Origin: Eubacterium sp.
Lineage (GTDB): Bacteria > Bacillota > Clostridia > Lachnospirales > Lachnospiraceae
NCBI GenBank assembly: GCA_017539165.1
Contig: JAFYHN010000079.1
Coordinates: 1 to 64,000, forward strand
Direction: 5' to 3'
Length of the DNA stretch: 64,000 nucleotides
Part shown: positions 1 to 64,000 of the stretch, piece after piece
How the letters are laid out: every line of letters begins with the position of its first letter
How positions within the stretch are numbered: the stretch's first letter is position 1
Notes under the pieces: model-generated
Told to the model about the DNA's origin: nothing
Database searches by the model: none
What the model saw: only the letters and a program-made list of their open reading frames with translations
Translations under genes and position numbers: made by a program

Positions 1-811
<811 letters not shown>

Positions 812-905
812 TAATAAAATTAAGTTTTTTTGACATATTATTATTTTTTTTTAGTATTTAGATTAAAACCCTCATAAAATTATGGTTAACCAAACTATTG
901 TCATT

Positions 906-1952
906 TTAATACTGGTCTATAGAAATCGATTTTGTGACTGCTTTTAGATCCGGATAATACGTGATTGCTCTAACCTTATTTGTCTCAGCATTTATTGTAA
1001 GAACAAGGCCGGTATTCTCTTTTTCGTTATAATATATATACGAATCTGAAACTCCACCCAACATATCTTTCAGAATCTCTTTTGACTTCTCGTATTTATA
1101 TGTCATGTTATTTTCGGCTTCTTTTGCAGACTGATTTATTTCCACATTAAAGAACTTATATTTTTTTCCTTTTGTGTTAATACCAACCTGTTTTCCGCTG
1201 ACATAGATTATGTTGAGATCACCATCGGAACGAACCCCAACATCTCCACTGGCAAGAAGTGGAACTTCCTTGATAACGTCTTTATTACTTTTCATAAACT
1301 TGGTATCCAACTGAGTGGAAATGGTTTTCTCCGGCTTATCCAAAAAATTCGAGATATCCTTTCCACTTGGATTCATTAAATATACAACACCTTCATATCC
1401 TATGAATACAATAAGCGCTGCAACAATAAATCCGGCGAATTTAGATGCATACCTTACGAATTGGCGAACTTTTCTTCCTGTTTGATTATATTCAGAAACC
1501 TTATACATATGAAGCTGGTCGGAACCATTTACTACAACGTTACCACGATCACTTCTGAATATAACCTGTGTTAATTTTGATAAAGCCTTCGGAAGTACGT
1601 CCTGAATAACAAATAATATAACGATACCTGATGCAATAGCGATCGATGCAACAGGAGATACCTCAACTATCATGAGCTGACTCATAATAATTGTAAGAAT
1701 AAATATCAGAATAACGGATCTGATAAATCCAAGTGCGATCTGGACGGATATCGGAGTTTCATCCAAACCACTTATCTTCGAACCAATCTTTTCGAAGACC
1801 TTCTTAAGGATATCGTTAATGACTATAAATACTATCATTGCAACGAACACCTTAAGCAAATAACTTCCTACCGAACCGTTGTTATTCTCACGAATCCAGT
1901 TCAGCAGATTTAACCACGTAAAATACGCCTTGTCTTTGATGTACTGTAACAT
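906..1952 (-). CDS. Membrane protein with MscS-like transmembrane region and unknown C-terminal domain
   Basis: A 348-residue protein with about four transmembrane segments (roughly residues 30-50, 71-95, 98-120 and 167-190). The third segment, SPVASIAIASGIVILFVIQD, followed by a short amphipathic helix, resembles the pore-lining TM3 of MscS-type channels. The usual MscS beta domain does not follow. Instead, after the fourth segment, a soluble part of about 150 residues has no motif I recognise. The start ATG at 1952 follows AGGAAGG about 10 nt upstream. The gene is divergent from the wall-polymer gene at 2091. A role in membrane tension or ion flux is only a guess from the N-terminal resemblance; conserved membrane protein of unknown function is the safe reading. 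Confidence 0.6.
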   Translation of the reverse strand: MLQYIKDKAYFTWLNLLNWIRENNNGSVGSYLLKVFVAMIVFIVINDILKKVFEKIGSKISGLDETPISVQIALGFIRSVILIFILTIIMSQLMIVEVSPVASIAIASGIVILFVIQDVLPKALSKLTQVIFRSDRGNVVVNGSDQLHMYKVSEYNQTGRKVRQFVRYASKFAGFIVAALIVFIGYEGVVYLMNPSGKDISNFLDKPEKTISTQLDTKFMKSNKDVIKEVPLLASGDVGVRSDGDLNIIYVSGKQVGINTKGKKYKFFNVEINQSAKEAENNMTYKYEKSKEILKDMLGGVSDSYIYYNEKENTGLVLTINAETNKVRAITYYPDLKAVTKSISIDQY

Positions 1953-1992
1953 TTTCTCTCAACCTTCCTATTTGTAAAAATATATCAATAAT

Positions 1993-2034
1993 CATCAGCA
2001 CATAAAAATGATTTGAATATAATATATGCTGATG
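1993..2034. promoter_or_regulatory. Divergent promoter region with 8-bp inverted repeat
   Basis: CATCAGCA (1993-2000) and its exact complement TGCTGATG (2027-2034) flank a consensus TATAAT (2018-2023) on the plus strand, between two divergent genes. The layout suggests a regulated promoter for the gene at 2091; no convincing -35 was found. Confidence 0.4.
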
Positions 2035-2090
2035 TTATTATCTATAAAAGTATAAATAATAAAAACATTTTAAACCCGGAGAACGAACAT

Positions 2091-3701
2091 ATGAAGCCAA
2101 TTATTGACAACATCACATGGGACAGAATATGGATAATATTCCACATATCCGGTCTTTCCGATGACTCGGTAGTCTATATATCCGATATCTCAGGCAGCTT
2201 TTCGCTCCCTCTCAAAAAGAGTTCAGATAATCCCAACGAATATATGCTGAATATCACCAATCCGGGCAATTCTTGTATGCTTCCGGTAGGAATCTACAAA
2301 CTTATCTCCTCCTATGATAAAGATCATCCTATCCAGGCGGCCTTATCTGATTCTGGTAAGATATCCAATTATAACAGACAATTTATCTACTTTCATTCAG
2401 AACGATCTTATCGTGTTCAATTCTCTGATAAAGAATACCTGAAAATCAAGGCATCTGACGTCAGGCTCAAAAACCTTCCGCCTATCAAAAAGATATCATC
2501 CGCAATTCGCAGAACCCGATATGACCTCGCCAAGGCCGTTCTACGGTCCATTTACAACATACAGTACAAATTGTACCACATTAATGCAAGTAGCGATACA
2601 TCTGATCCATATATTCTTCTTATGTCTGACCAAAGCGAAGAAATAGGCTCGAATATGGCAGCCCTGAAAAATGCGCTTATCCGCGAAGGATACAAGCCTC
2701 ATACTGCGCTTCGTTCAGTAACAACGAAACATTATAACATATTTCATTGGATTCATACACTGTCAAAAATTGCACATGCGGATTTTATATTTCTTGATGA
2801 CCACAGCCAGACAACCGACTGGCTCACAATAAAAGGTGCCGTCATCACTCAGCTCTGGCATGCAGGTGCCGGATTCAAGTCCACAGGATACAGCAGATTC
2901 GGTCTTCCTGCAAGTCCCGCACCAAAATCAGGACATCGACAGTATACATATGGAATCGCTGGTTCCCGGAAGATACGTCATTTCTTCTCAGAAGTCTGGG
3001 GTATCAATGATGAAAAAGTACTCCCTACTGGAATGCCCCGTCTTGACAGCTATTTAAATGAAAAGCATAAAGACGATACTGTAAAGAAACTGACTGAAAC
3101 TTATCCTCTGATCAAAAAACATTTATCAAAACATTTATCAGAAAATAAGAAAATCATCCTCTTTGCACCAACCTATCGAGGTGAGAACAAAAAAAATGCC
3201 TATTACCCATATGATAAGCTGGATATGGATAGACTATATAAATTCTGCGAGAAAACAGATTCAGTTATTCTGTTCAAGATGCATCCTTTTGTATCTGAAC
3301 TGGTTCCAATACCAGATTCATACCATGACAGAATGCTGGATATGACTGATTATCCCGATATAAATGACCTATTTTATATCACAGATCTTCTTATAACAGA
3401 TTATTCGTCAAACATTTACGAGTTTTCACTTATGAAGAAGCCGATGCTGTTCTACGCATATGATATAGATGAATATTCAAAAGAACGAGGTTTCCACAGA
3501 GATTACCGAAAGAACGTTCCCGGTAAGATTGTAGAAACCTTTGATGATATGATCACAGCACTCGATCAAAATGATTTCGAGTATGAAAAAGTCGAAGAAT
3601 ATATCTCAAATAACTTCGACCATATCGATGACCACGCCTGCGACCGTATAATAGACTGGATTATCCGTGGAAATCTCCCCCACCAAAAAGATGACAGTTG
3701 A
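2091..3701 (+). CDS. CDP-glycerol glycerophosphotransferase family protein (TagB/TagF-like)
   Basis: Family members transfer glycerol-phosphate or a related polyol-phosphate from a CDP-activated donor onto a wall teichoic acid type polymer at the cytoplasmic face. Visible motifs are QLWHAGAGFKSTGYSRFG, PTGMPRLDSYL, ILFAPTYRG, FKMHP and the strong C-terminal DLLITDYSSNIYEFSLMKKP. The catalytic domain fills about residues 170-530; a beta-rich N-terminal domain precedes it. I chose ATG 2091 (536 aa) because GGAG lies 9 nt upstream at 2078-2081. A longer in-frame TTG at 2013 would overlap a TATAAT box and has no ribosome site. The last codons (KDDS, stop) lie inside a palindromic terminator repeat. 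The exact acceptor polymer cannot be told from sequence. Confidence 0.88.
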   Translation: MKPIIDNITWDRIWIIFHISGLSDDSVVYISDISGSFSLPLKKSSDNPNEYMLNITNPGNSCMLPVGIYKLISSYDKDHPIQAALSDSGKISNYNRQFIYFHSERSYRVQFSDKEYLKIKASDVRLKNLPPIKKISSAIRRTRYDLAKAVLRSIYNIQYKLYHINASSDTSDPYILLMSDQSEEIGSNMAALKNALIREGYKPHTALRSVTTKHYNIFHWIHTLSKIAHADFIFLDDHSQTTDWLTIKGAVITQLWHAGAGFKSTGYSRFGLPASPAPKSGHRQYTYGIAGSRKIRHFFSEVWGINDEKVLPTGMPRLDSYLNEKHKDDTVKKLTETYPLIKKHLSKHLSENKKIILFAPTYRGENKKNAYYPYDKLDMDRLYKFCEKTDSVILFKMHPFVSELVPIPDSYHDRMLDMTDYPDINDLFYITDLLITDYSSNIYEFSLMKKPMLFYAYDIDEYSKERGFHRDYRKNVPGKIVETFDDMITALDQNDFEYEKVEEYISNNFDHIDDHACDRIIDWIIRGNLPHQKDDS

Positions 3702-3727
3702 AATCAGATTTCAACTGTCATCTTTTT
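3685..3727. terminator. Bidirectional terminator, copy 1 of a dispersed palindrome
   Basis: Perfect 20-bp arms AAAAAGATGACAGTTGAAAT (3685-3704) and complement (3708-3727) around a CAG loop. The A-tract and T-tract make it work in both directions, between the convergent genes at 2091 and 3741. The upstream gene's stop codon (3699-3701) is inside the left arm. The same core recurs at 55893 and 57724. Confidence 0.85.
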
Positions 3728-3740
3728 CAAGTATCATTTT

Positions 3741-7161
<3,421 letters not shown>

Positions 7162-7222
7162 AAGTCCACCCCCTCAAGGTAATCTTGTGAGTTTTACACA
7201 AATAAAATTCTATTCCATTTTT

Positions 7223-7251
7223 ATTATACATAGAAATTGAACAAAATTCAA
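7223..7251 (-). promoter_or_regulatory. Promoter of the EAL gene and glpK unit
   Basis: -35 TTGAAT (7246-7251), 17-nt spacer, -10 TATAAT (7223-7228) on the minus strand; start predicted near 7216, about 55 nt before the ATG. Confidence 0.75.
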
Positions 7252-7259
7252 ATAAAAAC

Positions 7260-7284
7260 GACCGGTTGCGCAAGGCAACCGGTC
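7260..7284 (-). terminator. Rho-independent terminator after the small gene at 7291
   Basis: GC-rich 10-bp arms GACCGGTTGC and GCAACCGGTC around a 5-nt loop. On the minus strand the hairpin is followed by GTTTTTATTT. It begins 6 nt after the stop of the 82-residue gene, which supports that gene being real. Confidence 0.85.
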
Positions 7285-7290
7285 AAATTC

Positions 7291-7539
7291 TTAAAATCTT
7301 GTACTATTCTTAGGAGTAAGACTCGAATACTGGAAATACTGAATCTTATCTTCACCGACTATACTAACTTCAATAGTATAATCTGGCTCTTTTTTTGCTG
7401 TTCTCTCGTTAACCTTTTTAAGCTTAAACTTGTAACAGTAGTGAAGCATTTCATCTACGAAATTCGTAGCTGCATCCTTGTGATTTTTTGCCATCAACTG
7501 CTTACCGGCAGCAGTCGACTTACAGTAAAACATGTTCAT
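7291..7539 (-). CDS. Small protein of unknown function (82 aa)
   Basis: Mixed charged residues, no signal peptide or membrane segment, with a C-terminal beta-like part (DYTIEVSIVGEDKIQYFQY). No family recognised. Support for coding is contextual: GAGGG stands 9 nt before the ATG, a strong terminator sits 6 nt after the stop, and it is 64 nt downstream of the AAA-like gene on the same strand, so the two are probably co-transcribed. Confidence 0.6.
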   Translation of the reverse strand: MNMFYCKSTAAGKQLMAKNHKDAATNFVDEMLHYCYKFKLKKVNERTAKKEPDYTIEVSIVGEDKIQYFQYSSLTPKNSTRF

Positions 7540-7603
7540 TTTTCATAGCCCTCGACATAATCTAATACTTCTTGATTAAAAGTCTCCCCTAATTTACCAT
7601 ACT

Positions 7604-8746
7604 TTACTTAACATCTTCCGGCTCAATACATTTTTCCACCTTACCAGAAGAACCTTCACGTTTATCACATCTCTCAATAGCATCATCGATAAACTTAATA
7701 AATCTATCGATATTACCCTCTTCCATGCTCTTAAGAGCATTCTTGAATCTGTCGAATACCTGTTTATCAGCCTTATATCCTCTTTCTCTAACGTAGCCTT
7801 TAGCAAGATGCATCATGCCACGCTCTTTGATCTTATGGATATCAATAAGATATATGAACTGATCGACGATATCTTCATTCTCTTCAAAGAAATTCGCTAT
7901 CGAGTCGATCTCACCCGTAAGAATAACAACATAATTATTATTCTCAGGAGCAGAATCCTTAATAACTTCAACCAGCTTATCAAATGAAACAAGACCGGCA
8001 TTCTCAATGATAAGACATCCACCCTTAAGCTTTGTCAGTGCATCGAGACTCATCTTGTTAAGCTGTTTTGCCTTTGTCTTAGCTATCTTATCGGATTTAA
8101 CAAGTCCCAGCTCATAAAAGCTTCTTGCGAAATCCTCACCAACCTTAACTGTACCGAATCCATTTCTTCCTAATATAACGATATTCTTCGGCATATCAGA
8201 ATGCTTAATAATGGAATTGATAGCTACTATAACATCATCAGCAGTAGTCTGTATCCTTGTATATTTCTTAAGATAAGTTGCTTCAACCGGCAGTGAACCA
8301 AGAGGAATCTCTTCGCCTGTAACAGGATCGATGATCTTCTTATCTGCTCCTGAAGCCTCATCCTTCTCAGCTTTCTTATCTTTCTCTTCTCTCTTTGCAG
8401 CTCTCTCAGCACGCTTCTTAACTTCAGCGTCGTACTTCTTCTGCTCGTCGAGTTCTCCCTTACTAACCTTCTCTTCTTTTATACCTTCTTCTTCAGCTAT
8501 GTTATGAAGAACCTGTTCAAGTTTTGCCTTCTCGTCAAGCTCCTCTTCCTCTGCCGGTTTAGAAGACTCTTCCTCTCCCGGTTCAGGAACCGATGCAGGT
8601 TGTTCTTCTTCTGCACCAATTGCACTTTCCTCAGCTGCTTCAGCTGCTGCCTGCTCTCCTTCCTCACCCTCAGGTTTTTTCTTTGAAAAGAGCCCTTGCA
8701 ACAACTTTTTGATTTTCTCGTAGGCATTAGCAAATGGTTTCTTCAT
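7604..8746 (-). CDS. Degenerate SpoVK/CbxX-like AAA protein with acidic N-terminal region
   Basis: 380 residues. The first 150 after the start are low-complexity, rich in Glu, Ala and Lys. Residues of about 165-350 resemble the AAA domain of the SpoVK/CbxX group in layout: NIVILGRNGFGTVKVGEDFA where a Walker A GNPGTGKTTVA would be, then GLVKSDKIAKTKAKQLNKM, then GGCLIIENAGLVSFDKLVEV where GGVLFIDEAYSL would be. Both the Walker A (no GKT) and Walker B (EN for DE) signatures are broken, so ATP hydrolysis is doubtful. I chose ATG 8746 because GGGGGAGG lies 9 nt upstream; a longer reading frame to 8806 has no ribosome site. Possibly a non-catalytic partner or scaffold; function unknown. Confidence 0.65.
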   Translation of the reverse strand: MKKPFANAYEKIKKLLQGLFSKKKPEGEEGEQAAAEAAEESAIGAEEEQPASVPEPGEEESSKPAEEEELDEKAKLEQVLHNIAEEEGIKEEKVSKGELDEQKKYDAEVKKRAERAAKREEKDKKAEKDEASGADKKIIDPVTGEEIPLGSLPVEATYLKKYTRIQTTADDVIVAINSIIKHSDMPKNIVILGRNGFGTVKVGEDFARSFYELGLVKSDKIAKTKAKQLNKMSLDALTKLKGGCLIIENAGLVSFDKLVEVIKDSAPENNNYVVILTGEIDSIANFFEENEDIVDQFIYLIDIHKIKERGMMHLAKGYVRERGYKADKQVFDRFKNALKSMEEGNIDRFIKFIDDAIERCDKREGSSGKVEKCIEPEDVK

Positions 8747-8821
8747 TCGGTGTACCTCCCCCGATAGTTTGTTTTTATAGTGACAACACATAAAAATATA
8801 ACCCAAATTCTAGCAACTTTA

Positions 8822-8851
8822 ACTATATCATATTTTGATGCTATTTTTCAA
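8822..8851 (-). promoter_or_regulatory. Promoter of the AAA-like gene
   Basis: -35 TTGAAA (8846-8851), 18-nt spacer, -10 TATAGT (8822-8827) on the minus strand, about 70 nt before the chosen ATG at 8746. Confidence 0.55.
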
Positions 8852-9005
8852 GAAAACTTTGTCGTTTTCTAATAATTCGTTATGAATTTTATATAAATCT
8901 ATTGTAGCACTTTTTATAAAAAAATGCTCATTTTTTTTGAAAGTTGCAATTTTGCGTTGCTCAATATATCACACTTGCTATAAACAGTCAAATCAAAACA
9001 TACTC

Positions 9006-9039
9006 TTGATTTTTACTATCAAAAGGACTATGCTATAAA
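9006..9039 (+). promoter_or_regulatory. Promoter region of purC
   Basis: TTGATT (9006-9011), 17 nt, TATGCT (9029-9034). An overlapping extended -10, TGCTATAAA (9031-9039), is an alternative. The leader is about 30 nt and carries AGAGAGG before the ATG at 9070. Confidence 0.5.
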
Positions 9040-9069
9040 CCTATTATTATTCAGAGAGGTAAAAACACT

Positions 9070-9942
9070 ATGAAGCCTATTAAAGAAGGAAAAGTCAGAG
9101 AGATTTATGATAACGGCGACAGCCTCATCATGGTTGCTACTGACAGAATCAGCTGCTACGATGTTATTCTCAAGAATATAATCGAGAAAAAAGGAACCGT
9201 TCTGACTCAGATGTCAAAGTTCTGGTTCGAAATGACTCAGGATATTCTTCCTAACCACATGATCTCTGTGGATGTAAATGATATGCCTGAATATTTCCGT
9301 ACACCGGAATTTGAAGGCAAGAGCATGATGTGCCGTAAGCTCACAATGCTTCCTATTGAATGTATCGTAAGAGGTTATATCACCGGAAGCGGTTGGGCAA
9401 GCTACAAAGAAAATGGAACCGTTTGTGGCATCAAACTTCCTGAAGGGCTCATTGAAAGCGATAAACTTCCAGAAGCTATCTACACACCTTCTACTAAAGC
9501 TGAGATCGGTGACCACGATGAGAACATTTCTTATGAGAAATCTATCGAAGTCCTCGAGAAGGAATTCCCTGGCAAAGGTGAAGAATATGCTAAGAAACTT
9601 AAAGAGTACACTCTCGCACTTTACAACAAGTGTGCTGACTATGCTCTTACAAAGGGAATCATTATCGCAGATACAAAATTCGAATTCGGTCTTGATGAAG
9701 AAGGAAATATAGTTCTCGGTGATGAGATGCTCACACCTGATTCTTCAAGATTCTGGCCTGCAGATGGTTATGAACCAGGACATGGTCAGCCATCATTTGA
9801 TAAGCAGTTTGCAAGAGACTGGCTTAAATCTGATGCTAATAAGGCTGAACCAGAGGATTGGAAGCTTCCTCAGGATATCGTTGATAAGACTATCGACAAG
9901 TATCTTTCAGCTTACGAAATGCTTACAGGCGAGAAACTCTAA
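9070..9942 (+). CDS. purC: SAICAR synthetase
   Basis: Phosphoribosylaminoimidazole-succinocarboxamide synthase joins CAIR with aspartate using ATP in de novo purine synthesis. Recognised from the N-terminal KEGKVREIYDNGDSLIMVATDRISCYDV, the ECIVRGYITGSGWASYK motif, GIIIADTKFEFG and DEMLTPDSSRFW. The 290-residue length fits the longer, eukaryote-like PurC class. It is convergent with purE, which makes its substrate two steps earlier, so the two purine genes share a terminator but not a transcript. Confidence 0.96.
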   Translation: MKPIKEGKVREIYDNGDSLIMVATDRISCYDVILKNIIEKKGTVLTQMSKFWFEMTQDILPNHMISVDVNDMPEYFRTPEFEGKSMMCRKLTMLPIECIVRGYITGSGWASYKENGTVCGIKLPEGLIESDKLPEAIYTPSTKAEIGDHDENISYEKSIEVLEKEFPGKGEEYAKKLKEYTLALYNKCADYALTKGIIIADTKFEFGLDEEGNIVLGDEMLTPDSSRFWPADGYEPGHGQPSFDKQFARDWLKSDANKAEPEDWKLPQDIVDKTIDKYLSAYEMLTGEKL

Positions 9943-9979
9943 TCTATAGAAACTGATCTACGTATAGTTTCATATAAGC

Positions 9980-10006
9980 AAAAATGCACCGATATGGTGC
10001 ATTTTT
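9980..10006. terminator. Bidirectional terminator between purC and purE
   Basis: AAAAATGCACC, 5-nt loop, GGTGCATTTTT; flanking A and T tracts serve both convergent genes. Confidence 0.85.
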
Positions 10007-10031
10007 TGTTTAGCTTTATTTAGAAAACAAA

Positions 10032-10520
10032 CTACTCATACTTAGCTGTTATCTCTGCATTAGCCTTTATTGCTGCTTCCTGCATAGCCTTACGCTCTGC
10101 GAGAAGCTTTTCTTTTATTTCAGGATGCTTTACAGCTATGATCTCAAGCGCAAGCCATGCCGCATTTTTACCACCATTTATAGCAACAGTAGCAACAGGT
10201 ATTCCTGGCGGCATCTGTACTATAGAATAAAGCGCATCCTGTCCATCCAGAACAGAACCTGAAAGCGGTACACCTATAACCGGAAGCACTGTCTGAGCTG
10301 CCACAACTCCCGGAAGAGCCGCAGCCATACCAGCTGCTGTAATAATTACTTCCGTACCGTCAGAATTTATCTCCTCGATAAATTCTGAAAGCTGTCTTGA
10401 AGCTCTGTGTGCTGACAGACATCTGACTTTTACCTCTATTCCTTTATCCTTCAGTATCTCGATCGCAGGTTCAACCTTAGCAAGATCACTGGTAGATCCC
10501 ATAATTATTGCTGCTTTCAT
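10032..10520 (-). CDS. purE: N5-CAIR mutase (AIR carboxylase catalytic subunit)
   Basis: Rearranges N5-CAIR to CAIR in purine synthesis; 162 residues as expected for PurE. Motifs: MGSTSDLAKVEPA for phosphate binding, LSAHRAS containing the catalytic His of class I enzymes, LPVIGVPLSG, and SIVQMPPGIPVATVAING. Two positions differ from the textbook class I sequence: SAHRAS rather than SAHRTP, and AAALPG rather than AAHLPG. It lies 49 nt downstream of the metal ATPase on the same strand with AGGAG 12 nt before its ATG, so it may be read through from the metal operon; no separate promoter was obvious. Confidence 0.93.
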   Translation of the reverse strand: MKAAIIMGSTSDLAKVEPAIEILKDKGIEVKVRCLSAHRASRQLSEFIEEINSDGTEVIITAAGMAAALPGVVAAQTVLPVIGVPLSGSVLDGQDALYSIVQMPPGIPVATVAINGGKNAAWLALEIIAVKHPEIKEKLLAERKAMQEAAIKANAEITAKYE

Positions 10521-10569
10521 TTATCTATTCAACTCCTTCGATTTGATCTTTCAGATTGTCAAAGAATTC

Positions 10570-12486
10570 TTATCTGATCCTGAGAGTTCTCGTAGCATTC
10601 AGAACCGCTATCACCATAACACCGACATCAGCAAAGATTGCTATCCACATATTGGCTATTCCCAGAGCACCGAGAAGAAGACATATCACTTTTACCGCTA
10701 TGGCAAATGTAATATTCTGCCTTACTATTCCAAGAGTCTTTCTGGAAATCTTCATCGCAAGCGATATCTTTGCAGGGTCATCATCCATAAGAACTATATC
10801 AGCTGCTTCTATCGCCGCATCCGATCCCATAGCGCCCATAGCTATTCCTATGTCAGCTCTTGCAAGGACAGGTGCATCATTTATTCCATCTCCAACAAAT
10901 GCCAGACGACTCCTCTTCTCATCATCAGTACCTGAACCAAGTTCATCCAGAAGCCTCTCAACTTCAGAAACCTTATCTCCTGGAAGAAGCTCTGATCTAT
11001 ATTCCTGAACGCCGATGGTTTCAGCAATTCCTGCCGTAGCCTTCTCTGTGTCTCCGGTAAGCATCACAGTCTTTATACCCTGGGACTTAAGTCCCTCCAT
11101 AGCTTCAGCACTATGTTCCTTCAGTTTATCAGATATGACCAGGCATCCAAGATACTTTAGAGAGTCATTTCTGTTCTCGGCAACATATACGACCGTACCT
11201 TCTTCATGTGGTTCTATACCATCCAGACCAATCTGCTTCATCAGCTTCATATTTCCGGCATAAACCGTGTCGCTATTTACCTTTACGGAAACTCCGTGAC
11301 CCGATATTTCTTCAACGTCTGAGAGAATATTATAATTGATTTCGTTCTTGAATTCAAGGCAGTAAGCCTTAAGAATAGACTGTGCTATCGGGTGATTTGA
11401 ATTTCCCTCAGCATGCGCCGCTCTCTCAAGCAGATAATCCTTTGATACACCATCATTCGGATAGGTAGCCTGAACCTCAAATACACCTTTCGTTAGCGTT
11501 CCCGTCTTATCAAATACTATGGTTTTTGTATCTGCCAGAGCCTCAAGATAATTCGAACCCTTCACCAGGATTCCCCTGGATGATGCACATCCTATCCCAC
11601 CGAAAAAACTCAGCGGAACCGATATAACAACGGCGCAAGGACATGATATCACTAGAAATGTAAGCGCCCTCATAAGCCAGTCTATCCATTCTGCATCTAG
11701 TCCTATTATAAGTCTTACCAGTGGAGGCAGAAGGAATAATGCAAGCGCCGAATAACAAACTATCGGCGTATAATACTTAGCAAACTTGGAAATAAAATTC
11801 TCCGCCTTTGCTTTTCTCATACTTGAATTCTCTACCATTTCCAATATCTTAGCAACAGTAGAATCTTCAAATTCTTTAGTAGTTTTCACACGGATGCTTC
11901 CTGTAAGCGATATACATCCACTTATTATCTCTTCTCCCGCGTGGGCACTTCTCGGAACCGATTCACCCGTAAGAGCACTTGTATCCAGAGATGTATCCCC
12001 CTCAACGATCACCCCATCTATCGGTACTCTCTCACCTGGATTCACTACTATGATCGAACCAGCTTCAACTTCATCAGGATCAACCTTTGATATACTGCCA
12101 TCCTCATTTAGTACATTTGCCACCTCAGGACAGATATCCATCAGATCAGCTATGTTCTTACGACTCTTTCCTACTGCGATACTCTGGAACAGCTCTCCTA
12201 TCTGATAGAACAGCATAACCGCCACGCCTTCAAGATACTCACCCGTTCCGATTGCTCCGATAGTCGCTACCGACATAAGAAAGCATTCATCAAATACTTG
12301 TCCGTTACGGATATTCTTTACCGCCTTCAGAAGAACATCATATCCCACTGTAAAATATGGAATAAGGTACATAGGAAGCCTGAAGTACCACGGAACATCA
12401 ACGTTATGAAATATCACAGCTAAAATCAGCACAAGAATGAATGCCACGATGCATCTTATTAAATTGTTCTTTTGTTTCTTAGTCAT
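10570..12486 (-). CDS. Zn/Cd/Pb-type P1B-ATPase lacking its own HMA domain
   Basis: Pumps a divalent heavy metal out of the cytoplasm using ATP. Motifs in order: TGES actuator loop, transmembrane SCPCAVVIS metal site, phosphorylated DKTGTLT, SNHPIA, MLTGDTE and VGDGINDAP. The C-terminal membrane segment WIAIFADVGVMVIAVLNATR carries the Asp found in ZntA/CadA (P1B-2) pumps. About six to eight transmembrane helices. There is no N-terminal metal-binding domain; a free HMA protein is encoded just upstream. I prefer ATG 12486 (638 aa) to an in-frame TTG at 12510, which has no ribosome site. Regulation by the SmtB-type repressor at 12821 is expected. Confidence 0.93.
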   Translation of the reverse strand: MTKKQKNNLIRCIVAFILVLILAVIFHNVDVPWYFRLPMYLIPYFTVGYDVLLKAVKNIRNGQVFDECFLMSVATIGAIGTGEYLEGVAVMLFYQIGELFQSIAVGKSRKNIADLMDICPEVANVLNEDGSISKVDPDEVEAGSIIVVNPGERVPIDGVIVEGDTSLDTSALTGESVPRSAHAGEEIISGCISLTGSIRVKTTKEFEDSTVAKILEMVENSSMRKAKAENFISKFAKYYTPIVCYSALALFLLPPLVRLIIGLDAEWIDWLMRALTFLVISCPCAVVISVPLSFFGGIGCASSRGILVKGSNYLEALADTKTIVFDKTGTLTKGVFEVQATYPNDGVSKDYLLERAAHAEGNSNHPIAQSILKAYCLEFKNEINYNILSDVEEISGHGVSVKVNSDTVYAGNMKLMKQIGLDGIEPHEEGTVVYVAENRNDSLKYLGCLVISDKLKEHSAEAMEGLKSQGIKTVMLTGDTEKATAGIAETIGVQEYRSELLPGDKVSEVERLLDELGSGTDDEKRSRLAFVGDGINDAPVLARADIGIAMGAMGSDAAIEAADIVLMDDDPAKISLAMKISRKTLGIVRQNITFAIAVKVICLLLGALGIANMWIAIFADVGVMVIAVLNATRTLRIR

Positions 12487-12544
12487 AACAATTCTTCTTT
12501 TACCTGACAACCTATAAATATAGATAATCTATAAAATATGATTT

Positions 12545-12763
12545 CTATAAATAGATTTCAAAATCATCTTCTATCTTCTTACAGTTCTTTCTTGCAGCCT
12601 GCATAACCGCATCAGGATCTACATCATCTTCGAATTCCACTTTACATTTAAGAGTCATAAAACTAAGAGATGCATCTTTAACTCCTTCTGTATTCTTTAT
12701 AGCCTCCTGCATCTTCTCTGCGCATGCAGCACAATCAACTTCTACTTTATAAGTCTTCTTCAT
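12545..12763 (-). CDS. Free-standing heavy-metal-associated (HMA) domain protein
   Basis: 72 residues forming a single ferredoxin-like HMA domain with the metal-binding pair in VDCAACAEK. The acidic stretch FEDDVDPD and a C-terminal Cys-Lys-Lys are also present. It likely hands metal to, or regulates, the P1B-ATPase encoded 58 nt downstream, replacing the HMA domain normally fused to such pumps. The start ATG at 12763 follows AGGA at good spacing; a frame extending to 12784 is less likely. Confidence 0.85.
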   Translation of the reverse strand: MKKTYKVEVDCAACAEKMQEAIKNTEGVKDASLSFMTLKCKVEFEDDVDPDAVMQAARKNCKKIEDDFEIYL

Positions 12764-12820
12764 AATAATTCCTCTCCTTAACATTTTTGAATATTATTAT
12801 TTGTGTCATTAAATGATCAA

Positions 12821-13159
12821 CTACTCTTCCAGATGTTCCATACCAAGATTAAGTATCGATCTTACATGGTCATCATCAAGTGCATAAAAAATACTCTTTC
12901 CATCACGTCTGAACTTTACCAGTTTTGAATCTTTCAGAATTCTGAGCTGATGACTTACAGAAGACTGGCTGAGATTTAATATAGCAGCTATATCTCCTAC
13001 GCATAACTCAGAATCAAACAACGAATACAAAATCTTAATCCTTGTAGAATCTCCGAATATTCTAAAAAGCTCTGACAGATCATACAAATACTCATCATCA
13101 GGCATATTCTTCTTAACTGTTTCAGCAAGCTCTGAATTTATTAGTTTTTCTTCTGCCAT
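12821..13159 (-). CDS. ArsR/SmtB-family zinc-type repressor
   Basis: 112-residue winged-helix metalloregulator. The recognition helix is LNLSQSSVSHQLRILKDSKLV. The C-terminal helix DDDHVRSILNLGMEHLEE has the alpha5 ligand spacing of SmtB/CzrA: Asp, His two later, His eleven later, Glu three later. This predicts Zn(II) sensing at the dimer interface. It is the first gene of a repressor, HMA protein, efflux ATPase unit and has a consensus promoter overlapped by a matching operator. The ribosome site GGAAGGAG lies 6 nt before the ATG. Metal binding would release the operator and switch on export. Confidence 0.92.
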   Translation of the reverse strand: MAEEKLINSELAETVKKNMPDDEYLYDLSELFRIFGDSTRIKILYSLFDSELCVGDIAAILNLSQSSVSHQLRILKDSKLVKFRRDGKSIFYALDDDHVRSILNLGMEHLEE

Positions 13160-13176
13160 TTATAACTCCTTCCATT

Positions 13177-13200
13177 ACATATGCACGTTTGTTCATATGT
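13177..13200 (-). promoter_or_regulatory. Operator for the SmtB-type repressor
   Basis: Near-perfect palindrome with 10-bp arms and a 4-nt centre, ACATATGCAC and GTTCATATGT, one mismatch. It contains the ATATGAACA half-site typical of SmtB/CzrA operators and overlaps the predicted transcription start. Confidence 0.75.
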
Positions 13201-13202
13201 TC

Positions 13203-13231
13203 AATATACGCCACATAATCCAATTTGTCAA
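13203..13231 (-). promoter_or_regulatory. Promoter of the metal-efflux unit
   Basis: -35 TTGACA (13226-13231), 17-nt spacer, -10 TATATT (13203-13208) on the minus strand; start near 13196, inside the operator. Confidence 0.8.
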
Positions 13232-13419
13232 TTAGAAGTTAACAAAATAGCCATTATTAACAAATAGCCTCTTTACAGCCTTGTAAAAATCATCCAATAT
13301 GCATCAAATCATGACTTATTTATTAACATCTTTTACAAATTTATTTAGATTTGTTACAAAAGTGTTGCATTTTTCTTAAAAATGTTTTAAAACTATATAG
13401 AACGAAAGGAGTAGGAATA

Positions 13420-14079
13420 ATGAAAACTCTAAGAAAAGTAATGCTTGTTACTACAGTATCAATTGTATCGTTCGTTGGATTAAATACACCAACAGACAAA
13501 ATAACAGCTGAAAGCTTGAGACTCTATGAAACAACTCACTCCGCAGACATTCACTCTTCCGTTTTTCAGTCACTTGACTCAGAAGAGACGGAAATCGAAA
13601 AGATTCTCAATGATAACAAAACTGAGCTCGTTCTTGAAACTAATGAGAATGTGCCTCAGCAAGAAACATCTAATGAAGATATCAAAGTTGAGTCTATAGA
13701 TGCTAAAATCGAAGTCCCTGTCGAGAACGATAAGGAACCTCATGAATGTGTCTACATATCAGAAGATGCAGTTGCAATAAACCCAGAAACTGACAAACCA
13801 GAAAAATCCAGATCATACGCAGGAAGCTATGAACTTACAGCATATATAGCCACCGGTTGTCCATGTGCTGATGGAAATTACCCTCAGGTCGGACACACAG
13901 TTGCCTGCAACGACCCAGCACTCTGGCATAAATGGATTGAGATTGAAGGTTACGGAGTCTACTATGTACACGACACTGGTGGAATGGCCAGTAACGTTAT
14001 CGATGTGTTTGTAGGCTCTTACAATGAAGCTATCCAGTTCGGAAGAAGAAGCGCAAATATATATGTACTTGAATATTAA
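13420..14079 (+). CDS. Secreted 3D-domain protein (wall-active)
   Basis: 219 residues: a signal peptide (MKTLRKVML then a hydrophobic run to about residue 20), an acidic, probably disordered linker (about 30-130) and a C-terminal 3D domain (about 135-219). The 3D domain shows YELTAYIATGCPCADG, VACNDPALW, YVHDTGG and NVIDVFVGSYNEAIQFG, with the three conserved Asp residues. Such domains resemble the MltA double-psi barrel and occur in peptidoglycan-active proteins such as YabE/YocH. The start ATG follows AAAGGAGTAGG; a longer frame to 13351 lacks one. The extra Cys pair in GCPCAD is unusual and might form a disulfide. Probably a wall-remodelling lytic transglycosylase-like protein, not proven. 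Confidence 0.82.
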   Translation: MKTLRKVMLVTTVSIVSFVGLNTPTDKITAESLRLYETTHSADIHSSVFQSLDSEETEIEKILNDNKTELVLETNENVPQQETSNEDIKVESIDAKIEVPVENDKEPHECVYISEDAVAINPETDKPEKSRSYAGSYELTAYIATGCPCADGNYPQVGHTVACNDPALWHKWIEIEGYGVYYVHDTGGMASNVIDVFVGSYNEAIQFGRRSANIYVLEY

Positions 14080-14100
14080 TAATTAATATATATCATTATA

Positions 14101-14134
14101 AAGAAAACCTCGGAGTTCATTCCGAGGTTTTCTT
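14101..14134. terminator. Bidirectional terminator
   Basis: Perfect 14-bp arms AAGAAAACCTCGGA and complement around a 6-nt loop, between the convergent genes at 13420 and 14181. Confidence 0.88.
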
Positions 14135-14180
14135 CGCTATATAAGACTATATGAGATTGCTTTTGCTTTATGCAATCAAT

Positions 14181-14645
14181 TCAATCCATTGCTTCGAGTA
14201 TATCCAGAGCCTTTTTATATTTACTGTACCTGGCTTCATCTATATCTGTATCTTCCACCAGTCTTGTTCTATCAGAATTATGTTTTAAATCTGCAAGTTT
14301 TACCTGTCTGGCAATACTATTCTTCCCAGCTTCAGAAACATATTCCAGATAAAGCTTTTCCTTTTCTTCATATGGCAGTGCCGGATCAGGTGTATCATGC
14401 GTAAGAAGATCGATTGCTTCGATCTGAACCTCTGTAAATCCATAATTTCTCAGATCTTCCAATGTAAGCTCAGTATCCTCTATCACATCATGTAGGAGGG
14501 CAACAACACAGGTATCTTCCGTATTCATCTGTTCTGCCAGATGAATAGGATGATAGATATATGGCACACCCTGCCTGTCTAACTGACCGTGATGCGCTTC
14601 ATATGCGATCTTCATTGCAAGTCTGGTTAAATCTGTATAAATCAT
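14181..14645 (-). CDS. SpoT-like HD-domain hydrolase (small alarmone hydrolase type)
   Basis: 154 residues forming one metal-dependent HD domain of the RelA/SpoT hydrolase group: AHHGQLDRQGVPYIYHP, VVALLHDVIEDTELTLEDL and VKLADLKHNSDRTR. It has no synthetase, TGS or ACT domains, so it resembles single-domain alarmone hydrolases that remove pyrophosphate from (p)ppGpp. The substrate is inferred. The start ATG 14645 follows GGGAGGGGG; a GTG at 14672 is a less likely start. It lies 57 nt downstream of trpS on the same strand, so it may share its transcript. Confidence 0.82.
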   Translation of the reverse strand: MIYTDLTRLAMKIAYEAHHGQLDRQGVPYIYHPIHLAEQMNTEDTCVVALLHDVIEDTELTLEDLRNYGFTEVQIEAIDLLTHDTPDPALPYEEKEKLYLEYVSEAGKNSIARQVKLADLKHNSDRTRLVEDTDIDEARYSKYKKALDILEAMD

Positions 14646-14702
14646 AACCCCCTCCCGATCAACTCGAACCACCTATTGTTCCTATATATGCTCTCTTTTA
14701 TA

Positions 14703-15791
14703 TTATTTATTGTATTTATCCTGCTGTCCCTGAATGAGTGCTGCATCATCAAAATAATTGATTCTCATAGCAGCCTTAACTTCTGCAAGTGTCTTTGCAG
14801 CTTCAGCCTGTGCAACCTCTGTACCCTTACGGAGGATATCATATACTGCCGGAATATCCTTCTCTAACTCAGCACGTCTTGCTCTTACAGGCTCAAGTTC
14901 CTTATTGATGACATTTAACAGGAACTTCTTGCACTTAACATCACCAAGACCACCTCTCTGGTAATGCTCCTTCATCTCATCAAGATTCTTGTAATCAGGA
15001 AGGAATTCAGCGAAGTCTTCGTCAGTTGCAAATGCATCCAGATATGTAAATACTGCATTTCCTTCAATCTTACCCGGATCATTTATCTGAATGTGATCAG
15101 GATCAGTAAACATGCTCATAACCTTCTGCTTTACAACATCTGCAGGATCTGACAGATATATGCAGTTACCGAGTGACTTACTCATCTTAGCCTTTCCATC
15201 TGTTCCTGGAAGTCTGCAACATACAGAATTCTGTGGAATAAGCGCTTCAGGCTCAACAAGTACTTCAGCATTATATGTTCCATTAAACTTACGAACTATC
15301 TCACGAGCCTGCTCGATCATCGGAAGCTGGTCCTCACCAACAGGAACAGTTGTAGCCTTGAAAGCTGTAATGTCTGAAGCCTGACTGATAGGATATGTAA
15401 AGAATCCTACAGGAATGCTAGTCTCGAAGTTTCTCATCTGAATCTCAGACTTAACAGTCGGATTTCTTTCAAGTCTTGATACTGTAACAAGATTTGCATA
15501 GTAGAATGTAAGTTCTGTAAGCTCTGTAACAGCTGACTGAATAAAGATGTTGGCCTTAGCAGGATCAAGTCCTACTGACAGGTAATCAAGCGCTACCTCA
15601 ATGATATTATCTCTGATCTTATCAGGATTATCAAAGTTATCGGTAAGGGCCTGTGCATCAGCTATCATAATAAAAATCTTGTCAAATTCTCCGGAATTCT
15701 GAAGTTCAACTCTTCTCTTAAGTGAACCAACATAATGTCCCAGGTGGAGTTTTCCTGTTGGACGGTCTCCAGTAAGTATAATCTTGCTCAT
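14703..15791 (-). CDS. trpS: Tryptophan--tRNA ligase
   Basis: Charges tRNA-Trp with tryptophan using ATP. Class I signatures are clear: [10 protein letters not shown] as the HIGH motif and KMSKSLGN. The intermediate stretch includes [19 protein letters not shown], and the 362-residue length is usual. The start ATG follows AGGAAAAAATT. No T-box leader was found in the upstream region: neither its antiterminator consensus nor a matching stem. Confidence 0.97.
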
Positions 15792-16124
15792 AATTTTTTC
15801 CTCTTTTTATATAATTAAGCGATTATGAATCATCTCATAAATCTGCTTATTTTCTAAATTAATCTGATACTCATATGCATTTATTTTAAATTTCTAATTA
15901 AATATATTCCAATGCCACGTCAATAGCATCTTTTATATCTAGAGAAAGTTATTTTTTTACTTTTCAAACAATCAATACAGTTAACACTTTGCAAATTATA
16001 TACAATTTCCTCAAACACTTTACTTGTGTACAAAATCTCTTTCTTGAAACAACAAATTTTATTAATCACATCTATGTATTGCCGAATATAATACACGATT
16101 CATTCTGAATATCATTTACAATAA
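15792..16124. other. Spacer between trpS and the immunity gene
   Basis: 333 bp of AT-rich sequence. On the minus strand a weak trpS promoter candidate is TTGGAA (15907-15912), 18 nt, TAAAAT (15883-15888). A second TATAAT at 15995-16000 lacks a good -35. No T-box, ORF or terminator-like hairpin seen. Confidence 0.4.
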
Positions 16125-16532
16125 TCAAACTGTTGCAAAATATAATTCATCCAAAGAAAAACCATTTGTATCAATAGAATCACCAGAGGAATGCCATATT
16201 ATCTCTGGAATATTTTTTTGTAACTGTTCTAAATCCATATACCATTCTTTTAGGTCATAATTGCTAACATGTACACAATTACCTTCATTTAAAATATCAA
16301 AATAATCATCTGATATTTCCCCTCTTACAAAACATATTCCAATTTTGGAATTTAACATAATGGACATACTTTGATTATTTATGAATGCCCACTCTTCTCC
16401 TGCCCCCTCATCCCAATTAATTTTATTCTCTATATTTATCCCCTTTAAAACTGATAATATAGTCTTAAAATCATTATCTTTATATATTTTTTTATTTCTA
16501 GCCACAATCAATTCTTTTAACATATCTCTCAT
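16125..16532 (-). CDS. Putative immunity protein for the upstream toxin
   Basis: 135-residue acidic soluble protein without a recognised family. Position is the evidence: it starts 18 nt after the stop of a polymorphic-toxin-like gene and has its own strong ribosome site (AGAGGAGAAC). Immunity partners of T7SS toxins typically sit exactly here and are small and acidic. Local AT content is higher than in the upstream metabolic genes, which is common for horizontally moving toxin modules. The function is inferred only. Confidence 0.55.
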   Translation of the reverse strand: MRDMLKELIVARNKKIYKDNDFKTILSVLKGINIENKINWDEGAGEEWAFINNQSMSIMLNSKIGICFVRGEISDDYFDILNEGNCVHVSNYDLKEWYMDLEQLQKNIPEIIWHSSGDSIDTNGFSLDELYFATV

Positions 16533-16550
16533 ACTCAGTTCTCCTCTACA

Positions 16551-18086
16551 TCAATTTCCTGGACATCCATGAACTTGTCCAGTTTTTGTTCTATACACAT
16601 TTATATAATTCGTAAGTTTACCATCACCCGTAACACCCACGGGTCCATTTTCCACATACACCTTTGCTTTGCAAGCAAAATCATTTGGATTTCCTGTGTT
16701 TGTTTCCCATAGATTGTATTTATCAGCGTACTCTGCAGCATCTAAAACAGCTTTTTCAGCATCCACATCTGATAGAAACTGGCTTTTACCCAATGTTCCA
16801 TTTTTGTGAATCAACATATCTTTATCATTTAATGTATAAATTCCATTAGTTAAATTTCCCTGTTTATCATAATATATTTTAGATGGTTTAAAATCACTTC
16901 CACCATCAACTTTTCCTACATCTCCAACTTCAGGTGTCTTACTTTCAATATCAGTTTTGGTTTTTATATCATCAACTGTATCTTTCAGTTTATCTACCGG
17001 TTTTGTATTCACCTCTCCTGGTGCTTTTACATCTTCAATTGGAATATCAACCTCACCAGTTTTAGATACAGGAGTTTTGGGTATTTTTATTGCCTTGGCA
17101 ATCTTTCCTCCAACAACCATTCCGGCAACATCTCCGACTACTCCCGCTACTCCTTCCGGTGTCTGAACTGTATCTGCAAAGTCATTAGCTATTACCTTCG
17201 CAACCTTTACAGGTCCTTGTTTTACTATATTGACTTTCTCATCAACACTTACTTTTATCCGGTTCAGTAATCCACCGCCAAAATTCTCTTCTGGAATCGC
17301 AGCTATCGCAGCACATCCCGCTACAACCGCAATACCACCTATTACTAATACCGTAGTTGGAAGTAACAATACAGCCAAACCAACAAGCATCGCTACTGTA
17401 AAATGTTTCTTAAATGAGCTTCTTATTTTGAGACTAAAATTCACTCCATTTTTTATTTTATTCTTTTTACTAGTATATTTCTTGTAGCTTTTATCTAGAT
17501 TTTTTCTATGTATATCATCCTCTTTTTCAAAAGGCTCTATATAATCAGAATATATCTTAAATAAGTCTTGTATTCCCTGATCAAGCTTTTTATTCAGTGG
17601 TACCAGATAATCCCTCCTGAAGTTCTCAAGCTTGTTATAATTCCGTTCATATTTTTTCTTTTGCTCTAATTGTTTGGTCTTATCACCTGTAAATGTATAT
17701 GAGCAGCTAGGCAATGTTTTATCAAACCAATAATTATTGCTTGTGACACTTCTACTCATGGATTTTAGATTCGCTTTTATGTCACGCGTATCTACACGGG
17801 TTATTTCACCTGGTGTTTCCGCAGCTACGTAGTTCTCCATACAGGTCACATAAGAATCAATCTTTTTCGTCAGATCCTTCAGTTCTTCTATAAGATTCAG
17901 GAAATATTCATCATCTTCATTAATATTTTCCTTCAGTTTCTTCAATGCTTTGGATTCTTGTCCATCCAAAAACAAGTTCAATTTACCAAGCTCTTTCTCA
18001 ACGTCCTCTACTTCACCTTGATATTTTTTCAGATGATAAGAGAGGTCAGCAAGAGCCATAAAATTGACCTTTAAATCTGTTCTCAT
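16551..18086 (-). CDS. Putative LXG-like type VII secretion toxin
   Basis: 511 residues. Residues 1-220 are helical coiled coil in the style of the LXG/WXG T7SS export domain (MALADLSYHLKKYQGEVEDV, repeated Lys/Glu heptads). A glycine- and alanine-rich hydrophobic part (about 228-265) follows, then a Pro/Thr/Lys/Asp-rich linker (about 330-395). The C-terminal domain of about 110 residues ends TKTGQVHGCPGN and includes LSDVDAEKAVLDAAEYADKY. That last domain should be the toxic part; I do not recognise its fold, though a nuclease is plausible from the conserved His and Asp residues. The start ATG follows AGAGGG. It begins 34 nt after degV and has no promoter of its own that I can see. No T7SS machinery (EssC, EsxA) is in the window. 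Confidence 0.65.
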   Translation of the reverse strand: MRTDLKVNFMALADLSYHLKKYQGEVEDVEKELGKLNLFLDGQESKALKKLKENINEDDEYFLNLIEELKDLTKKIDSYVTCMENYVAAETPGEITRVDTRDIKANLKSMSRSVTSNNYWFDKTLPSCSYTFTGDKTKQLEQKKKYERNYNKLENFRRDYLVPLNKKLDQGIQDLFKIYSDYIEPFEKEDDIHRKNLDKSYKKYTSKKNKIKNGVNFSLKIRSSFKKHFTVAMLVGLAVLLLPTTVLVIGGIAVVAGCAAIAAIPEENFGGGLLNRIKVSVDEKVNIVKQGPVKVAKVIANDFADTVQTPEGVAGVVGDVAGMVVGGKIAKAIKIPKTPVSKTGEVDIPIEDVKAPGEVNTKPVDKLKDTVDDIKTKTDIESKTPEVGDVGKVDGGSDFKPSKIYYDKQGNLTNGIYTLNDKDMLIHKNGTLGKSQFLSDVDAEKAVLDAAEYADKYNLWETNTGNPNDFACKAKVYVENGPVGVTGDGKLTNYINVYRTKTGQVHGCPGN

Positions 18087-18120
18087 TTTTTCCCTCTGTT
18101 AAATACTAACCTTCAATATA

Positions 18121-19005
18121 TCAGTCTTCTCTCTTCTTTCCCTGGAAGAACAGAGCGACTGTTCCTGGACCTGTATGACTTCCGATTGTACATCCGATAT
18201 CGAATCTCTCAACCTTTCCCTTAAGTTGTGGGAATGTCTCTTCGATAAGTTCAGTCACCTGATCACCAAGTTCGGAATCTGAATCAGACAGAAAACATTT
18301 TCCTGCATAATCAAGTCCACCTTCACAATTCTCAACCATCTTCTCAACAGTTCTCTTAATAACCTTCTTCTTAGTTCTGATCTTCTCTCTGGAAGTCAGT
18401 CTTCCCTTGTAATCCACATCAAGAAGCGGACATATATTAAGAACCTGACCTATCGCTCCGGCTGTCTTAGATACTCTTCCACCCTTGATCAGATATGTAA
18501 GATCCGTAGTGAAGAACCAGTGATTGATATTCAGCTTATAACTTTCTATCCAGTCAACCAGCTCTTTAGCAGAAAGGCCTTCATCCCTTTTATCTGCCGC
18601 AAGGTCCATCAGAAGACCGTATCCTGAAGAGGCCGCAAGAGAATCGATAGTATATATTCTTCTGTCAGGATAATCCTCCATCAGTTCAGCTGCAGCTATA
18701 TGTGCACTCTGAAATGTTCCGGAGATTCCGGTAGATAGAGAAACATGAACTATATCCTTGCCTTCATCAAGAAACTTCTTAAAATATTCTATATATGAAC
18801 CAGTGCTGACCTGAGAGGTTTTTGCATCTGCTCCCTGTGCCATCTTTACGTAAAGATCACGAGGTGAAAATGTTATCCCCATATCATCCTCATACTCATT
18901 TCCGTCAAGACTCACTACAAATGGAACATACTTGATGTCTCTCTTCTCGATCCATTCATTTGACAGATCACAAGGTGAACAACAGCTAAGTACATAATCA
19001 GCCAT
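18121..19005 (-). CDS. DegV family fatty-acid-binding protein
   Basis: 294 residues. Family members bind a fatty acid and, as FakB, present it to the FakA kinase for phosphorylation. Motifs: the N-terminal LSCCSPCDLS, the lipid headgroup stretch AKTSQVSTGSYIEYF, HVSLSTGISGTFQSA, TIDSLAASSGYG, TYLIKGGRVSKTAG and IGCTIGSHTGPGTVALFF. It is 16 nt upstream of the diguanylate cyclase's stop and follows the ABC transporter genes, so it probably belongs to the same transcript. No FakA partner in the window. Confidence 0.92.
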   Translation of the reverse strand: MADYVLSCCSPCDLSNEWIEKRDIKYVPFVVSLDGNEYEDDMGITFSPRDLYVKMAQGADAKTSQVSTGSYIEYFKKFLDEGKDIVHVSLSTGISGTFQSAHIAAAELMEDYPDRRIYTIDSLAASSGYGLLMDLAADKRDEGLSAKELVDWIESYKLNINHWFFTTDLTYLIKGGRVSKTAGAIGQVLNICPLLDVDYKGRLTSREKIRTKKKVIKRTVEKMVENCEGGLDYAGKCFLSDSDSELGDQVTELIEETFPQLKGKVERFDIGCTIGSHTGPGTVALFFQGKKRED

Positions 19006-19021
19006 AAATCAGACTCCTTTT

Positions 19022-20575
19022 CTAATCTTGTGTACTCTTAAGTATTTTTTTATTCTTATACATTTCATAATCTGCGCGTTCAAATACTTCAGCCACAGAT
19101 ATATCTTTATGCTCATTGTACGTAGATAATCCACACGCAAGAACTATTCCGCCCTCTTCCTTGTTTATCTCTACCTGAGTTCTGAGTTCTGTCAGAAGTG
19201 CATTGCGATTATCATAATCATCGCCGCGCATTACAACCACAAACTCATCTCCACCTACACGATATACAGGACTGTGTTTAAATACCCTGCAGACCATCAT
19301 GCAGGCCTCTCTGATATAAGCATCACCTGCTTTATGTCCTCTGGTATCATTTATCTGTTTGAGATTATTTACATCACATATAGCTATAGCGAATTCCGGC
19401 TTACTTTCATTTGTGATCTGCTTATTGAGTTCTGCCTCAAGGTTATTGTAAGCATTCTTATTCTTAACACCGGTGAGAGCATCTCTGTTAGCAAGATTCA
19501 TTACATTATCAATCTGCTGCTTATACTCTCTCTCGCGCTGCATAGCTTCATTTATATTGATAACACCAATAACCACATGTTTATCATCATTTTTAGGGAA
19601 TACAGCTCTCAGATTAACGTATTCCGGAAGATCATTCAGCATAAGTCTGTATGTAAGCGAAAGAAATCCTCTGGTCTGCATAGAATTGATAAAACTTTCT
19701 CTCTCCATTGCAGCAGCCATCATAGGATAGTCTTCCGGATATATGTCGCCCCTTTCCATATTTCTCTGGCTCGTTCCAAAGAAATCAGTACCATGGGAAC
19801 CAATATCCAGCTTACTGTATTCTTCACTTGCACAGTATTCATAGAATTCATCAGTTTCAAGATCCACGTAATACAGAACTTCATATCCCGAAGCAAGTGC
19901 CTGAGCTATCTTTCCAAAGGTAATGCCCTCTTCAGCCGCAGATTTCATCTCAATCTCACGTCTCTTCTGAGCATCAACATCTCTGATTCCGACTACTATA
20001 TACTTCTCTTCAACTCCGTGTCCCTGAATAACCTTCAGATTATGGTATCTTTCAACCCCATCAACAAATATACGAAAATACTCATGAAGAACATCATTAT
20101 TGTTCATTGCATTTTCGATATTTTCCTTACTGAGGATTTTAAGCATCTTCTGCTTATCCTCATCACAAACACTATCTTTTATATTCTTTTCCGCATCAGT
20201 ATAGAAATTATCACCACTGGAAACAAGCCTCAGCGTCTCGTCATCATCATCCGTCACGCCATATTCAACGTAGCTGTCATCCTCAGTATTGATATAGTAA
20301 ATGCCATCATAATCTCGAGCCAGAGACGTCGCCATACGTGTAAATGTAATACTGTGATTTTTCGCTTTAATCCTTATCTTATTCACCAGATGACATATAA
20401 AATACAGATAAAGCAGAACCACAGCTATAAGCGCGTACGAAAGCAAAAACGCCGTCTCGGCTTCATTATAAAGCCCAGTCCTCAGATATACGATTGCCGT
20501 CACCTGAAGCACCAGACTGATTATAGCTGTACAAATACTGATAACATAGTGAAGTACTGTATTCTTTCTGTTCAT
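19022..20575 (-). CDS. Membrane diguanylate cyclase with two PAS-like sensor regions
   Basis: 517 residues. Two N-terminal transmembrane segments (about 7-32 and 42-63) are followed by two similar sensory regions (about 75-205 and 215-350, each with a YYINTEDD or YYVDLETD-type strand and a VVGI strand). The C-terminal GGDEF domain begins at NRDALTGVKNKNAYN. The active site YRVGGDEFVVVM is intact, so c-di-GMP synthesis from two GTP is expected. No RxxD inhibitory site precedes it, so product inhibition may be absent. ATG 20575 follows GAGGGGGA. It is in line with the amino-acid ABC genes (34-nt gap) and may couple nutrient uptake to c-di-GMP. Confidence 0.92.
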   Translation of the reverse strand: MNRKNTVLHYVISICTAIISLVLQVTAIVYLRTGLYNEAETAFLLSYALIAVVLLYLYFICHLVNKIRIKAKNHSITFTRMATSLARDYDGIYYINTEDDSYVEYGVTDDDDETLRLVSSGDNFYTDAEKNIKDSVCDEDKQKMLKILSKENIENAMNNNDVLHEYFRIFVDGVERYHNLKVIQGHGVEEKYIVVGIRDVDAQKRREIEMKSAAEEGITFGKIAQALASGYEVLYYVDLETDEFYEYCASEEYSKLDIGSHGTDFFGTSQRNMERGDIYPEDYPMMAAAMERESFINSMQTRGFLSLTYRLMLNDLPEYVNLRAVFPKNDDKHVVIGVININEAMQREREYKQQIDNVMNLANRDALTGVKNKNAYNNLEAELNKQITNESKPEFAIAICDVNNLKQINDTRGHKAGDAYIREACMMVCRVFKHSPVYRVGGDEFVVVMRGDDYDNRNALLTELRTQVEINKEEGGIVLACGLSTYNEHKDISVAEVFERADYEMYKNKKILKSTQD

Positions 20576-20609
20576 CACTATCCCCCTCACTCTTTACATA
20601 GCATACACC

Positions 20610-21386
20610 CTAATAGTTTCCCAAAAACTTTTTCGTTCTCTCTTCCTTCGGATGCTCGAACACTTCTTCCGGAGTTCCATGTTCGAGAACAATTCCTTCA
20701 TCCATAAAGATAATCTGATCAGAGACATCTCTTGCAAATGACATCTCATGTGTTACTATGATCATCGTCATCTTCTTCTCAGCGAGTTCCTTTATAACCC
20801 TGAGAACCTCACCCGTTAGTTCCGGATCAAGAGCCGAAGTAGGCTCATCAAAGCAGAGAATATCAGGTTGTAACGCCAAAGCTCTTGCTATGGCAACTCG
20901 CTGACACTGTCCGCCGGAAAGCTGATGTGGATAATTATCCATACGTTCCGTCAGTCCCATCTGCCCGAGAAGCCCCTCAGCCTCAACTCTTATCTCGTCA
21001 TATATTTCTTTCTTACGAGACTTAAAGTCCGGCTGCTTCTGAGCCTGAAGACGTTTTGCAAGCATTACATTTTCAAGTGCCGTATACTGTGGAAACAGAT
21101 TAAATGACTGAAAAACCATACCGAAATGAAGTCTGTTTTTTCTTATAACAGATTCACTCAGGTAAGACTTATCCTCTGCATCAAATACGGTTTCTCCCGC
21201 CACTTTTATTATTCCTTTATCAGCATGTTCGAGAAAATTCAGACATCTGAGAAGTGTAGTCTTTCCACTGCCCGAAGAACCTATGATCGATAAAACCTCG
21301 CTCTTCTCCAGTGTAAAACATATATCCTTCAGAACCTCTGTCTTATCAAAGGACTTACTGATGTGTTCAACTTCTAATATACTCAT
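20610..21386 (-). CDS. Polar amino acid ABC transporter, ATP-binding subunit
   Basis: 258 residues. Walker [20 protein letters not shown]-loop [18 protein letters not shown], signature [15 protein letters not shown], Walker [16 protein letters not shown], and H-loop [10 protein letters not shown]. This is the GlnQ/HisP class of importers. Last of three transporter genes, 16 nt after the permease. Substrate not determinable here; the family covers glutamine, cystine, arginine and related compounds. Confidence 0.95.
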
Positions 21387-21402
21387 AAATCAATCCCTAA
21401 AC

Positions 21403-22089
21403 CTATCTGAAGAAATTCAGTTTCTTCTCACATGCACCAAGAAGCAATGTAAGAAGTCCGTTGCATATCAGATAATACACAGCCGTAAAGAACAGTGGCC
21501 ATATAGCACCTGATATCCCCTGCGAGCCCTTCATAAATGCCTGACCTGCCCAGATAACTTCCTGAAGCGCTATGATACGTGCAAGCGATGTATCCTTAAC
21601 AAGGGTAAGGATTTCATTTGACATCGGCGGCAATATACGCTTCACCATCTGAAGAAGCTTTACCTTGAAGAATATCTGGCTCTTCGTCATTCCCAGAACA
21701 AGTCCGGCTTCATCCTGTCCAACCGGAATACTTATGATTCCGCCACGATAAATCTCAGAGAAGTAGCATGCATAGTTTATGATAAATGCCACCGCAGAAG
21801 CTGCAAATCTTCCGCCTTCATCTCCGCCCCATATCGCATTTTTCAGAACAAGGCCTGGGAAATAATAAATGATAAGAAGCTGAATCATAAGGGGAGTCCC
21901 CCTTATGATCCATATAAATATCTTAAATATTGCCTTTACCGGAGCTACCTTGGACTGAGCACCAAAACATATGAGAAGTCCAAGTGGAATCGCACCGATA
22001 AGAGTAACAAAAAACAGTTTTAATGTCTGCAGAAAACCTATGTTCAGAGAATGAATGACTATAGGCAGCTGCTTTAAGAATAAATCCAT
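21403..22089 (-). CDS. Polar amino acid ABC transporter, permease subunit
   Basis: 228 residues, about five transmembrane segments, His/Glu/Gln permease type. The EAA coupling region is visible as DEAGLVLGMTKSQIFFKVKLLQMVKRILPP, and IRGTPLMIQLLIIYYF is a family hallmark. It starts 16 nt after the binding-protein gene and forms the membrane pore with the ATPase downstream. Confidence 0.94.
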   Translation of the reverse strand: MDLFLKQLPIVIHSLNIGFLQTLKLFFVTLIGAIPLGLLICFGAQSKVAPVKAIFKIFIWIIRGTPLMIQLLIIYYFPGLVLKNAIWGGDEGGRFAASAVAFIINYACYFSEIYRGGIISIPVGQDEAGLVLGMTKSQIFFKVKLLQMVKRILPPMSNEILTLVKDTSLARIIALQEVIWAGQAFMKGSQGISGAIWPLFFTAVYYLICNGLLTLLLGACEKKLNFFR

Positions 22090-22105
22090 ATCTTTACTCC
22101 AAAAT

Positions 22106-23035
22106 CTACTGTTCTATAAGAGATGCCTGAACTCCGTACTTCTCTGCTACAGACTTCATAGAACCATCTGCATAAGTTGATTTGAAGAATGCATTTAACT
22201 CATCCTTAAGGTCAGAACCCTTACGGAAACCTACGCCATATTCCTCATCATTAAGTCCTACTGTATATGTAAGATTGTCATAGCTTGTTCCCTCACCGAC
22301 CATGGCTGCTGCCATAAGTGAATCGATGATGGCTGCATCTGATGTTCCGGCTGCAACTTCCATAAGCGCACTAGCCTGATTAGATACAGATGTATACTTA
22401 AGACCATGCTCCTGAGCCTGAGCTTCACCTGCACTACCAACTTCCACTGCAAAGTTAAGCTCTGAAAGGCTTTCTACAGTCTTATACTGATCTGCTTTGT
22501 CTGCTGGAACGATAACTATCTGTGCGTTATTGCAGTAAGGATTGGAGCAATCCATAGCTGAAAGAACTTCATCTGTAAGTGTCATTCCGTTCCATACACA
22601 ATCTATATTTCCCGAATCAAGTTCGAGAGCCTTGTTGTCCCATTCTATCTCTACGAACTTAGCTTCAACACCGAGACTCTTGGCGAATTCATTTGCCATA
22701 TCAGCATCGAATCCAACCCAGTTACCGCTTTCATCCTTGTAATCCATTGGCTCGAAATCTGTGATTCCGACTACAAGAGTTCCGGCATCCTGTACCTTTT
22801 TCTTGTCTTCAACAGTTGCTGCAGATTTATCTGCCTCTGTAGTTGTTGCCTTGTCAGCCTCAGCAACAGTAGCATTCTCTGTTTCAGCAGCAGTACTTTC
22901 TTCAACAGTTGCTGCAGTAGATATATCCTCAATCTCCGCAGTCTCTGTAGTTGCAGTCTTAGGTGTTGATGAACATCCCATGAGACCCAGTCCAAGAGTT
23001 GCAATAAGTCCTAGTGAAAGTGCTTTTTTTAACAT
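22106..23035 (-). CDS. Amino acid ABC transporter, substrate-binding lipoprotein
   Basis: 309 residues. A lipoprotein signal peptide ends in the lipobox LMGC at residues 18-21, followed by a Thr/Ala/Glu-rich tether (about 25-82) and a family 3 solute-binding domain (VGITDFEPMDYKDESGNWVGFDADMANEFAKSL region, then GNIDCVWNGMTLTDE). The ligand is a polar amino acid; the exact one is unknown. It is the first gene of the unit, with a perfect AGGAGG and a consensus promoter. Confidence 0.95.
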   Translation of the reverse strand: MLKKALSLGLIATLGLGLMGCSSTPKTATTETAEIEDISTAATVEESTAAETENATVAEADKATTTEADKSAATVEDKKKVQDAGTLVVGITDFEPMDYKDESGNWVGFDADMANEFAKSLGVEAKFVEIEWDNKALELDSGNIDCVWNGMTLTDEVLSAMDCSNPYCNNAQIVIVPADKADQYKTVESLSELNFAVEVGSAGEAQAQEHGLKYTSVSNQASALMEVAAGTSDAAIIDSLMAAAMVGEGTSYDNLTYTVGLNDEEYGVGFRKGSDLKDELNAFFKSTYADGSMKSVAEKYGVQASLIEQ

Positions 23036-23086
23036 GATTTTTCCTCCTAAAAAGCAAAGTGGTTTTGTAACCCCTTTAACCTATCA

Positions 23087-23115
23087 ATTTTAACAATTCT
23101 TTATTGATATGTCAA
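23087..23115 (-). promoter_or_regulatory. Promoter of the amino-acid ABC unit
   Basis: -35 TTGACA (23110-23115), 17-nt spacer, -10 TAAAAT (23087-23092) on the minus strand; start near 23080. It likely drives the three transporter genes and possibly the GGDEF, DegV and toxin genes behind them. Confidence 0.78.
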
Positions 23116-23129
23116 TTGAGGCAATTCTA

Positions 23130-24047
23130 CTAAAGCCACTTCTTTTTTCTGAAAAACCACAGACTTACTACTATAATTGCAGCACTTATCAATATAACTA
23201 TCGGATATCCCCATCTCGACTCAAGTTCAGGCATATATCGGAAGTTCATTCCATACCAGCCCGCAATAAGAGTCAGTGGCATGAATATAGTCGTTACCAC
23301 TGTCAGGAGTGTCATGATCCTGTTCTGTTTTATATCCATCTGTGTATGATAAAGATCTCGTATCTGAACTGTATAATCACGAACTGAATTCGCCATCTCA
23401 TGAAGCCTGCTCATCCTATCGATAAAAAGTCTGAAATATCTGGTATTCTCAGTTTTAAAGAAGTTATTCTCATTCTCCTCAAACTCCTGTCCAAGATCTA
23501 TCATCTGATCATAATGCATCCTGAGATCCCTGATATCGCCTCGGATTTCATTTACCCTCTCAAGATCCGCCTCGATAGCATCATCCAATATCTCATCTTC
23601 TATCTTATCAAGTTCCTTCTCATAGTTTTCCAGAATTGAGAGGTCTCTATCGATAATCAGTTCAAAAAAGTCATACATGAACCTTTCAAGACATGGAACT
23701 CGCCACTTCTTAGACCTGGCAATTCTCTTCACCATCCTGTTGACAACACCGGACTGATCTATGAAGACGATCCCCTTCTCATCAAGAGCAAATGCGTACT
23801 TATAGTCCTCACCTGTTATATCCCGTCTGCTCGGTATGGAAAATGTACCAGTCAGTGAGTCGTAGTTCACCTCCGCTTTAGTAGTATGAATATTCTCGAT
23901 ACTGATGTCCATTTCAATACCCATATCGAAACTGCTCTGCTCTTTCTTCCACTCTTCCGGAGTGAGCACAGCCACATACTGATAATCATTATTATGAAGG
24001 TCCTCAAAGGTACATTCTTCAAGGCATGACTTGATCAAATAATACAT
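23130..24047 (-). CDS. CorA-family magnesium/cobalt transporter
   Basis: 305 residues. A large cytoplasmic N-terminal domain rich in charged helices is followed by two C-terminal transmembrane helices. The selectivity motif is YGMNF between the helices (LIAGWYGMNFRYMPELES), and the basic tail FFRKKKWL is typical. Forms pentameric Mg(II) channels in the membrane. Start ATG follows AGGGTAGGAT. It has its own TTGACA/TATACT promoter and ends just upstream of the ABC-unit promoter. Confidence 0.94.
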   Translation of the reverse strand: MYYLIKSCLEECTFEDLHNNDYQYVAVLTPEEWKKEQSSFDMGIEMDISIENIHTTKAEVNYDSLTGTFSIPSRRDITGEDYKYAFALDEKGIVFIDQSGVVNRMVKRIARSKKWRVPCLERFMYDFFELIIDRDLSILENYEKELDKIEDEILDDAIEADLERVNEIRGDIRDLRMHYDQMIDLGQEFEENENNFFKTENTRYFRLFIDRMSRLHEMANSVRDYTVQIRDLYHTQMDIKQNRIMTLLTVVTTIFMPLTLIAGWYGMNFRYMPELESRWGYPIVILISAAIIVVSLWFFRKKKWL

Positions 24048-24085
24048 GAAATCCTACCCTTTCATCATAAGTAATCACTATTCAC

Positions 24086-24114
24086 AGTATAACGTTTTAG
24101 CAGAGAAGTGTCAA
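24086..24114 (-). promoter_or_regulatory. Promoter of the CorA-family gene
   Basis: -35 TTGACA (24109-24114), 17 nt, -10 TATACT (24086-24091) on the minus strand. Confidence 0.75.
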
Positions 24115-24202
24115 AGCAAAGCATTGGACAATTTCACGAAGAATTGCGCAGTTTTACCCCATGTTTATAACTATCGTTATCATGCAGTAACGCTAACTAA
24201 CC

Positions 24203-24219
24203 TTGTGCAGTTTGCACAA
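24203..24219 (+). promoter_or_regulatory. Operator-like palindrome upstream of the beta-helix gene
   Basis: TTGTGCA, GTT, TGCACAA: a perfect 7-3-7 palindrome centred about 59 bp upstream of the predicted transcription start, a position used by activators. The TGTGCA arms also occur at 31997-32011 upstream of a pilin gene. Confidence 0.4.
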
Positions 24220-24234
24220 ATTTGCAATTTGATA

Positions 24235-24263
24235 TTGACTATTTTGCCCATAGAGTGTATCGT
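24235..24263 (+). promoter_or_regulatory. Promoter of the beta-helix protein gene
   Basis: -35 TTGACT (24235-24240), 17 nt, -10 TATCGT (24258-24263). The -35 is good and the -10 weak, consistent with a need for an activator. Confidence 0.5.
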
Positions 24264-24353
24264 TTGCACATGTTGGAACATGTACAATTTCGAAATCCAA
24301 CAAATGGGAATTTTATGGGAATTTAAGTAAGAAAATAAGGAGTTATGGGAAAA

Positions 24354-26405
24354 ATGAGTAAAAAAGCAGGCTTTCTTTCTGTTACGCTCATGGCTGGACT
24401 TGTAGCCGGAAATCTCGGTGCAGTCCCTATGAACGTATCAGCAAAAGGAAACGATTCTAATGAGATCATAGTAGAACCTTCTTCAAACAAGAAGGACACT
24501 CCTATCACAAATGCCTTAAAGCAGGCAACTGACGGAACAGTCATCTACCTTAAGAGCGGTGAGTATCATGAGCAGCTTGTCATCGACAAGTCAAATGTTA
24601 CTATCAAAGGTCTCAGTGAAAACGGTCAGAAGCCATACATCAATGGCGAGGGATTATTCTCAAGCAAAAATGACGTCGTTATAAAAGTTAAGGGGTCTAA
24701 CGTAGTCATTGATAATATTGAGATTAAGAACTTCAAGTCTAATGGTCCATCAACAAGTAATGTTCCTATCGGAATAAAAGTATATGATGGCGTATCTCGC
24801 ATAAAGATTTCAAATTGCGATATCCATGATACTGGTGTAGGTTACACCAAAAAATCAGATGATTATAATGGACACGGAATACTTGTAACAGGTTACGATG
24901 AAGAACACCATACAAGTACAGGAGTAAAAGGAGTTGTAATCAACAACTGTCATCTTTATAACCTTACTCTCGGTAACAGCGAGGCTATGGTTTTAAATGG
25001 AAATGTGGAGGATTTTTATATATACGACAATCTTGTCGAAAAATGTGATAACATCGGTATCGATTTTATCGGGTATGAAAATGAAAAAGACATAAAGGAA
25101 AATGTTAAGGATAAGAAGTTACGCGCAGAATATATCGAAAATGATAGCGCAAGAGACGGTTTCGTTTACAACAACGTTGTAAGCGGCATCTCATCAGGTT
25201 CTAACTGCACATATCACGGGGAATCTTGTGCAGGTGGTATCTATGTTGACGGTGGACACAACATCGAGATTCATGACAACTATGTAGAAAAGAGTGATAT
25301 TGGTATCGAGCTCGCAAGCGAACATGAAAACCATACTACAGATAAAATATCTGTAACAAATAACATTCTTTATAAGAATAATGCCCTCGCTGGAATCAGC
25401 ATAGGCGGAAGCTTTGATGATAAGCCAACCGGCTATGCAACAAATTGTATAGTAAGTCATAACACTGTTTACAGTGAAGACGGAACAGCTTTCAACATTC
25501 AGAGAGCTAACGACAAAACTAACGTTGTTACTAATAACGTATTCTACGCTAAGAGTAACGCAAACTTATACGAAAACGAAAAGACGTATACAGGAAACAA
25601 GATTGAAAACAACCTTGTAAACAAGAATGAAGGCCCTGCTTCTTCAAAGAATTCAAAGGATATCGTAGATACATCTATGAAGGTTTCTGTTGATTCTTCA
25701 GCTAAGACAGCAAGCGTATCTTCAAAATCTTACAAATCTGAATTTGGTGGTGTTATCACATGGAATACAGTTCCATCATTGATCGACGCTAACGTATCAG
25801 TACCTGCTTTTGATGAGCCTGCAACAGAACCAGTTGCTGACCAGCCAGTAGATGAAGAGCCTTCAGAGCCAGTAGTTAACGATCCAGTTGTCGACGATCC
25901 CAGTACGAACGATCCAGTCGCTGACGATCCTATTACTGACAATCCTGACGTTAACGAGCCTGTTACTGATGAACCAGTTGCTGACGTACCTTCTGATGAA
26001 GAGCCATCATGGGACATCCACACAGATTCATCATTCTATACACTCGACGAGTCAGATGACACATGCAAGATCTCATTCAAGAAAAAGAAGAGTGAGAATT
26101 GGGAGCATGTAAATATCGACTTCGGTGATGTTGATCTTTCTAAGTATTCAACAGTTAAGATTACTGTTGTTCCTTCAAGAAAGAGCATGAACCTTGGAAT
26201 TACAAACCAGGATGAAGACAATCCTATCTTCTACCGTAACCATTGGAAGAAAGAAGGAAAGTTCACATCTGCAAAGAAGCAGACTATATCTGTTGCTCTT
26301 ACAGAAGAAAACAAGAATGGTCTCTACCTGTATTTCGATGCTACAAGCAACGATACATACAAGAAGTCACAGACTGCAGAGATTACCGATATCTGGTTTG
26401 AATAA
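24354..26405 (+). CDS. Secreted right-handed beta-helix protein (polysaccharide-lyase-like)
   Basis: 683 residues. Signal peptide (KKAGFLSVTLMAGLVAGNLG, cleavage near NVSAKG), then a parallel beta-helix at about residues 45-440 with repeated short strands (VIYLKSGEYHEQLVID, NVVIDNIEIKNF, GVVINNCHLYNL, IEIHDNYVEKSDIGIEL). A Val/Asp/Pro/Glu-rich linker (about 480-555) and a C-terminal beta-sandwich-like domain of about 120 residues that may bind glycan follow. The helix resembles pectate-lyase-like PL9 or right-handed-helix family proteins; I cannot assign catalytic residues, so adhesin is an alternative. AAGGAG lies 11 nt before ATG 24354 and only 2 nt before ATG 24345, so I prefer the former. 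Confidence 0.8.
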   Translation: MSKKAGFLSVTLMAGLVAGNLGAVPMNVSAKGNDSNEIIVEPSSNKKDTPITNALKQATDGTVIYLKSGEYHEQLVIDKSNVTIKGLSENGQKPYINGEGLFSSKNDVVIKVKGSNVVIDNIEIKNFKSNGPSTSNVPIGIKVYDGVSRIKISNCDIHDTGVGYTKKSDDYNGHGILVTGYDEEHHTSTGVKGVVINNCHLYNLTLGNSEAMVLNGNVEDFYIYDNLVEKCDNIGIDFIGYENEKDIKENVKDKKLRAEYIENDSARDGFVYNNVVSGISSGSNCTYHGESCAGGIYVDGGHNIEIHDNYVEKSDIGIELASEHENHTTDKISVTNNILYKNNALAGISIGGSFDDKPTGYATNCIVSHNTVYSEDGTAFNIQRANDKTNVVTNNVFYAKSNANLYENEKTYTGNKIENNLVNKNEGPASSKNSKDIVDTSMKVSVDSSAKTASVSSKSYKSEFGGVITWNTVPSLIDANVSVPAFDEPATEPVADQPVDEEPSEPVVNDPVVDDPSTNDPVADDPITDNPDVNEPVTDEPVADVPSDEEPSWDIHTDSSFYTLDESDDTCKISFKKKKSENWEHVNIDFGDVDLSKYSTVKITVVPSRKSMNLGITNQDEDNPIFYRNHWKKEGKFTSAKKQTISVALTEENKNGLYLYFDATSNDTYKKSQTAEITDIWFE

Positions 26406-26429
26406 AATAATCTAATAGCACGCTTTACG

Positions 26430-26463
26430 AAAAAAGCTCTAAGGATTTCCTTAGGGCTTTTTT
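26430..26463. terminator. Bidirectional terminator
   Basis: AAAAAAGCTCTAAGGA, TT, TCCTTAGGGCTTTTTT: 16-bp arms with one wobble, between the convergent genes at 24354 and 26486. Confidence 0.85.
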
Positions 26464-26485
26464 TCATGACTATGGTTTATTAAAA

Positions 26486-27019
26486 TTAATCAATACACGA
26501 ATAATACGACTGAGTTATTGTCTCGTATGCAGGATCATAAATCACTGAAGAGTAGTCACCATTATTCCAACGACATTCATAGCAGGTATCACTACTCTTT
26601 TTATAATTATTCGGCAAAGACTTTACAAAGGTATTAAAATCGTTTTGGCTGCATTTACATATGTATATTTCTTTACTAGGATTTAAATATGCATCAGTTA
26701 CTCTGATGCCGTAGTAAAATAAATAACCATCTCCACAATCCAGTCCCATACCTAGATTATCTACTAACCTTTTTTCATCAAATACAAGTAAACCTCCTTC
26801 TAGATAACTTTTAGCATATGCATGAATAGCTTCATCCTTATATAAAGAATCCAATTCATAACTATAGACCTGACATTTCGTAAGATCCTGGATATTGTTT
26901 ACATCAAGTGAACTATTGAAATGCATATCATTCGATTTAGCTATTACTGGTGTGGATACAAGCATAGCCCCCAACATAGTCATCGCTGCTACTTTCTTAA
27001 AACTTTTAATTATACTCAT
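26486..27019 (-). CDS. Secreted protein of unknown function
   Basis: 177 residues. A signal peptide (MSIIKSFKKVAAMTMLGAMLVSTPVIA) is followed by an exported domain with six or so Cys residues (KCQVYS, LDCGDGY, ICKCSQ, CYECRW, YYSCID), which could form disulfides. No family recognised. ATG 27019 lies 10 nt after AGGAG; a GTG at 27025 is too close to it. An 8-3-8 hairpin sits directly upstream of the ribosome site. Confidence 0.7.
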   Translation of the reverse strand: MSIIKSFKKVAAMTMLGAMLVSTPVIAKSNDMHFNSSLDVNNIQDLTKCQVYSYELDSLYKDEAIHAYAKSYLEGGLLVFDEKRLVDNLGMGLDCGDGYLFYYGIRVTDAYLNPSKEIYICKCSQNDFNTFVKSLPNNYKKSSDTCYECRWNNGDYSSVIYDPAYETITQSYYSCID

Positions 27020-27032
27020 AAGCACTTTTCTC

Positions 27033-27051
27033 CTTCAATATTTTATTGAAG
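27033..27051 (-). promoter_or_regulatory. Hairpin adjoining the ribosome site of the secreted protein gene
   Basis: CTTCAATA, TTT, TATTGAAG: perfect 8-bp arms whose 3' end on the minus strand abuts the AGGAG of the gene starting at 27019. It may limit translation or stabilise the mRNA; an inference from position. Confidence 0.35.
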
Positions 27052-27131
27052 AATAGTTTATGCTATAACCCCATCCCATCCTCATCAATTTAAATAAGTT
27101 TTATCATCAAACAAGTAACGAAAATGTATCT

Positions 27132-28472
27132 CTATTTTAATTTATACTCTTCCACAACCATCTTGATCAACCTCACAGCTTCATCAGCCATAAAGAGCGG
27201 TATATTCAGAACATCTTCATCAAGTTTAAGATTGTTCATAGAGAATCGGATTCTGAGTTTAGTTTCCTTATCATATAATTCTTTATATTTCTTCAGACTT
27301 GTTGCTTTAATGTTTGTTTCGGCTTTTACTTCTACAGGATATATGTCATTATCTATCTGAATCATATAGTCTACTTCGTAATTTGGATTAGCAATACTCC
27401 AATATCTTGGAATATCCTGAACCTGAGTCATAAGTGACTGAAGAACATAATTCTCTGTCAAAGCTCCTTTAAATTCAGTAAACAATCTATTTCCTTCACC
27501 AAAAGCAGATGTTGAAAGTCCCGAATGCTGTCTTAATAATCCGACATCTAACATATATATCTTAAATGCAGATAGATCATCATATGAATTAAGTGGCAAA
27601 CCAGGTTTCTCAGAGCGATAAATCTTGTATGCCAACCCTGAATCAACAATCCACTGCAATGCATTCTCATACTCTCTTGCTCTCGCGCCACCTTTTATTA
27701 CATTATAGATGAACTTCTTATTCTCTTTTGCAAGCTGAGATGGAAGTGATTTCCAGATCAAGTTTATCTTAGGAATATCTTTTATTGTTGGATGCTTGAA
27801 AAAGTCTCTTTCGTATGAATCCAGAATATCCTTTGATATTGATTGTATCTGTTTAGGATCATGTTCACTTGTCCACGAATCCACAACCTCAGGCATTCCA
27901 CCTGTTGCATAATACATTTTAATCTTTTCGTATAACAGATTGTAAAACGCTTCCGGTATAGGTTCTATAGTATCGATACCTTTCAGATAATCACTCAAGT
28001 TTTCATCACCAGATGCCTGAAGAAATTCAGTAAAAGTCATCGGATACATCGAAATGAAGTTTACCTTTCCAACCGGAAATGGAGATCTAGCCAATTGTAT
28101 ACCAAGATATGAACCTGCACATGTTATATGATACTCTGGAAGTTTCTCACAGAAGTATTTGAGAGAGTTTAATGCATCCGGACATTCCTGTATCTCATCA
28201 AATATAATCAGCGTATCATGAGGCAATATCTGTGTACCTGAAATAATAGACAGATTATCAAGAATCCTCTTACCATCCTTTGTCTTGGCAAAGAATTCTT
28301 TATATTCCGGATTCTCATCAAAGTTAAACTCGGCAACATTTTTATAATATGTCTTTCCAAATTCTCTAAGTATCCAAGTTTTTCCAACCTGACGCGCACC
28401 CTGAAGTATAAGAGGTTTACGTCTTTTATCTTCCTTCCACGCCAACAATTCATTCATAACTGTTCTTTTCAT
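27132..28472 (-). CDS. AAA_14/DUF4143 ATPase with PD-(D/E)xK-like C-terminus
   Basis: 446 residues. The N-terminal P-loop domain has Walker A LQGARQVGKTWILREF and Walker B LIIFDEIQECPDALNSLKYF, with the sensor stretch HITCAGSYLG. A winged-helix-like part follows, then a C-terminal DUF4143 domain with EVDYMIQIDNDIYPVEVKAE, which resembles the PD-(D/E)xK nuclease core. The biochemical role of these very common proteins is unknown; links to DNA or toxin-antitoxin functions have been suggested. It has a TTGACA/TATACT promoter with two CRP-type dyads upstream. Confidence 0.88.
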   Translation of the reverse strand: MKRTVMNELLAWKEDKRRKPLILQGARQVGKTWILREFGKTYYKNVAEFNFDENPEYKEFFAKTKDGKRILDNLSIISGTQILPHDTLIIFDEIQECPDALNSLKYFCEKLPEYHITCAGSYLGIQLARSPFPVGKVNFISMYPMTFTEFLQASGDENLSDYLKGIDTIEPIPEAFYNLLYEKIKMYYATGGMPEVVDSWTSEHDPKQIQSISKDILDSYERDFFKHPTIKDIPKINLIWKSLPSQLAKENKKFIYNVIKGGARAREYENALQWIVDSGLAYKIYRSEKPGLPLNSYDDLSAFKIYMLDVGLLRQHSGLSTSAFGEGNRLFTEFKGALTENYVLQSLMTQVQDIPRYWSIANPNYEVDYMIQIDNDIYPVEVKAETNIKATSLKKYKELYDKETKLRIRFSMNNLKLDEDVLNIPLFMADEAVRLIKMVVEEYKLK

Positions 28473-28530
28473 ATATCTAACTCTCCTTCTTCAAAACATA
28501 ATAAGGAATTTATTTGAGTTATATGAATGT

Positions 28531-28559
28531 AGTATACGCAGAAATAACAGTTATGTCAA
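28531..28559 (-). promoter_or_regulatory. Promoter of the DUF4143 ATPase gene
   Basis: -35 TTGACA (28554-28559), 17 nt, -10 TATACT (28531-28536) on the minus strand; start near 28524. Confidence 0.75.
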
Positions 28560-28586
28560 CCAGAATCACGTTTTTATATATAATTA

Positions 28587-28602
28587 TGTGATGTTCATCA
28601 CA
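28587..28602 (-). promoter_or_regulatory. CRP-type operator, proximal
   Basis: TGTGATGTTCATCACA matches TGTGA-N6-TCACA exactly. Its centre is about -70.5 from the predicted start of the DUF4143 gene, a classical class I activator position. Confidence 0.55.
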
Positions 28603-28618
28603 TTTTTATACATAATTA

Positions 28619-28634
28619 TGTGACGTCTGTCACA
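28619..28634 (-). promoter_or_regulatory. CRP-type operator, distal
   Basis: TGTGACGTCTGTCACA matches TGTGA-N6-TCACA exactly; centre about -102.5, 32 bp from the proximal site. Confidence 0.55.
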
Positions 28635-28695
28635 TTTTTATAAATTTATGGAAGTATATCATTTTTGTCCAAGCATTTTTGCACTTTAAATCACC

Positions 28696-28725
28696 AGTTA
28701 TAACTGGTTATAAGTAGTTATAACT
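28696..28725. repeat. 10-bp tandem repeat, three copies
   Basis: AGTTATAACT, GGTTATAAGT, AGTTATAACT. Each unit contains a TTATAA core, and CCAGTTATAACTGG is a perfect 14-bp palindrome over the first. Spacing equals one helical turn. Confidence 0.5.
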
Positions 28726-28786
28726 TTTTTCTGTGGAAATAATCAATATGGATTATATTGAAGATTATCAATATTTCGATAAATAT

Positions 28787-31195
28787 TCACGGAAGAAAAC
28801 ATTCGTTCAATTTATTCTTATCATCAAAGATTAAGTTGTACTGAATCATTTCCTGATTTTTTAGCCTTTCAGAAAATGGACTAGATGCAGCATCGCCATA
28901 ATAGTTTCCATCTTTATCCCACACTCCAATGGCTGTTATAGCCGGTACTTCTTCGTGAAGATTAAGTAAATACTTATCATACTCGGAAAGTTCAACTCCT
29001 GCCTGGCTCATAAGATATGTTCCTACATAGTTTGTTGACAAAGAATTCAAATGAAGTTTTTCACTTGAACTGACCTTCTCGTTCCATCCAAGTAAATAGT
29101 TATGTTCTTCAATGTCATAATTTGCCCAAACTATATATGGCACATAATATTGACTCAGTGTCTGGAGTGATTCATCTTCCCACGCCGGATGCTGAGCCAA
29201 TAGTTCTTTAGTCTCATCATCCCAGCTTGGTTGATGATCACCATACATCATGATAATCGTAGGTTCATCAACCTTTGAAAAATACTCTACCAATCCCTCA
29301 AATGCTTTGTCTGATAATCTAACAGATGAAAGATATGTATTCATAGAATCAGTCGCTTTAAAGTTTGTAACCTCAACAGGCTCATCCCAGTCAAATGGTC
29401 CGCCTGAATATCCTCCATGTCCCTAAATAGTTACATTAAAGCAGAAAAATGGATTTTCAGTGGATGCACATTTTTCATATTCAGATATCACTCTTCTATA
29501 ATTTGCCTCATCCGACAGGTAACCTCTTGGCAATTCAGATTCTGGAAAATCATTCAGGAAATTATTCTCAAAAAGTTTATTATCAAAACCTAAAAATGAA
29601 TAAACGCTATTACGATTATATCCTGAGGAATAATAACTATGATATGCTACCGTATGATATGGTTTACTTTGATTTTTCAGGCATTCCACCAAAGAAGGGA
29701 TGTTCTGTTTTAAATACTGAGTGTAAGGAACCGATCCATACGGAAAATACTGCAGACTAGATCTGGATAACACTTCAAACTCCGTATTCGAGGTTGGACC
29801 ACCCGTTACAGACATATTCATATACCCTTTCTGCGTATTATCAGTCAGACTATGAATAAATGGCATAGGATCAATATCTGTTTCTATATCAGCAGTGATT
29901 GATAAATCCGCAAATGCTTCATTCTGGATTAAGATAATATTAGGCTCTCTAAATGTGGTCTTACTATTATCAGAATAATCATCTAATAAGTCTTTAACCG
30001 TCTGAGCTGAATAGCCTTCTACCTCTACTCGACTAGTAGAATCCATATTACTAAAGAAGTATGGTAAGTATCCTACTGCAGTAACATTTTCATTATAATC
30101 CCATCCTACGCCAAAAACCTTTCCATAAAAATCTCCAGTCTTAAATGTAACAAACACAAATAATACAATAACGCTCTCAAAAACGAGTGTTGTAAGCACT
30201 CTTCTCTTTGCTGTAGTTCTAGGTTCTTCATTATTAGTCTTTGAAAACTTTGTAAGCAAAACAATAATTATTGATAAAACTAAAATGCCTAAACTTAACC
30301 AAAACCAGACTGTAGGTTTATACTTATAATTTCCAGCGACCTCCAGAGCAGTTCTTATAACTGTAAGATCACCAAACATTATATAATTGCCGCGGAACTG
30401 ATAAACCACATCATTTGCGAGTCCAATCACATATGCAAATACAAGCGATATGATAGCACCCGGTTTTGGATTTCTAATTAACAAATACACTACAACTTGG
30501 AGAATAAACCAATACATGATATTTATATGCAGAAGATAAACCAAAACTTTCATCTTGCTTCCTATCTGAAATTCAACAAGACAGCAGGAAACAATCGCAA
30601 TAAAAAGCATAAACAAAAAAATAAAAATGCGCGGATGTTTTAAAGGGATATTACGAATATCACAAAAAAGTTTTTTCCATTTTATGGTTGGTATAAGAAG
30701 AACCAGTCCGGCAACATATAACCTAATAAAATCCTCTGTATTTCCCATGATACAATTATGAAATGTGGAGGTTATAAAGGTTCTATGATAAGATATTACA
30801 AGAAATGCCATTCCGAATCCGATTAAATACCTTGAAACCTGAAGAATCTTTGCAAGTGAAGGATTCTTCAGGAATAATTCTTTAGACGTTATCTTTTCGG
30901 ATAGACACTTAGAATCGTATAAAGCGAAAAGCGCAAAACTTACCATCAATGGTATAATAGAGTAAATCAATCTAAAAATGACAAATTTAAATGTAGTTAC
31001 TCGAACTTCAGTTGTAAAAACATTCTGACCTTGTTCCTTAAAAAAATCACCAATATCAGAATTACCATAATACATTTCATAAAGTGTCCATATAAGCTTC
31101 GCATCCATTAATAGTATCAAAAAAAGAGCCACCACTAAGGCCATTATAATTTTGCATATCTTCCTTTTGTTATTTGAAAAACAAATTAATAACAT
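28787..31195 (-). pseudogene. LTA-synthase family sulfatase-like membrane enzyme, interrupted by amber codon
   Basis: One reading frame of 802 codons broken only by TAG at 29423-29425. The first part (590 residues, start ATG 31195) has many transmembrane segments, then the beginning of an extracellular alkaline-phosphatase-fold domain (PNIILIQNEAFADLS, SVTGGPTSNTEFEVLS with the catalytic Thr). The remainder continues in the same frame through GHGGYSGGPFDWDEP, MMYGDHQPSW with metal-binding Asp-His, and a C-terminal tail. The family normally reads TMQNHGGY here, so the stop replaces the Gln: CAG to TAG by one base. The intact enzyme would transfer glycerol-phosphate from phosphatidylglycerol or a related group to a surface polymer. 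Other genes here end in TAG, so general recoding is unlikely. Real nonsense mutation, strain polymorphism or sequencing error cannot be separated. Confidence 0.85.
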
Positions 31196-31293
31196 AACTA
31201 GTATTATCTTCCTTTATAGTTGTATAATTTTCTAATAAAATCATTTTAATCAATGCCAATTTATTATGCAATCTCATATATTCATCCCATAAA

Positions 31294-31328
31294 TAAGTAA
31301 GAGGGGAGTTTCTCTCCCCTCTTACTTA
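31294..31328 (-). terminator. Terminator after the pilin gene at 31349
   Basis: Perfect 15-bp arms TAAGTAAGAGGGGAG and complement around a 5-nt loop, 20 nt beyond the pilin stop; T-rich sequence follows on the minus strand. Confidence 0.85.
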
Positions 31329-31348
31329 CACGTTTATATACCATCTTA

Positions 31349-31825
31349 TTATGGAGCTGCTTCTGTAACATTCCATCCACCAGCAGGTACAACCGTTCCA
31401 TCACTTAAAGTTGTCTGTGCCTGATACCATGTTGCATACTTTCCACCCGTACCTGTCTGATGATATACAAATTTACTAATTATAAAGTTCTTCCTGTTAC
31501 TTGCAGTTGTAGTTGTAGCTCCAGTTGTTCCACCAAATGTGATAGTTGTTGAAAATCCTTCCGTAATATCAGTAAGATCTTTAATCTTCTGATCTGTAAC
31601 ATATGTACTAACTTTACTTGCAGTAACATTCTTTCCATAAGCCTCTGTAGCCAAAGCCTGTGCTGCAACATAAGCAGCCTCTGCATTAGTTGTTATCTGT
31701 TTTTCTCTTGCTTTGTCGATATATCCAATGAGTGCCGGAACAAGAATTGCTGCCAGGATCGCAAGGATAACCAGTACAACGATAAGTTCAACGAGGGTAA
31801 AACCCTTATTATTTGTCTTCTTCAT
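31349..31825 (-). CDS. Type IV major-type pilin
   Basis: 158 residues with a class III signal MKKTNNKG cut before FTLVELIVVLVILAILAAIL (Glu5 present), then a helix IDKAREKQITTNAEAAYVAAQALA and a Thr/Gly-rich globular head of about 100 residues. Short leader, small size, strong own promoter and terminator suggest the main pilus subunit. It is separated from pilB by a 506-bp region with a 169-bp palindrome. Assembly would need PilB, PilC and a prepilin peptidase. Confidence 0.92.
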   Translation of the reverse strand: MKKTNNKGFTLVELIVVLVILAILAAILVPALIGYIDKAREKQITTNAEAAYVAAQALATEAYGKNVTASKVSTYVTDQKIKDLTDITEGFSTTITFGGTTGATTTTASNRKNFIISKFVYHQTGTGGKYATWYQAQTTLSDGTVVPAGGWNVTEAAP

Positions 31826-31908
31826 AAGCTATGTCCTCCTTAAAAAAATATAAATTTTTCATATTTCTCTCTTATTTTCATAAGCTCTCATATGAATAAG
31901 TTACTTGT

Positions 31909-31937
31909 ATTATAACGATTATTACCCATTAACGCAA
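31909..31937 (-). promoter_or_regulatory. Promoter of the pilin at 31349
   Basis: -35 TTGCGT (31932-31937), 17 nt, -10 TATAAT (31909-31914) on the minus strand, about 77 nt of leader. A similar TTGCGA promoter precedes the first giant pilin at 52322. Confidence 0.7.
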
Positions 31938-31956
31938 GTTATTATGTAAACTAATT

Positions 31957-31971
31957 GTGCAATTCTACCAA
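31957..31971 (+). promoter_or_regulatory. Shared pilin-upstream motif
   Basis: GTGCAATTCTACCAA, matching GTGCATTTCTACTAA at 52479-52493 upstream of the giant-pilin operon (13 of 15). It lies 20 nt upstream of the -35. Confidence 0.4.
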
Positions 31972-31996
31972 ATGCATAATATTTCACAAAATCAAA

Positions 31997-32011
31997 TGTG
32001 CATTATGCACA
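31997..32011 (-). promoter_or_regulatory. Operator-like palindrome upstream of the pilin
   Basis: TGTGCAT, T, ATGCACA: perfect 7-1-7 palindrome about 100 bp upstream of the predicted transcription start. Confidence 0.35.
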
Positions 32012-32167
32012 ATCCTTCACGTTACTTACGCTAACACTTTTCAAATATTTACTATTTTAAGTCAGATTTTTATCAGTTTTCTATAAATTTTGTTCACAAA
32101 AAGAACACAATTAGAAAATTGACAGCAAAAAAGCATCATTTTTGCATCACAATATTTAACCTATTTT

Positions 32168-32336
32168 ACTAGTATAGTGTTTCTTAATTAACTGGATTAT
32201 AAACGCAGAATGTTTTTCTGAGAGTGCAGTACCAAAAACGCAGGAATAGCGAGCTATTTCGAGGCTTTTGGTGCTGTGCTATTCAGAGAAACAGGCAAGT
32301 TATAGAGTCCAGTTAATTAGAAATCTCTATACTAGT
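32168..32336. repeat. 169-bp imperfect palindrome (MITE-like or structured RNA element)
   Basis: Terminal inverted repeats ACTAGTATAG and CTATACTAGT are perfect. Complementarity continues inward, e.g. AATTAACTGGA with TCCAGTTAATT, ACCAAAA with TTTTGGT, and GAATAGC with GCTATTTC at the centre near 32252. It overlaps the pilB stop codon (32332-32334). Transcribed from the pilB side it would form one long hairpin and could act as a terminator or attenuator. No transposase nearby. Confidence 0.65.
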
Positions 32337-34017
32337 CATAATATGCAACTTTCACGAGCTCTTCGACAGTCGTAAGTCCCTGCTCGATCAGCTCCATACA
32401 ACTCTCCTTCAGAGTGAGCATTCCAAGGTTCTTTCGAGCGTATTCTTTTATCTCTTCTGCTGTATTTTCATCAGAGATCATCTTACGTACAGGCTTGTCT
32501 ATCGGCAGTATCTCATGGATGGATATACGGCCTCTGTATCCGGTTCCGTTACATTTCTTGCAGCCGACTTTATGCATAACTCTCGGAAGTGGTCTTCCAA
32601 CGATTCTCTCCTCTTCCGCTGTCATTTCTCCCCACTGGCCACAGTCAGGGCAGACCTTACGAACAAGTCGCTGTGCTATGATTCCAACCAGTGAGTTGGC
32701 AAGCATATATGGCTCGATTCCCATATCTATAAGACGAGTAACAGACGATGCAGCGTCATTTGTATGGAGAGTTGAAAGAACCAGGTGACCGGTGATAGCC
32801 GCACGTACTGATATGGATGCGGTCTCAGAATCTCGAGTCTCACCAAGCATGATGATATCCGGATCCTGACGAAGCAAAGCTCTCAGTCCTATCTCAAATG
32901 TAAGACCCGCGGTATTGTTAACCTGCATCTGATTCAACTTCGGAAGATTCTTCTCTACAGGATCTTCGATAGTTGATATATTTACAGCTCTTTCAGAAAG
33001 AGTCTGAAGTATCATATAAAGTGTAGTTGATTTACCTGAACCTGTCGGTCCAGTAACATAGACGATACCATTTGGTGACTGAAGCATCTGGCTGACAACC
33101 TTGTAGTTTCTCTCGTTCATACCAAATGAACCCGCGTGATCTATCGTTGCCGCAGATGCAAGCAAACGAAGAACCGCCTTCTCGCCGAATACTGTCGGAA
33201 TAACTGAAACTCTGACGTTGATCGGTACGCCTTCTACATTTGTCTTGAAATGTCCATCCTGCGGAACACGTCTCTCAGCTATATCCAGATCACCGATGAT
33301 CTTGACACGCGCTATGAGCGAATTATGAATGTTCTTTGGAAGTGTCATGAAATCCACGATAACACCATCCATTCTCATTCGAACGGATGTATGCTTCTCA
33401 AATGGTTCTATATGAATATCTGAAACGTTTGAATTGTAAGCTCTGACAACAAGAGAATTCAGAAGGTTTATGATAGGAGTATCATCATCAGCATCTTCTA
33501 CATTTACCTCGATGATATCATCTTCAGCCAGCGAGGACTTAGCAGCCTTGTCGGCAGCCTTCTTAGCTGATACTTCTGAATAATAATACTGAATGGCATT
33601 ATCAAGCGGCTGCTTCTCTGTAAGCTCAACCCTGAGATCAGTACCCGCTACCTGACGGATATCCTCGAGACCATAGAAGTTCAGGGGATCATTTGTGAGC
33701 ACATACAGAACCCCGTCCTCTATCTTATATGCCATCATGCCATACTTCTCTGCCAGAGGCTGAGGAATGGTCGATACTGCATTTATATCGACAGCCAGCT
33801 CGGAAATGTTCACAACGTTGTACTGGAGTCTCTGACCAAGTGCCTCAAGCATCTGTTTTTCGGTGATAACATTTAGCGCTATAAGAGCACCACCAAGACG
33901 CACACCTTCATGTGTCTTCTGGTAGGCGATAGCCGCTCCTATGTCGTCATCAGTTACATAACCGAATTCCTTCAGGACATCTCCTATTCTAATGTTCTTG
34001 TTTGATCGCATTTCCAT
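32332..34017 (-). CDS. pilB: Type IV pilus assembly ATPase with MshEN-like c-di-GMP module
   Basis: 561-residue hexameric extension ATPase. The C-terminal GspE-type core has Walker A GPTGSGKSTTLYMIL, the Asp box around STIEDPVEK, Walker B DPDIIMLGETRD, a His box GHLVLSTLHTND and a tetracysteine zinc site (CPDCGQ, CKKCNGTGYRGR). The N-terminus carries two 24-residue motifs of the MshEN type, RIGDVLKEFGYVTDDDIGAA (residues 10 on) and RLGGALIALNVITEKQMLEA (residues 40 on), separated by six residues. Such pairs bind c-di-GMP in MshE and related PilB proteins. The second copy deviates at the central Gly (Asn) and end Gln. Start ATG follows GGGGAG. Confidence 0.95.
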   Translation of the reverse strand: MEMRSNKNIRIGDVLKEFGYVTDDDIGAAIAYQKTHEGVRLGGALIALNVITEKQMLEALGQRLQYNVVNISELAVDINAVSTIPQPLAEKYGMMAYKIEDGVLYVLTNDPLNFYGLEDIRQVAGTDLRVELTEKQPLDNAIQYYYSEVSAKKAADKAAKSSLAEDDIIEVNVEDADDDTPIINLLNSLVVRAYNSNVSDIHIEPFEKHTSVRMRMDGVIVDFMTLPKNIHNSLIARVKIIGDLDIAERRVPQDGHFKTNVEGVPINVRVSVIPTVFGEKAVLRLLASAATIDHAGSFGMNERNYKVVSQMLQSPNGIVYVTGPTGSGKSTTLYMILQTLSERAVNISTIEDPVEKNLPKLNQMQVNNTAGLTFEIGLRALLRQDPDIIMLGETRDSETASISVRAAITGHLVLSTLHTNDAASSVTRLIDMGIEPYMLANSLVGIIAQRLVRKVCPDCGQWGEMTAEEERIVGRPLPRVMHKVGCKKCNGTGYRGRISIHEILPIDKPVRKMISDENTAEEIKEYARKNLGMLTLKESCMELIEQGLTTVEELVKVAYYD

Positions 34018-34051
34018 ACGCTGCTCTCCCCATCAGTATAGTTATTCTACC

Positions 34052-35131
34052 CTACTCTTCTAACAGATCATCCAGCTCATCCAGAGTTGTTCCATTCTCT
34101 GAGTCTCCTGTTCCCTCTTCTGAAGACTCGCCTTCCTCTCCGGCGCCATCAGCTTCCTCAGCGTCGGTTGGTCCATTTACAGACTGCTCGATACTTGCAG
34201 TATCACACATATATATCTCAAGACGAACTGTAAGTGATTTTCTTGTCACCACTTCGATCTGTACATTTGTTGCATCTTCCGCTGCAGCGTCGTCTCCCGA
34301 AACAGCTGCTGTAGCACTTGATGTTACTGTTCCATCAGCTGAATTCCCTGAAGAACTTCTAATGATATTTCCATTAGCATCTCTACGGATCACGTCACGG
34401 AATTCACCCCAGCTGTATCCCACCAGAAGAACACGCTTATCTATAGCAATGATATTGTTGATAAACTTCTGGAGATTTTCCAGGTCTCCACCAACGGTCA
34501 TCGTAACCGGAACAGCGTAGATATCTGTGTTTGGCTGATATCCACCTTCTTCAGCTCCCATCATCTCTTCCATAAGAGCAGCCGTTCCTGAACCTGACGC
34601 AGCACCCGTCGTTCCGGCAGTACCATCAGAATCTTCTTCGCCCTCTTCTTCATCCGTAGTCTGAGCTGTTGTTGCCGCAGTATCAGTATCCATATCAGAT
34701 GATTCACTGGCTTCATACTCAGCTTTCATTTCCATCTGTCTCTTGTATAACTCGGAATACTGATATGCCATTCTCTCTGTAGGAGAACTCGGCATTGTGA
34801 AGTTCAGCTCATATATATCAAGACCATTACTCGTTGCAAGCTCAGTCATCATCTTGTCGACTTCGGAGCTCTTCATGATCTGATAGAATTCATCCTTCTT
34901 CTCAGATATCTTACCCTCATACTCTTCAGCCTGCATCTCAATAAGACCAAGATTAGCAATCTTCATCTGATTGATCTTCTTATCATCTTCTTCCTTCTCG
35001 ATCTTCGCTTCAAGCGCCCTATAACGCTTGACCTGCGGATAAATGCCCCAATAGCTGATCGCAACGATGATCACGAAGAGGAACATAAACATAAGAAGCC
35101 TTTTATCACTTTCTGTCATGGTCGTTTTCAT
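34052..35131 (-). CDS. PilO-like pilus alignment protein
   Basis: 359 residues: a short cytoplasmic tail, one transmembrane helix (about 11-30), a coiled coil (about 33-90: RYRALEAKIEKEEDDKKIN), then an extracellular ferredoxin-like domain split by two long Asp/Glu/Ser/Thr/Gly-rich insertions (about 145-195 and 310-359). The folded pieces YAVPVTMTVGGDLENLQKFI and LTVRLEIYMC match the PilO pattern. It sits between pilB and the PilM-PilN fusion, as expected for the inner-membrane platform. The acidic C-terminal tail is unusual and may reach into the wall. Confidence 0.8.
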   Translation of the reverse strand: MKTTMTESDKRLLMFMFLFVIIVAISYWGIYPQVKRYRALEAKIEKEEDDKKINQMKIANLGLIEMQAEEYEGKISEKKDEFYQIMKSSEVDKMMTELATSNGLDIYELNFTMPSSPTERMAYQYSELYKRQMEMKAEYEASESSDMDTDTAATTAQTTDEEEGEEDSDGTAGTTGAASGSGTAALMEEMMGAEEGGYQPNTDIYAVPVTMTVGGDLENLQKFINNIIAIDKRVLLVGYSWGEFRDVIRRDANGNIIRSSSGNSADGTVTSSATAAVSGDDAAAEDATNVQIEVVTRKSLTVRLEIYMCDTASIEQSVNGPTDAEEADGAGEEGESSEEGTGDSENGTTLDELDDLLEE

Positions 35132-35235
35132 ACTACTTTTTTCTCCTATTAATACTGCCCCAAGGATGTCTCCCCATATCTACCTGTTTCTAAAACTAGT
35201 TTTAAGCTTTGTCAGATCAGATTAAGTTACTAAAC

Positions 35236-36702
35236 TCAGTCTCTTCCAACTGACTCTGCCAGCGTACAGTTTACATGTATGTCGTACAGCCCCGTTCCGT
35301 CGTCATAGCTGTAACCTGTATGGTCTACTGTCATAAATATATCTTCCAAGAGAAGCTTGTCGATATACTTATATATATCATTTACATTTTCTGCTTTTGC
35401 CGAAAATGTAACCTTACCCTGTTCTGCATCGAAGCTCAATATCTCTATATCAGCATAACCCCTTGCCGTTTCTTCTATAGTTTCTATGACCTTATCATTG
35501 CAGACTGGATATGATTCGATAGTCTCAACCACTGTATTTATAGAATTGTACTTTGCAAGCATAGCATCACGTTTCTGAGTTGCCTCATCATAAGCCATAG
35601 CCTGCATCATAACCGAAGGACTGTTGTTATAATCCTTCGCTTCTTTATATTTCGCTTCACGTATCAGCCTTAATGTCAGCGCAACTCCCATCAGCACCAG
35701 CATTAAAACAAGCGTGGAAATGACAATCACTATCCTCTTCTTCGTACGAGGATCAAGTGTATTCTCACCTTCCTTCTTCATACTGAAGTTGGTAAGGAAG
35801 TTACTCTCACTACCCTGATCAAAGAGTCCGCTGACAGCAAACAGTGCTGTCTGAGATTCGTGTTCCAGCGTAGGATCTGCACTTAGTCCAGTATGAACCA
35901 GTTCACAGTTTGCCTCAACGCCGTGATCATGTACCACCTGATTGTACTGATTCAGATCATCACGAGTCGTTCCAGCTACATATATTCTTTCAACCGGAGA
36001 AGTGATCTTCTCGGTATTCATAAACTGTTCCAGCTGATTAAGAGAACGCGCCAGGTCATCCAGATATTCCATCGTTCCGGGCTCGTTGAAACAGCGGATC
36101 GAGTTATAATATCTGAACAAGCCGTCAACAAAGAGGACATTTGACACCAGATTACCATTAACAACCTGGAGGATAAATGTCTTAGAAAGCTTCGCAAGTG
36201 TCATCTGAGCATAACCGATGATACTTCCCTCACCGGAAATGATACCTTTAAGTGTCACTCCCATTCCGGCAAATATCTCTATGAATTCACGCAGCTGATC
36301 CTTCGGAGCAAGTTCAGCATAAAGTCGTCTGACCTTAGACTTCTTATCTGTACCTAACGAAGTAAATGCTATCGTGTTCTCAGCATCTTCACGCTGCATA
36401 TCCGAAAACTCACGCATGATAAATGCAAGAGTCTTCTTCGAATTCATGTTCGGAACCGACAGATTCTTTCCTGCTATTTTGTTGCTGTTAACAACCAGAT
36501 ATACATCCTTCTTCGGTATGGAATTCATTTCCCAGAAGCCCTTAATGTGAGAACCCAGAGAACCAGCATCCATAACTATACCATTTATGATGCTTCCTTC
36601 AGGCGCAATGGTAGTATATACCTTCTGGAGCTTTCCCTTGCGAGCTCTGGTACCGACCGCAATCTGGATTATCTGATTAGAAAAATATACGCTAACACTC
36701 AT
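35236..36702 (-). CDS. PilM-PilN fusion protein of the pilus platform
   Basis: 488 residues. Residues 1-300 match an actin-like PilM fold in size and style (MSVSVYFSNQIIQIAVG, then FILQVVNGNLVSNVLFVDG and VERIYVAGTTRDD). A transmembrane helix at about 331-352 (IVIVISTLVLMLVLMGVALTL) is followed by a coiled coil and a PilN-like extracellular domain (ADIEILSFDAEQGKVTFSAK, CTLAES). In most type IV systems the cytoplasmic PilM and membrane PilN are separate and bind through the PilN N-terminal tail; here they are one chain. It is 11 nt downstream of pilC. Confidence 0.8.
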   Translation of the reverse strand: MSVSVYFSNQIIQIAVGTRARKGKLQKVYTTIAPEGSIINGIVMDAGSLGSHIKGFWEMNSIPKKDVYLVVNSNKIAGKNLSVPNMNSKKTLAFIMREFSDMQREDAENTIAFTSLGTDKKSKVRRLYAELAPKDQLREFIEIFAGMGVTLKGIISGEGSIIGYAQMTLAKLSKTFILQVVNGNLVSNVLFVDGLFRYYNSIRCFNEPGTMEYLDDLARSLNQLEQFMNTEKITSPVERIYVAGTTRDDLNQYNQVVHDHGVEANCELVHTGLSADPTLEHESQTALFAVSGLFDQGSESNFLTNFSMKKEGENTLDPRTKKRIVIVISTLVLMLVLMGVALTLRLIREAKYKEAKDYNNSPSVMMQAMAYDEATQKRDAMLAKYNSINTVVETIESYPVCNDKVIETIEETARGYADIEILSFDAEQGKVTFSAKAENVNDIYKYIDKLLLEDIFMTVDHTGYSYDDGTGLYDIHVNCTLAESVGRD

Positions 36703-36713
36703 GTTACGTTACC

Positions 36714-37922
36714 TCATCCGCCTTGATTTGCAATACTCTGATAAGAGCCGTAGATAGGCTGAATAACAGCTATCATGATAAAGCCGACTATAACTGCCAT
36801 AACTACGATCATGATAGGTTCAACCATAGCTACAAGCTGTTCCAACGCTATCTCACTGTCGTAGTCCATCTGATCAGCTATGGACACAAGCATTGAATCA
36901 AGTGCACCCGTCTCCTCGCCGACCGATACAGATGATGGAAGCTTCTTAACAAAACCATCGATACTTGCAAGTCCCTCAGAGAGAGGCTTACCGGCTCTGA
37001 TGTCCGCTATCATCTGATCAAACTGACTTTCTATATATGTATTTCCTATTGTTGTTTTCGCTATCTGAAGGCATGTAACTATCGGAATACCTGCCGAGTA
37101 CATGCTGGCAAGAGTTCTCGCAAATCTTGCAGTATATATGATCTTCCTGAGTCCCCCGATCTTAGGAAGATGTATCTGCATCTTATCCATAAACAGCTTC
37201 ACTCTTGGAAGTGAAGTCAGAATCTTAAAGATCATGAAAAGCACAACTCCGCCAAGAATCAGGAGATACCATCTCTTGGATACAAATTCACTTATTCCCA
37301 TCAATATAGTCGTAGCTTTCGGCAGTTCCTCCATCTGAGCAAAGAGACTGTCAAACTGTGGAAGCACGAAGCCCATGATGATTATCACAACTATAACTAT
37401 CAGAACGCCAAGAATCTTTGGATACGTGGTCGAACTCTTTATCTTCTGCTGAAGCTTGTACTCCTTGCTGTAGTACTCAGCCATATTTGCAGCAGTGGAA
37501 TCCATATTTCCGCCCGACTCAGCACTTCGGATCATATTTACGAACAGTGTCGGAAATGTCCCTCCCTGTTCTTCCATCGCATCAGAAAGTGTCATACCAG
37601 ATCTGACAAGCTTCAAAACCTCAGCATATATCTTCCTCTCACTTTCCTTGATAGACTCATCCTCGGATATGATTCTGAGAGCCTTTACAAGAGTAACTCC
37701 CGCTCCAAGAAGCTTGCTTAGATTTCTGGAAAAATCAGCTACTCTGTCATATTTCAGCCTCTTAAAAGTCTGTTTACCCTTGGTAGCTTCCTTGGCCTCA
37801 ATCAGCAACAAGCCATCTGTTTTCAGTTTATTATGAAGTTCAGACTCATCAAGCGCCCTCTGAACACCTGAAACAACGTGTCCTTCAGAATCCTGAGCCT
37901 TGTACCTGTAGCTAACCGCCAT
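36714..37922 (-). CDS. pilC: Type IV pilus inner-membrane platform protein
   Basis: 402-residue GspF/PilC protein with two repeated cytoplasmic helical domains (DFSRNLSKLLGAGVTLVKAL, then ARFARTLASMYSAGIPIVTCL) and three transmembrane segments (about 170-192, 215-240 and 372-395). It couples the PilB motor to pilin insertion. The sequence and length are typical. Confidence 0.95.
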   Translation of the reverse strand: MAVSYRYKAQDSEGHVVSGVQRALDESELHNKLKTDGLLLIEAKEATKGKQTFKRLKYDRVADFSRNLSKLLGAGVTLVKALRIISEDESIKESERKIYAEVLKLVRSGMTLSDAMEEQGGTFPTLFVNMIRSAESGGNMDSTAANMAEYYSKEYKLQQKIKSSTTYPKILGVLIVIVVIIIMGFVLPQFDSLFAQMEELPKATTILMGISEFVSKRWYLLILGGVVLFMIFKILTSLPRVKLFMDKMQIHLPKIGGLRKIIYTARFARTLASMYSAGIPIVTCLQIAKTTIGNTYIESQFDQMIADIRAGKPLSEGLASIDGFVKKLPSSVSVGEETGALDSMLVSIADQMDYDSEIALEQLVAMVEPIMIVVMAVIVGFIMIAVIQPIYGSYQSIANQGG

Positions 37923-38025
37923 AACTTACTCTCCACGATCTAAAATGTATTTATATTATCTAGAATATTTTTATACTATAATGGATATATTACATATTGA
38001 TTATTTAACACTTATTAATATTATG

Positions 38026-38436
38026 TCAACCAACTTGTTTTCTGATCCGATCATATACTATAAACAATACAACCGTAGCAACACACGATAAAACGAAGCA
38101 TAAAGCCGCCATAGGCTTGATACCGTATAAAAGTGTCCACAATACCGCCAGAAGGCCTCCTAGCGCCTCTACGACCGTATATCTGGGTGATATCGGTGCT
38201 TCACAGTATCTGCATTTTCCTTTAAGACTGATCCACGATATAATCGGGATCATATCTTTCATAAAAAGTTCATGTCCGCAAGTCGTACACATGGACTTTC
38301 CCAATGTGAACTGCATCTTTCGAGGCAGCCTGTATATGATGACATTTAAAAATGAAAATATACTCGCCCCGATTGCAAAGAATATAATCTCTATCAAAAC
38401 CCTAGCCGCTATTATAGAAATCTCAAGCCAGTCCAT
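38026..38436 (-). CDS. Prepilin peptidase reduced to the N-terminal methyltransferase-type half
   Basis: 136 residues matching only the first half of PilD. It has the N-terminal helix GASIFSFLNVIIYRLPRKM, the two CxxC pairs CTTCGHELFMKD and CRYCEAPISPRY, and PIISWISLKGKCRYC. After TVVEALGGLLAVLW it ends at FIVYDRIRKQVG, so at most the first catalytic Asp is kept. The GxGD motif and the remaining membrane helices are absent, and the 100 bp to pilC does not encode them. Full PilD proteins are about 220-280 residues. Either the peptidase half is elsewhere, another peptidase processes the seven prepilins here, or the gene is decaying. Confidence 0.82.
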   Translation of the reverse strand: MDWLEISIIAARVLIEIIFFAIGASIFSFLNVIIYRLPRKMQFTLGKSMCTTCGHELFMKDMIPIISWISLKGKCRYCEAPISPRYTVVEALGGLLAVLWTLLYGIKPMAALCFVLSCVATVVLFIVYDRIRKQVG

Positions 38437-38472
38437 ACACCCCTCTACTCCAACCTCTGTATTCAGCTATTC

Positions 38473-38928
38473 TCACTCGTTCTCGAGCTTAACATCGAAT
38501 TCGCTGTAATCATAAACATTCATAACGTAATCAACATCCCACTTGATATTGTCTCCGTCCTTTTTAAACATTACAATATAGTGTCCGACACGATATGTCA
38601 TTCCAGTCATCTCGTGCCCCTTCTTATCATACGAAGTAATGGAATACTTTCCTTTCGGAACTATTATCTGTTCAACCTTCTCCTGCACTCCTACTTCAAG
38701 GCCATTCTTTCTAGAAACATTAAAAATAGTCTGCCCCTTCGCATACATTTCAATATCAGCAGTGCGAAGAGCCAGACGTACATTCTTGGCCTCTCTAAGG
38801 GCAGACTTAGCATCTATATGGAGTTTAAACGCGCAAAATACAGTCCCGCCAACAATAAATGTTACGAGAACTATCAGAATAACCTTTGCTATTTTAGTTA
38901 CAGTAACCCTGTTCTGCTCTTTTCCCAT
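38473..38928 (-). CDS. Single-pass membrane protein of the pilus locus
   Basis: 151 residues. One N-terminal transmembrane helix (KIAKVILIVLVTFIVGGTVF) continues into a long amphipathic helix (DAKSALREAKNVRLALRTAD) and a C-terminal beta-rich domain. The shape mimics a pilin, yet there is no Gly-Phe cleavage site or Glu5. It is the first gene after an internal promoter and precedes the peptidase-like gene. ATG 38928 preferred; GTG at 38937 possible. Function unknown; perhaps a platform accessory. Confidence 0.6.
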   Translation of the reverse strand: MGKEQNRVTVTKIAKVILIVLVTFIVGGTVFCAFKLHIDAKSALREAKNVRLALRTADIEMYAKGQTIFNVSRKNGLEVGVQEKVEQIIVPKGKYSITSYDKKGHEMTGMTYRVGHYIVMFKKDGDNIKWDVDYVMNVYDYSEFDVKLENE

Positions 38929-38994
38929 AAGCAACACCCGATGTACCTAACCAAAATAAACCCCATTAGACTATAAGTTTCATACCCCCTACTT

Positions 38995-39010
38995 GAGTAT
39001 CATTATACTC
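38995..39010 (-). promoter_or_regulatory. Dyad over the -10 of the assembly-gene promoter
   Basis: GAGTAT, CATT, ATACTC: perfect 6-4-6 inverted repeat that contains most of the -10 box. A repressor site is possible. Confidence 0.35.
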
Positions 39011-39030
39011 CAAAACTGCTGTTTTGACAA
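39002..39030 (-). promoter_or_regulatory. Internal promoter for the pilus assembly genes
   Basis: -35 TTGTCA (39025-39030), 17 nt, -10 TATAAT (39002-39007) on the minus strand, about 67 nt before ATG 38928. It would serve 38928 down to pilB independently of the prepilin genes upstream. Confidence 0.65.
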
Positions 39031-39093
39031 TGTTCTTGTTAACGTAAGATAACCATCATTACAGAGTTGTATTTACTTTTTTTATAAACAATT

Positions 39094-39786
39094 TTAGTAA
39101 GTTCCAGGAACATTATACATCTTTACAAATCTATAATATTTGTAATCTCCATACTTTGGACTATTAATTGTCAATAAAACAGCTATTACACTTTTATCAA
39201 AACTTGAGACATCACCATCAATCCCGTACGATTCCATAATACTCTTGTTTGTCTGAAAAGACATTCCATCCCCTCGCACCAGCTTAAAATCAGTAATACT
39301 AAATCCATCATAAACATTTTTATCAAATCTCCATGTTGTGGACTTTCGATAAGAATCCGTTCCTTCAGTTCCATATCCTTCATATCTGATTTCCAAAAAG
39401 CCATTTTCATTAATCGATAAAGTCACTTTAGCATCTGTTTTATCTTTCAACTGAATTGTATTACCACATGTAACAGAATCAGATTCGCCTATTACCGGAT
39501 TATTGATCGTTCCAGGAACAAAAGCAGCCCCCGCATCATACTTAGCTCCTTCTATCTCAGATGAAACCTTTTCCAATATGATATCCGACACTTGATTTGC
39601 ATATGTCCTTCCCTTAACATCATAATACAGATTAACAATTTCCACGATAACAGAACCAGCACAGACCATAAAAATACCAATCAGTGCAAAACTGACTACC
39701 ATCTCAATTAATGTACTACCTGTATTACCCGAAATACATTTAATCGATGACATTATTTGATTACTGTGTTTTCTTCTTAGTTTCAT
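39094..39786 (-). CDS. Minor prepilin (PilW/GspJ-like size)
   Basis: 230 residues. Leader to SGNTG, cut before STLIEMVVSFALIGIFMVCA with Glu5, then a helix and a beta-rich head. The order after two other minor prepilins resembles the fimU-pilV-pilW-pilX sets that prime pilus assembly. The leader is long (about 23 residues) and basic. Start ATG follows GGTAGG. Confidence 0.8.
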   Translation of the reverse strand: MKLRRKHSNQIMSSIKCISGNTGSTLIEMVVSFALIGIFMVCAGSVIVEIVNLYYDVKGRTYANQVSDIILEKVSSEIEGAKYDAGAAFVPGTINNPVIGESDSVTCGNTIQLKDKTDAKVTLSINENGFLEIRYEGYGTEGTDSYRKSTTWRFDKNVYDGFSITDFKLVRGDGMSFQTNKSIMESYGIDGDVSSFDKSVIAVLLTINSPKYGDYKYYRFVKMYNVPGTY

Positions 39787-39802
39787 AACTACCTACCGTA
39801 TT

Positions 39803-40282
39803 TTATTCTTCATAATCAAATAACAGTGCCTGTGGTGTAACTAATTTTTCATCCTCTATCATAGAGTTTACCGATGAATAGCTGTTCCCTTTTATATCAT
39901 ACAAACCTATTTTGAAGTTGGTATAATCCGTAGCGTTATCTTTTACATTATTATCTAACATTTTAGTATTTCCGGTATCCAACATAAGATAAAAAACAGG
40001 TCCAAGATTTTCATCGGTTTTTATTTCCCTTGCTGTTACCTCATCTGTATCTATTTTATCAATCGGCTTATATAGCTCTTCATTAAAGCTGCTAAATACT
40101 CTGTCAGTATCGATTGCCCTCATTTGTAAGCGATAACAATAATCAACCATACGCATAAGAATAGCCAGTATGATAACAAGCACCACAAAAGAAACCAATG
40201 TTTCAACCATCGTCGACCCGTTGTTGTTTCTAATTAGATGTTGAAGAGTTATTATGTTTTTCCGTCTCTTAAAACATTTCAT
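39803..40282 (-). CDS. Minor prepilin (PilV/GspI-like size)
   Basis: 159 residues. A basic leader ends NNNG before STMVETLVSFVVLVIILAIL (Glu5 present), followed by a helix RMVDYCYRLQMRAIDTD and a head of about 110 residues. ATG 40282 is preceded by GGTGAG at suitable spacing; a frame starting at 40294 is possible. Lies between the PilX-like and PilW-like genes. Confidence 0.78.
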   Translation of the reverse strand: MKCFKRRKNIITLQHLIRNNNGSTMVETLVSFVVLVIILAILMRMVDYCYRLQMRAIDTDRVFSSFNEELYKPIDKIDTDEVTAREIKTDENLGPVFYLMLDTGNTKMLDNNVKDNATDYTNFKIGLYDIKGNSYSSVNSMIEDEKLVTPQALLFDYEE

Positions 40283-40303
40283 AAGACTCACCATTCAAAT
40301 ATA

Positions 40304-41041
40304 CTATTCTCTCGAAATATGATTAATATTCCATCTCTCCATAGAATTTATATTCAAATTCATAGGATTATAAAGGCTTTTATTTTTATCCGTTCTAAAT
40401 GCATCTAATTTTTTTTTCATCCGTTGGTCTGAATCAATCTCCAACATCAGCTCAGATATACTAATTTCATATGTATCTTTTACAGTATATGACTGACTTC
40501 CTGTATCGCAAATAATCTCAATACAGAGTTCGATATTCGTTTTTTCAGAAATTGATAAACCTGATAAATCACGACCATTATAACTGGCTTCAGCCGGCGG
40601 AGTCCAATACATGCAAAGTGTAACATCTCCGGGAAATCCATCAATATCAATGCCATTTAAAGGATAATTTTTATTGTATTTTAATTTAAAATATCTGAAT
40701 GCATCATCCTCCGTATGTCCTGAATATTCAGAGTCATAATATGGCCATGTTTCATTTTGTAAGATATTGCATCTCAAATATTTCCACAACCAACTATTAT
40801 CAATTGCATCTTCAGCCGTAAGTTCTTTTTCAAGTGCAAGGCTCAAGCTATTAGCTGCAACAGAATTCCTCTCGCTAGCAGCTTTTTTATTTGAAGATGC
40901 ATAAAGGGTGTATGTAACCAACATAAGCGAAAATGTCATTATCATTAAAATAGCAATCATAATAATAGCAACGATCATGGTTGCACCATTATTATTTAAA
41001 TACTTATTTTTTATAAATATTTTTTTCTTCTTATTCTGCAT
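40304..41041 (-). CDS. PilX/GspK-like minor prepilin lacking Glu5
   Basis: 245 residues. Leader MQNKKKKIFIKNKYLNNNG, then ATMIVAIIMIAILMIMTFSL, with Val at mature position 5 where Glu is normal. Tip-initiating GspK and PilX proteins share that loss, so this is probably the first subunit of the pilus tip. The head is about 190 residues with a few Cys. Start uncertain: ATG 41041 gives a usual leader, while ATG 41098 overlaps the giant pilin's last codons. Confidence 0.72.
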   Translation of the reverse strand: MQNKKKKIFIKNKYLNNNGATMIVAIIMIAILMIMTFSLMLVTYTLYASSNKKAASERNSVAANSLSLALEKELTAEDAIDNSWLWKYLRCNILQNETWPYYDSEYSGHTEDDAFRYFKLKYNKNYPLNGIDIDGFPGDVTLCMYWTPPAEASYNGRDLSGLSISEKTNIELCIEIICDTGSQSYTVKDTYEISISELMLEIDSDQRMKKKLDAFRTDKNKSLYNPMNLNINSMERWNINHISRE

Positions 41042-41084
41042 ACTCCACACCCTGATAAATACATTTATCCTCACGCACCGTTCG

Positions 41085-44000
41085 TTATAGCAATTCATTT
41101 AATAATGGCGTAACAAGTTCCAGATATTTCTGATCTAATTCTTCATAAACATTCTTTCTATGTCTAGCTGTTTCATAAGGAGAATAGTCTATATAATAAT
41201 CAGCATAATCATATGGATTATGATTTAATTCACCTATACCAACTTCAAGTTTATGTATCATCAATTTATATGTCATAGAGGTTTCGTTCAAAACATAGAA
41301 AGCAGATTCAGCTTCAAACAGATCCGGATAAGCCCCATAATCCGATAATCTCCTTATCATGTCCAATATATCGGAGATATCCGCAAATGGATTAATCGGT
41401 AAAATATCATCCGTATCATGAGCTGCCGGAATATCAAAACTATTTTGTCCATTTTCTTTTATCTTGAAAGTACGTATTCCTACAGTATCTATTGTTTCAG
41501 AACCTTCTCCTGACACTTCACAAGAATCTAAAACTATTTCTATTTTGCTTATATTTTCAATAGAAAACTTATCAGGCTTATTAGAAATAGTGATACTTTT
41601 TCCATCTTGACTGATAGCAAATGAGTTTCTAAGTCCCGTCAGATCAAACACCGTTTCTTTTAATCCATCAGACGCAGATATCAATGTACTCACTATCGGA
41701 ATCTTTATAACCAGATCATTATCAGGAATATTATCATCTGTATTATTGTAGATCAAAATATGATAAACAATAGAATAATCACTGGTATTGTCAGGAAAAA
41801 CACAGTTATCCCAGACAATCGTAAATGCATCTACCGAGGTATTGGTATCCGGCAAAAACTGAATGTTTTTCACCGGTTGGATAACATACCTTAAATTAAC
41901 ATTATTATCATTTTTCCATTTTGCAGACCTCATATCTCCTTCTGTCATTGTAGAAGTAATATTATCATTCGTCTGATATGGACTAAGCATAGAAAAAGTA
42001 AGATCAACTTTTTCATCATCGGTTTCTTCCGCTGAACTAGCATCATATTCACGCCACACTTTAAATCTTTTTTCAGTATTATCTACTTCCTCTTCTCCAA
42101 AATAATAATTAGCAAATTTGTTTTCTGGCTTATCGGAAGCCTGATAAATCTCGCCTATATGCTTTCCAGAATTCGAAGCATCAAAACAAAAATGTATCTT
42201 TGATGCTTTATCTTTATTGATTCCGTAATACAATCCGGTTCCGTAATTTCGACACAATGTAATGATTCCTTTTTCACCGGGAACACTTACAATTCCGGCC
42301 ACCTTTGCTTGTTTTTTATTGTCCTCAGACATATTTACCGGATGAATTCCCTGCAAAGTAATAACTCCCGTATTTACGCAACCTTCTATACTCGAATAAA
42401 CGCTACTTTGCCCTAATATACCGGATGCACAACTATTATCACCCGCATTTACCGAGCCATGATTGATACAATCTTTAATTCTAAACTCCCCATTATCTTC
42501 TGCCAAATGAGACGGACTATCAACCACGCATATAATACCGGAAGCATTTCCGAAATCAGATTTAATCTCACCATAGTTTTCATTATTTTCTATATAAGTC
42601 TTATATCCCCCCTTATCACTACAAATAATTCCGGACGCTTGCGATGCTCCATTTATAACACCTTTATTTGTATTTTGGGCAAAATATGTGATTGAATCAT
42701 TGCTTATTCCACCATAATCCAATTCACCGACTATTCCGGAAGAAAAACCATCTCCCGATGAAATACTTCCTGAATTAATGCATTTGTATACAGCTGAACT
42801 TCCACCAATAGATACAACAATACCTGCTGAAGAAGATCCTCCACCATTTGTATTTATATCCCCCACATTCTGACAATACTTGATAACTCCGGTTGAACTA
42901 TTTGACACTTCTCCCTCTTCAAATATTATATTAGTATATTTTGTGCCATTAACACCTGCTATAGCGCCAACCATTATTCCATCGTATTGTCGGGAAGTAT
43001 CACACATTAAATACTGTGGTTCTATACTTCCTTCAACAACACCTTTTCCGGAAATAACTCCTGCATTTACTTCAGTAAGTCCGCCAAGATATGTTGCCTG
43101 AGATGAATAGAAATTAAAATTCGTACTATTTTCGTAGTATGTTCCTGTTTTTTCATTAATGCAGTTATATAGTTTCATTCCTGAAGAAACACGGCCAACT
43201 ACTCCACCAAGATATGAATATCTCACATCAACAGAATTGCCTAATGCTTCACCAACCATTGACTCACTAACAGAACCCTTTACACAGATACTTCCGTCAT
43301 TTTTAAATCCATCTATTGTTACATTTAATCCATTCGGAACATATCCAAACAGTCCTCCCGCAAAAAGATTAGATATAACACTTCCATTAAATGAAGGTTC
43401 AGATTCAGTATAATCCACTGAATTATCACTAAAACCAAGCTCTTTTTCTTCAGTTGATTTCACAAATATTCCCTGATTATTTATTCCATCGCTAGAAATA
43501 TCACCATTTACAACATTATTGAATACATCCTGATATCCTAGATATTGATTTTCAGACATCAACTTATTGTTAACCAACCAGTGCAAATTACTATTATTTG
43601 TTTTTCTATCCGGACTCAAAACGTAAAAATTCTCAATTTCCGGATCTATGGTATATAATCCCGCAATTCCTCCAGCAAAAATCTCCGCATTAATATCAAC
43701 ATTACTTCCCATCATAAATCCGGATTGCTTATCTGCTATATAGTTTGCATTATTTCCGCTTCCTCCCAGACAGCCTGCTACTCCGCCAACAAAGCATTTT
43801 CCACTTACATAAACATCATCCAGATCTATCTGAACTCCGGAAACACCTACAAATTTTGTTTCCTCAGAATCACATACTCCAACGTAGCCACCAACATAAG
43901 TAATTCCACGGACATCTAATACACCCTCCATTCCAACCGGATCGAAAGATATCGCTATGTCCTTTGACGTAGTAATAGATCCTGCAATGCCACCCACTGC

Positions 44001-47000
44001 ATTTCTTCCTCTGACCAAATAGTTTTCTTTGATCAATGATGACATGTATTCCGATGAAAGTCTTCCGGCTATTCCTCCAACACAGTCTCTTCCTATAACA
44101 AGCATTCCACTTGAATCATCACCGTCTTTGTACGGATGACAATTTTCAGCATAAGTACCATCTCTCAATGATGTTCCAAAAACACCACCTACATAGTCCT
44201 GTCCAAAGACTACCGCATCTACTTTTGAGCTATATTCCGAAGAAGTTCCATCAGTTTGTTTATTTACAAATCCCAAACCGGCTACATAGCCTGCAATTCC
44301 TCCTACAACGTTGCCTCCAAAATCTGATGCGCTTACTAAACGTTCAATATCTTCGGCTGTTGTTTCATAAAGATTTATGTCAGATCCAGCTATCAATCTC
44401 ATTTCAAATGCCTTTGTATCTTCAGACTGGATATTATCACACTCGATAAGACCTGATACATTCATTCCTACAATACCACCGCATATTCCGGTAAGTGAAA
44501 CACTATAATATACGTCTTTATATGACTTCTCACCGTCGTTTAGATCATCATCAGATTTCCAGCCATCGACTATTCCGTCTGCAAAAGCCTCATCTGAATG
44601 CAGACTAAGAACAGCTCCCTTATTAAGAGCTTTTCTCAAAATATTATAGCCATTATCTTCTGAAGGCTGCGTAGCAGGACCAGCAGAGTTTTCGGATGGT
44701 TCTCTAAATGAGAAAGTGTTTTTATTTATGTCACCAATACCATTTGCTCCGGCTATTCCTCCAACTATAAACCTTCCAATAACATTATTATAGTTAGTTA
44801 CAGCATAATCATTTGTCTCTGAAGATGAATCTTCACCATTTACGACATCGTATCTGCACAGATCAGAGCAACCGATTATTCCTCCAACATATCTGTTTCC
44901 AAATACAAATGACTTACTTACGCCATTTTCTATATCATCCGAATCAGGATTAACATTACAATTCTCTATAACCGCAAGTCTTCCATAACCAACAAGACCA
45001 CCTACATAGTTATCATTATTAATGGATGGATGCTCTTCTGTATCACCAAATTTATCAAATTCTGTCAAATCATATATAGCAAAACTACTACAAGATGATA
45101 TTTTTACTTTAGATTCAGATCCGTTAGTGAAGTTATCATATCCATCTAATACATTCACTCCGTTAGAGTTTAGAGAATCGTCATCATACATAAGTCCATC
45201 TATCAGACTACCTGCAATACCGCCAATAAATGATGACTTAATCTCACTTATTTTTCTGTCATCTATCTCCTCTTCACTCAGATCCTTATCGTTTGACAAG
45301 CCATAAACATATCCTCTATTAACACAATCCTCAAAAGAAACACTCTCGGCTCTGACTACATCTTCTCCGGACATAGACTTTCCATCATCAGTTATAGAGT
45401 AACCATCATGGTAGTATTTATACCTATCATATTCAGAAGAATCACTCTTAACATAATTAACATATGCACGTCCAGCTATACCACCGATATTTTCAATTCC
45501 CATTACTTCCGCATAATTTGTCAGATTCTTCAGTTTAACATCTTTTCCTGCAGTAGCAATCACAAAAGATTCTCGACCAAGAATACCTCCAACATCTGTT
45601 CTACCGGTTATTTTAGAAACATTAGCTTTCTTTGACTCTACACTATTTGTTTCATTATCAAGAAGCATTAATTTATCTAATTGACCAATATTATTACCGG
45701 TAAATCCCCCTACCATACATGTATACACAATTGAGTCTTTTATTTTCTCTACACCGTGTACAGTATGTCTATTGAGGTTTATATTTGATATCACTCCAAG
45801 GTTTTCTGCAAATAGTCCAAGTGGTAGTTTTCCTGCCCTTGATGGTTTTGATCCCGAAGAGTCATTTGTCTCAGATTTTAATCCTAAAACATATGAATAA
45901 TCCTCTTTTCCATTTAGTTCACACTGTTTTTTTACCGTCTTTCCATAAACACCATAAACTATGTTTGCAGAAACTGAAATATCTATATCGCTAATTGTAT
46001 ATGATTTTAAATCAGCGTCTTCATCAGATATCTCGCCATAAGCCAGTTCCTGTGTAAATGTATCCTTTTTATCCAGTTTTCTGAATCCTGGGAATGGATA
46101 TTTAGAAGTATCTAAATAATCCGAGCTTATTCCAACGATCCGAGTAGCATAAGATTTACCATCATAATTGATACCCGAAACCTTCGAGATATTATATGAA
46201 TTAAGAAAATAATTAATTCCTTCTGTATTATTACCAGTAAACTCTGCCCAAGACAGATCGTTTTGTAATTCAAATGTATTCTCTCTTGCAGGATCGATTT
46301 TATAATCAGTTTCATATCTGATATTATAAAAATGTCTAGGGTTCGTTATTACAATTTTGGCATCCTCATTCTTTTTTATATAACTTGAAAATGCCGCACA
46401 TTCATTATTGCTTCGGATTTCACGAGTTGTTGTATAATCAAACTTTTGAATCTGAATACCTGCAGAAATATAACGATTTGTTTCAGCGAAACCAAATCTA
46501 TAAAAACTAAATGTATTTCTAAAAGCTTCATCTTCAGCTATATCATATGTACCTGAAAACGCTTTTGTCATACTGTATGTTAAAGTTTCGGCCTGAACAT
46601 CAGCTGCATCAAAAATAACGTATATGGTATCATTTTGTTTCCAAACCGGTAAACGAAATGAGATTGATTGTTCTCCTTTATATATACCCTCAAGCATATT
46701 ACAGCTTACATCCAAAGGATTTTCCGAAGCTTTTCTTAATGCTTCACTATATAACATCGAACTATAATCGTTAATATCTTTATAGCCAACATTAAATGAC
46801 ATAATACAGTTCTGTCCCTGAGTACTTCCATCATATATTTTAAAAATCAAAGTATCTCCGTTTTTTAATTTTTCAGAATCTTTTGCCTTGTCTGTCAAAA
46901 CTAATGTAAGTGTTTCTTCATTTTTTAGTTCGACATCAAGTCTTGCGTTAACTTTATTTCCACCTTTTATCTTCTGAGCAAGTTCTTCAACACTGTAATA

Positions 47001-47735
47001 ACCAATCTTTTTACTTTCCCTTGTAGTGAGAGTTCGGTCATCTACTTTCAAGGAAGTATATCCTTCTTCAGCAACCTCGTTTTTATAAAGAAAAGTATCT
47101 ACATTATCAGAATAACAAACCGAAAAAACTTGTGCTGCTTCAGGAGAAAATTCTAATAGAATCGCACCATTTAATACTCCGGTATCAGAAATATAAGGTG
47201 TAACCAGATCAAATAAAACCTTAGCTCCCATTTTTGAGTAATCACTACCGGATATTAAAGATCCGTTCAAATATTTTTTATAGTCTCCCGCATCAGCTTT
47301 CAATCTGAGAATAGTACCTATTTCTTTTTCAGGATTCTGATTCAATTTCCAGACAGTATCCCATTTATATGTACTATTTGACCCATCAGACTGTGTAAAA
47401 GAAATCTGTTCTAAAATGGTCTTTGATAAAACTATGCTCGAATCATAGCTATTACCATCTGCACCAGTTTTCAATAATGGTTTTACAATTTTTGCATCCA
47501 AAGATCCACTTGAATCAAATTCAGTAAGCTGATTCTGAGCAGCAAAAAATATCTCTTCTGCCACAGCATTCTCATGCTTAAATCTAGACCAGTCATACCA
47601 TCCCAGACCGAATCCAATTGATATACTTAGAAGAATAGCCATAAGAACAAGCACAACAACAAGCTCCACCAGTGTGAAGCCTGAGTTATTGCTTTTTGGA
47701 TTTAATAATCTTTTAAACATTTTTTTCTTGTTCAT
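41085..47735 (-). CDS. Giant prepilin with GLUG-type repeat adhesin region
   Basis: 2216 residues. Class III leader MNKKKMFKRLLNPKSNNSG, then mature FTLVELVVVLVLMAILLSIS with Glu5, and a pilin helix up to about residue 70. A mixed region with two or more beta domains (about 75-650) precedes a long series of GLUG-type units (about 680-1820). At least fifteen carry cores such as VGGIAG, VGGIVG, AGGLFG or SGIVGE, each followed by Cys/Asn/Gly-rich turns and predicting a beta-solenoid. The C-terminal part (about 1830-2216) has beta-sandwich-like strands and ends without an anchor. Start ATG follows GAGGATG. The pilin N-terminus implies insertion into, or tipping of, the pilus; the solenoid would then be a surface-exposed adhesin. 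About ten times larger than a usual pilin. Confidence 0.88.
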   Translation of the reverse strand: MNKKKMFKRLLNPKSNNSGFTLVELVVVLVLMAILLSISIGFGLGWYDWSRFKHENAVAEEIFFAAQNQLTEFDSSGSLDAKIVKPLLKTGADGNSYDSSIVLSKTILEQISFTQSDGSNSTYKWDTVWKLNQNPEKEIGTILRLKADAGDYKKYLNGSLISGSDYSKMGAKVLFDLVTPYISDTGVLNGAILLEFSPEAAQVFSVCYSDNVDTFLYKNEVAEEGYTSLKVDDRTLTTRESKKIGYYSVEELAQKIKGGNKVNARLDVELKNEETLTLVLTDKAKDSEKLKNGDTLIFKIYDGSTQGQNCIMSFNVGYKDINDYSSMLYSEALRKASENPLDVSCNMLEGIYKGEQSISFRLPVWKQNDTIYVIFDAADVQAETLTYSMTKAFSGTYDIAEDEAFRNTFSFYRFGFAETNRYISAGIQIQKFDYTTTREIRSNNECAAFSSYIKKNEDAKIVITNPRHFYNIRYETDYKIDPARENTFELQNDLSWAEFTGNNTEGINYFLNSYNISKVSGINYDGKSYATRIVGISSDYLDTSKYPFPGFRKLDKKDTFTQELAYGEISDEDADLKSYTISDIDISVSANIVYGVYGKTVKKQCELNGKEDYSYVLGLKSETNDSSGSKPSRAGKLPLGLFAENLGVISNINLNRHTVHGVEKIKDSIVYTCMVGGFTGNNIGQLDKLMLLDNETNSVESKKANVSKITGRTDVGGILGRESFVIATAGKDVKLKNLTNYAEVMGIENIGGIAGRAYVNYVKSDSSEYDRYKYYHDGYSITDDGKSMSGEDVVRAESVSFEDCVNRGYVYGLSNDKDLSEEEIDDRKISEIKSSFIGGIAGSLIDGLMYDDDSLNSNGVNVLDGYDNFTNGSESKVKISSCSSFAIYDLTEFDKFGDTEEHPSINNDNYVGGLVGYGRLAVIENCNVNPDSDDIENGVSKSFVFGNRYVGGIIGCSDLCRYDVVNGEDSSSETNDYAVTNYNNVIGRFIVGGIAGANGIGDINKNTFSFREPSENSAGPATQPSEDNGYNILRKALNKGAVLSLHSDEAFADGIVDGWKSDDDLNDGEKSYKDVYYSVSLTGICGGIVGMNVSGLIECDNIQSEDTKAFEMRLIAGSDINLYETTAEDIERLVSASDFGGNVVGGIAGYVAGLGFVNKQTDGTSSEYSSKVDAVVFGQDYVGGVFGTSLRDGTYAENCHPYKDGDDSSGMLVIGRDCVGGIAGRLSSEYMSSLIKENYLVRGRNAVGGIAGSITTSKDIAISFDPVGMEGVLDVRGITYVGGYVGVCDSEETKFVGVSGVQIDLDDVYVSGKCFVGGVAGCLGGSGNNANYIADKQSGFMMGSNVDINAEIFAGGIAGLYTIDPEIENFYVLSPDRKTNNSNLHWLVNNKLMSENQYLGYQDVFNNVVNGDISSDGINNQGIFVKSTEEKELGFSDNSVDYTESEPSFNGSVISNLFAGGLFGYVPNGLNVTIDGFKNDGSICVKGSVSESMVGEALGNSVDVRYSYLGGVVGRVSSGMKLYNCINEKTGTYYENSTNFNFYSSQATYLGGLTEVNAGVISGKGVVEGSIEPQYLMCDTSRQYDGIMVGAIAGVNGTKYTNIIFEEGEVSNSSTGVIKYCQNVGDINTNGGGSSSAGIVVSIGGSSAVYKCINSGSISSGDGFSSGIVGELDYGGISNDSITYFAQNTNKGVINGASQASGIICSDKGGYKTYIENNENYGEIKSDFGNASGIICVVDSPSHLAEDNGEFRIKDCINHGSVNAGDNSCASGILGQSSVYSSIEGCVNTGVITLQGIHPVNMSEDNKKQAKVAGIVSVPGEKGIITLCRNYGTGLYYGINKDKASKIHFCFDASNSGKHIGEIYQASDKPENKFANYYFGEEEVDNTEKRFKVWREYDASSAEETDDEKVDLTFSMLSPYQTNDNITSTMTEGDMRSAKWKNDNNVNLRYVIQPVKNIQFLPDTNTSVDAFTIVWDNCVFPDNTSDYSIVYHILIYNNTDDNIPDNDLVIKIPIVSTLISASDGLKETVFDLTGLRNSFAISQDGKSITISNKPDKFSIENISKIEIVLDSCEVSGEGSETIDTVGIRTFKIKENGQNSFDIPAAHDTDDILPINPFADISDILDMIRRLSDYGAYPDLFEAESAFYVLNETSMTYKLMIHKLEVGIGELNHNPYDYADYYIDYSPYETARHRKNVYEELDQKYLELVTPLLNELL

Positions 47736-47762
47736 ATGGCATCCTCATAGTTATACAATATG

Positions 47763-50700
47763 TCAATCAATTTTAATAAGCGCCTTATTACTTCTATTAG
47801 ATAATGGAGAACCACCAATTTTATAGTGTTTTCCATCTGCAGATACACACTCTAATGTTTCAGAAAAATCTAATGTATTCCTACCTACAAAAATATTTGC
47901 CGCGCCATCACCATTAGGAGCGGTAAAAGCTATACCCGAATTTTCCAAATTCCATTGAGAAATCATATTATAAAATGCCGTTCTCGAAAATACAGTACAA
48001 TCCGTAAACATATTATTAAATGTTGTTACTTTACTCATATCTGTATTTTCAGGAAAAACAACAGTCTGAAGACTTGTACAACCATTAAACATGTAATTCA
48101 TTTTTGTGCATCCACTAATATCTGTAAATGTTATTTCTCCTGTATTTGGATTACTATAATCAGATATATCAAATGTTTCTAATCCAATTCTCAAACTAAA
48201 CATTTTTTCAAATGTGGTCACTGACGGTATTTGCCATCCTCTGGCATAAAAATACTTTAGATTATTGTCATTATTAAAAGCCGCCTGATTAATCGCTGTT
48301 ACTTTCTTCATTTCACACTTATCAAGTGTTATTTTTTCCAAATCAATACAATTATTAAACATTTTGCCAAAACCAGAAATCTTATTCATTTTTGTACCAG
48401 TAAAATCGATTTCTTGTATTGGTTCAGCAGCCAAATATGGATTATTTCTATCAGAATACTCATTTTCATATGTACTATAATTAAACATATTTGTGACATC
48501 AGTCAATGAATCAAAATTACAATCAACAAAGGATATTTTTTCCACCGAAGTTGCCATAAACATTTCTTTAGTACTAGTTACCTTTGAAAAATTCTTCCCT
48601 TTAAACTCTATTGACATACCATTAAGATTGGCACCCAAGAACATCCTCAAAACCGAAGTTGCTGAATCAAAATCAAATTCTTCATATAAAGGAATAATTG
48701 AGTTAAGACTATAGCACTGATAGAAAATATTTCTCATATCAGTAGCATATCGAGTATTTAATTTAGTTTTTATAGCACTTCTCCAATCATCTTCCTCGCC
48801 AAAAGAAACATTGTTTAAATGAGCGCAAAAATCAAAAAATTTATACATCTTTTTAGGATATAAAGTTGTTCCTTCAGCAAAGTTAAAATTCACTTCTTCT
48901 AAATAGAAACAATGGAAAAAGCAATTGTCGCAATCTACAAGAATAGGACTATCTGTCGGTCCAACTTTTGTACCTTCAAAAGAAACTTTTTTTAATTCAG
49001 GACAGTTATTAAATGTTCCCTTTAAAGTATTCAAACTACTCATATCAGCTTCACTAAAATCAACTACTTCTATAGACGCTTTACCATAATTTCCTTTTGA
49101 TCCATCTGGAAGTAACATTCCATCATAAAACTTTCTATCGAAAAAGGCCGGGAATCCAGTAGATTTTTTAACATTCCACCCCTTAGCATAAAAATACTTA
49201 AGTTTAATATCAGCATCCCCAAAGAAATTCTGATCAAATGTCCCTGAATATTTTGACATATCACAATAGCTAAAAGTTACAGTTTCAAGCATTGGACAAC
49301 TATTCATCAGTTTACTAACATTTGTGCAAGAACTTAAGTCAACCCCTTCAAAAGAAACAGTCTTTAATGAAGCACAATTATAAAACATTTGTTCTACTGA
49401 AATACAGCCACTCATGTTTGTTGTAGTTTCAGAATCATTCTTAACATATTTTCCAAAATCTACGTTTACAAGGTTTGTTCTACCTGAGAAAAATGTCTTA
49501 AAAGTCGTTATTTTTCTAATATCCCATCCTCTAGCTGAAAATATAGTAATATTATTTGAATCCGTTAACATATTAGATACATTTGTTACATTAGGCATTT
49601 TGCAATTATCTAGATTTATCTTTGTCAAACTCGGACAAGAACGGCACATTTCATCAATCCTCGTACAAGCTTCTAAGTTAATCCCTTCTAAAGAAACCTC
49701 TTTTAATTTTTCACACCCATAAAATACTTGATTAAATAATATGCAAGAACTAAAATCTGTCTTGTTATTTTCATCATAATCACAAAAACTTGCATACTCC
49801 AACGATTTTCTATTCTTTAATATTCCTTTAAGACTTGTAAGCTTTGGTGCATTCCAACCTTTTGCTGAAAATGATACCAGTGATTCTGTATTTCCCGTAT
49901 CAGTAGAGAAAAAGTATTCTACTTGTTCAAGTGATGGTGTTTTTATTCTATCAAAATTCACATTTGATAGCTTATCACAGTTTCTAAATAATTCATTGAA
50001 ATTCTTACAACTAGGTATTTCACAATTTGCAAAACTTATATTTTTAATATTATCACAATTTTTAAACATTCCGGTCATATACTCAACAGAGCTATAATCC
50101 CATTTTGTAAAATCAATCTGGTTATCTCCAAGCCCACTATTTTGAAACATATTACTCATATTTGTACACGATGATGTGTTCCAATCTTCCATATGAGAAT
50201 CAGTAAAATTAATAGTATAATAATCTTTGAATAAATACTGGAAGTTTCCTAAAAGTTCAGGATGTTCTTCTCGAGAAAACCAATAAACATGATATGTTTT
50301 TGAATCTGGTGATACTATATTATATGCAAATATAGGAATTGAATATGTTAAATCATTTCCATCCCATAAAATGGCTATATTCTTTATTATCCCCTCAGCT
50401 ACAGTTTTATTAACTGAAGAAACCATGCTATGAGCTGAGCCACAAGAAACAGCAGCATCGTTTGTTGTATCACTATCATCATATCCACTCATCAACATCT
50501 TAATAAGATCGTCGCCTGAACCGGCACTTCTTAAAAAGCTTACAGCTTCTGAATATGACTTTTTATGGAAAATCAGACTCACATCTGATTTATACCTTTT
50601 TCCACCAAACAAAGTATACACTTGTGTATAAAATGTATCAGATCCGGTTCCTTCAATAAACTTTGCTTTAGAACCATATTTAACCTTTGCAATATACGCA

Positions 50701-52322
50701 TAATCGCTTTCAGTTCCACTACGAACCACTTCCCATATTTCGTCTATGTTTCCATATGTTTTAGCAGGAAAAACATTGTATTCTTCCCATACGTCGAATC
50801 TAAAGCCTGATACTAATTCAAGAGGCTTGTTATCATAATCTCCAAAGTTATCTGTTATTTCAGCTTTGATTTCATCATACTCTTCTTTGAATTTCAGACT
50901 TTTGGCACCTTTAAATGATGAGCATCCTTTAGAATCAGCATATAAAGTAACATGTTTAACCTTCTTGGATATTCCAACAAATTGATATCCAGATAAAACT
51001 ATCCCCACCTCAGAATCTTCACCTGCGTCAATAGAAAAGACCTTCTGCCATATGTCAGCTTCTCCGGCATTGGCATCATATGGTATTAAATTATCGCCCG
51101 AATACTCATAGCCTAAAGAATCATAAAAGGCCCATTTGCTCACTTCATATCCTTCGTTAATAATAATATTTTTAACATCAGAAATAGTGCCATCACCCTT
51201 ATTAAGAATCTTGTTTCTATTATAATCATCACAATCATAATGATTTACATACTTTTTAAACGTAATAGGTAATGACGTTTCTCCATTTTTAAATCTAAAA
51301 GCAATTGAGCCATCCAAACATTTAAAATCTATAGTTCTTGATATGATTACTTTATCAGTAACAGCATATACATCAGTTATTCCATTACTACACAAGGATA
51401 TAATATTATCCTTTAGCGTACTATATGTATATAAATCTTCGTCTGTAGCATCATTCGGATTCTTTTTTGTACTCCATTTGAGATTTTTAAATCCATCTAC
51501 ATAACCAATCAAGTATGTCTTATCTTCATTTTTAATTTCATTTTCTGAAGTCCAATTTATTGCCCTTATTCCACCAGCATCATCTTTTTCAAATTCAACC
51601 GTTAACGTATCTTCGTTTGTCTCTATTCCATCATTATAAAACCTTATACCCGGTTCATTTTTTCCTTGAACACTATTATAATTATGGATCTTTAATGAAA
51701 ATACATCACCATTTTCATCAATTTTAGTCCATTGTTCTTCCTGTAATACTTTAGGATCATATGCATAATCTGATGGAGCCCCCGTCGTATAATCCGGCCA
51801 CATATATATAATATTATTCGAATCAATTTTGGCTCCAGCCTTAGTCATTGCATCATTTAAATCATCTTCCTCATCAAATACTTCCCAATTCTTTCCATCA
51901 TAAAAAACTGTCAATCCTGAACCGTCTGCTGAAGTTTCATATAATGCATAAATCAAAGTATATGAACCAATATTTTCTACAGTACTTGGTGTGATACCAT
52001 CCTTCAACTGTTTAGCTGTCCATACTTTAAATTTTGTACTATTTGCATCTACACCAGCCATTTCTGCTGCACTAAGTCTCTTATCATGATCAAGTTCGTT
52101 TGAGGCATTATTATATAAATCTGTCAACGCTCCCTGAGTAGCATTATATGCAGACTCAGCATCAGCAATATACTGTTTTTCTTTTGCATCATCTGAAAAA
52201 CCAAGCATGGCTGGTACAGCAATTCCTGCGATAATAGCCAAAACTACAAGCACGACAATAAGCTCCACCAGGGTGAAGCCTTTATCAGATGTCTTTGCAA
52301 TTCTATCTGATCTAAAGTCCAT
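47763..52322 (-). CDS. Giant prepilin with DUF285/BspA-type leucine-rich repeats
   Basis: 1519 residues. Leader MDFRSDRIAKTSDKG, then mature FTLVELIVVLVVLAIIAGIA with Glu5 and a pilin helix ending AESAYNATQGAL. Residues of about 90-690 are beta-rich and unassigned. From about 700 to 1450 runs a solenoid of about twenty DUF285-type units (CTNMSNMFQNS, VEYMTGMFKNC, CISVEQMFYNC, CTKMNYMFNGC). A higher-order repeat of about 120 residues is marked by four F/Y-x-A-K/R-GW signatures: FSAKGWNAPK, FSARGWDIRK, FYAKGWNVKK, FYARGWQIPS. Ribosome site GAGG before ATG 52322 and a promoter at 52418 make it the first gene of the prepilin operon. Such repeats bind host or microbial surfaces in other proteins; the ligand here is unknown. 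Confidence 0.88.
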   Translation of the reverse strand: MDFRSDRIAKTSDKGFTLVELIVVLVVLAIIAGIAVPAMLGFSDDAKEKQYIADAESAYNATQGALTDLYNNASNELDHDKRLSAAEMAGVDANSTKFKVWTAKQLKDGITPSTVENIGSYTLIYALYETSADGSGLTVFYDGKNWEVFDEEDDLNDAMTKAGAKIDSNNIIYMWPDYTTGAPSDYAYDPKVLQEEQWTKIDENGDVFSLKIHNYNSVQGKNEPGIRFYNDGIETNEDTLTVEFEKDDAGGIRAINWTSENEIKNEDKTYLIGYVDGFKNLKWSTKKNPNDATDEDLYTYSTLKDNIISLCSNGITDVYAVTDKVIISRTIDFKCLDGSIAFRFKNGETSLPITFKKYVNHYDCDDYNRNKILNKGDGTISDVKNIIINEGYEVSKWAFYDSLGYEYSGDNLIPYDANAGEADIWQKVFSIDAGEDSEVGIVLSGYQFVGISKKVKHVTLYADSKGCSSFKGAKSLKFKEEYDEIKAEITDNFGDYDNKPLELVSGFRFDVWEEYNVFPAKTYGNIDEIWEVVRSGTESDYAYIAKVKYGSKAKFIEGTGSDTFYTQVYTLFGGKRYKSDVSLIFHKKSYSEAVSFLRSAGSGDDLIKMLMSGYDDSDTTNDAAVSCGSAHSMVSSVNKTVAEGIIKNIAILWDGNDLTYSIPIFAYNIVSPDSKTYHVYWFSREEHPELLGNFQYLFKDYYTINFTDSHMEDWNTSSCTNMSNMFQNSGLGDNQIDFTKWDYSSVEYMTGMFKNCDNIKNISFANCEIPSCKNFNELFRNCDKLSNVNFDRIKTPSLEQVEYFFSTDTGNTESLVSFSAKGWNAPKLTSLKGILKNRKSLEYASFCDYDENNKTDFSSCILFNQVFYGCEKLKEVSLEGINLEACTRIDEMCRSCPSLTKINLDNCKMPNVTNVSNMLTDSNNITIFSARGWDIRKITTFKTFFSGRTNLVNVDFGKYVKNDSETTTNMSGCISVEQMFYNCASLKTVSFEGVDLSSCTNVSKLMNSCPMLETVTFSYCDMSKYSGTFDQNFFGDADIKLKYFYAKGWNVKKSTGFPAFFDRKFYDGMLLPDGSKGNYGKASIEVVDFSEADMSSLNTLKGTFNNCPELKKVSFEGTKVGPTDSPILVDCDNCFFHCFYLEEVNFNFAEGTTLYPKKMYKFFDFCAHLNNVSFGEEDDWRSAIKTKLNTRYATDMRNIFYQCYSLNSIIPLYEEFDFDSATSVLRMFLGANLNGMSIEFKGKNFSKVTSTKEMFMATSVEKISFVDCNFDSLTDVTNMFNYSTYENEYSDRNNPYLAAEPIQEIDFTGTKMNKISGFGKMFNNCIDLEKITLDKCEMKKVTAINQAAFNNDNNLKYFYARGWQIPSVTTFEKMFSLRIGLETFDISDYSNPNTGEITFTDISGCTKMNYMFNGCTSLQTVVFPENTDMSKVTTFNNMFTDCTVFSRTAFYNMISQWNLENSGIAFTAPNGDGAANIFVGRNTLDFSETLECVSADGKHYKIGGSPLSNRSNKALIKID

Positions 52323-52417
52323 AAGCAGTACCTCAAAATGATTAATTACATTATTCTATATAAAATCGATTTCAGGGCGCATTTAACCTAGCGTATCATC
52401 ATGTTATAATTACTTAG

Positions 52418-52446
52418 ATTTTACCATAACGATGGTTATTTCGCAA
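52418..52446 (-). promoter_or_regulatory. Promoter of the giant-prepilin operon
   Basis: -35 TTGCGA (52441-52446), 17 nt, -10 TAAAAT (52418-52423) on the minus strand; leader about 89 nt. Confidence 0.65.
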
Positions 52447-52478
52447 TCGTTCTTCATAAATATTTCACAAAAAAAGTC

Positions 52479-52519
52479 GTGCATTTCTACTAATTTTCAT
52501 CAAATTGGCAGAAACGCAC
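52479..52519. promoter_or_regulatory. Inverted pair of the pilin-upstream motif
   Basis: GTGCATTTCTACTAA (52479-52493, plus) and GTGCGTTTCTGCCAA (52505-52519, minus) form an inverted pair upstream of the giant-pilin promoter. The first matches the copy at 31957. Confidence 0.45.
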
Positions 52520-52581
52520 GTTATACACGCTTATAGTGTTTAATATATAAATCATTATGTGACTGTTCAGTTACAGCATTA

Positions 52582-54015
52582 TTAAGGCTTTACATCAGTC
52601 GTTTTATTATTCCACATCACGGATTCTGCACGTCTGAATACAGATTCGTAGTTTTTATCTCTTGTCTTGTCGTAGATGGAATAACCTCTGCTAACGCTGA
52701 CTTTCAGACATTTGCCAGCCTCATTCTTCACTTCTTCATTCTTTTTATTAAAGCTGTTAAGGTGTTCGTCTAACAGGATAAATGTACCCTCAATATCATT
52801 TTCAGCCTTTCCTTCTATGATAACAACAAACTCATCGCCGCTAAGATGGTATACATATTCATTTTCACCAACGTATGTGTTGTTGATAGCATTTGCGGCA
52901 CATTTTATGGCCATATCGCCTACATGATATCCGAATTCTTCATTTATCTTTTTCATTCCCTTTACATCAAAGACAGCTAAAGCGAACTCTACATCTCCTG
53001 TCTCGCCATCTTCGTCATCTTTAGAACCAGTTTTATTGGACTCAGTTTTATCAGACTCTTTAGAATTGACCAATTCGATTTTTTTGTCTAACTCAGCTAT
53101 TTTAAATGAATAAGCTTTTCTGTTCTCAACCCCTGTTAGGTCATCAATAAATGAATGCGCATTGAGGTCATTTGCATAATCACGAACTTTGACTACGATA
53201 GCCTGTATATGCTCTCCGAGAATATCTATCTCATCTTTAGAATATGATATGATTCCCCTAGGATAACGTGTATCCTTTTTTGTTTTCTCCTCGTCACCAT
53301 CTACCGAGTTCTCTTCAACAAATTTATCAAGATCCGTCTCAATCTCGTACATTTCCTGATCCATAGTCCTGAATCTATAGCGAAGCCTGCTCGTCGCGAT
53401 AAGCGCCAGCAAGATACCTATCAGAATAGACACTATACAACTCGAAATGATAATCCTCATATTTCTGGTGACATTTTTCTCATACCACGTCGCATCAAAA
53501 TCGACAGCGAGAATGCCCACTACTTCACCTTTCGAATTCCGGATAGGACTATAGGAACTGTAAAACTTGCCCCATTTATCTTCATAAGCAATCTCATCAA
53601 CAGCCGGAACTCCGAGGCTTGCTTTATAAAGAGCGTCAGTATATTCGATAGGTTCACCGAATTCGCCAGGATCATCCACTGCAGGATCTATGGTAAATGT
53701 AAAGTTCTTATCTCCGTTATCCCTTATTCCATAGATATATTCCAGCTCGATATTGTCCTGATATAGTCTCAGCTTATCCAGGAGTGCCTCGTATTCGGGC
53801 GTACCCTTGTCATCCGCTTCAATCTTCTCATATATATCCCCATCTATACTTGCCGCAGCTGTATTAGACAGATCAAGCATACGATTCTTGATCTGAGTCT
53901 TTATAGCATCCTGGGAATAATAAATGAGAATATAACCTGTTGCGCCATTCAGAACAACAAGCGTGAACACCACCAAAACAAGCATGCGCATTGTCAAACT
54001 CATTCTAACGTTCAT
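52582..54015 (-). CDS. Membrane diguanylate cyclase with extracellular sensor, SGDEF active site
   Basis: 477 residues. Two transmembrane helices (about 7-30 and 190-212) bracket an extracellular Cache-like domain (YIYGIRDNGDKNFTFTIDP, VVGILAVDFDATW). A linker follows, then a GGDEF domain from DDLTGVENRKAYS. The loop reads HLSGDEFVVII, so the first Gly is Ser; several SGDEF proteins are active, but loss of activity is possible. No RxxD inhibitory site is visible. An acidic insertion of about 30 residues interrupts the domain. ATG 54015 has GGAAGGGG 8 nt upstream; 54021 and TTG 54033 are alternatives. It adjoins the pilus operon, fitting the c-di-GMP motif in PilB. Confidence 0.85.
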   Translation of the reverse strand: MNVRMSLTMRMLVLVVFTLVVLNGATGYILIYYSQDAIKTQIKNRMLDLSNTAAASIDGDIYEKIEADDKGTPEYEALLDKLRLYQDNIELEYIYGIRDNGDKNFTFTIDPAVDDPGEFGEPIEYTDALYKASLGVPAVDEIAYEDKWGKFYSSYSPIRNSKGEVVGILAVDFDATWYEKNVTRNMRIIISSCIVSILIGILLALIATSRLRYRFRTMDQEMYEIETDLDKFVEENSVDGDEEKTKKDTRYPRGIISYSKDEIDILGEHIQAIVVKVRDYANDLNAHSFIDDLTGVENRKAYSFKIAELDKKIELVNSKESDKTESNKTGSKDDEDGETGDVEFALAVFDVKGMKKINEEFGYHVGDMAIKCAANAINNTYVGENEYVYHLSGDEFVVIIEGKAENDIEGTFILLDEHLNSFNKKNEEVKNEAGKCLKVSVSRGYSIYDKTRDKNYESVFRRAESVMWNNKTTDVKP

Positions 54016-54057
54016 AGCCATAACCCCTTCCAACTACTTCGTTTAGATTGACGTTTT

Positions 54058-55773
54058 TTATACTTCTTCCCCCGGTTTAGTTTCTTCTTCCTGTTTACTT
54101 TCTTCCTCTAATGCCGCAAGTACACGTTCCGAACTTGCCATCACCACATTTAGATCATTCGAAAGATCTGCTAGACTCTCTACCGGTCCAAATGAACTGA
54201 GCGCGATCGCTATGACAAGCAAACAGTCGATTGGATAGATTGCCCCATATCCAACCTGCCATACCACTATCAGAAGGACTGCCAGAATGATCAACTGTTT
54301 GATCATTTCGACAAATGTCTTCTGCCTTGCTTCACATCTATTCAGCTTTTTCTGAAATACTGATACATTTTTGATATTCGATTCCAATAAGTCTATGTCT
54401 TTGACTTTTTCACTGATATATACAGAAACAGACGTTTTAATTCTTTCAAGATAGAAATCCACCTCGGCACCATATCTCTTGCCACCACGGCAGTTGAGAA
54501 ATGGAACTATAACCCCTACCAGATAATATCCCAGCAAAGCTACCAGCCCAGCTATTACCGACCTCTGAATCATGAAAACTGTAACAATCCCGGATACGAT
54601 CAGCGCCGTTATAAACCGAATAATAGTTAATGCATATAACAAAACCTTATCTGAGATCTTACGGCTGCAATATTCTCCTGCCCAGCTGAATAATCCGCCT
54701 GCAACTGCAAGACCAAGCAGTACAAAGTAAAATTCATTTGAAAAGTTCTTTGATTCGATATCCCCTATTGCAAGAACAGGAATGAATATGTTTGAGATAT
54801 ACCCTATTACTCCAAGTAGAATCGAGATGATCAAATATTTTGTATAAGGTCTAATGTATACTAAAAAGCTCTTAAATATATCCTGAACAGTACTGTAATC
54901 ATAGTAGAAGAAATCATCGTCGTTCTCTTCCTGCTTTTTCTCTTCTTCCGCCTTTTTTTCAAATTCGAATGTCTCGCCTATATCAAGAAAACTAAATATC
55001 CTATCACCTGCCTCGACAGCTTTCTTTGCCTCATTTTTATACAAGCCATATTTTCTTATCGGCAAAAAGAATTCATAGACAAGAATTATCAGCATCAATG
55101 CATCTGATATATCAATCTTTCCGGAACAGAAACTATTAAGTGTTATTACTAATCCGATAGCTGTAGTGATACATGTGAGTAAATTAAGTATACTGGCTAT
55201 ACTAACACCGTTAAGTAGATTTCTCTTATCAAACACTCTATCAACAAGTAGCGAAATAGTTAAAATAGCCACAACCAATGTAAGGATAAGAATCGCTGTT
55301 GTTATATCAATTACTACTGCAACAAATGCGAAGAGCATAATCGGAACAAGCAGACTCAGTACTTTCTGAGCCAGATACTTCCCGTAATACACATCCAACT
55401 GTTCTACATTCTCTGATATCAGCTGTTCTAATTCCGATGAACTGGAATACTCCTCGGAATCAGATCCAAGTGAGATTAATTTCTCATATATGCTTCTTCT
55501 CAGAAGGCCTTTCACATCAACACATGCTACGAACGATACCCTTACAGATATCCTAACAAATAAACACCTTAAGATAATAGCCACAAAGATTATTCCGCCA
55601 TGTATCAGCGCTGTACGTCTATCTACATATGCTACTAGCGCTATCTCTAACAGATCTGCTATCTCATAAATGATAACAATCTGGCAGACAAGCGCAAGCC
55701 ACTGGCAAAGCACCTGATATACTATATATTTCTTCGAATCAATTAGAAGTGAGTTCAATCTTTTCTGTATCAT
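54058..55773 (-). CDS. CydDC-like fused ABC membrane domains without ATPase domains
   Basis: 571 residues with about ten transmembrane segments in two halves. Residues 1-275 resemble the CydD transmembrane domain (LISENVEQLDVYYGKYLAQ, EFFLPIRKYG, AGDRIFSFLD), but about 80 residues before EFFLPIR are missing. Residues 305-555 resemble the CydC membrane domain. Where each nucleotide-binding domain should be there is only a Glu/Lys-rich stretch (EKKAEEEKKQEEN; EEESKQEEETKPGEEV). No Walker A, LSGGQ or Walker B occurs, so it cannot hydrolyse ATP alone. The frame is open with a good ribosome site (AAAAGGAT), suggesting a kept, repurposed protein. It is 42 nt upstream of the SGDEF gene. Confidence 0.7.
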   Translation of the reverse strand: MIQKRLNSLLIDSKKYIVYQVLCQWLALVCQIVIIYEIADLLEIALVAYVDRRTALIHGGIIFVAIILRCLFVRISVRVSFVACVDVKGLLRRSIYEKLISLGSDSEEYSSSSELEQLISENVEQLDVYYGKYLAQKVLSLLVPIMLFAFVAVVIDITTAILILTLVVAILTISLLVDRVFDKRNLLNGVSIASILNLLTCITTAIGLVITLNSFCSGKIDISDALMLIILVYEFFLPIRKYGLYKNEAKKAVEAGDRIFSFLDIGETFEFEKKAEEEKKQEENDDDFFYYDYSTVQDIFKSFLVYIRPYTKYLIISILLGVIGYISNIFIPVLAIGDIESKNFSNEFYFVLLGLAVAGGLFSWAGEYCSRKISDKVLLYALTIIRFITALIVSGIVTVFMIQRSVIAGLVALLGYYLVGVIVPFLNCRGGKRYGAEVDFYLERIKTSVSVYISEKVKDIDLLESNIKNVSVFQKKLNRCEARQKTFVEMIKQLIILAVLLIVVWQVGYGAIYPIDCLLVIAIALSSFGPVESLADLSNDLNVVMASSERVLAALEEESKQEEETKPGEEV

Positions 55774-55890
55774 GGCTATCCTTTTTTAAACAATCTTCCG
55801 AAAAACGAAATATAAAAGCGAGATAACTCTCATTAACCACATATTTAGTTCAGTTTAACATATATTCCATTAAAACTAAACCCCATATAG

Positions 55891-55929
55891 AAAAGATGAC
55901 AGTTGAAATCAGATTTCAACTGTCATCTT
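55891..55929. terminator. Terminator after the prepilin at 55940, copy 2 of the dispersed palindrome
   Basis: Perfect 17-bp arms AAGATGACAGTTGAAAT (55893-55909) and complement (55913-55929) with CAG loop; core identical to the copies at 3685 and 57722. Confidence 0.82.
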
Positions 55930-55939
55930 CTTGTTTTTT

Positions 55940-56416
55940 CTAATCAATGAAATAAATGTTTTTCGTCATTCCACCTGTTGAATTAAGAACCACACTGTAT
56001 GACCTTGTGATTGTTCCTGATTGATTTTCAGATACACGCTTGGACTTAGACTTCAAACCATTTGAAACAAATTGATTGCTTGAATCAGCCTCAATTCCAA
56101 GACTCTTGAATACAGCCTCCGTATGCTTTGCAGGATCTGTAACTCCTCTGGTCGAAACTACCAACCCATTAGAATTTACAGTAATCCTAAATTCAGCTGT
56201 CGGATCACTTTTATCAAATACAACTTTATCTGACAAAAGCTCATTCGACATTGCACGGAATACCTCATCACAATTGTCAATGTCAATGGATTCTCTCGAT
56301 TTTTCAATGTAACGGATCAACGCAGGAGTAATCGCAGCAGCCAAAACAGTTATTATCGCAACAACTATAATGAGCTCTACCAGCGAAAAACCTTTATTAC
56401 GGGATAGATCTTTCAT
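55940..56416 (-). CDS. Type IV prepilin, second stand-alone pilin
   Basis: 158 residues. Leader MKDLSRNKG, then FSLVELIIVVAIITVLAAAI with Glu5, helix ALIRYIEKSRESIDIDNCDE, and a head of about 110 residues ending MTKNIYFID. It resembles the pilin at 31349 at the N-terminus but has a different head. ATG 56416 follows AAAGGTGG; the frame extends to 56467 without a ribosome site. Own promoter and terminator, so it is regulated apart from the operon. Confidence 0.9.
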   Translation of the reverse strand: MKDLSRNKGFSLVELIIVVAIITVLAAAITPALIRYIEKSRESIDIDNCDEVFRAMSNELLSDKVVFDKSDPTAEFRITVNSNGLVVSTRGVTDPAKHTEAVFKSLGIEADSSNQFVSNGLKSKSKRVSENQSGTITRSYSVVLNSTGGMTKNIYFID

Positions 56417-56538
56417 AACTAATACCCACCTTTCGAAACATTTGATAAATTCGAAAAAACACAACAAATCTGCGTATAGATGTGCATAGCTCTCACCCTA
56501 ATTACATCTTTCAGATTTGCATAAACATATACGATGAC

Positions 56539-56567
56539 ATTATCGTATTATTATTTCGTGCTGTCAA
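56539..56567 (-). promoter_or_regulatory. Promoter of the prepilin at 55940
   Basis: -35 TTGACA (56562-56567), 17 nt, -10 GATAAT (56539-56544) on the minus strand; leader about 115 nt. Confidence 0.7.
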
Positions 56568-56639
56568 GAAAAATCATAAGGAAACGCACAATTTTAATAA
56601 AATATCATAATAAAAGTTGGTAATTTCGTACATTTGCAA

Positions 56640-56668
56640 TTGAATACTACCTCTAATGATTGTATAAT
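56640..56668 (+). promoter_or_regulatory. Promoter of the lipase-like gene
   Basis: -35 TTGAAT (56640-56645), 17 nt, -10 TATAAT (56663-56668); leader about 70 nt. Confidence 0.65.
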
Positions 56669-56745
56669 AATAATCGGTTTATAAACGTTATAATGAGATG
56701 ATGAAATGCGCTTATGTTTTTTGTCATCTTTGGGGAGTATTCTAT

Positions 56746-57684
56746 ATGAAAAGAAATCTAACATTTTTATCATGTGATGCTATCACTGATATTCATGCAG
56801 TACAGTGGTTACCTTCTAGGCAACCTAAAGCTGTTGTACAGCTTATCCACGGCATGGTCGAATATATCGAAAGATATGATGGATTTGCTCAGTATCTTAC
56901 AGAACAGGGATTCGTTGTTTTCGGTCATGACCATCTGGGCCATGGTCAATCTGTTCGAAGCGTAGAAGATTGGGGATTTATATCTGAGATGGCACCTGCG
57001 AGATCTCTTGTAAGAGATATTCATAAGATGCGCAAAAATGCCCAGAAGCTCTATCCTGATATTCCATATATCATGTTGGGACACAGTATGGGATCATATC
57101 TTCTCAGAAGATACCTGTCACAAAAGGGAGAAGGTCTTTCCGGCGCAATCATAGTAGGTACCGGAGCTGAGTCTGATCTGGTAGTAAGAAGCGGTCTTAT
57201 GATGGTTCGATCAACCGCTCAGGCCAAAGGATGGCGCTTCCGCAGTGAAAAGATAAAAGAGATGACATACACTGCACCTTATAAAATGTATGACCTTCAC
57301 GGAATCGATAATTCTAACAGTTGGGTATGCAGTGATCCCGAAATCATGGAAGCATATAATCATGACCCTAGATGTCAGTTTACTTTCACTCTTAGCGGAT
57401 ACGAGGCACTGCTCTCTACAGTTCTCTTTGATAACCAGAGAAAAAATATAGACATGATTCCAAAAGATCTTCCTATGCTGCTAACATCAGGCGAACTTGA
57501 TCCGGTGGGAAACCTTGGAAAGGGTGTCAAGAAAGTATACCAGCAATATGTCAAAGCTGGTATAAGCGATATCGAATGTAAGTTATATCCAGAAGACAGA
57601 CACGAAATACTTAATGAGCCTAACAAAGCTGAAGTTTATGCAGATATCGTAGACTGGATTGAAAGAAGATGTTTATCTAAATAA
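56746..57684 (+). CDS. Monoacylglycerol lipase/lysophospholipase-like alpha/beta hydrolase
   Basis: 312 residues, serine aminopeptidase S33 (Hydrolase_4) family. LIHGMVEYIERYDGFAQYL gives the oxyanion region, DHLGHGQS is the family signature, nucleophile elbow LGHSMGSYLLRRYL, probable catalytic Asp in SGELDPVGN and His in EDRHEIL. Likely releases fatty acids from monoacylglycerols or lysolipids in the cytoplasm. GGGGAG lies 8 nt before ATG 56746; the frame extends upstream to 56698 without a ribosome site. Single gene with its own promoter and terminator. Confidence 0.9.
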   Translation: MKRNLTFLSCDAITDIHAVQWLPSRQPKAVVQLIHGMVEYIERYDGFAQYLTEQGFVVFGHDHLGHGQSVRSVEDWGFISEMAPARSLVRDIHKMRKNAQKLYPDIPYIMLGHSMGSYLLRRYLSQKGEGLSGAIIVGTGAESDLVVRSGLMMVRSTAQAKGWRFRSEKIKEMTYTAPYKMYDLHGIDNSNSWVCSDPEIMEAYNHDPRCQFTFTLSGYEALLSTVLFDNQRKNIDMIPKDLPMLLTSGELDPVGNLGKGVKKVYQQYVKAGISDIECKLYPEDRHEILNEPNKAEVYADIVDWIERRCLSK

Positions 57685-57721
57685 TTTTTGCGTATAAATT
57701 AAATATTAATCAAGTCAAGTT

Positions 57722-57763
57722 AAAAAGATGACAGTTGAAATCAGATTTCAACTGTCATCTTTT
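57722..57763. terminator. Bidirectional terminator, copy 3 of the dispersed palindrome
   Basis: AAAAAGATGACAGTTGAAAT (57722-57741), CAG, then the complement to 57763; between the convergent lipase-like gene and guaB. Confidence 0.85.
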
Positions 57764-57797
57764 GATTTTATAAAACTTTTTGATAATTCAACTGTTA

Positions 57798-59306
57798 TTA
57801 CTGAACTTCTTCTCTACTGCTTTCCTTACGGATAACGTCGTGTGCACCACCTTCAACGATACTTGTTGATGATACAAGTGTTATCTTAGCCTTTTCCTGA
57901 AGTTCCTTTATAGTAAGTGCTCCACAGTTGCACATTGTTGACTTAACCTTGCTGAGTGTTCTATCAACATTGTCCTTAAGTGGTCCTGCATATGGAACGT
58001 ATGAATCTACGCCTTCTTCAAAATGAAGCTTCTTATCACCACCGAGATCATATCTCTGCCAGTTACGAGCACGGTTTGATCCTTCACCCCAGTACTCTTT
58101 TACATAGTTACCATTTACGAGAAGCTTCTCTGTTGGGCTCTCATCAAATCTTGCAAAGTATCTACCAAGCATTACGAAGTCAGATCCCATAGCAAGTGCA
58201 AGTGTGATGTGATGATCGTATACGATACCACCATCTGAACATACAGGAATATAGATTCCAGTCTCTTCATAGTACTCATCTCTTGCCTGACATACTTCAA
58301 TAAGTGCCGTAGCCTGTCCACGACCGATACCCTTAGTCTCTCTTGTGATACAGATAGATCCGCCGCCGATACCAACCTTGATAAAGTCAGCACCACATTC
58401 AGCGAGGAATCTGAAGCCTTCTCTATCTACTACATTTCCGGCACCAACCTTAACTGAATCACCATAGTTCTCTCTGATCCACTTAAGTGTAATCTCCTGC
58501 CATGCTGAGAATCCTTCAGATGAATCTATACAAAGAACATCAGCACCTGCCTCGATAAGAGCAGGAACTCTCTCAGCGAAGTCTCTTGTGTTGATTCCTG
58601 CACCAACGATATATCTCTTCTGAGAATCAAGGAGTTCTCCTGGATTCTTCTTATGCTCATCATAATCCTTACGGAATACAAAACTTACAAGTCTTCCGTC
58701 CTTATCAACGATAGGAAGAGAATTGAGCTTGTTGTCCCAGATAATGTCATTTGCCTCTGATATAGAAATTCCATCCTGAGCTGTTATAAGCTTCTCAAGC
58801 GGTGTCATAAATTCCTTAACCTGAAGGTCAAGTGACATACGGCTCAAACGATAGTCTCTACTTGAAACAATACCAACAAGCTTTCCTTCAGCCGTACCAT
58901 CTTCAGTTACTGCAACTGTAGAATGTCCGGACTTCTCTTTCATCGCAAGTATATCTCCAAGAGTTGCATCAGGGCTGATATTTGAATCACTCTTTACAAA
59001 TCCAGCCTTATAGCCCTTAACTCTTGCTACCATGGCAGCTTCATCTTCTATACTCTGTGAACCGTAAATAAAAGAAACACCACCTGCCTTAGCAAGAGCG
59101 ATTGCCAGGTTTTCACCTGATACTGACTGCATGATGGCTGATACCATAGGTATTGACATCTCTATTGCAGGCTTCTCACCCTTCTTGAACTTAACCAGTG
59201 GTGTTTTGAGACTTACATTTGTAGGAATGCACTCACTTGATGAGTATCCCGGAATAAGTAAGTATTCATTAAATGTGTGTGATGGTTCTGTGATATAAGT
59301 TGCCAT
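57798..59306 (-). CDS. guaB: IMP dehydrogenase
   Basis: Oxidises IMP to XMP with NAD, the first step to guanine nucleotides. 502 residues: a TIM-barrel with two CBS domains inserted (about 95-215: [36 protein letters not shown]). The catalytic loop [20 protein letters not shown] contains the Cys nucleophile; substrate motifs [26 protein letters not shown] follow. The loop differs from the GSICTTR form of many bacteria ([12 protein letters not shown]), a variant of the family. ATG 59306 follows AAGGAGG; the frame extends to 59324. Confidence 0.95.
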
Positions 59307-59388
59307 GTTTTCCTCCTTTTTCATTGGAATCCTTCGTCACGAAGAATCGGTCTAAATCTTTACTCTTAATCTATTATGAATTTTTGAG

Positions 59389-59417
59389 ATTATACCCCAT
59401 ATGTGGGATAAAAACAA
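59389..59417 (-). promoter_or_regulatory. Promoter of guaB
   Basis: -35 TTGTTT (59412-59417), 17 nt, -10 TATAAT (59389-59394) on the minus strand. The leader holds a small hairpin CTTCGTCACGAAG just before the ribosome site. Confidence 0.6.
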
Positions 59418-59499
59418 GAGTAAATATTCTCAAATATTAATTAATTTAGAATCAATTATTCTACTTGCTTTATTTATGGTGTTAAAGCACCCCTATTAG

Positions 59500-59539
59500 C
59501 AGAAGGCTCACTATGCTTTTTAACATAATGAGCCTTCTG
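59500..59539 (-). terminator. Hairpin after the large LRR gene
   Basis: CAGAAGGCTCACTATG and CATAATGAGCCTTCTG, 16-bp arms with one mismatch, 28 nt beyond the stop at 59567. There is no T-tract, so termination may be partial. Confidence 0.55.
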
Positions 59540-59566
59540 TGTATTATGTATTAACTCAAACTAAAT

Positions 59567-62500
59567 CTATTTAGTAACCTTAGCTGTATCAGCCATTCCA
59601 GCTTTCTTAAACATCTTGGTATACTTAGTAACTTTAGCCTTAGGTACCTTAATCTTAAGCTTAGCTGATGTATTCTTAAATGAACCAGCACCAACCGTCT
59701 TAAGTTTTGTACTCTTAAGAACAAACTTTGTAAGCTTCTTATCGCCAAAGAATGCTTTTGTACCAATCTTAGTGAGCTTTTTACTATTGACCGTTACTGA
59801 TGTAAGTGATGTACATCCACTAAATGCCATGTTACCAATAGTTGTCACATTCGTACCGATTGTAACAGTCTTAAGCTTTGTACAACCCTTGAATGCATTA
59901 TTAGCAACTGCAGTTACTGTGAACTGTACTCCTCCAATCTTAACCTTAGCAGGTACTGTAGCCTTAGTAGCTTTCTTGTTATAAGGTCCCATGTATGTAA
60001 CGTTACCACCAGTTACCTTACCAGATTTATTAATAACCTTTGTAACCTTATATTTACCAACCTTATCGGTCACCTGCTTGTTCTGCTTAATCTGCGTAGG
60101 CTGAACCTTATCGGCAACCTCCCATTTCTTTCCTGACTCATCAGTAGCTATCTTTCCATCATCGGATACAGATGGACTTGTACGTTTAGTAACTGTTATA
60201 GTACATGTCGCTTTGACTTTCTTTATATCTGATACTACAACGATATCACATGTTCCTTCTTTAACACCTGTAACTACTCCGGTATAAGGATCTACCGTTG
60301 CAACAGAAGTATTTGTAGAACTAAAGGTATATCCTTCAAGAGAATCAGAAGGTGTCTTTGTAACCGAAAGCGTAATCTTCTTACCCGCTTCTACAGAAGC
60401 CTTCTCTTTGATCTTTATGGATTTAAGAGTCTTATTTGTAACAAAGAATGTAAACTCAGTCTTTCCACCACTCTCTGTTGTAGCAGTAATAACAGTTTTT
60501 CCTGCCTTTAATCCCTTAACATATAGTGTTCCGGAATTTGCAACAATCTTAGTTCCATAGCTCTTTCCATCATTTCTTGCAGCTATCTGTGCTATCGAAC
60601 CATCAGCAACAGAGAAAGATACATGATCATCATTGTCTTTTGGTCTAAAGATACCTATGGTATTCTTATCATCTGATACAAATCCAAATGAGTACATAGA
60701 ATCAACTTCAACAGAAGCACTCTTCATTAAGAATTTAATATTCTTTGTAGGTGCAGTTATCTTTACTGTTTTTGTCTGTCGAATACTTCCTACTTTAGAC
60801 TTAGCTGAAATAGTAACCGAGCCAACTCTTACTGCATTAAGTATCGCTTTATTACCTTCCTGTTTAAGGGTAGCTGCACCACCGCTTATACTCCACTCAA
60901 CATTTTCATTTGAAAGAGCCGGAATATTCTTAACAGTATAAGTTTTAGATACCCCACCAAAATTCAAGAAATCATCTCCTACTATTTCAAGCTCGGTAGG
61001 AACTGTTTCTTCTTTTGATTTTCTTACAGTAACTCTTACACTCTTTGATACTGACCCAGAATGAGTTCTGACAGTAATGGTACAAGAATTCTTTTTCTTT
61101 GTATCATAATATCCATTATCATATATCTTCTTAGCTGTAATAACACCTGATGCATTAACTGTAGCAACCTCAGGATCATCACTGTAGTAGAGCAATCCAG
61201 TAGGTTCATTATAAGTCGTAGATGTTTTATCAGTATATTCAATACCTGAAGTCTTAATGTTTGATACATTCCCCTGAATAAGTTCAATATTTGAAGCCTT
61301 TCCGGTTTCCGAAAGAATACAATCAAACTTGCTTATAGGATTTACAACATTCAGCTCAACAAGATTAATGCAATCATAAGCTATGTTTCCGGTTGAATGA
61401 TTTGTATGAGAATAAACAAGTCTAAGTACAGCCTTACCTTTACCCTTAACCATTATCTTTTGCTTAGATTCAAAAAACTTTCCAGGAGTAGTATCGGTAT
61501 ATCCACCATTTATAGGAAGTTTATTATCGGCAGCTCCTTCTATTGCAATAACATCTGCACCGGAAGCAACCTCCCATCTGAGATTATTTGCCTGTGAACC
61601 GGTACCATATGTAAATGTTGATGGATCTATATTAGCCTGCAAATTAACGAAAGTAGGATTACTCATATTTGTAGATATTCTAGATCCATTAATATATCCA
61701 ACATACTTAGCTTGATTCGATGTAGTTTTGGATCCACGTGTCCACTCAACACTTCTGGATATTTCCATATTAGAATTGTCAACATCCATGAATACTCCAC
61801 CGGTCTGCTGTTTTTGAGTCATAAAGACATTTTTAGCTTGTACACCAACGATTCGAACAGGTATATCAATAGTAGCAGACTTACTCTTTCCACCAAATAT
61901 ATAGTTACCCTGGATATTGGCTTTAGTACCATTTGCTTTTGCAGTAGCACCACCGGTAATAAAAAACTGTTTAGAGTTATTCCTATGAGAAATCGTAAAA
62001 TAATCTTCAGGATCGTTATTTATATCAATATTACCATCTCTGTAAAATTGAACAGAAGAACACTCTACAAAGGCATTTGCCTCAAAAACTATAGTCTGGC
62101 CAAACGGAACATCTAAACCATTTTCAAGTGTTCCGAGTGATATATTAAGACTTGGTACCTTTGTGGCTGGATTTCCAAAAGCCAACGAAGATATTTGAGC
62201 ATCAACCGGAAAATGAATAGCCGCTAAAGAAGGACACATATTAAATGCATTACTTTCAATAAGCTTCAATGAAGCATCAGGAGCAGAAAATTCTGTTAAA
62301 TTAGTACAATTTGAGAAAGCATAAGCACTAACTTTATCAATCTTCGTGTTACCCATATCTACATTTGATAATTTATCATCTCCTGCGAAAGCATATTGTC
62401 CAAGTGTAGTAAGCTTTCTGGAATTAACAAAGCTTATCGTTTGCAGTTTTTTATTATCTGAAAAAGCATTTCTACCTATAGTCTCAATATTTGAATTAAA

Positions 62501-64000
62501 TCGTATATTTACTGTTTCTTTACACTCACTAAATGCATAATCATCTATAGTTTTAACAGCTCCAGGGAATGCAAACGTACTTCCTGAGTTATCAAGTTTC
62601 AGATAAGTATTCTTTGAAAATGCATTTTTTCCTATAGTTTCAAGACTAGTTTGCGAACTAAAATTCGTAAGTACTCTTAATCCACATTCCGTTGTTTCTG
62701 CAATCTTTGCAGGACAGCACTCTGAAAATGCCTGATCATCTATTTTCTTTAATGAGCTGCTACCTGAAAACTTAACCTCACCCAAACCGTAATCCTGATA
62801 AAAAGCTTTTTTTCCTATAGTTTCAAGACTCTTTGGTAAACGAAGTTCCTTTATTCCATCTATATCGTTAACGGACGTCGTTTTTCCGTCAATATAATAA
62901 CTGCAATTACTAAAAGCAGATTCCTTGATAGCCTTCAAGCTACTAAGTCCACTTAAATCTATTACACCGGATGATGATGTAGATGTATATACGTTATTAA
63001 TTCTTTCTCTGTATGCAAAAGCATATTCACAAATCTGAGTAATACCCATAGGAAGCTTAACTGACATATTTTGTGATGTTTCCGAAATATTATCTGCAGT
63101 TTTATAATAATCAGCAAGCCCTTTTCCATTAAGTATTACAGATTCATTTTCCACATCCTCTGCTACGAGAGTTATACTTTCTGCCCATTTAGGGAGAGTT
63201 TTGATATTTTCGACAGCAAATGCATATGCCGGAACTGATGTAATACTTCCAAGACTCTCAACAGTCTTTATTGACGGTGTATCATAGAAACAATAATCGC
63301 CAATACTTGTAACACTATTAGGTAAATAAACTGTTTCCAGACCTTCAATACGATTATTTGAATCCAACGAAACTTTAAGAGTACTATTCTCAATTTTAAG
63401 TTTTACACAATAAGCAAAAGCATAATTACCGATTGTTGTAAGCTTTGTAGTATTCTGTAAAAAGTCCTTGGTACTTTTCAGATTGCCGTCAAATGTAAAT
63501 GCGTAATCTCCTATGACCTTAAGATTAGATGTATTTTTAATTGTTACTTTGTTAAGGAATGGTGTACAACAAAAAACACCACTATTAAGAGTCGTTATTC
63601 CATCAGGAATATTAATACTTGTTATATCCGATCCTGCAAAAGCTGCAGATCCAAGATCTGTAAGTGATGCAGGTAAAGTAATATCTGTCACCGCAAACGA
63701 AGAATTAAAGAATCCAGATATACCTATCGTAGTAAGCTTGTTTAATGAACCCAACTTAAGCTCACTCATAATTATAGCATCATCAAAAGCTGATCTGTCT
63801 ATAGTAGTCAGATATCCTGCAGCATTTTCAATATTGATGCTCTTTATCGTTGTACTTCTGAAAGCTGAGTTTCCTATTCTGCTAATTTTAGATCCTGAAG
63901 GAATCTCAACTGTAAGTCCATTAGCATTATTAATCTCACTTAAAAATGCATTAGGGATTTCCGTTATATTCGCTGCAAATGTAATCTTATCAAGAGAGCT
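59567..64000 (-). CDS. Giant surface protein with LRR_5 and bacterial Ig-like repeats, N-terminus beyond window
   Basis: The frame is open to the right edge (77 codons beyond the first internal ATG at 63769), so at least 1477 residues are visible. From the edge to about 62.2 kb run LRR_5/BspA-type units (FNSSFAVTDITLPASLTDLG, NAFSDNKKLQTISF, YAFAGDDKLSNVDM). A beta-rich middle follows, then Ig-like Big_2 domains (about 61.1-60.2 kb; SSTNTSVATVDPYTGVVTGV). A Lys-rich C-terminus has four further LRR units (NNAFKGCTKLKTVTIGTNVT, MAFSGCTSLTSVTV). No LPXTG anchor. Unlike the two giants at 41-52 kb the visible part has no pilin helix, and the N-terminus is unseen. Likely an adhesin or glycan-binding wall protein. 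Confidence 0.85.
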   Translation of the reverse strand, partial: SSLDKITFAANITEIPNAFLSEINNANGLTVEIPSGSKISRIGNSAFRSTTIKSINIENAAGYLTTIDRSAFDDAIIMSELKLGSLNKLTTIGISGFFNSSFAVTDITLPASLTDLGSAAFAGSDITSINIPDGITTLNSGVFCCTPFLNKVTIKNTSNLKVIGDYAFTFDGNLKSTKDFLQNTTKLTTIGNYAFAYCVKLKIENSTLKVSLDSNNRIEGLETVYLPNSVTSIGDYCFYDTPSIKTVESLGSITSVPAYAFAVENIKTLPKWAESITLVAEDVENESVILNGKGLADYYKTADNISETSQNMSVKLPMGITQICEYAFAYRERINNVYTSTSSSGVIDLSGLSSLKAIKESAFSNCSYYIDGKTTSVNDIDGIKELRLPKSLETIGKKAFYQDYGLGEVKFSGSSSLKKIDDQAFSECCPAKIAETTECGLRVLTNFSSQTSLETIGKNAFSKNTYLKLDNSGSTFAFPGAVKTIDDYAFSECKETVNIRFNSNIETIGRNAFSDNKKLQTISFVNSRKLTTLGQYAFAGDDKLSNVDMGNTKIDKVSAYAFSNCTNLTEFSAPDASLKLIESNAFNMCPSLAAIHFPVDAQISSLAFGNPATKVPSLNISLGTLENGLDVPFGQTIVFEANAFVECSSVQFYRDGNIDINNDPEDYFTISHRNNSKQFFITGGATAKANGTKANIQGNYIFGGKSKSATIDIPVRIVGVQAKNVFMTQKQQTGGVFMDVDNSNMEISRSVEWTRGSKTTSNQAKYVGYINGSRISTNMSNPTFVNLQANIDPSTFTYGTGSQANNLRWEVASGADVIAIEGAADNKLPINGGYTDTTPGKFFESKQKIMVKGKGKAVLRLVYSHTNHSTGNIAYDCINLVELNVVNPISKFDCILSETGKASNIELIQGNVSNIKTSGIEYTDKTSTTYNEPTGLLYYSDDPEVATVNASGVITAKKIYDNGYYDTKKKNSCTITVRTHSGSVSKSVRVTVRKSKEETVPTELEIVGDDFLNFGGVSKTYTVKNIPALSNENVEWSISGGAATLKQEGNKAILNAVRVGSVTISAKSKVGSIRQTKTVKITAPTKNIKFLMKSASVEVDSMYSFGFVSDDKNTIGIFRPKDNDDHVSFSVADGSIAQIAARNDGKSYGTKIVANSGTLYVKGLKAGKTVITATTESGGKTEFTFFVTNKTLKSIKIKEKASVEAGKKITLSVTKTPSDSLEGYTFSSTNTSVATVDPYTGVVTGVKEGTCDIVVVSDIKKVKATCTITVTKRTSPSVSDDGKIATDESGKKWEVADKVQPTQIKQNKQVTDKVGKYKVTKVINKSGKVTGGNVTYMGPYNKKATKATVPAKVKIGGVQFTVTAVANNAFKGCTKLKTVTIGTNVTTIGNMAFSGCTSLTSVTVNSKKLTKIGTKAFFGDKKLTKFVLKSTKLKTVGAGSFKNTSAKLKIKVPKAKVTKYTKMFKKAGMADTAKVTK

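What the first reader, a model, noticed from the sequence alone, without database searches (positions are those of the whole stretch)
41085..52322. Two giant prepilins fuse a type IV pilin N-terminus to adhesin solenoids
Seen: residues 1-60 of both proteins are textbook class III prepilins (G|FTLVEL, Glu5), but the rest is 2156 residues of mainly GLUG-type repeats or 1459 residues of mainly DUF285/BspA-like repeats. Known: pilins are normally 100-250 residues, and didermic pili use separate PilY1-type tip adhesins. Inference: in this monoderm pilus the adhesin itself is a minor pilin carried at the tip or along the fibre, next to three normal minor prepilins. This is the best candidate for an undescribed system in the window.
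Basis: partly seen in the sequence, partly recalled or inferred. Interest (0 to 1): 0.88.

Follow-up and report, generated by a model that had tools for sequence, protein, structure and literature searches.

The report
Giant adhesin-bearing type IV pilins
Many gut bacteria of the Lachnospiraceae make enormous pilus subunits in which a normal-sized pilin carries a very long, probably sticky, repeat protein, and some related strains have exchanged the sticky part while keeping the pilin.

Summary
Confirmed: 41085-47735 (GIANT1, 2216 aa) and 47763-52322 (GIANT2, 1519 aa) are intact prepilins in a type IV pilus operon. It is not a misassembly: GIANT1 relatives occur in 10 of 149 other family genomes and in 30 of 61 genomes of the genus (own included), two of these on single contigs. 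GIANT1's pilin part is ~250 residues. Bare orthologues (189-237 aa) hold the same gene slot elsewhere; three of four aligned end at window residue 250-263, where a linker is predicted (252-263) and where similarity between two congeners breaks (255-256). Beyond lie an Ig-like domain and a GLUG-type beta-helix like that of IgA1-protease structures. GIANT1 is usually followed by three minor pilins, the first without Glu5, like a tip-priming set. GIANT2 has a DUF285 solenoid on a major-pilin-type module. Adhesive modular pilins are published (S. sanguinis PilB/PilC). New here: the size (1464-7662 aa), a fixed cassette, bare orthologues, and graft exchange; in one congener the graft and the three minor pilins were replaced together, leaving a broken relic of the old third gene. 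A new variant of modular pilins. Tip location, adhesion and ligand are inferred.

The parts
47763..52322 (-). GIANT2: 1519-aa prepilin, major-pilin-type module plus DUF285/BspA-like solenoid
51768..52280 (-). GIANT2 pilin module, residues ~15-185 (conserved stretch of the family alignment; first ~144 residues align to the 158-aa pilin)
47973..50243 (-). GIANT2 DUF285 solenoid region, residues ~694-1450
41085..47735 (-). GIANT1: 2216-aa prepilin, pilin module plus Ig-like domain plus GLUG-type beta-helix plus C-terminal part
46983..47735 (-). GIANT1 pilin module, residues 1-~251 (predicted helix 22-76, head 79-248)
46947..46982 (-). predicted flexible linker, residues 252-263; the break in similarity between two congeners maps to residue 255-256
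46386..46949 (-). [not shown]
43236..46001 (-). GLUG-type beta-helix, residues ~579-1500 (modelled only to 760; GG motifs at 675-1459)
40304..41098 (-). K-like minor pilin, 264 aa, prepilin-like N-terminus without Glu5
   Evidence: window and nine relatives; relatives
39803..40294 (-). I-like minor prepilin, 163 aa (weak ComGE match)
39094..39786 (-). J-like minor prepilin, 230 aa
38473..38937 (-). conserved 154-aa pil-operon protein, unknown function
38026..38436 (-). prepilin peptidase, methylase half only (A24_N)
36714..37922 (-). PilC platform protein (T2SSF)
35236..36702 (-). 488-aa conserved pil-operon protein, PilM/N-like by position only (no Pfam match)
34052..35131 (-). 359-aa conserved pil-operon protein, PilO-like by position only (no Pfam match)
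32332..34017 (-). PilB extension ATPase (T2SSE, MshEN)
31349..31825 (-). probable major pilin, 158 aa (major role inferred)

Best explanation
GIANT1 and GIANT2 are giant modular minor pilins of a monoderm type IV pilus. After prepilin processing they are polymerised through their normal-sized N-terminal pilin modules and display very long solenoid grafts outside the wall. GIANT1 takes an H-like place beside three small minor pilins (K-, I- and J-like, the K-like one lacking Glu5), and this set forms and primes the pilus tip. GIANT2, built on a major-pilin-type module, joins the same tip or the upper shaft. The grafts (Ig-like plus GLUG-type beta-helix; DUF285/BspA-like solenoid) act as the adhesins, doing the job of PilY1 in diderms. 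The graft, at times with K-I-J, is a replaceable unit that strains exchange by recombination while the pilin module and the machinery stay put. Shown by sequence or prediction: architecture, cassette, module boundary, size range, mosaic silent-site divergence, one relic of a replaced cassette. Inferred: processing, tip position, adhesion, ligand, physical contact of graft and K-I-J.
For: (1) Family: GIANT1 relatives in 10 of 149 other genomes of the family, prepilins of 1542-4429 aa, and in 30 of 61 of the genus, own included. (2) Slot: of 38 genomes with a K-sized K-like gene (47 of 397 had any match), 28 have a giant beside it, 26 directly upstream; 10 of the 28 had seeded the query. Two have a short orthologue there, 7 none recognised beside K, 1 is cut. 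(3) Bare orthologues of 189-237 aa followed by K occur in six genomes; of the four aligned, three end at window residue 250, 258 and 263, one at 219. (4) AlphaFold2: pilin helix 22-76, head 79-248, weak linker 252-263, then separate domains; mean pLDDT 81.7. (5) Glu5 of the giant is invariant in 29 of 29; K-like proteins lack Glu5 in 46 of 46 readable. (6) Congeners G012/G337: PilB, PilT-like, the pilin module and a gene downstream are 84-90% alike at four-fold sites, the graft 35-55%, K 55, I 34, J 53; change point at window residue 255-256. Right after its own J, G337 keeps a broken remnant 91-93% identical in DNA to G012's J, while the two working J genes share 69%: the old cassette's end left behind. 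(7) No second hydrophobic stretch in 11 of 13 giants, no LPxTG in 12 of 13. (8) GIANT2-type prepilins recur upstream of GIANT1.
Against: No experiment shows processing, assembly or adhesion. The H/I/J/K labels rest on Glu5, order and weak matches: profile searches of the PDB found general pilins for three of the four and no GspH/I/J/K for any, the gene order is H-K-I-J rather than H-I-J-K, and the head was not modelled alone. Some relatives have the trio before the giant, and 7 of 38 K-bearing genomes have no recognised giant or short orthologue beside K. The en bloc swap is seen in one of five close pairs; a second shows a mosaic inside the graft only, three show no sharp step. DUF285 and GLUG regions are adhesin-like by association, not by test.
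Confidence: 0.74

Rival explanations
1. The pilin helix serves only as a membrane anchor: the giants are prepilin-peptidase-processed surface proteins that stay in the membrane and cross the wall, without entering a filament.
For: A pilin helix can act as a transmembrane anchor (general knowledge); most giants tested have no LPxTG and no other hydrophobic segment; no proteomic data exist.
Against: Glu5, thought to serve assembly rather than anchoring (PMC10191384, passages), is invariant in 29 of 29; the head domain is conserved and exists alone in the same slot next to K.
Confidence: 0.13
2. The giants are distributed along the shaft as decorations, GIANT2 above all because its module is of major-pilin type, rather than at the tip.
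For: GIANT2's module aligns along residues 1-137 of the 158-aa pilin; system-specific minor pilins of Neisseria sit along the shaft (PMC10191384, passages).
Against: A 2000-residue graft on many shaft positions is sterically costly (inference); GIANT1's cassette with a Glu5-less K resembles the tip-priming set.
Confidence: 0.3
3. The system is a secretion pseudopilus or DNA-uptake pilus and the grafts are piston or DNA-binding parts rather than adhesins.
For: ATPase and platform are shared by all type IV filaments; a beta-solenoid minor pilin, ComZ, is thought to bind DNA in Thermus (PMC8179133, passages).
Against: Graft folds match surface-protein families and IgA1-protease entries; the graft is mosaic between some congeners, as expected of a part facing changing ligands or immunity. 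The genome was not searched for competence genes.
Confidence: 0.12
4. Artefact: a misassembly or frameshift joins a pilin to unrelated surface proteins.
For: The window's genome is a 112-contig assembly with 4% contamination.
Against: The same architecture in many independent assemblies, among them single 3.9 and 3.2 Mb contigs; one giant row (G027) lists a stop inside its matched stretch, and reads its frame as 3284 aa open.
Confidence: 0.01

Closest known systems
Modular pilins PilB and PilC of Streptococcus sanguinis (PMC8179133: passages and section 9; PMC9934059: passages)
   Same: Monoderm T4P; small pilin module plus a C-terminal adhesive module joined by a short linker; proposed tip complex with an I-like minor pilin; the authors list over 1,200 such proteins in 264 architectures.
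   Different: PilB is 454 residues with vWA, PilC carries a lectin. Here grafts are about 1,200-7,400 residues of mostly solenoid, four minor pilins recur as a cassette, and the graft (once with K-I-J) is mosaic between congeners. The multi-domain extreme named there is 860 residues.
HIJK minor-pilin tip complex and PilC/PilY1 of diderm T4aP (PMC10191384, PMC9934059; passages)
   Same: Four minor pilins, one without Glu5, thought to prime assembly and present an effector at the tip.
   Different: The effector is part of one of the four pilins instead of a separate PilY1; gene order H-K-I-J; homology to H, I, J, K not shown by sequence.
PilV of IncI plasmids with shufflon (shufflon recalled; PMC9045228 seen in the listing and start of abstract)
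   Same: A constant pilin part with exchangeable C-terminal adhesive parts.
   Different: Shufflons switch by a site-specific recombinase and inverted repeats. Here no evident repeat array is near (a recombinase was not sought), and the exchange looks like replacement between strains, with a relic left behind in one.
IgA1 proteases (M26 family)
   Different: No HExxH motif in 68 of 69 large prepilins scanned; the one match lies near the C-terminus of a relative (L081).
BspA-like / DUF285 surface proteins
   Same: Solenoid of GIANT2; DUF285 in 11 of 12 GIANT2-type proteins.
   Different: Usually carried by other signal peptides and anchors (recalled); here mounted on a pilin.

Membership tests
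Modular type IV pilin | Class III signal peptide (GFxxxE) at the N-terminus | tested here: met
   Pfam N_methyl over cut-off in both; in 11 of 11 GIANT1-type and 12 of 12 GIANT2-type members scanned
Modular type IV pilin | Pilin module: long alpha1 plus head | tested here: met
   GIANT1 model: helix 22-76, head 79-248; GIANT2 by alignment to the 158-aa pilin, not modelled
Modular type IV pilin | Extra domain not specific to pilus biology | tested here: met
   DUF285; beta-helix matching IgA1-protease entries
Modular type IV pilin | Subunit is assembled into the filament | not testable with these tools
   needs purified pili
Modular type IV pilin | Graft has a direct function such as adhesion | not testable with these tools
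   no binding data
HIJK tip complex | Cluster of four minor pilins next to pilB/pilC | tested here: met
   window operon; relatives where the stretch extends
HIJK tip complex | One subunit (K) lacks Glu5 | tested here: met
   window and nine relatives by eye; 0 of 46 readable K-like proteins of relatives have Glu5, 2 more unreadable
HIJK tip complex | Gene order H-I-J-K | tested here: not met
   giant-K-I-J in the window and most relatives; K-I-J-giant in a few
HIJK tip complex | Homology of each subunit to GspH/I/J/K | tested here: inconclusive
   profile searches of the PDB found no GspH/I/J/K for any of the four; weak ComGE match for I; module not folded alone
PilC/PilY1 adhesin | C-terminal beta-propeller domain (IPR008707) | tested here: not met
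   no such Pfam family at E<=0.1 in 11 GIANT1-type or 12 GIANT2-type proteins
M26 IgA1 protease | HExxH zinc-peptidase motif | tested here: not met
   of 69 large prepilin frames scanned, the two window proteins among them, one (L081) has the pattern
Shufflon PilV | Array of near-identical inverted repeats beside the pilin gene | tested here: inconclusive
   39 inverted pairs of 14 nt or more in 13 kb, the 25 longest shown; scattered, 14-29 nt, no shared repeat unit evident; no chance expectation computed
Shufflon PilV | Site-specific shufflon recombinase | not tested
   no search made

The most novel reading that the evidence does not exclude
Lachnospiraceae run an exchangeable-tip pilus: the pilin module of GIANT1 and the pilus machine are a fixed chassis, and the giant adhesin, with its three partner minor pilins, is swapped as one unit between strains by recombination with a breakpoint in the linker that joins pilin and graft. 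Grafts up to about 7,400 residues would make these the largest type IV pilins known to me, and would show that a monoderm T4P machine can pass, and a pilus tip can carry, a fibre-sized adhesin. (Probability raised from 0.40 to 0.45 after one search found the relic of a replaced J gene.)
Probability: 0.45. Interest if true: 0.82.

Novelty: new variant of a known kind. Interest (0 to 1): 0.67.

Why it matters
It gives monoderm gut bacteria a built-in counterpart of PilY1 and predicts where their pilus adhesins are. They are easy to miss: the pilin finder PilFind applies a length limit of 350 residues (PMC3244431, passages). It asks a concrete question of pilus biophysics: how is a subunit of roughly 160-800 kDa extracted from the membrane and lifted through a thick wall? 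The natural bare-pilin orthologues, giant orthologues and congeners with swapped grafts form a ready comparison set for what the graft does. In rumen and gut Clostridia, where type IV pili have been linked to cellulose binding (Ruminococcus; PMC3672088, passages), it bears on how cells may hold fibre or mucus.

Tried and rejected
Rejected: misassembly (many independent assemblies, two of them single-contig); catalytic IgA1 protease (no HExxH in 68 of 69); PilY1 (no propeller family); sortase anchoring (no LPxTG-type match in 12 of 13 giants; one internal LPGTG in a relative). Shufflon-type switching is not supported but not excluded.

Led nowhere: PDB profile searches to confirm H, I, J, K. 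Pfam gave nothing for the K-like protein. The fold comparison of the 1-760 model was filled by the Ig-like and beta-helix parts, so the pilin head is untested; no pilin appears in its list of 50, which is not evidence of absence. Structure of GIANT2 (A7) and of the GIANT1 pilin module alone (A11) could not be run: the queue was full at every try. Ten paper searches listed no description of giant solenoid pilins; I saw listings and starts of abstracts, several lists were capped far below the number of papers found (for example 25 of 2,308), the library is open-access PMC only, and the data set of PMC8179133 that lists modular pilins could not be opened.

Caveats on counts: nine genomes had only long-frame matches (496 aa or more) and were not inspected. 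In one search a stray row (a kinase-like ORF of 198 aa) entered the alignment by my filter and is ignored. In one search two cut frames were first labelled short; one search repeats the count without the ten cut rows for lengths. G152's short orthologue matched only the helix part and is not among the 36. Six duplicate modules were dropped. In one search the rule that reads position 5 is simple, so non-Glu readings for I and J may be misreadings.


Full report
WHAT IS THERE. On the minus strand, 52322-31349 reads as one pil cluster: GIANT2 (1519 aa), GIANT1 (2216 aa), three small proteins with pilin-like N-termini, a 154-aa protein, an A24_N protein, PilC, two conserved proteins, PilB and a 158-aa pilin. 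GIANT2 and GIANT1 are 27 bases apart, and GIANT1 overlaps the next ORF by 14. Both giants carry a class III prepilin motif with Glu5. In 11 of the 13 giants tested, the two window proteins among them, the only strongly hydrophobic stretch is the pilin helix; 12 of 13 have no LPxTG-type match.

NOT AN ARTEFACT, NOT RARE. With whole GIANT1 as query, 10 of 149 other genomes of the family have a relative, prepilins of 1542-4429 aa. With an alignment of the pilin module alone (A11: 17 rows from giants, 2 from short forms), 77 of 397 family genomes match at E<=1e-10, many over the helix only; 36 genes in 33 genomes match to model position 187 or beyond. Of these 34 have open frames of 1472 aa or more and two are short (226, 340). 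In the genus 30 of 61 genomes have it, own included (22 of 31 good ones), two on single contigs of 3.9 and 3.2 Mb; the former has the contig length of isolate AC2029. Outside the family it occurs in other Clostridia. The largest is a 7662-aa prepilin frame beside a pil locus in G179. Among 73 distinct modules 63 are complete: 54 giants of 1464-7662 aa (median 2807) and 9 of 189-501 aa, none between. The tree, weak at its deep forks, needs 7 changes between the two states, which suggests repeated gain or loss of grafts. The family is Lachnospiraceae: G120's contig has the length of that of Lachnospiraceae bacterium UBA3804.

THE CASSETTE. In the 10 relatives the giant is followed by three small genes; in 8 of 10 all three are recognised as relatives of 40304-41098, 39803-40294 and 39094-39786, in the other two partly and otherwise by position. 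Starting instead from the first small gene (K-like), 47 of 397 genomes match, 38 with a K-sized frame: 28 of 38 have a giant of the family beside it (26 upstream, two after J; ten of the 28 had seeded the query), 2 a short orthologue, 7 none recognised beside K, 1 cut. One of the 7, G179, has the 7662-aa giant elsewhere in the same pil locus. The K-like protein lacks Glu5 in 46 of 46 readable sequences of relatives, while I-like and J-like have it in 31 of 41 and 38 of 48 by a simple rule. A Glu5-less member is the signature of the minor-pilin set thought to prime the tip in other filaments (PMC9934059, PMC10191384; passages). The H, I, J and K names remain inferences: order differs and PDB profile searches did not find those subunits.

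WHERE PILIN ENDS AND GRAFT BEGINS. Three lines agree for GIANT1. Short orthologues: six of 189-237 aa are followed by K; of the four aligned, three end at window residues 250, 258 and 263 and one at 219. Structure: AlphaFold2 with 29 sequences gives a 55-residue helix (22-76), a head to 248, a low-confidence break at 252-263, then separate beta domains. Recombination: between congeners G012 and G337, residues before the change point are 96% identical and those after it, to 600, 59%. The change point maps to window residue 255-256, with 2dlnL 123 for residues and 160 for codons against maxima of 14.5 and 25.6 in 300 shuffles.

EXCHANGE. Four-fold degenerate sites in G012/G337 are alike at 85% (PilB), 90% (PilT-like) and 84-86% (giant codons 1-250), then 35-55% through the graft, 55, 34 and 53% in K, I and J, and 89% in a gene further downstream (1 kb after J in G337, 11 kb in G012). 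Silent sites change with the protein, so the block from the linker to J has another history: replacement rather than fast protein change. A direct footprint supports this. Right after its working J, G337 holds a remnant with an internal deletion and stops in every frame, 91-93% identical in DNA to G012's J, whereas the two working J genes share 69%; then the flank goes on at 89-95%. The resident cassette was thus of G012 type and its end was left behind. In the window's genus G160/G780 show 89-95% (codons 1-550), 38-46% (851-1450), 86-88% (1451-2050), and 90-93% in K-I-J, with PilC 72%: a mosaic inside the graft. Three other close pairs show no sharp step. So 2 of 5 close pairs are mosaic, one of them en bloc. 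G184 has two giants in tandem, 73-91% alike in the bins of the first 1,200 residues and 52-61% at 1501-2400. Over 210 genus pairs mean identity is 44% for the module, 33.5% for the graft, 35-40% for K, I and J and 71% for PilC, so the module too evolves faster than the machine.

HOW IT LIKELY WORKS. Inferred from the above: prepilin peptidase trims the leader, K, I, J and the pilin module of GIANT1 nucleate the filament, and the solenoid is carried out first, at the tip; GIANT2 follows or sits on the shaft. A monoderm has no outer-membrane secretin to pass (general knowledge), which may be why such sizes are tolerated. The grafts are the adhesins. Ligand unknown; plant fibre or mucus are plausible from the rumen and gut origin that many record titles suggest and from cellulose-linked pili of Ruminococcus (PMC3672088, passages).

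AGAINST THE KNOWN. Raynaud and colleagues defined modular pilins, with S. sanguinis PilB (vWA) as an adhesin, found over 1,200 such proteins in 264 architectures and named an 860-residue protein as the most extreme multi-domain case (PMC8179133, section 9). IPR026906, in their top 15, is from memory the LRR_5/BspA type, so a solenoid graft as such is probably not new. New here, as far as the ten searches reach, are the giant scale, the recurrent giant-K-I-J cassette with bare orthologues, the double-giant arrangement, and the exchange at the pilin-graft linker.

Noticed in passing
window 38026-38436 (-): The operon's prepilin peptidase is only the methylase half (A24_N, 136 aa); the single Peptidase_A24 match of the genome lies on another contig (C95:64320-64628) and by eye lacks the Cys-rich half. 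In the genus 17 of 19 such genes found are 133-160 aa, two are longer (291, 315): a split prepilin peptidase.
   Followed up: partly
G337 (L156, reverse strand, about 17110-17608): Broken remnant of a J gene of G012 type right behind the working J, a footprint of cassette replacement.
   Followed up: yes
G000:C70:112-131 kb (L186), outside the window: A second pil locus on the same contig with PilB, a PilT-like ATPase, PilC, three prepilins and a 1127-aa protein with a K-like N-terminus without Glu5; the window operon itself has no PilT.
   Followed up: partly
G179:C19 (L184-L185): A 7662-aa prepilin frame beside pilB/pilC, the largest seen here.
   Followed up: partly
window 59567-63769 (-): 1400-aa LRR_5 plus Big_2 surface protein near the operon; no prepilin motif match in Pfam.
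   Followed up: no
window 52582-54033 (-): GGDEF protein (weak Cache matches) next to the operon, a possible c-di-GMP link to the pilus.
   Followed up: no
window 55940-56467 (-): A further prepilin (175 aa) upstream of an ABC-transporter-like gene.
   Followed up: no
window 47634-47682 and 52233-52281: The helix-coding stretches of the two giants share 49 nt at 88%, a possible site for recombination between them.
   Followed up: no
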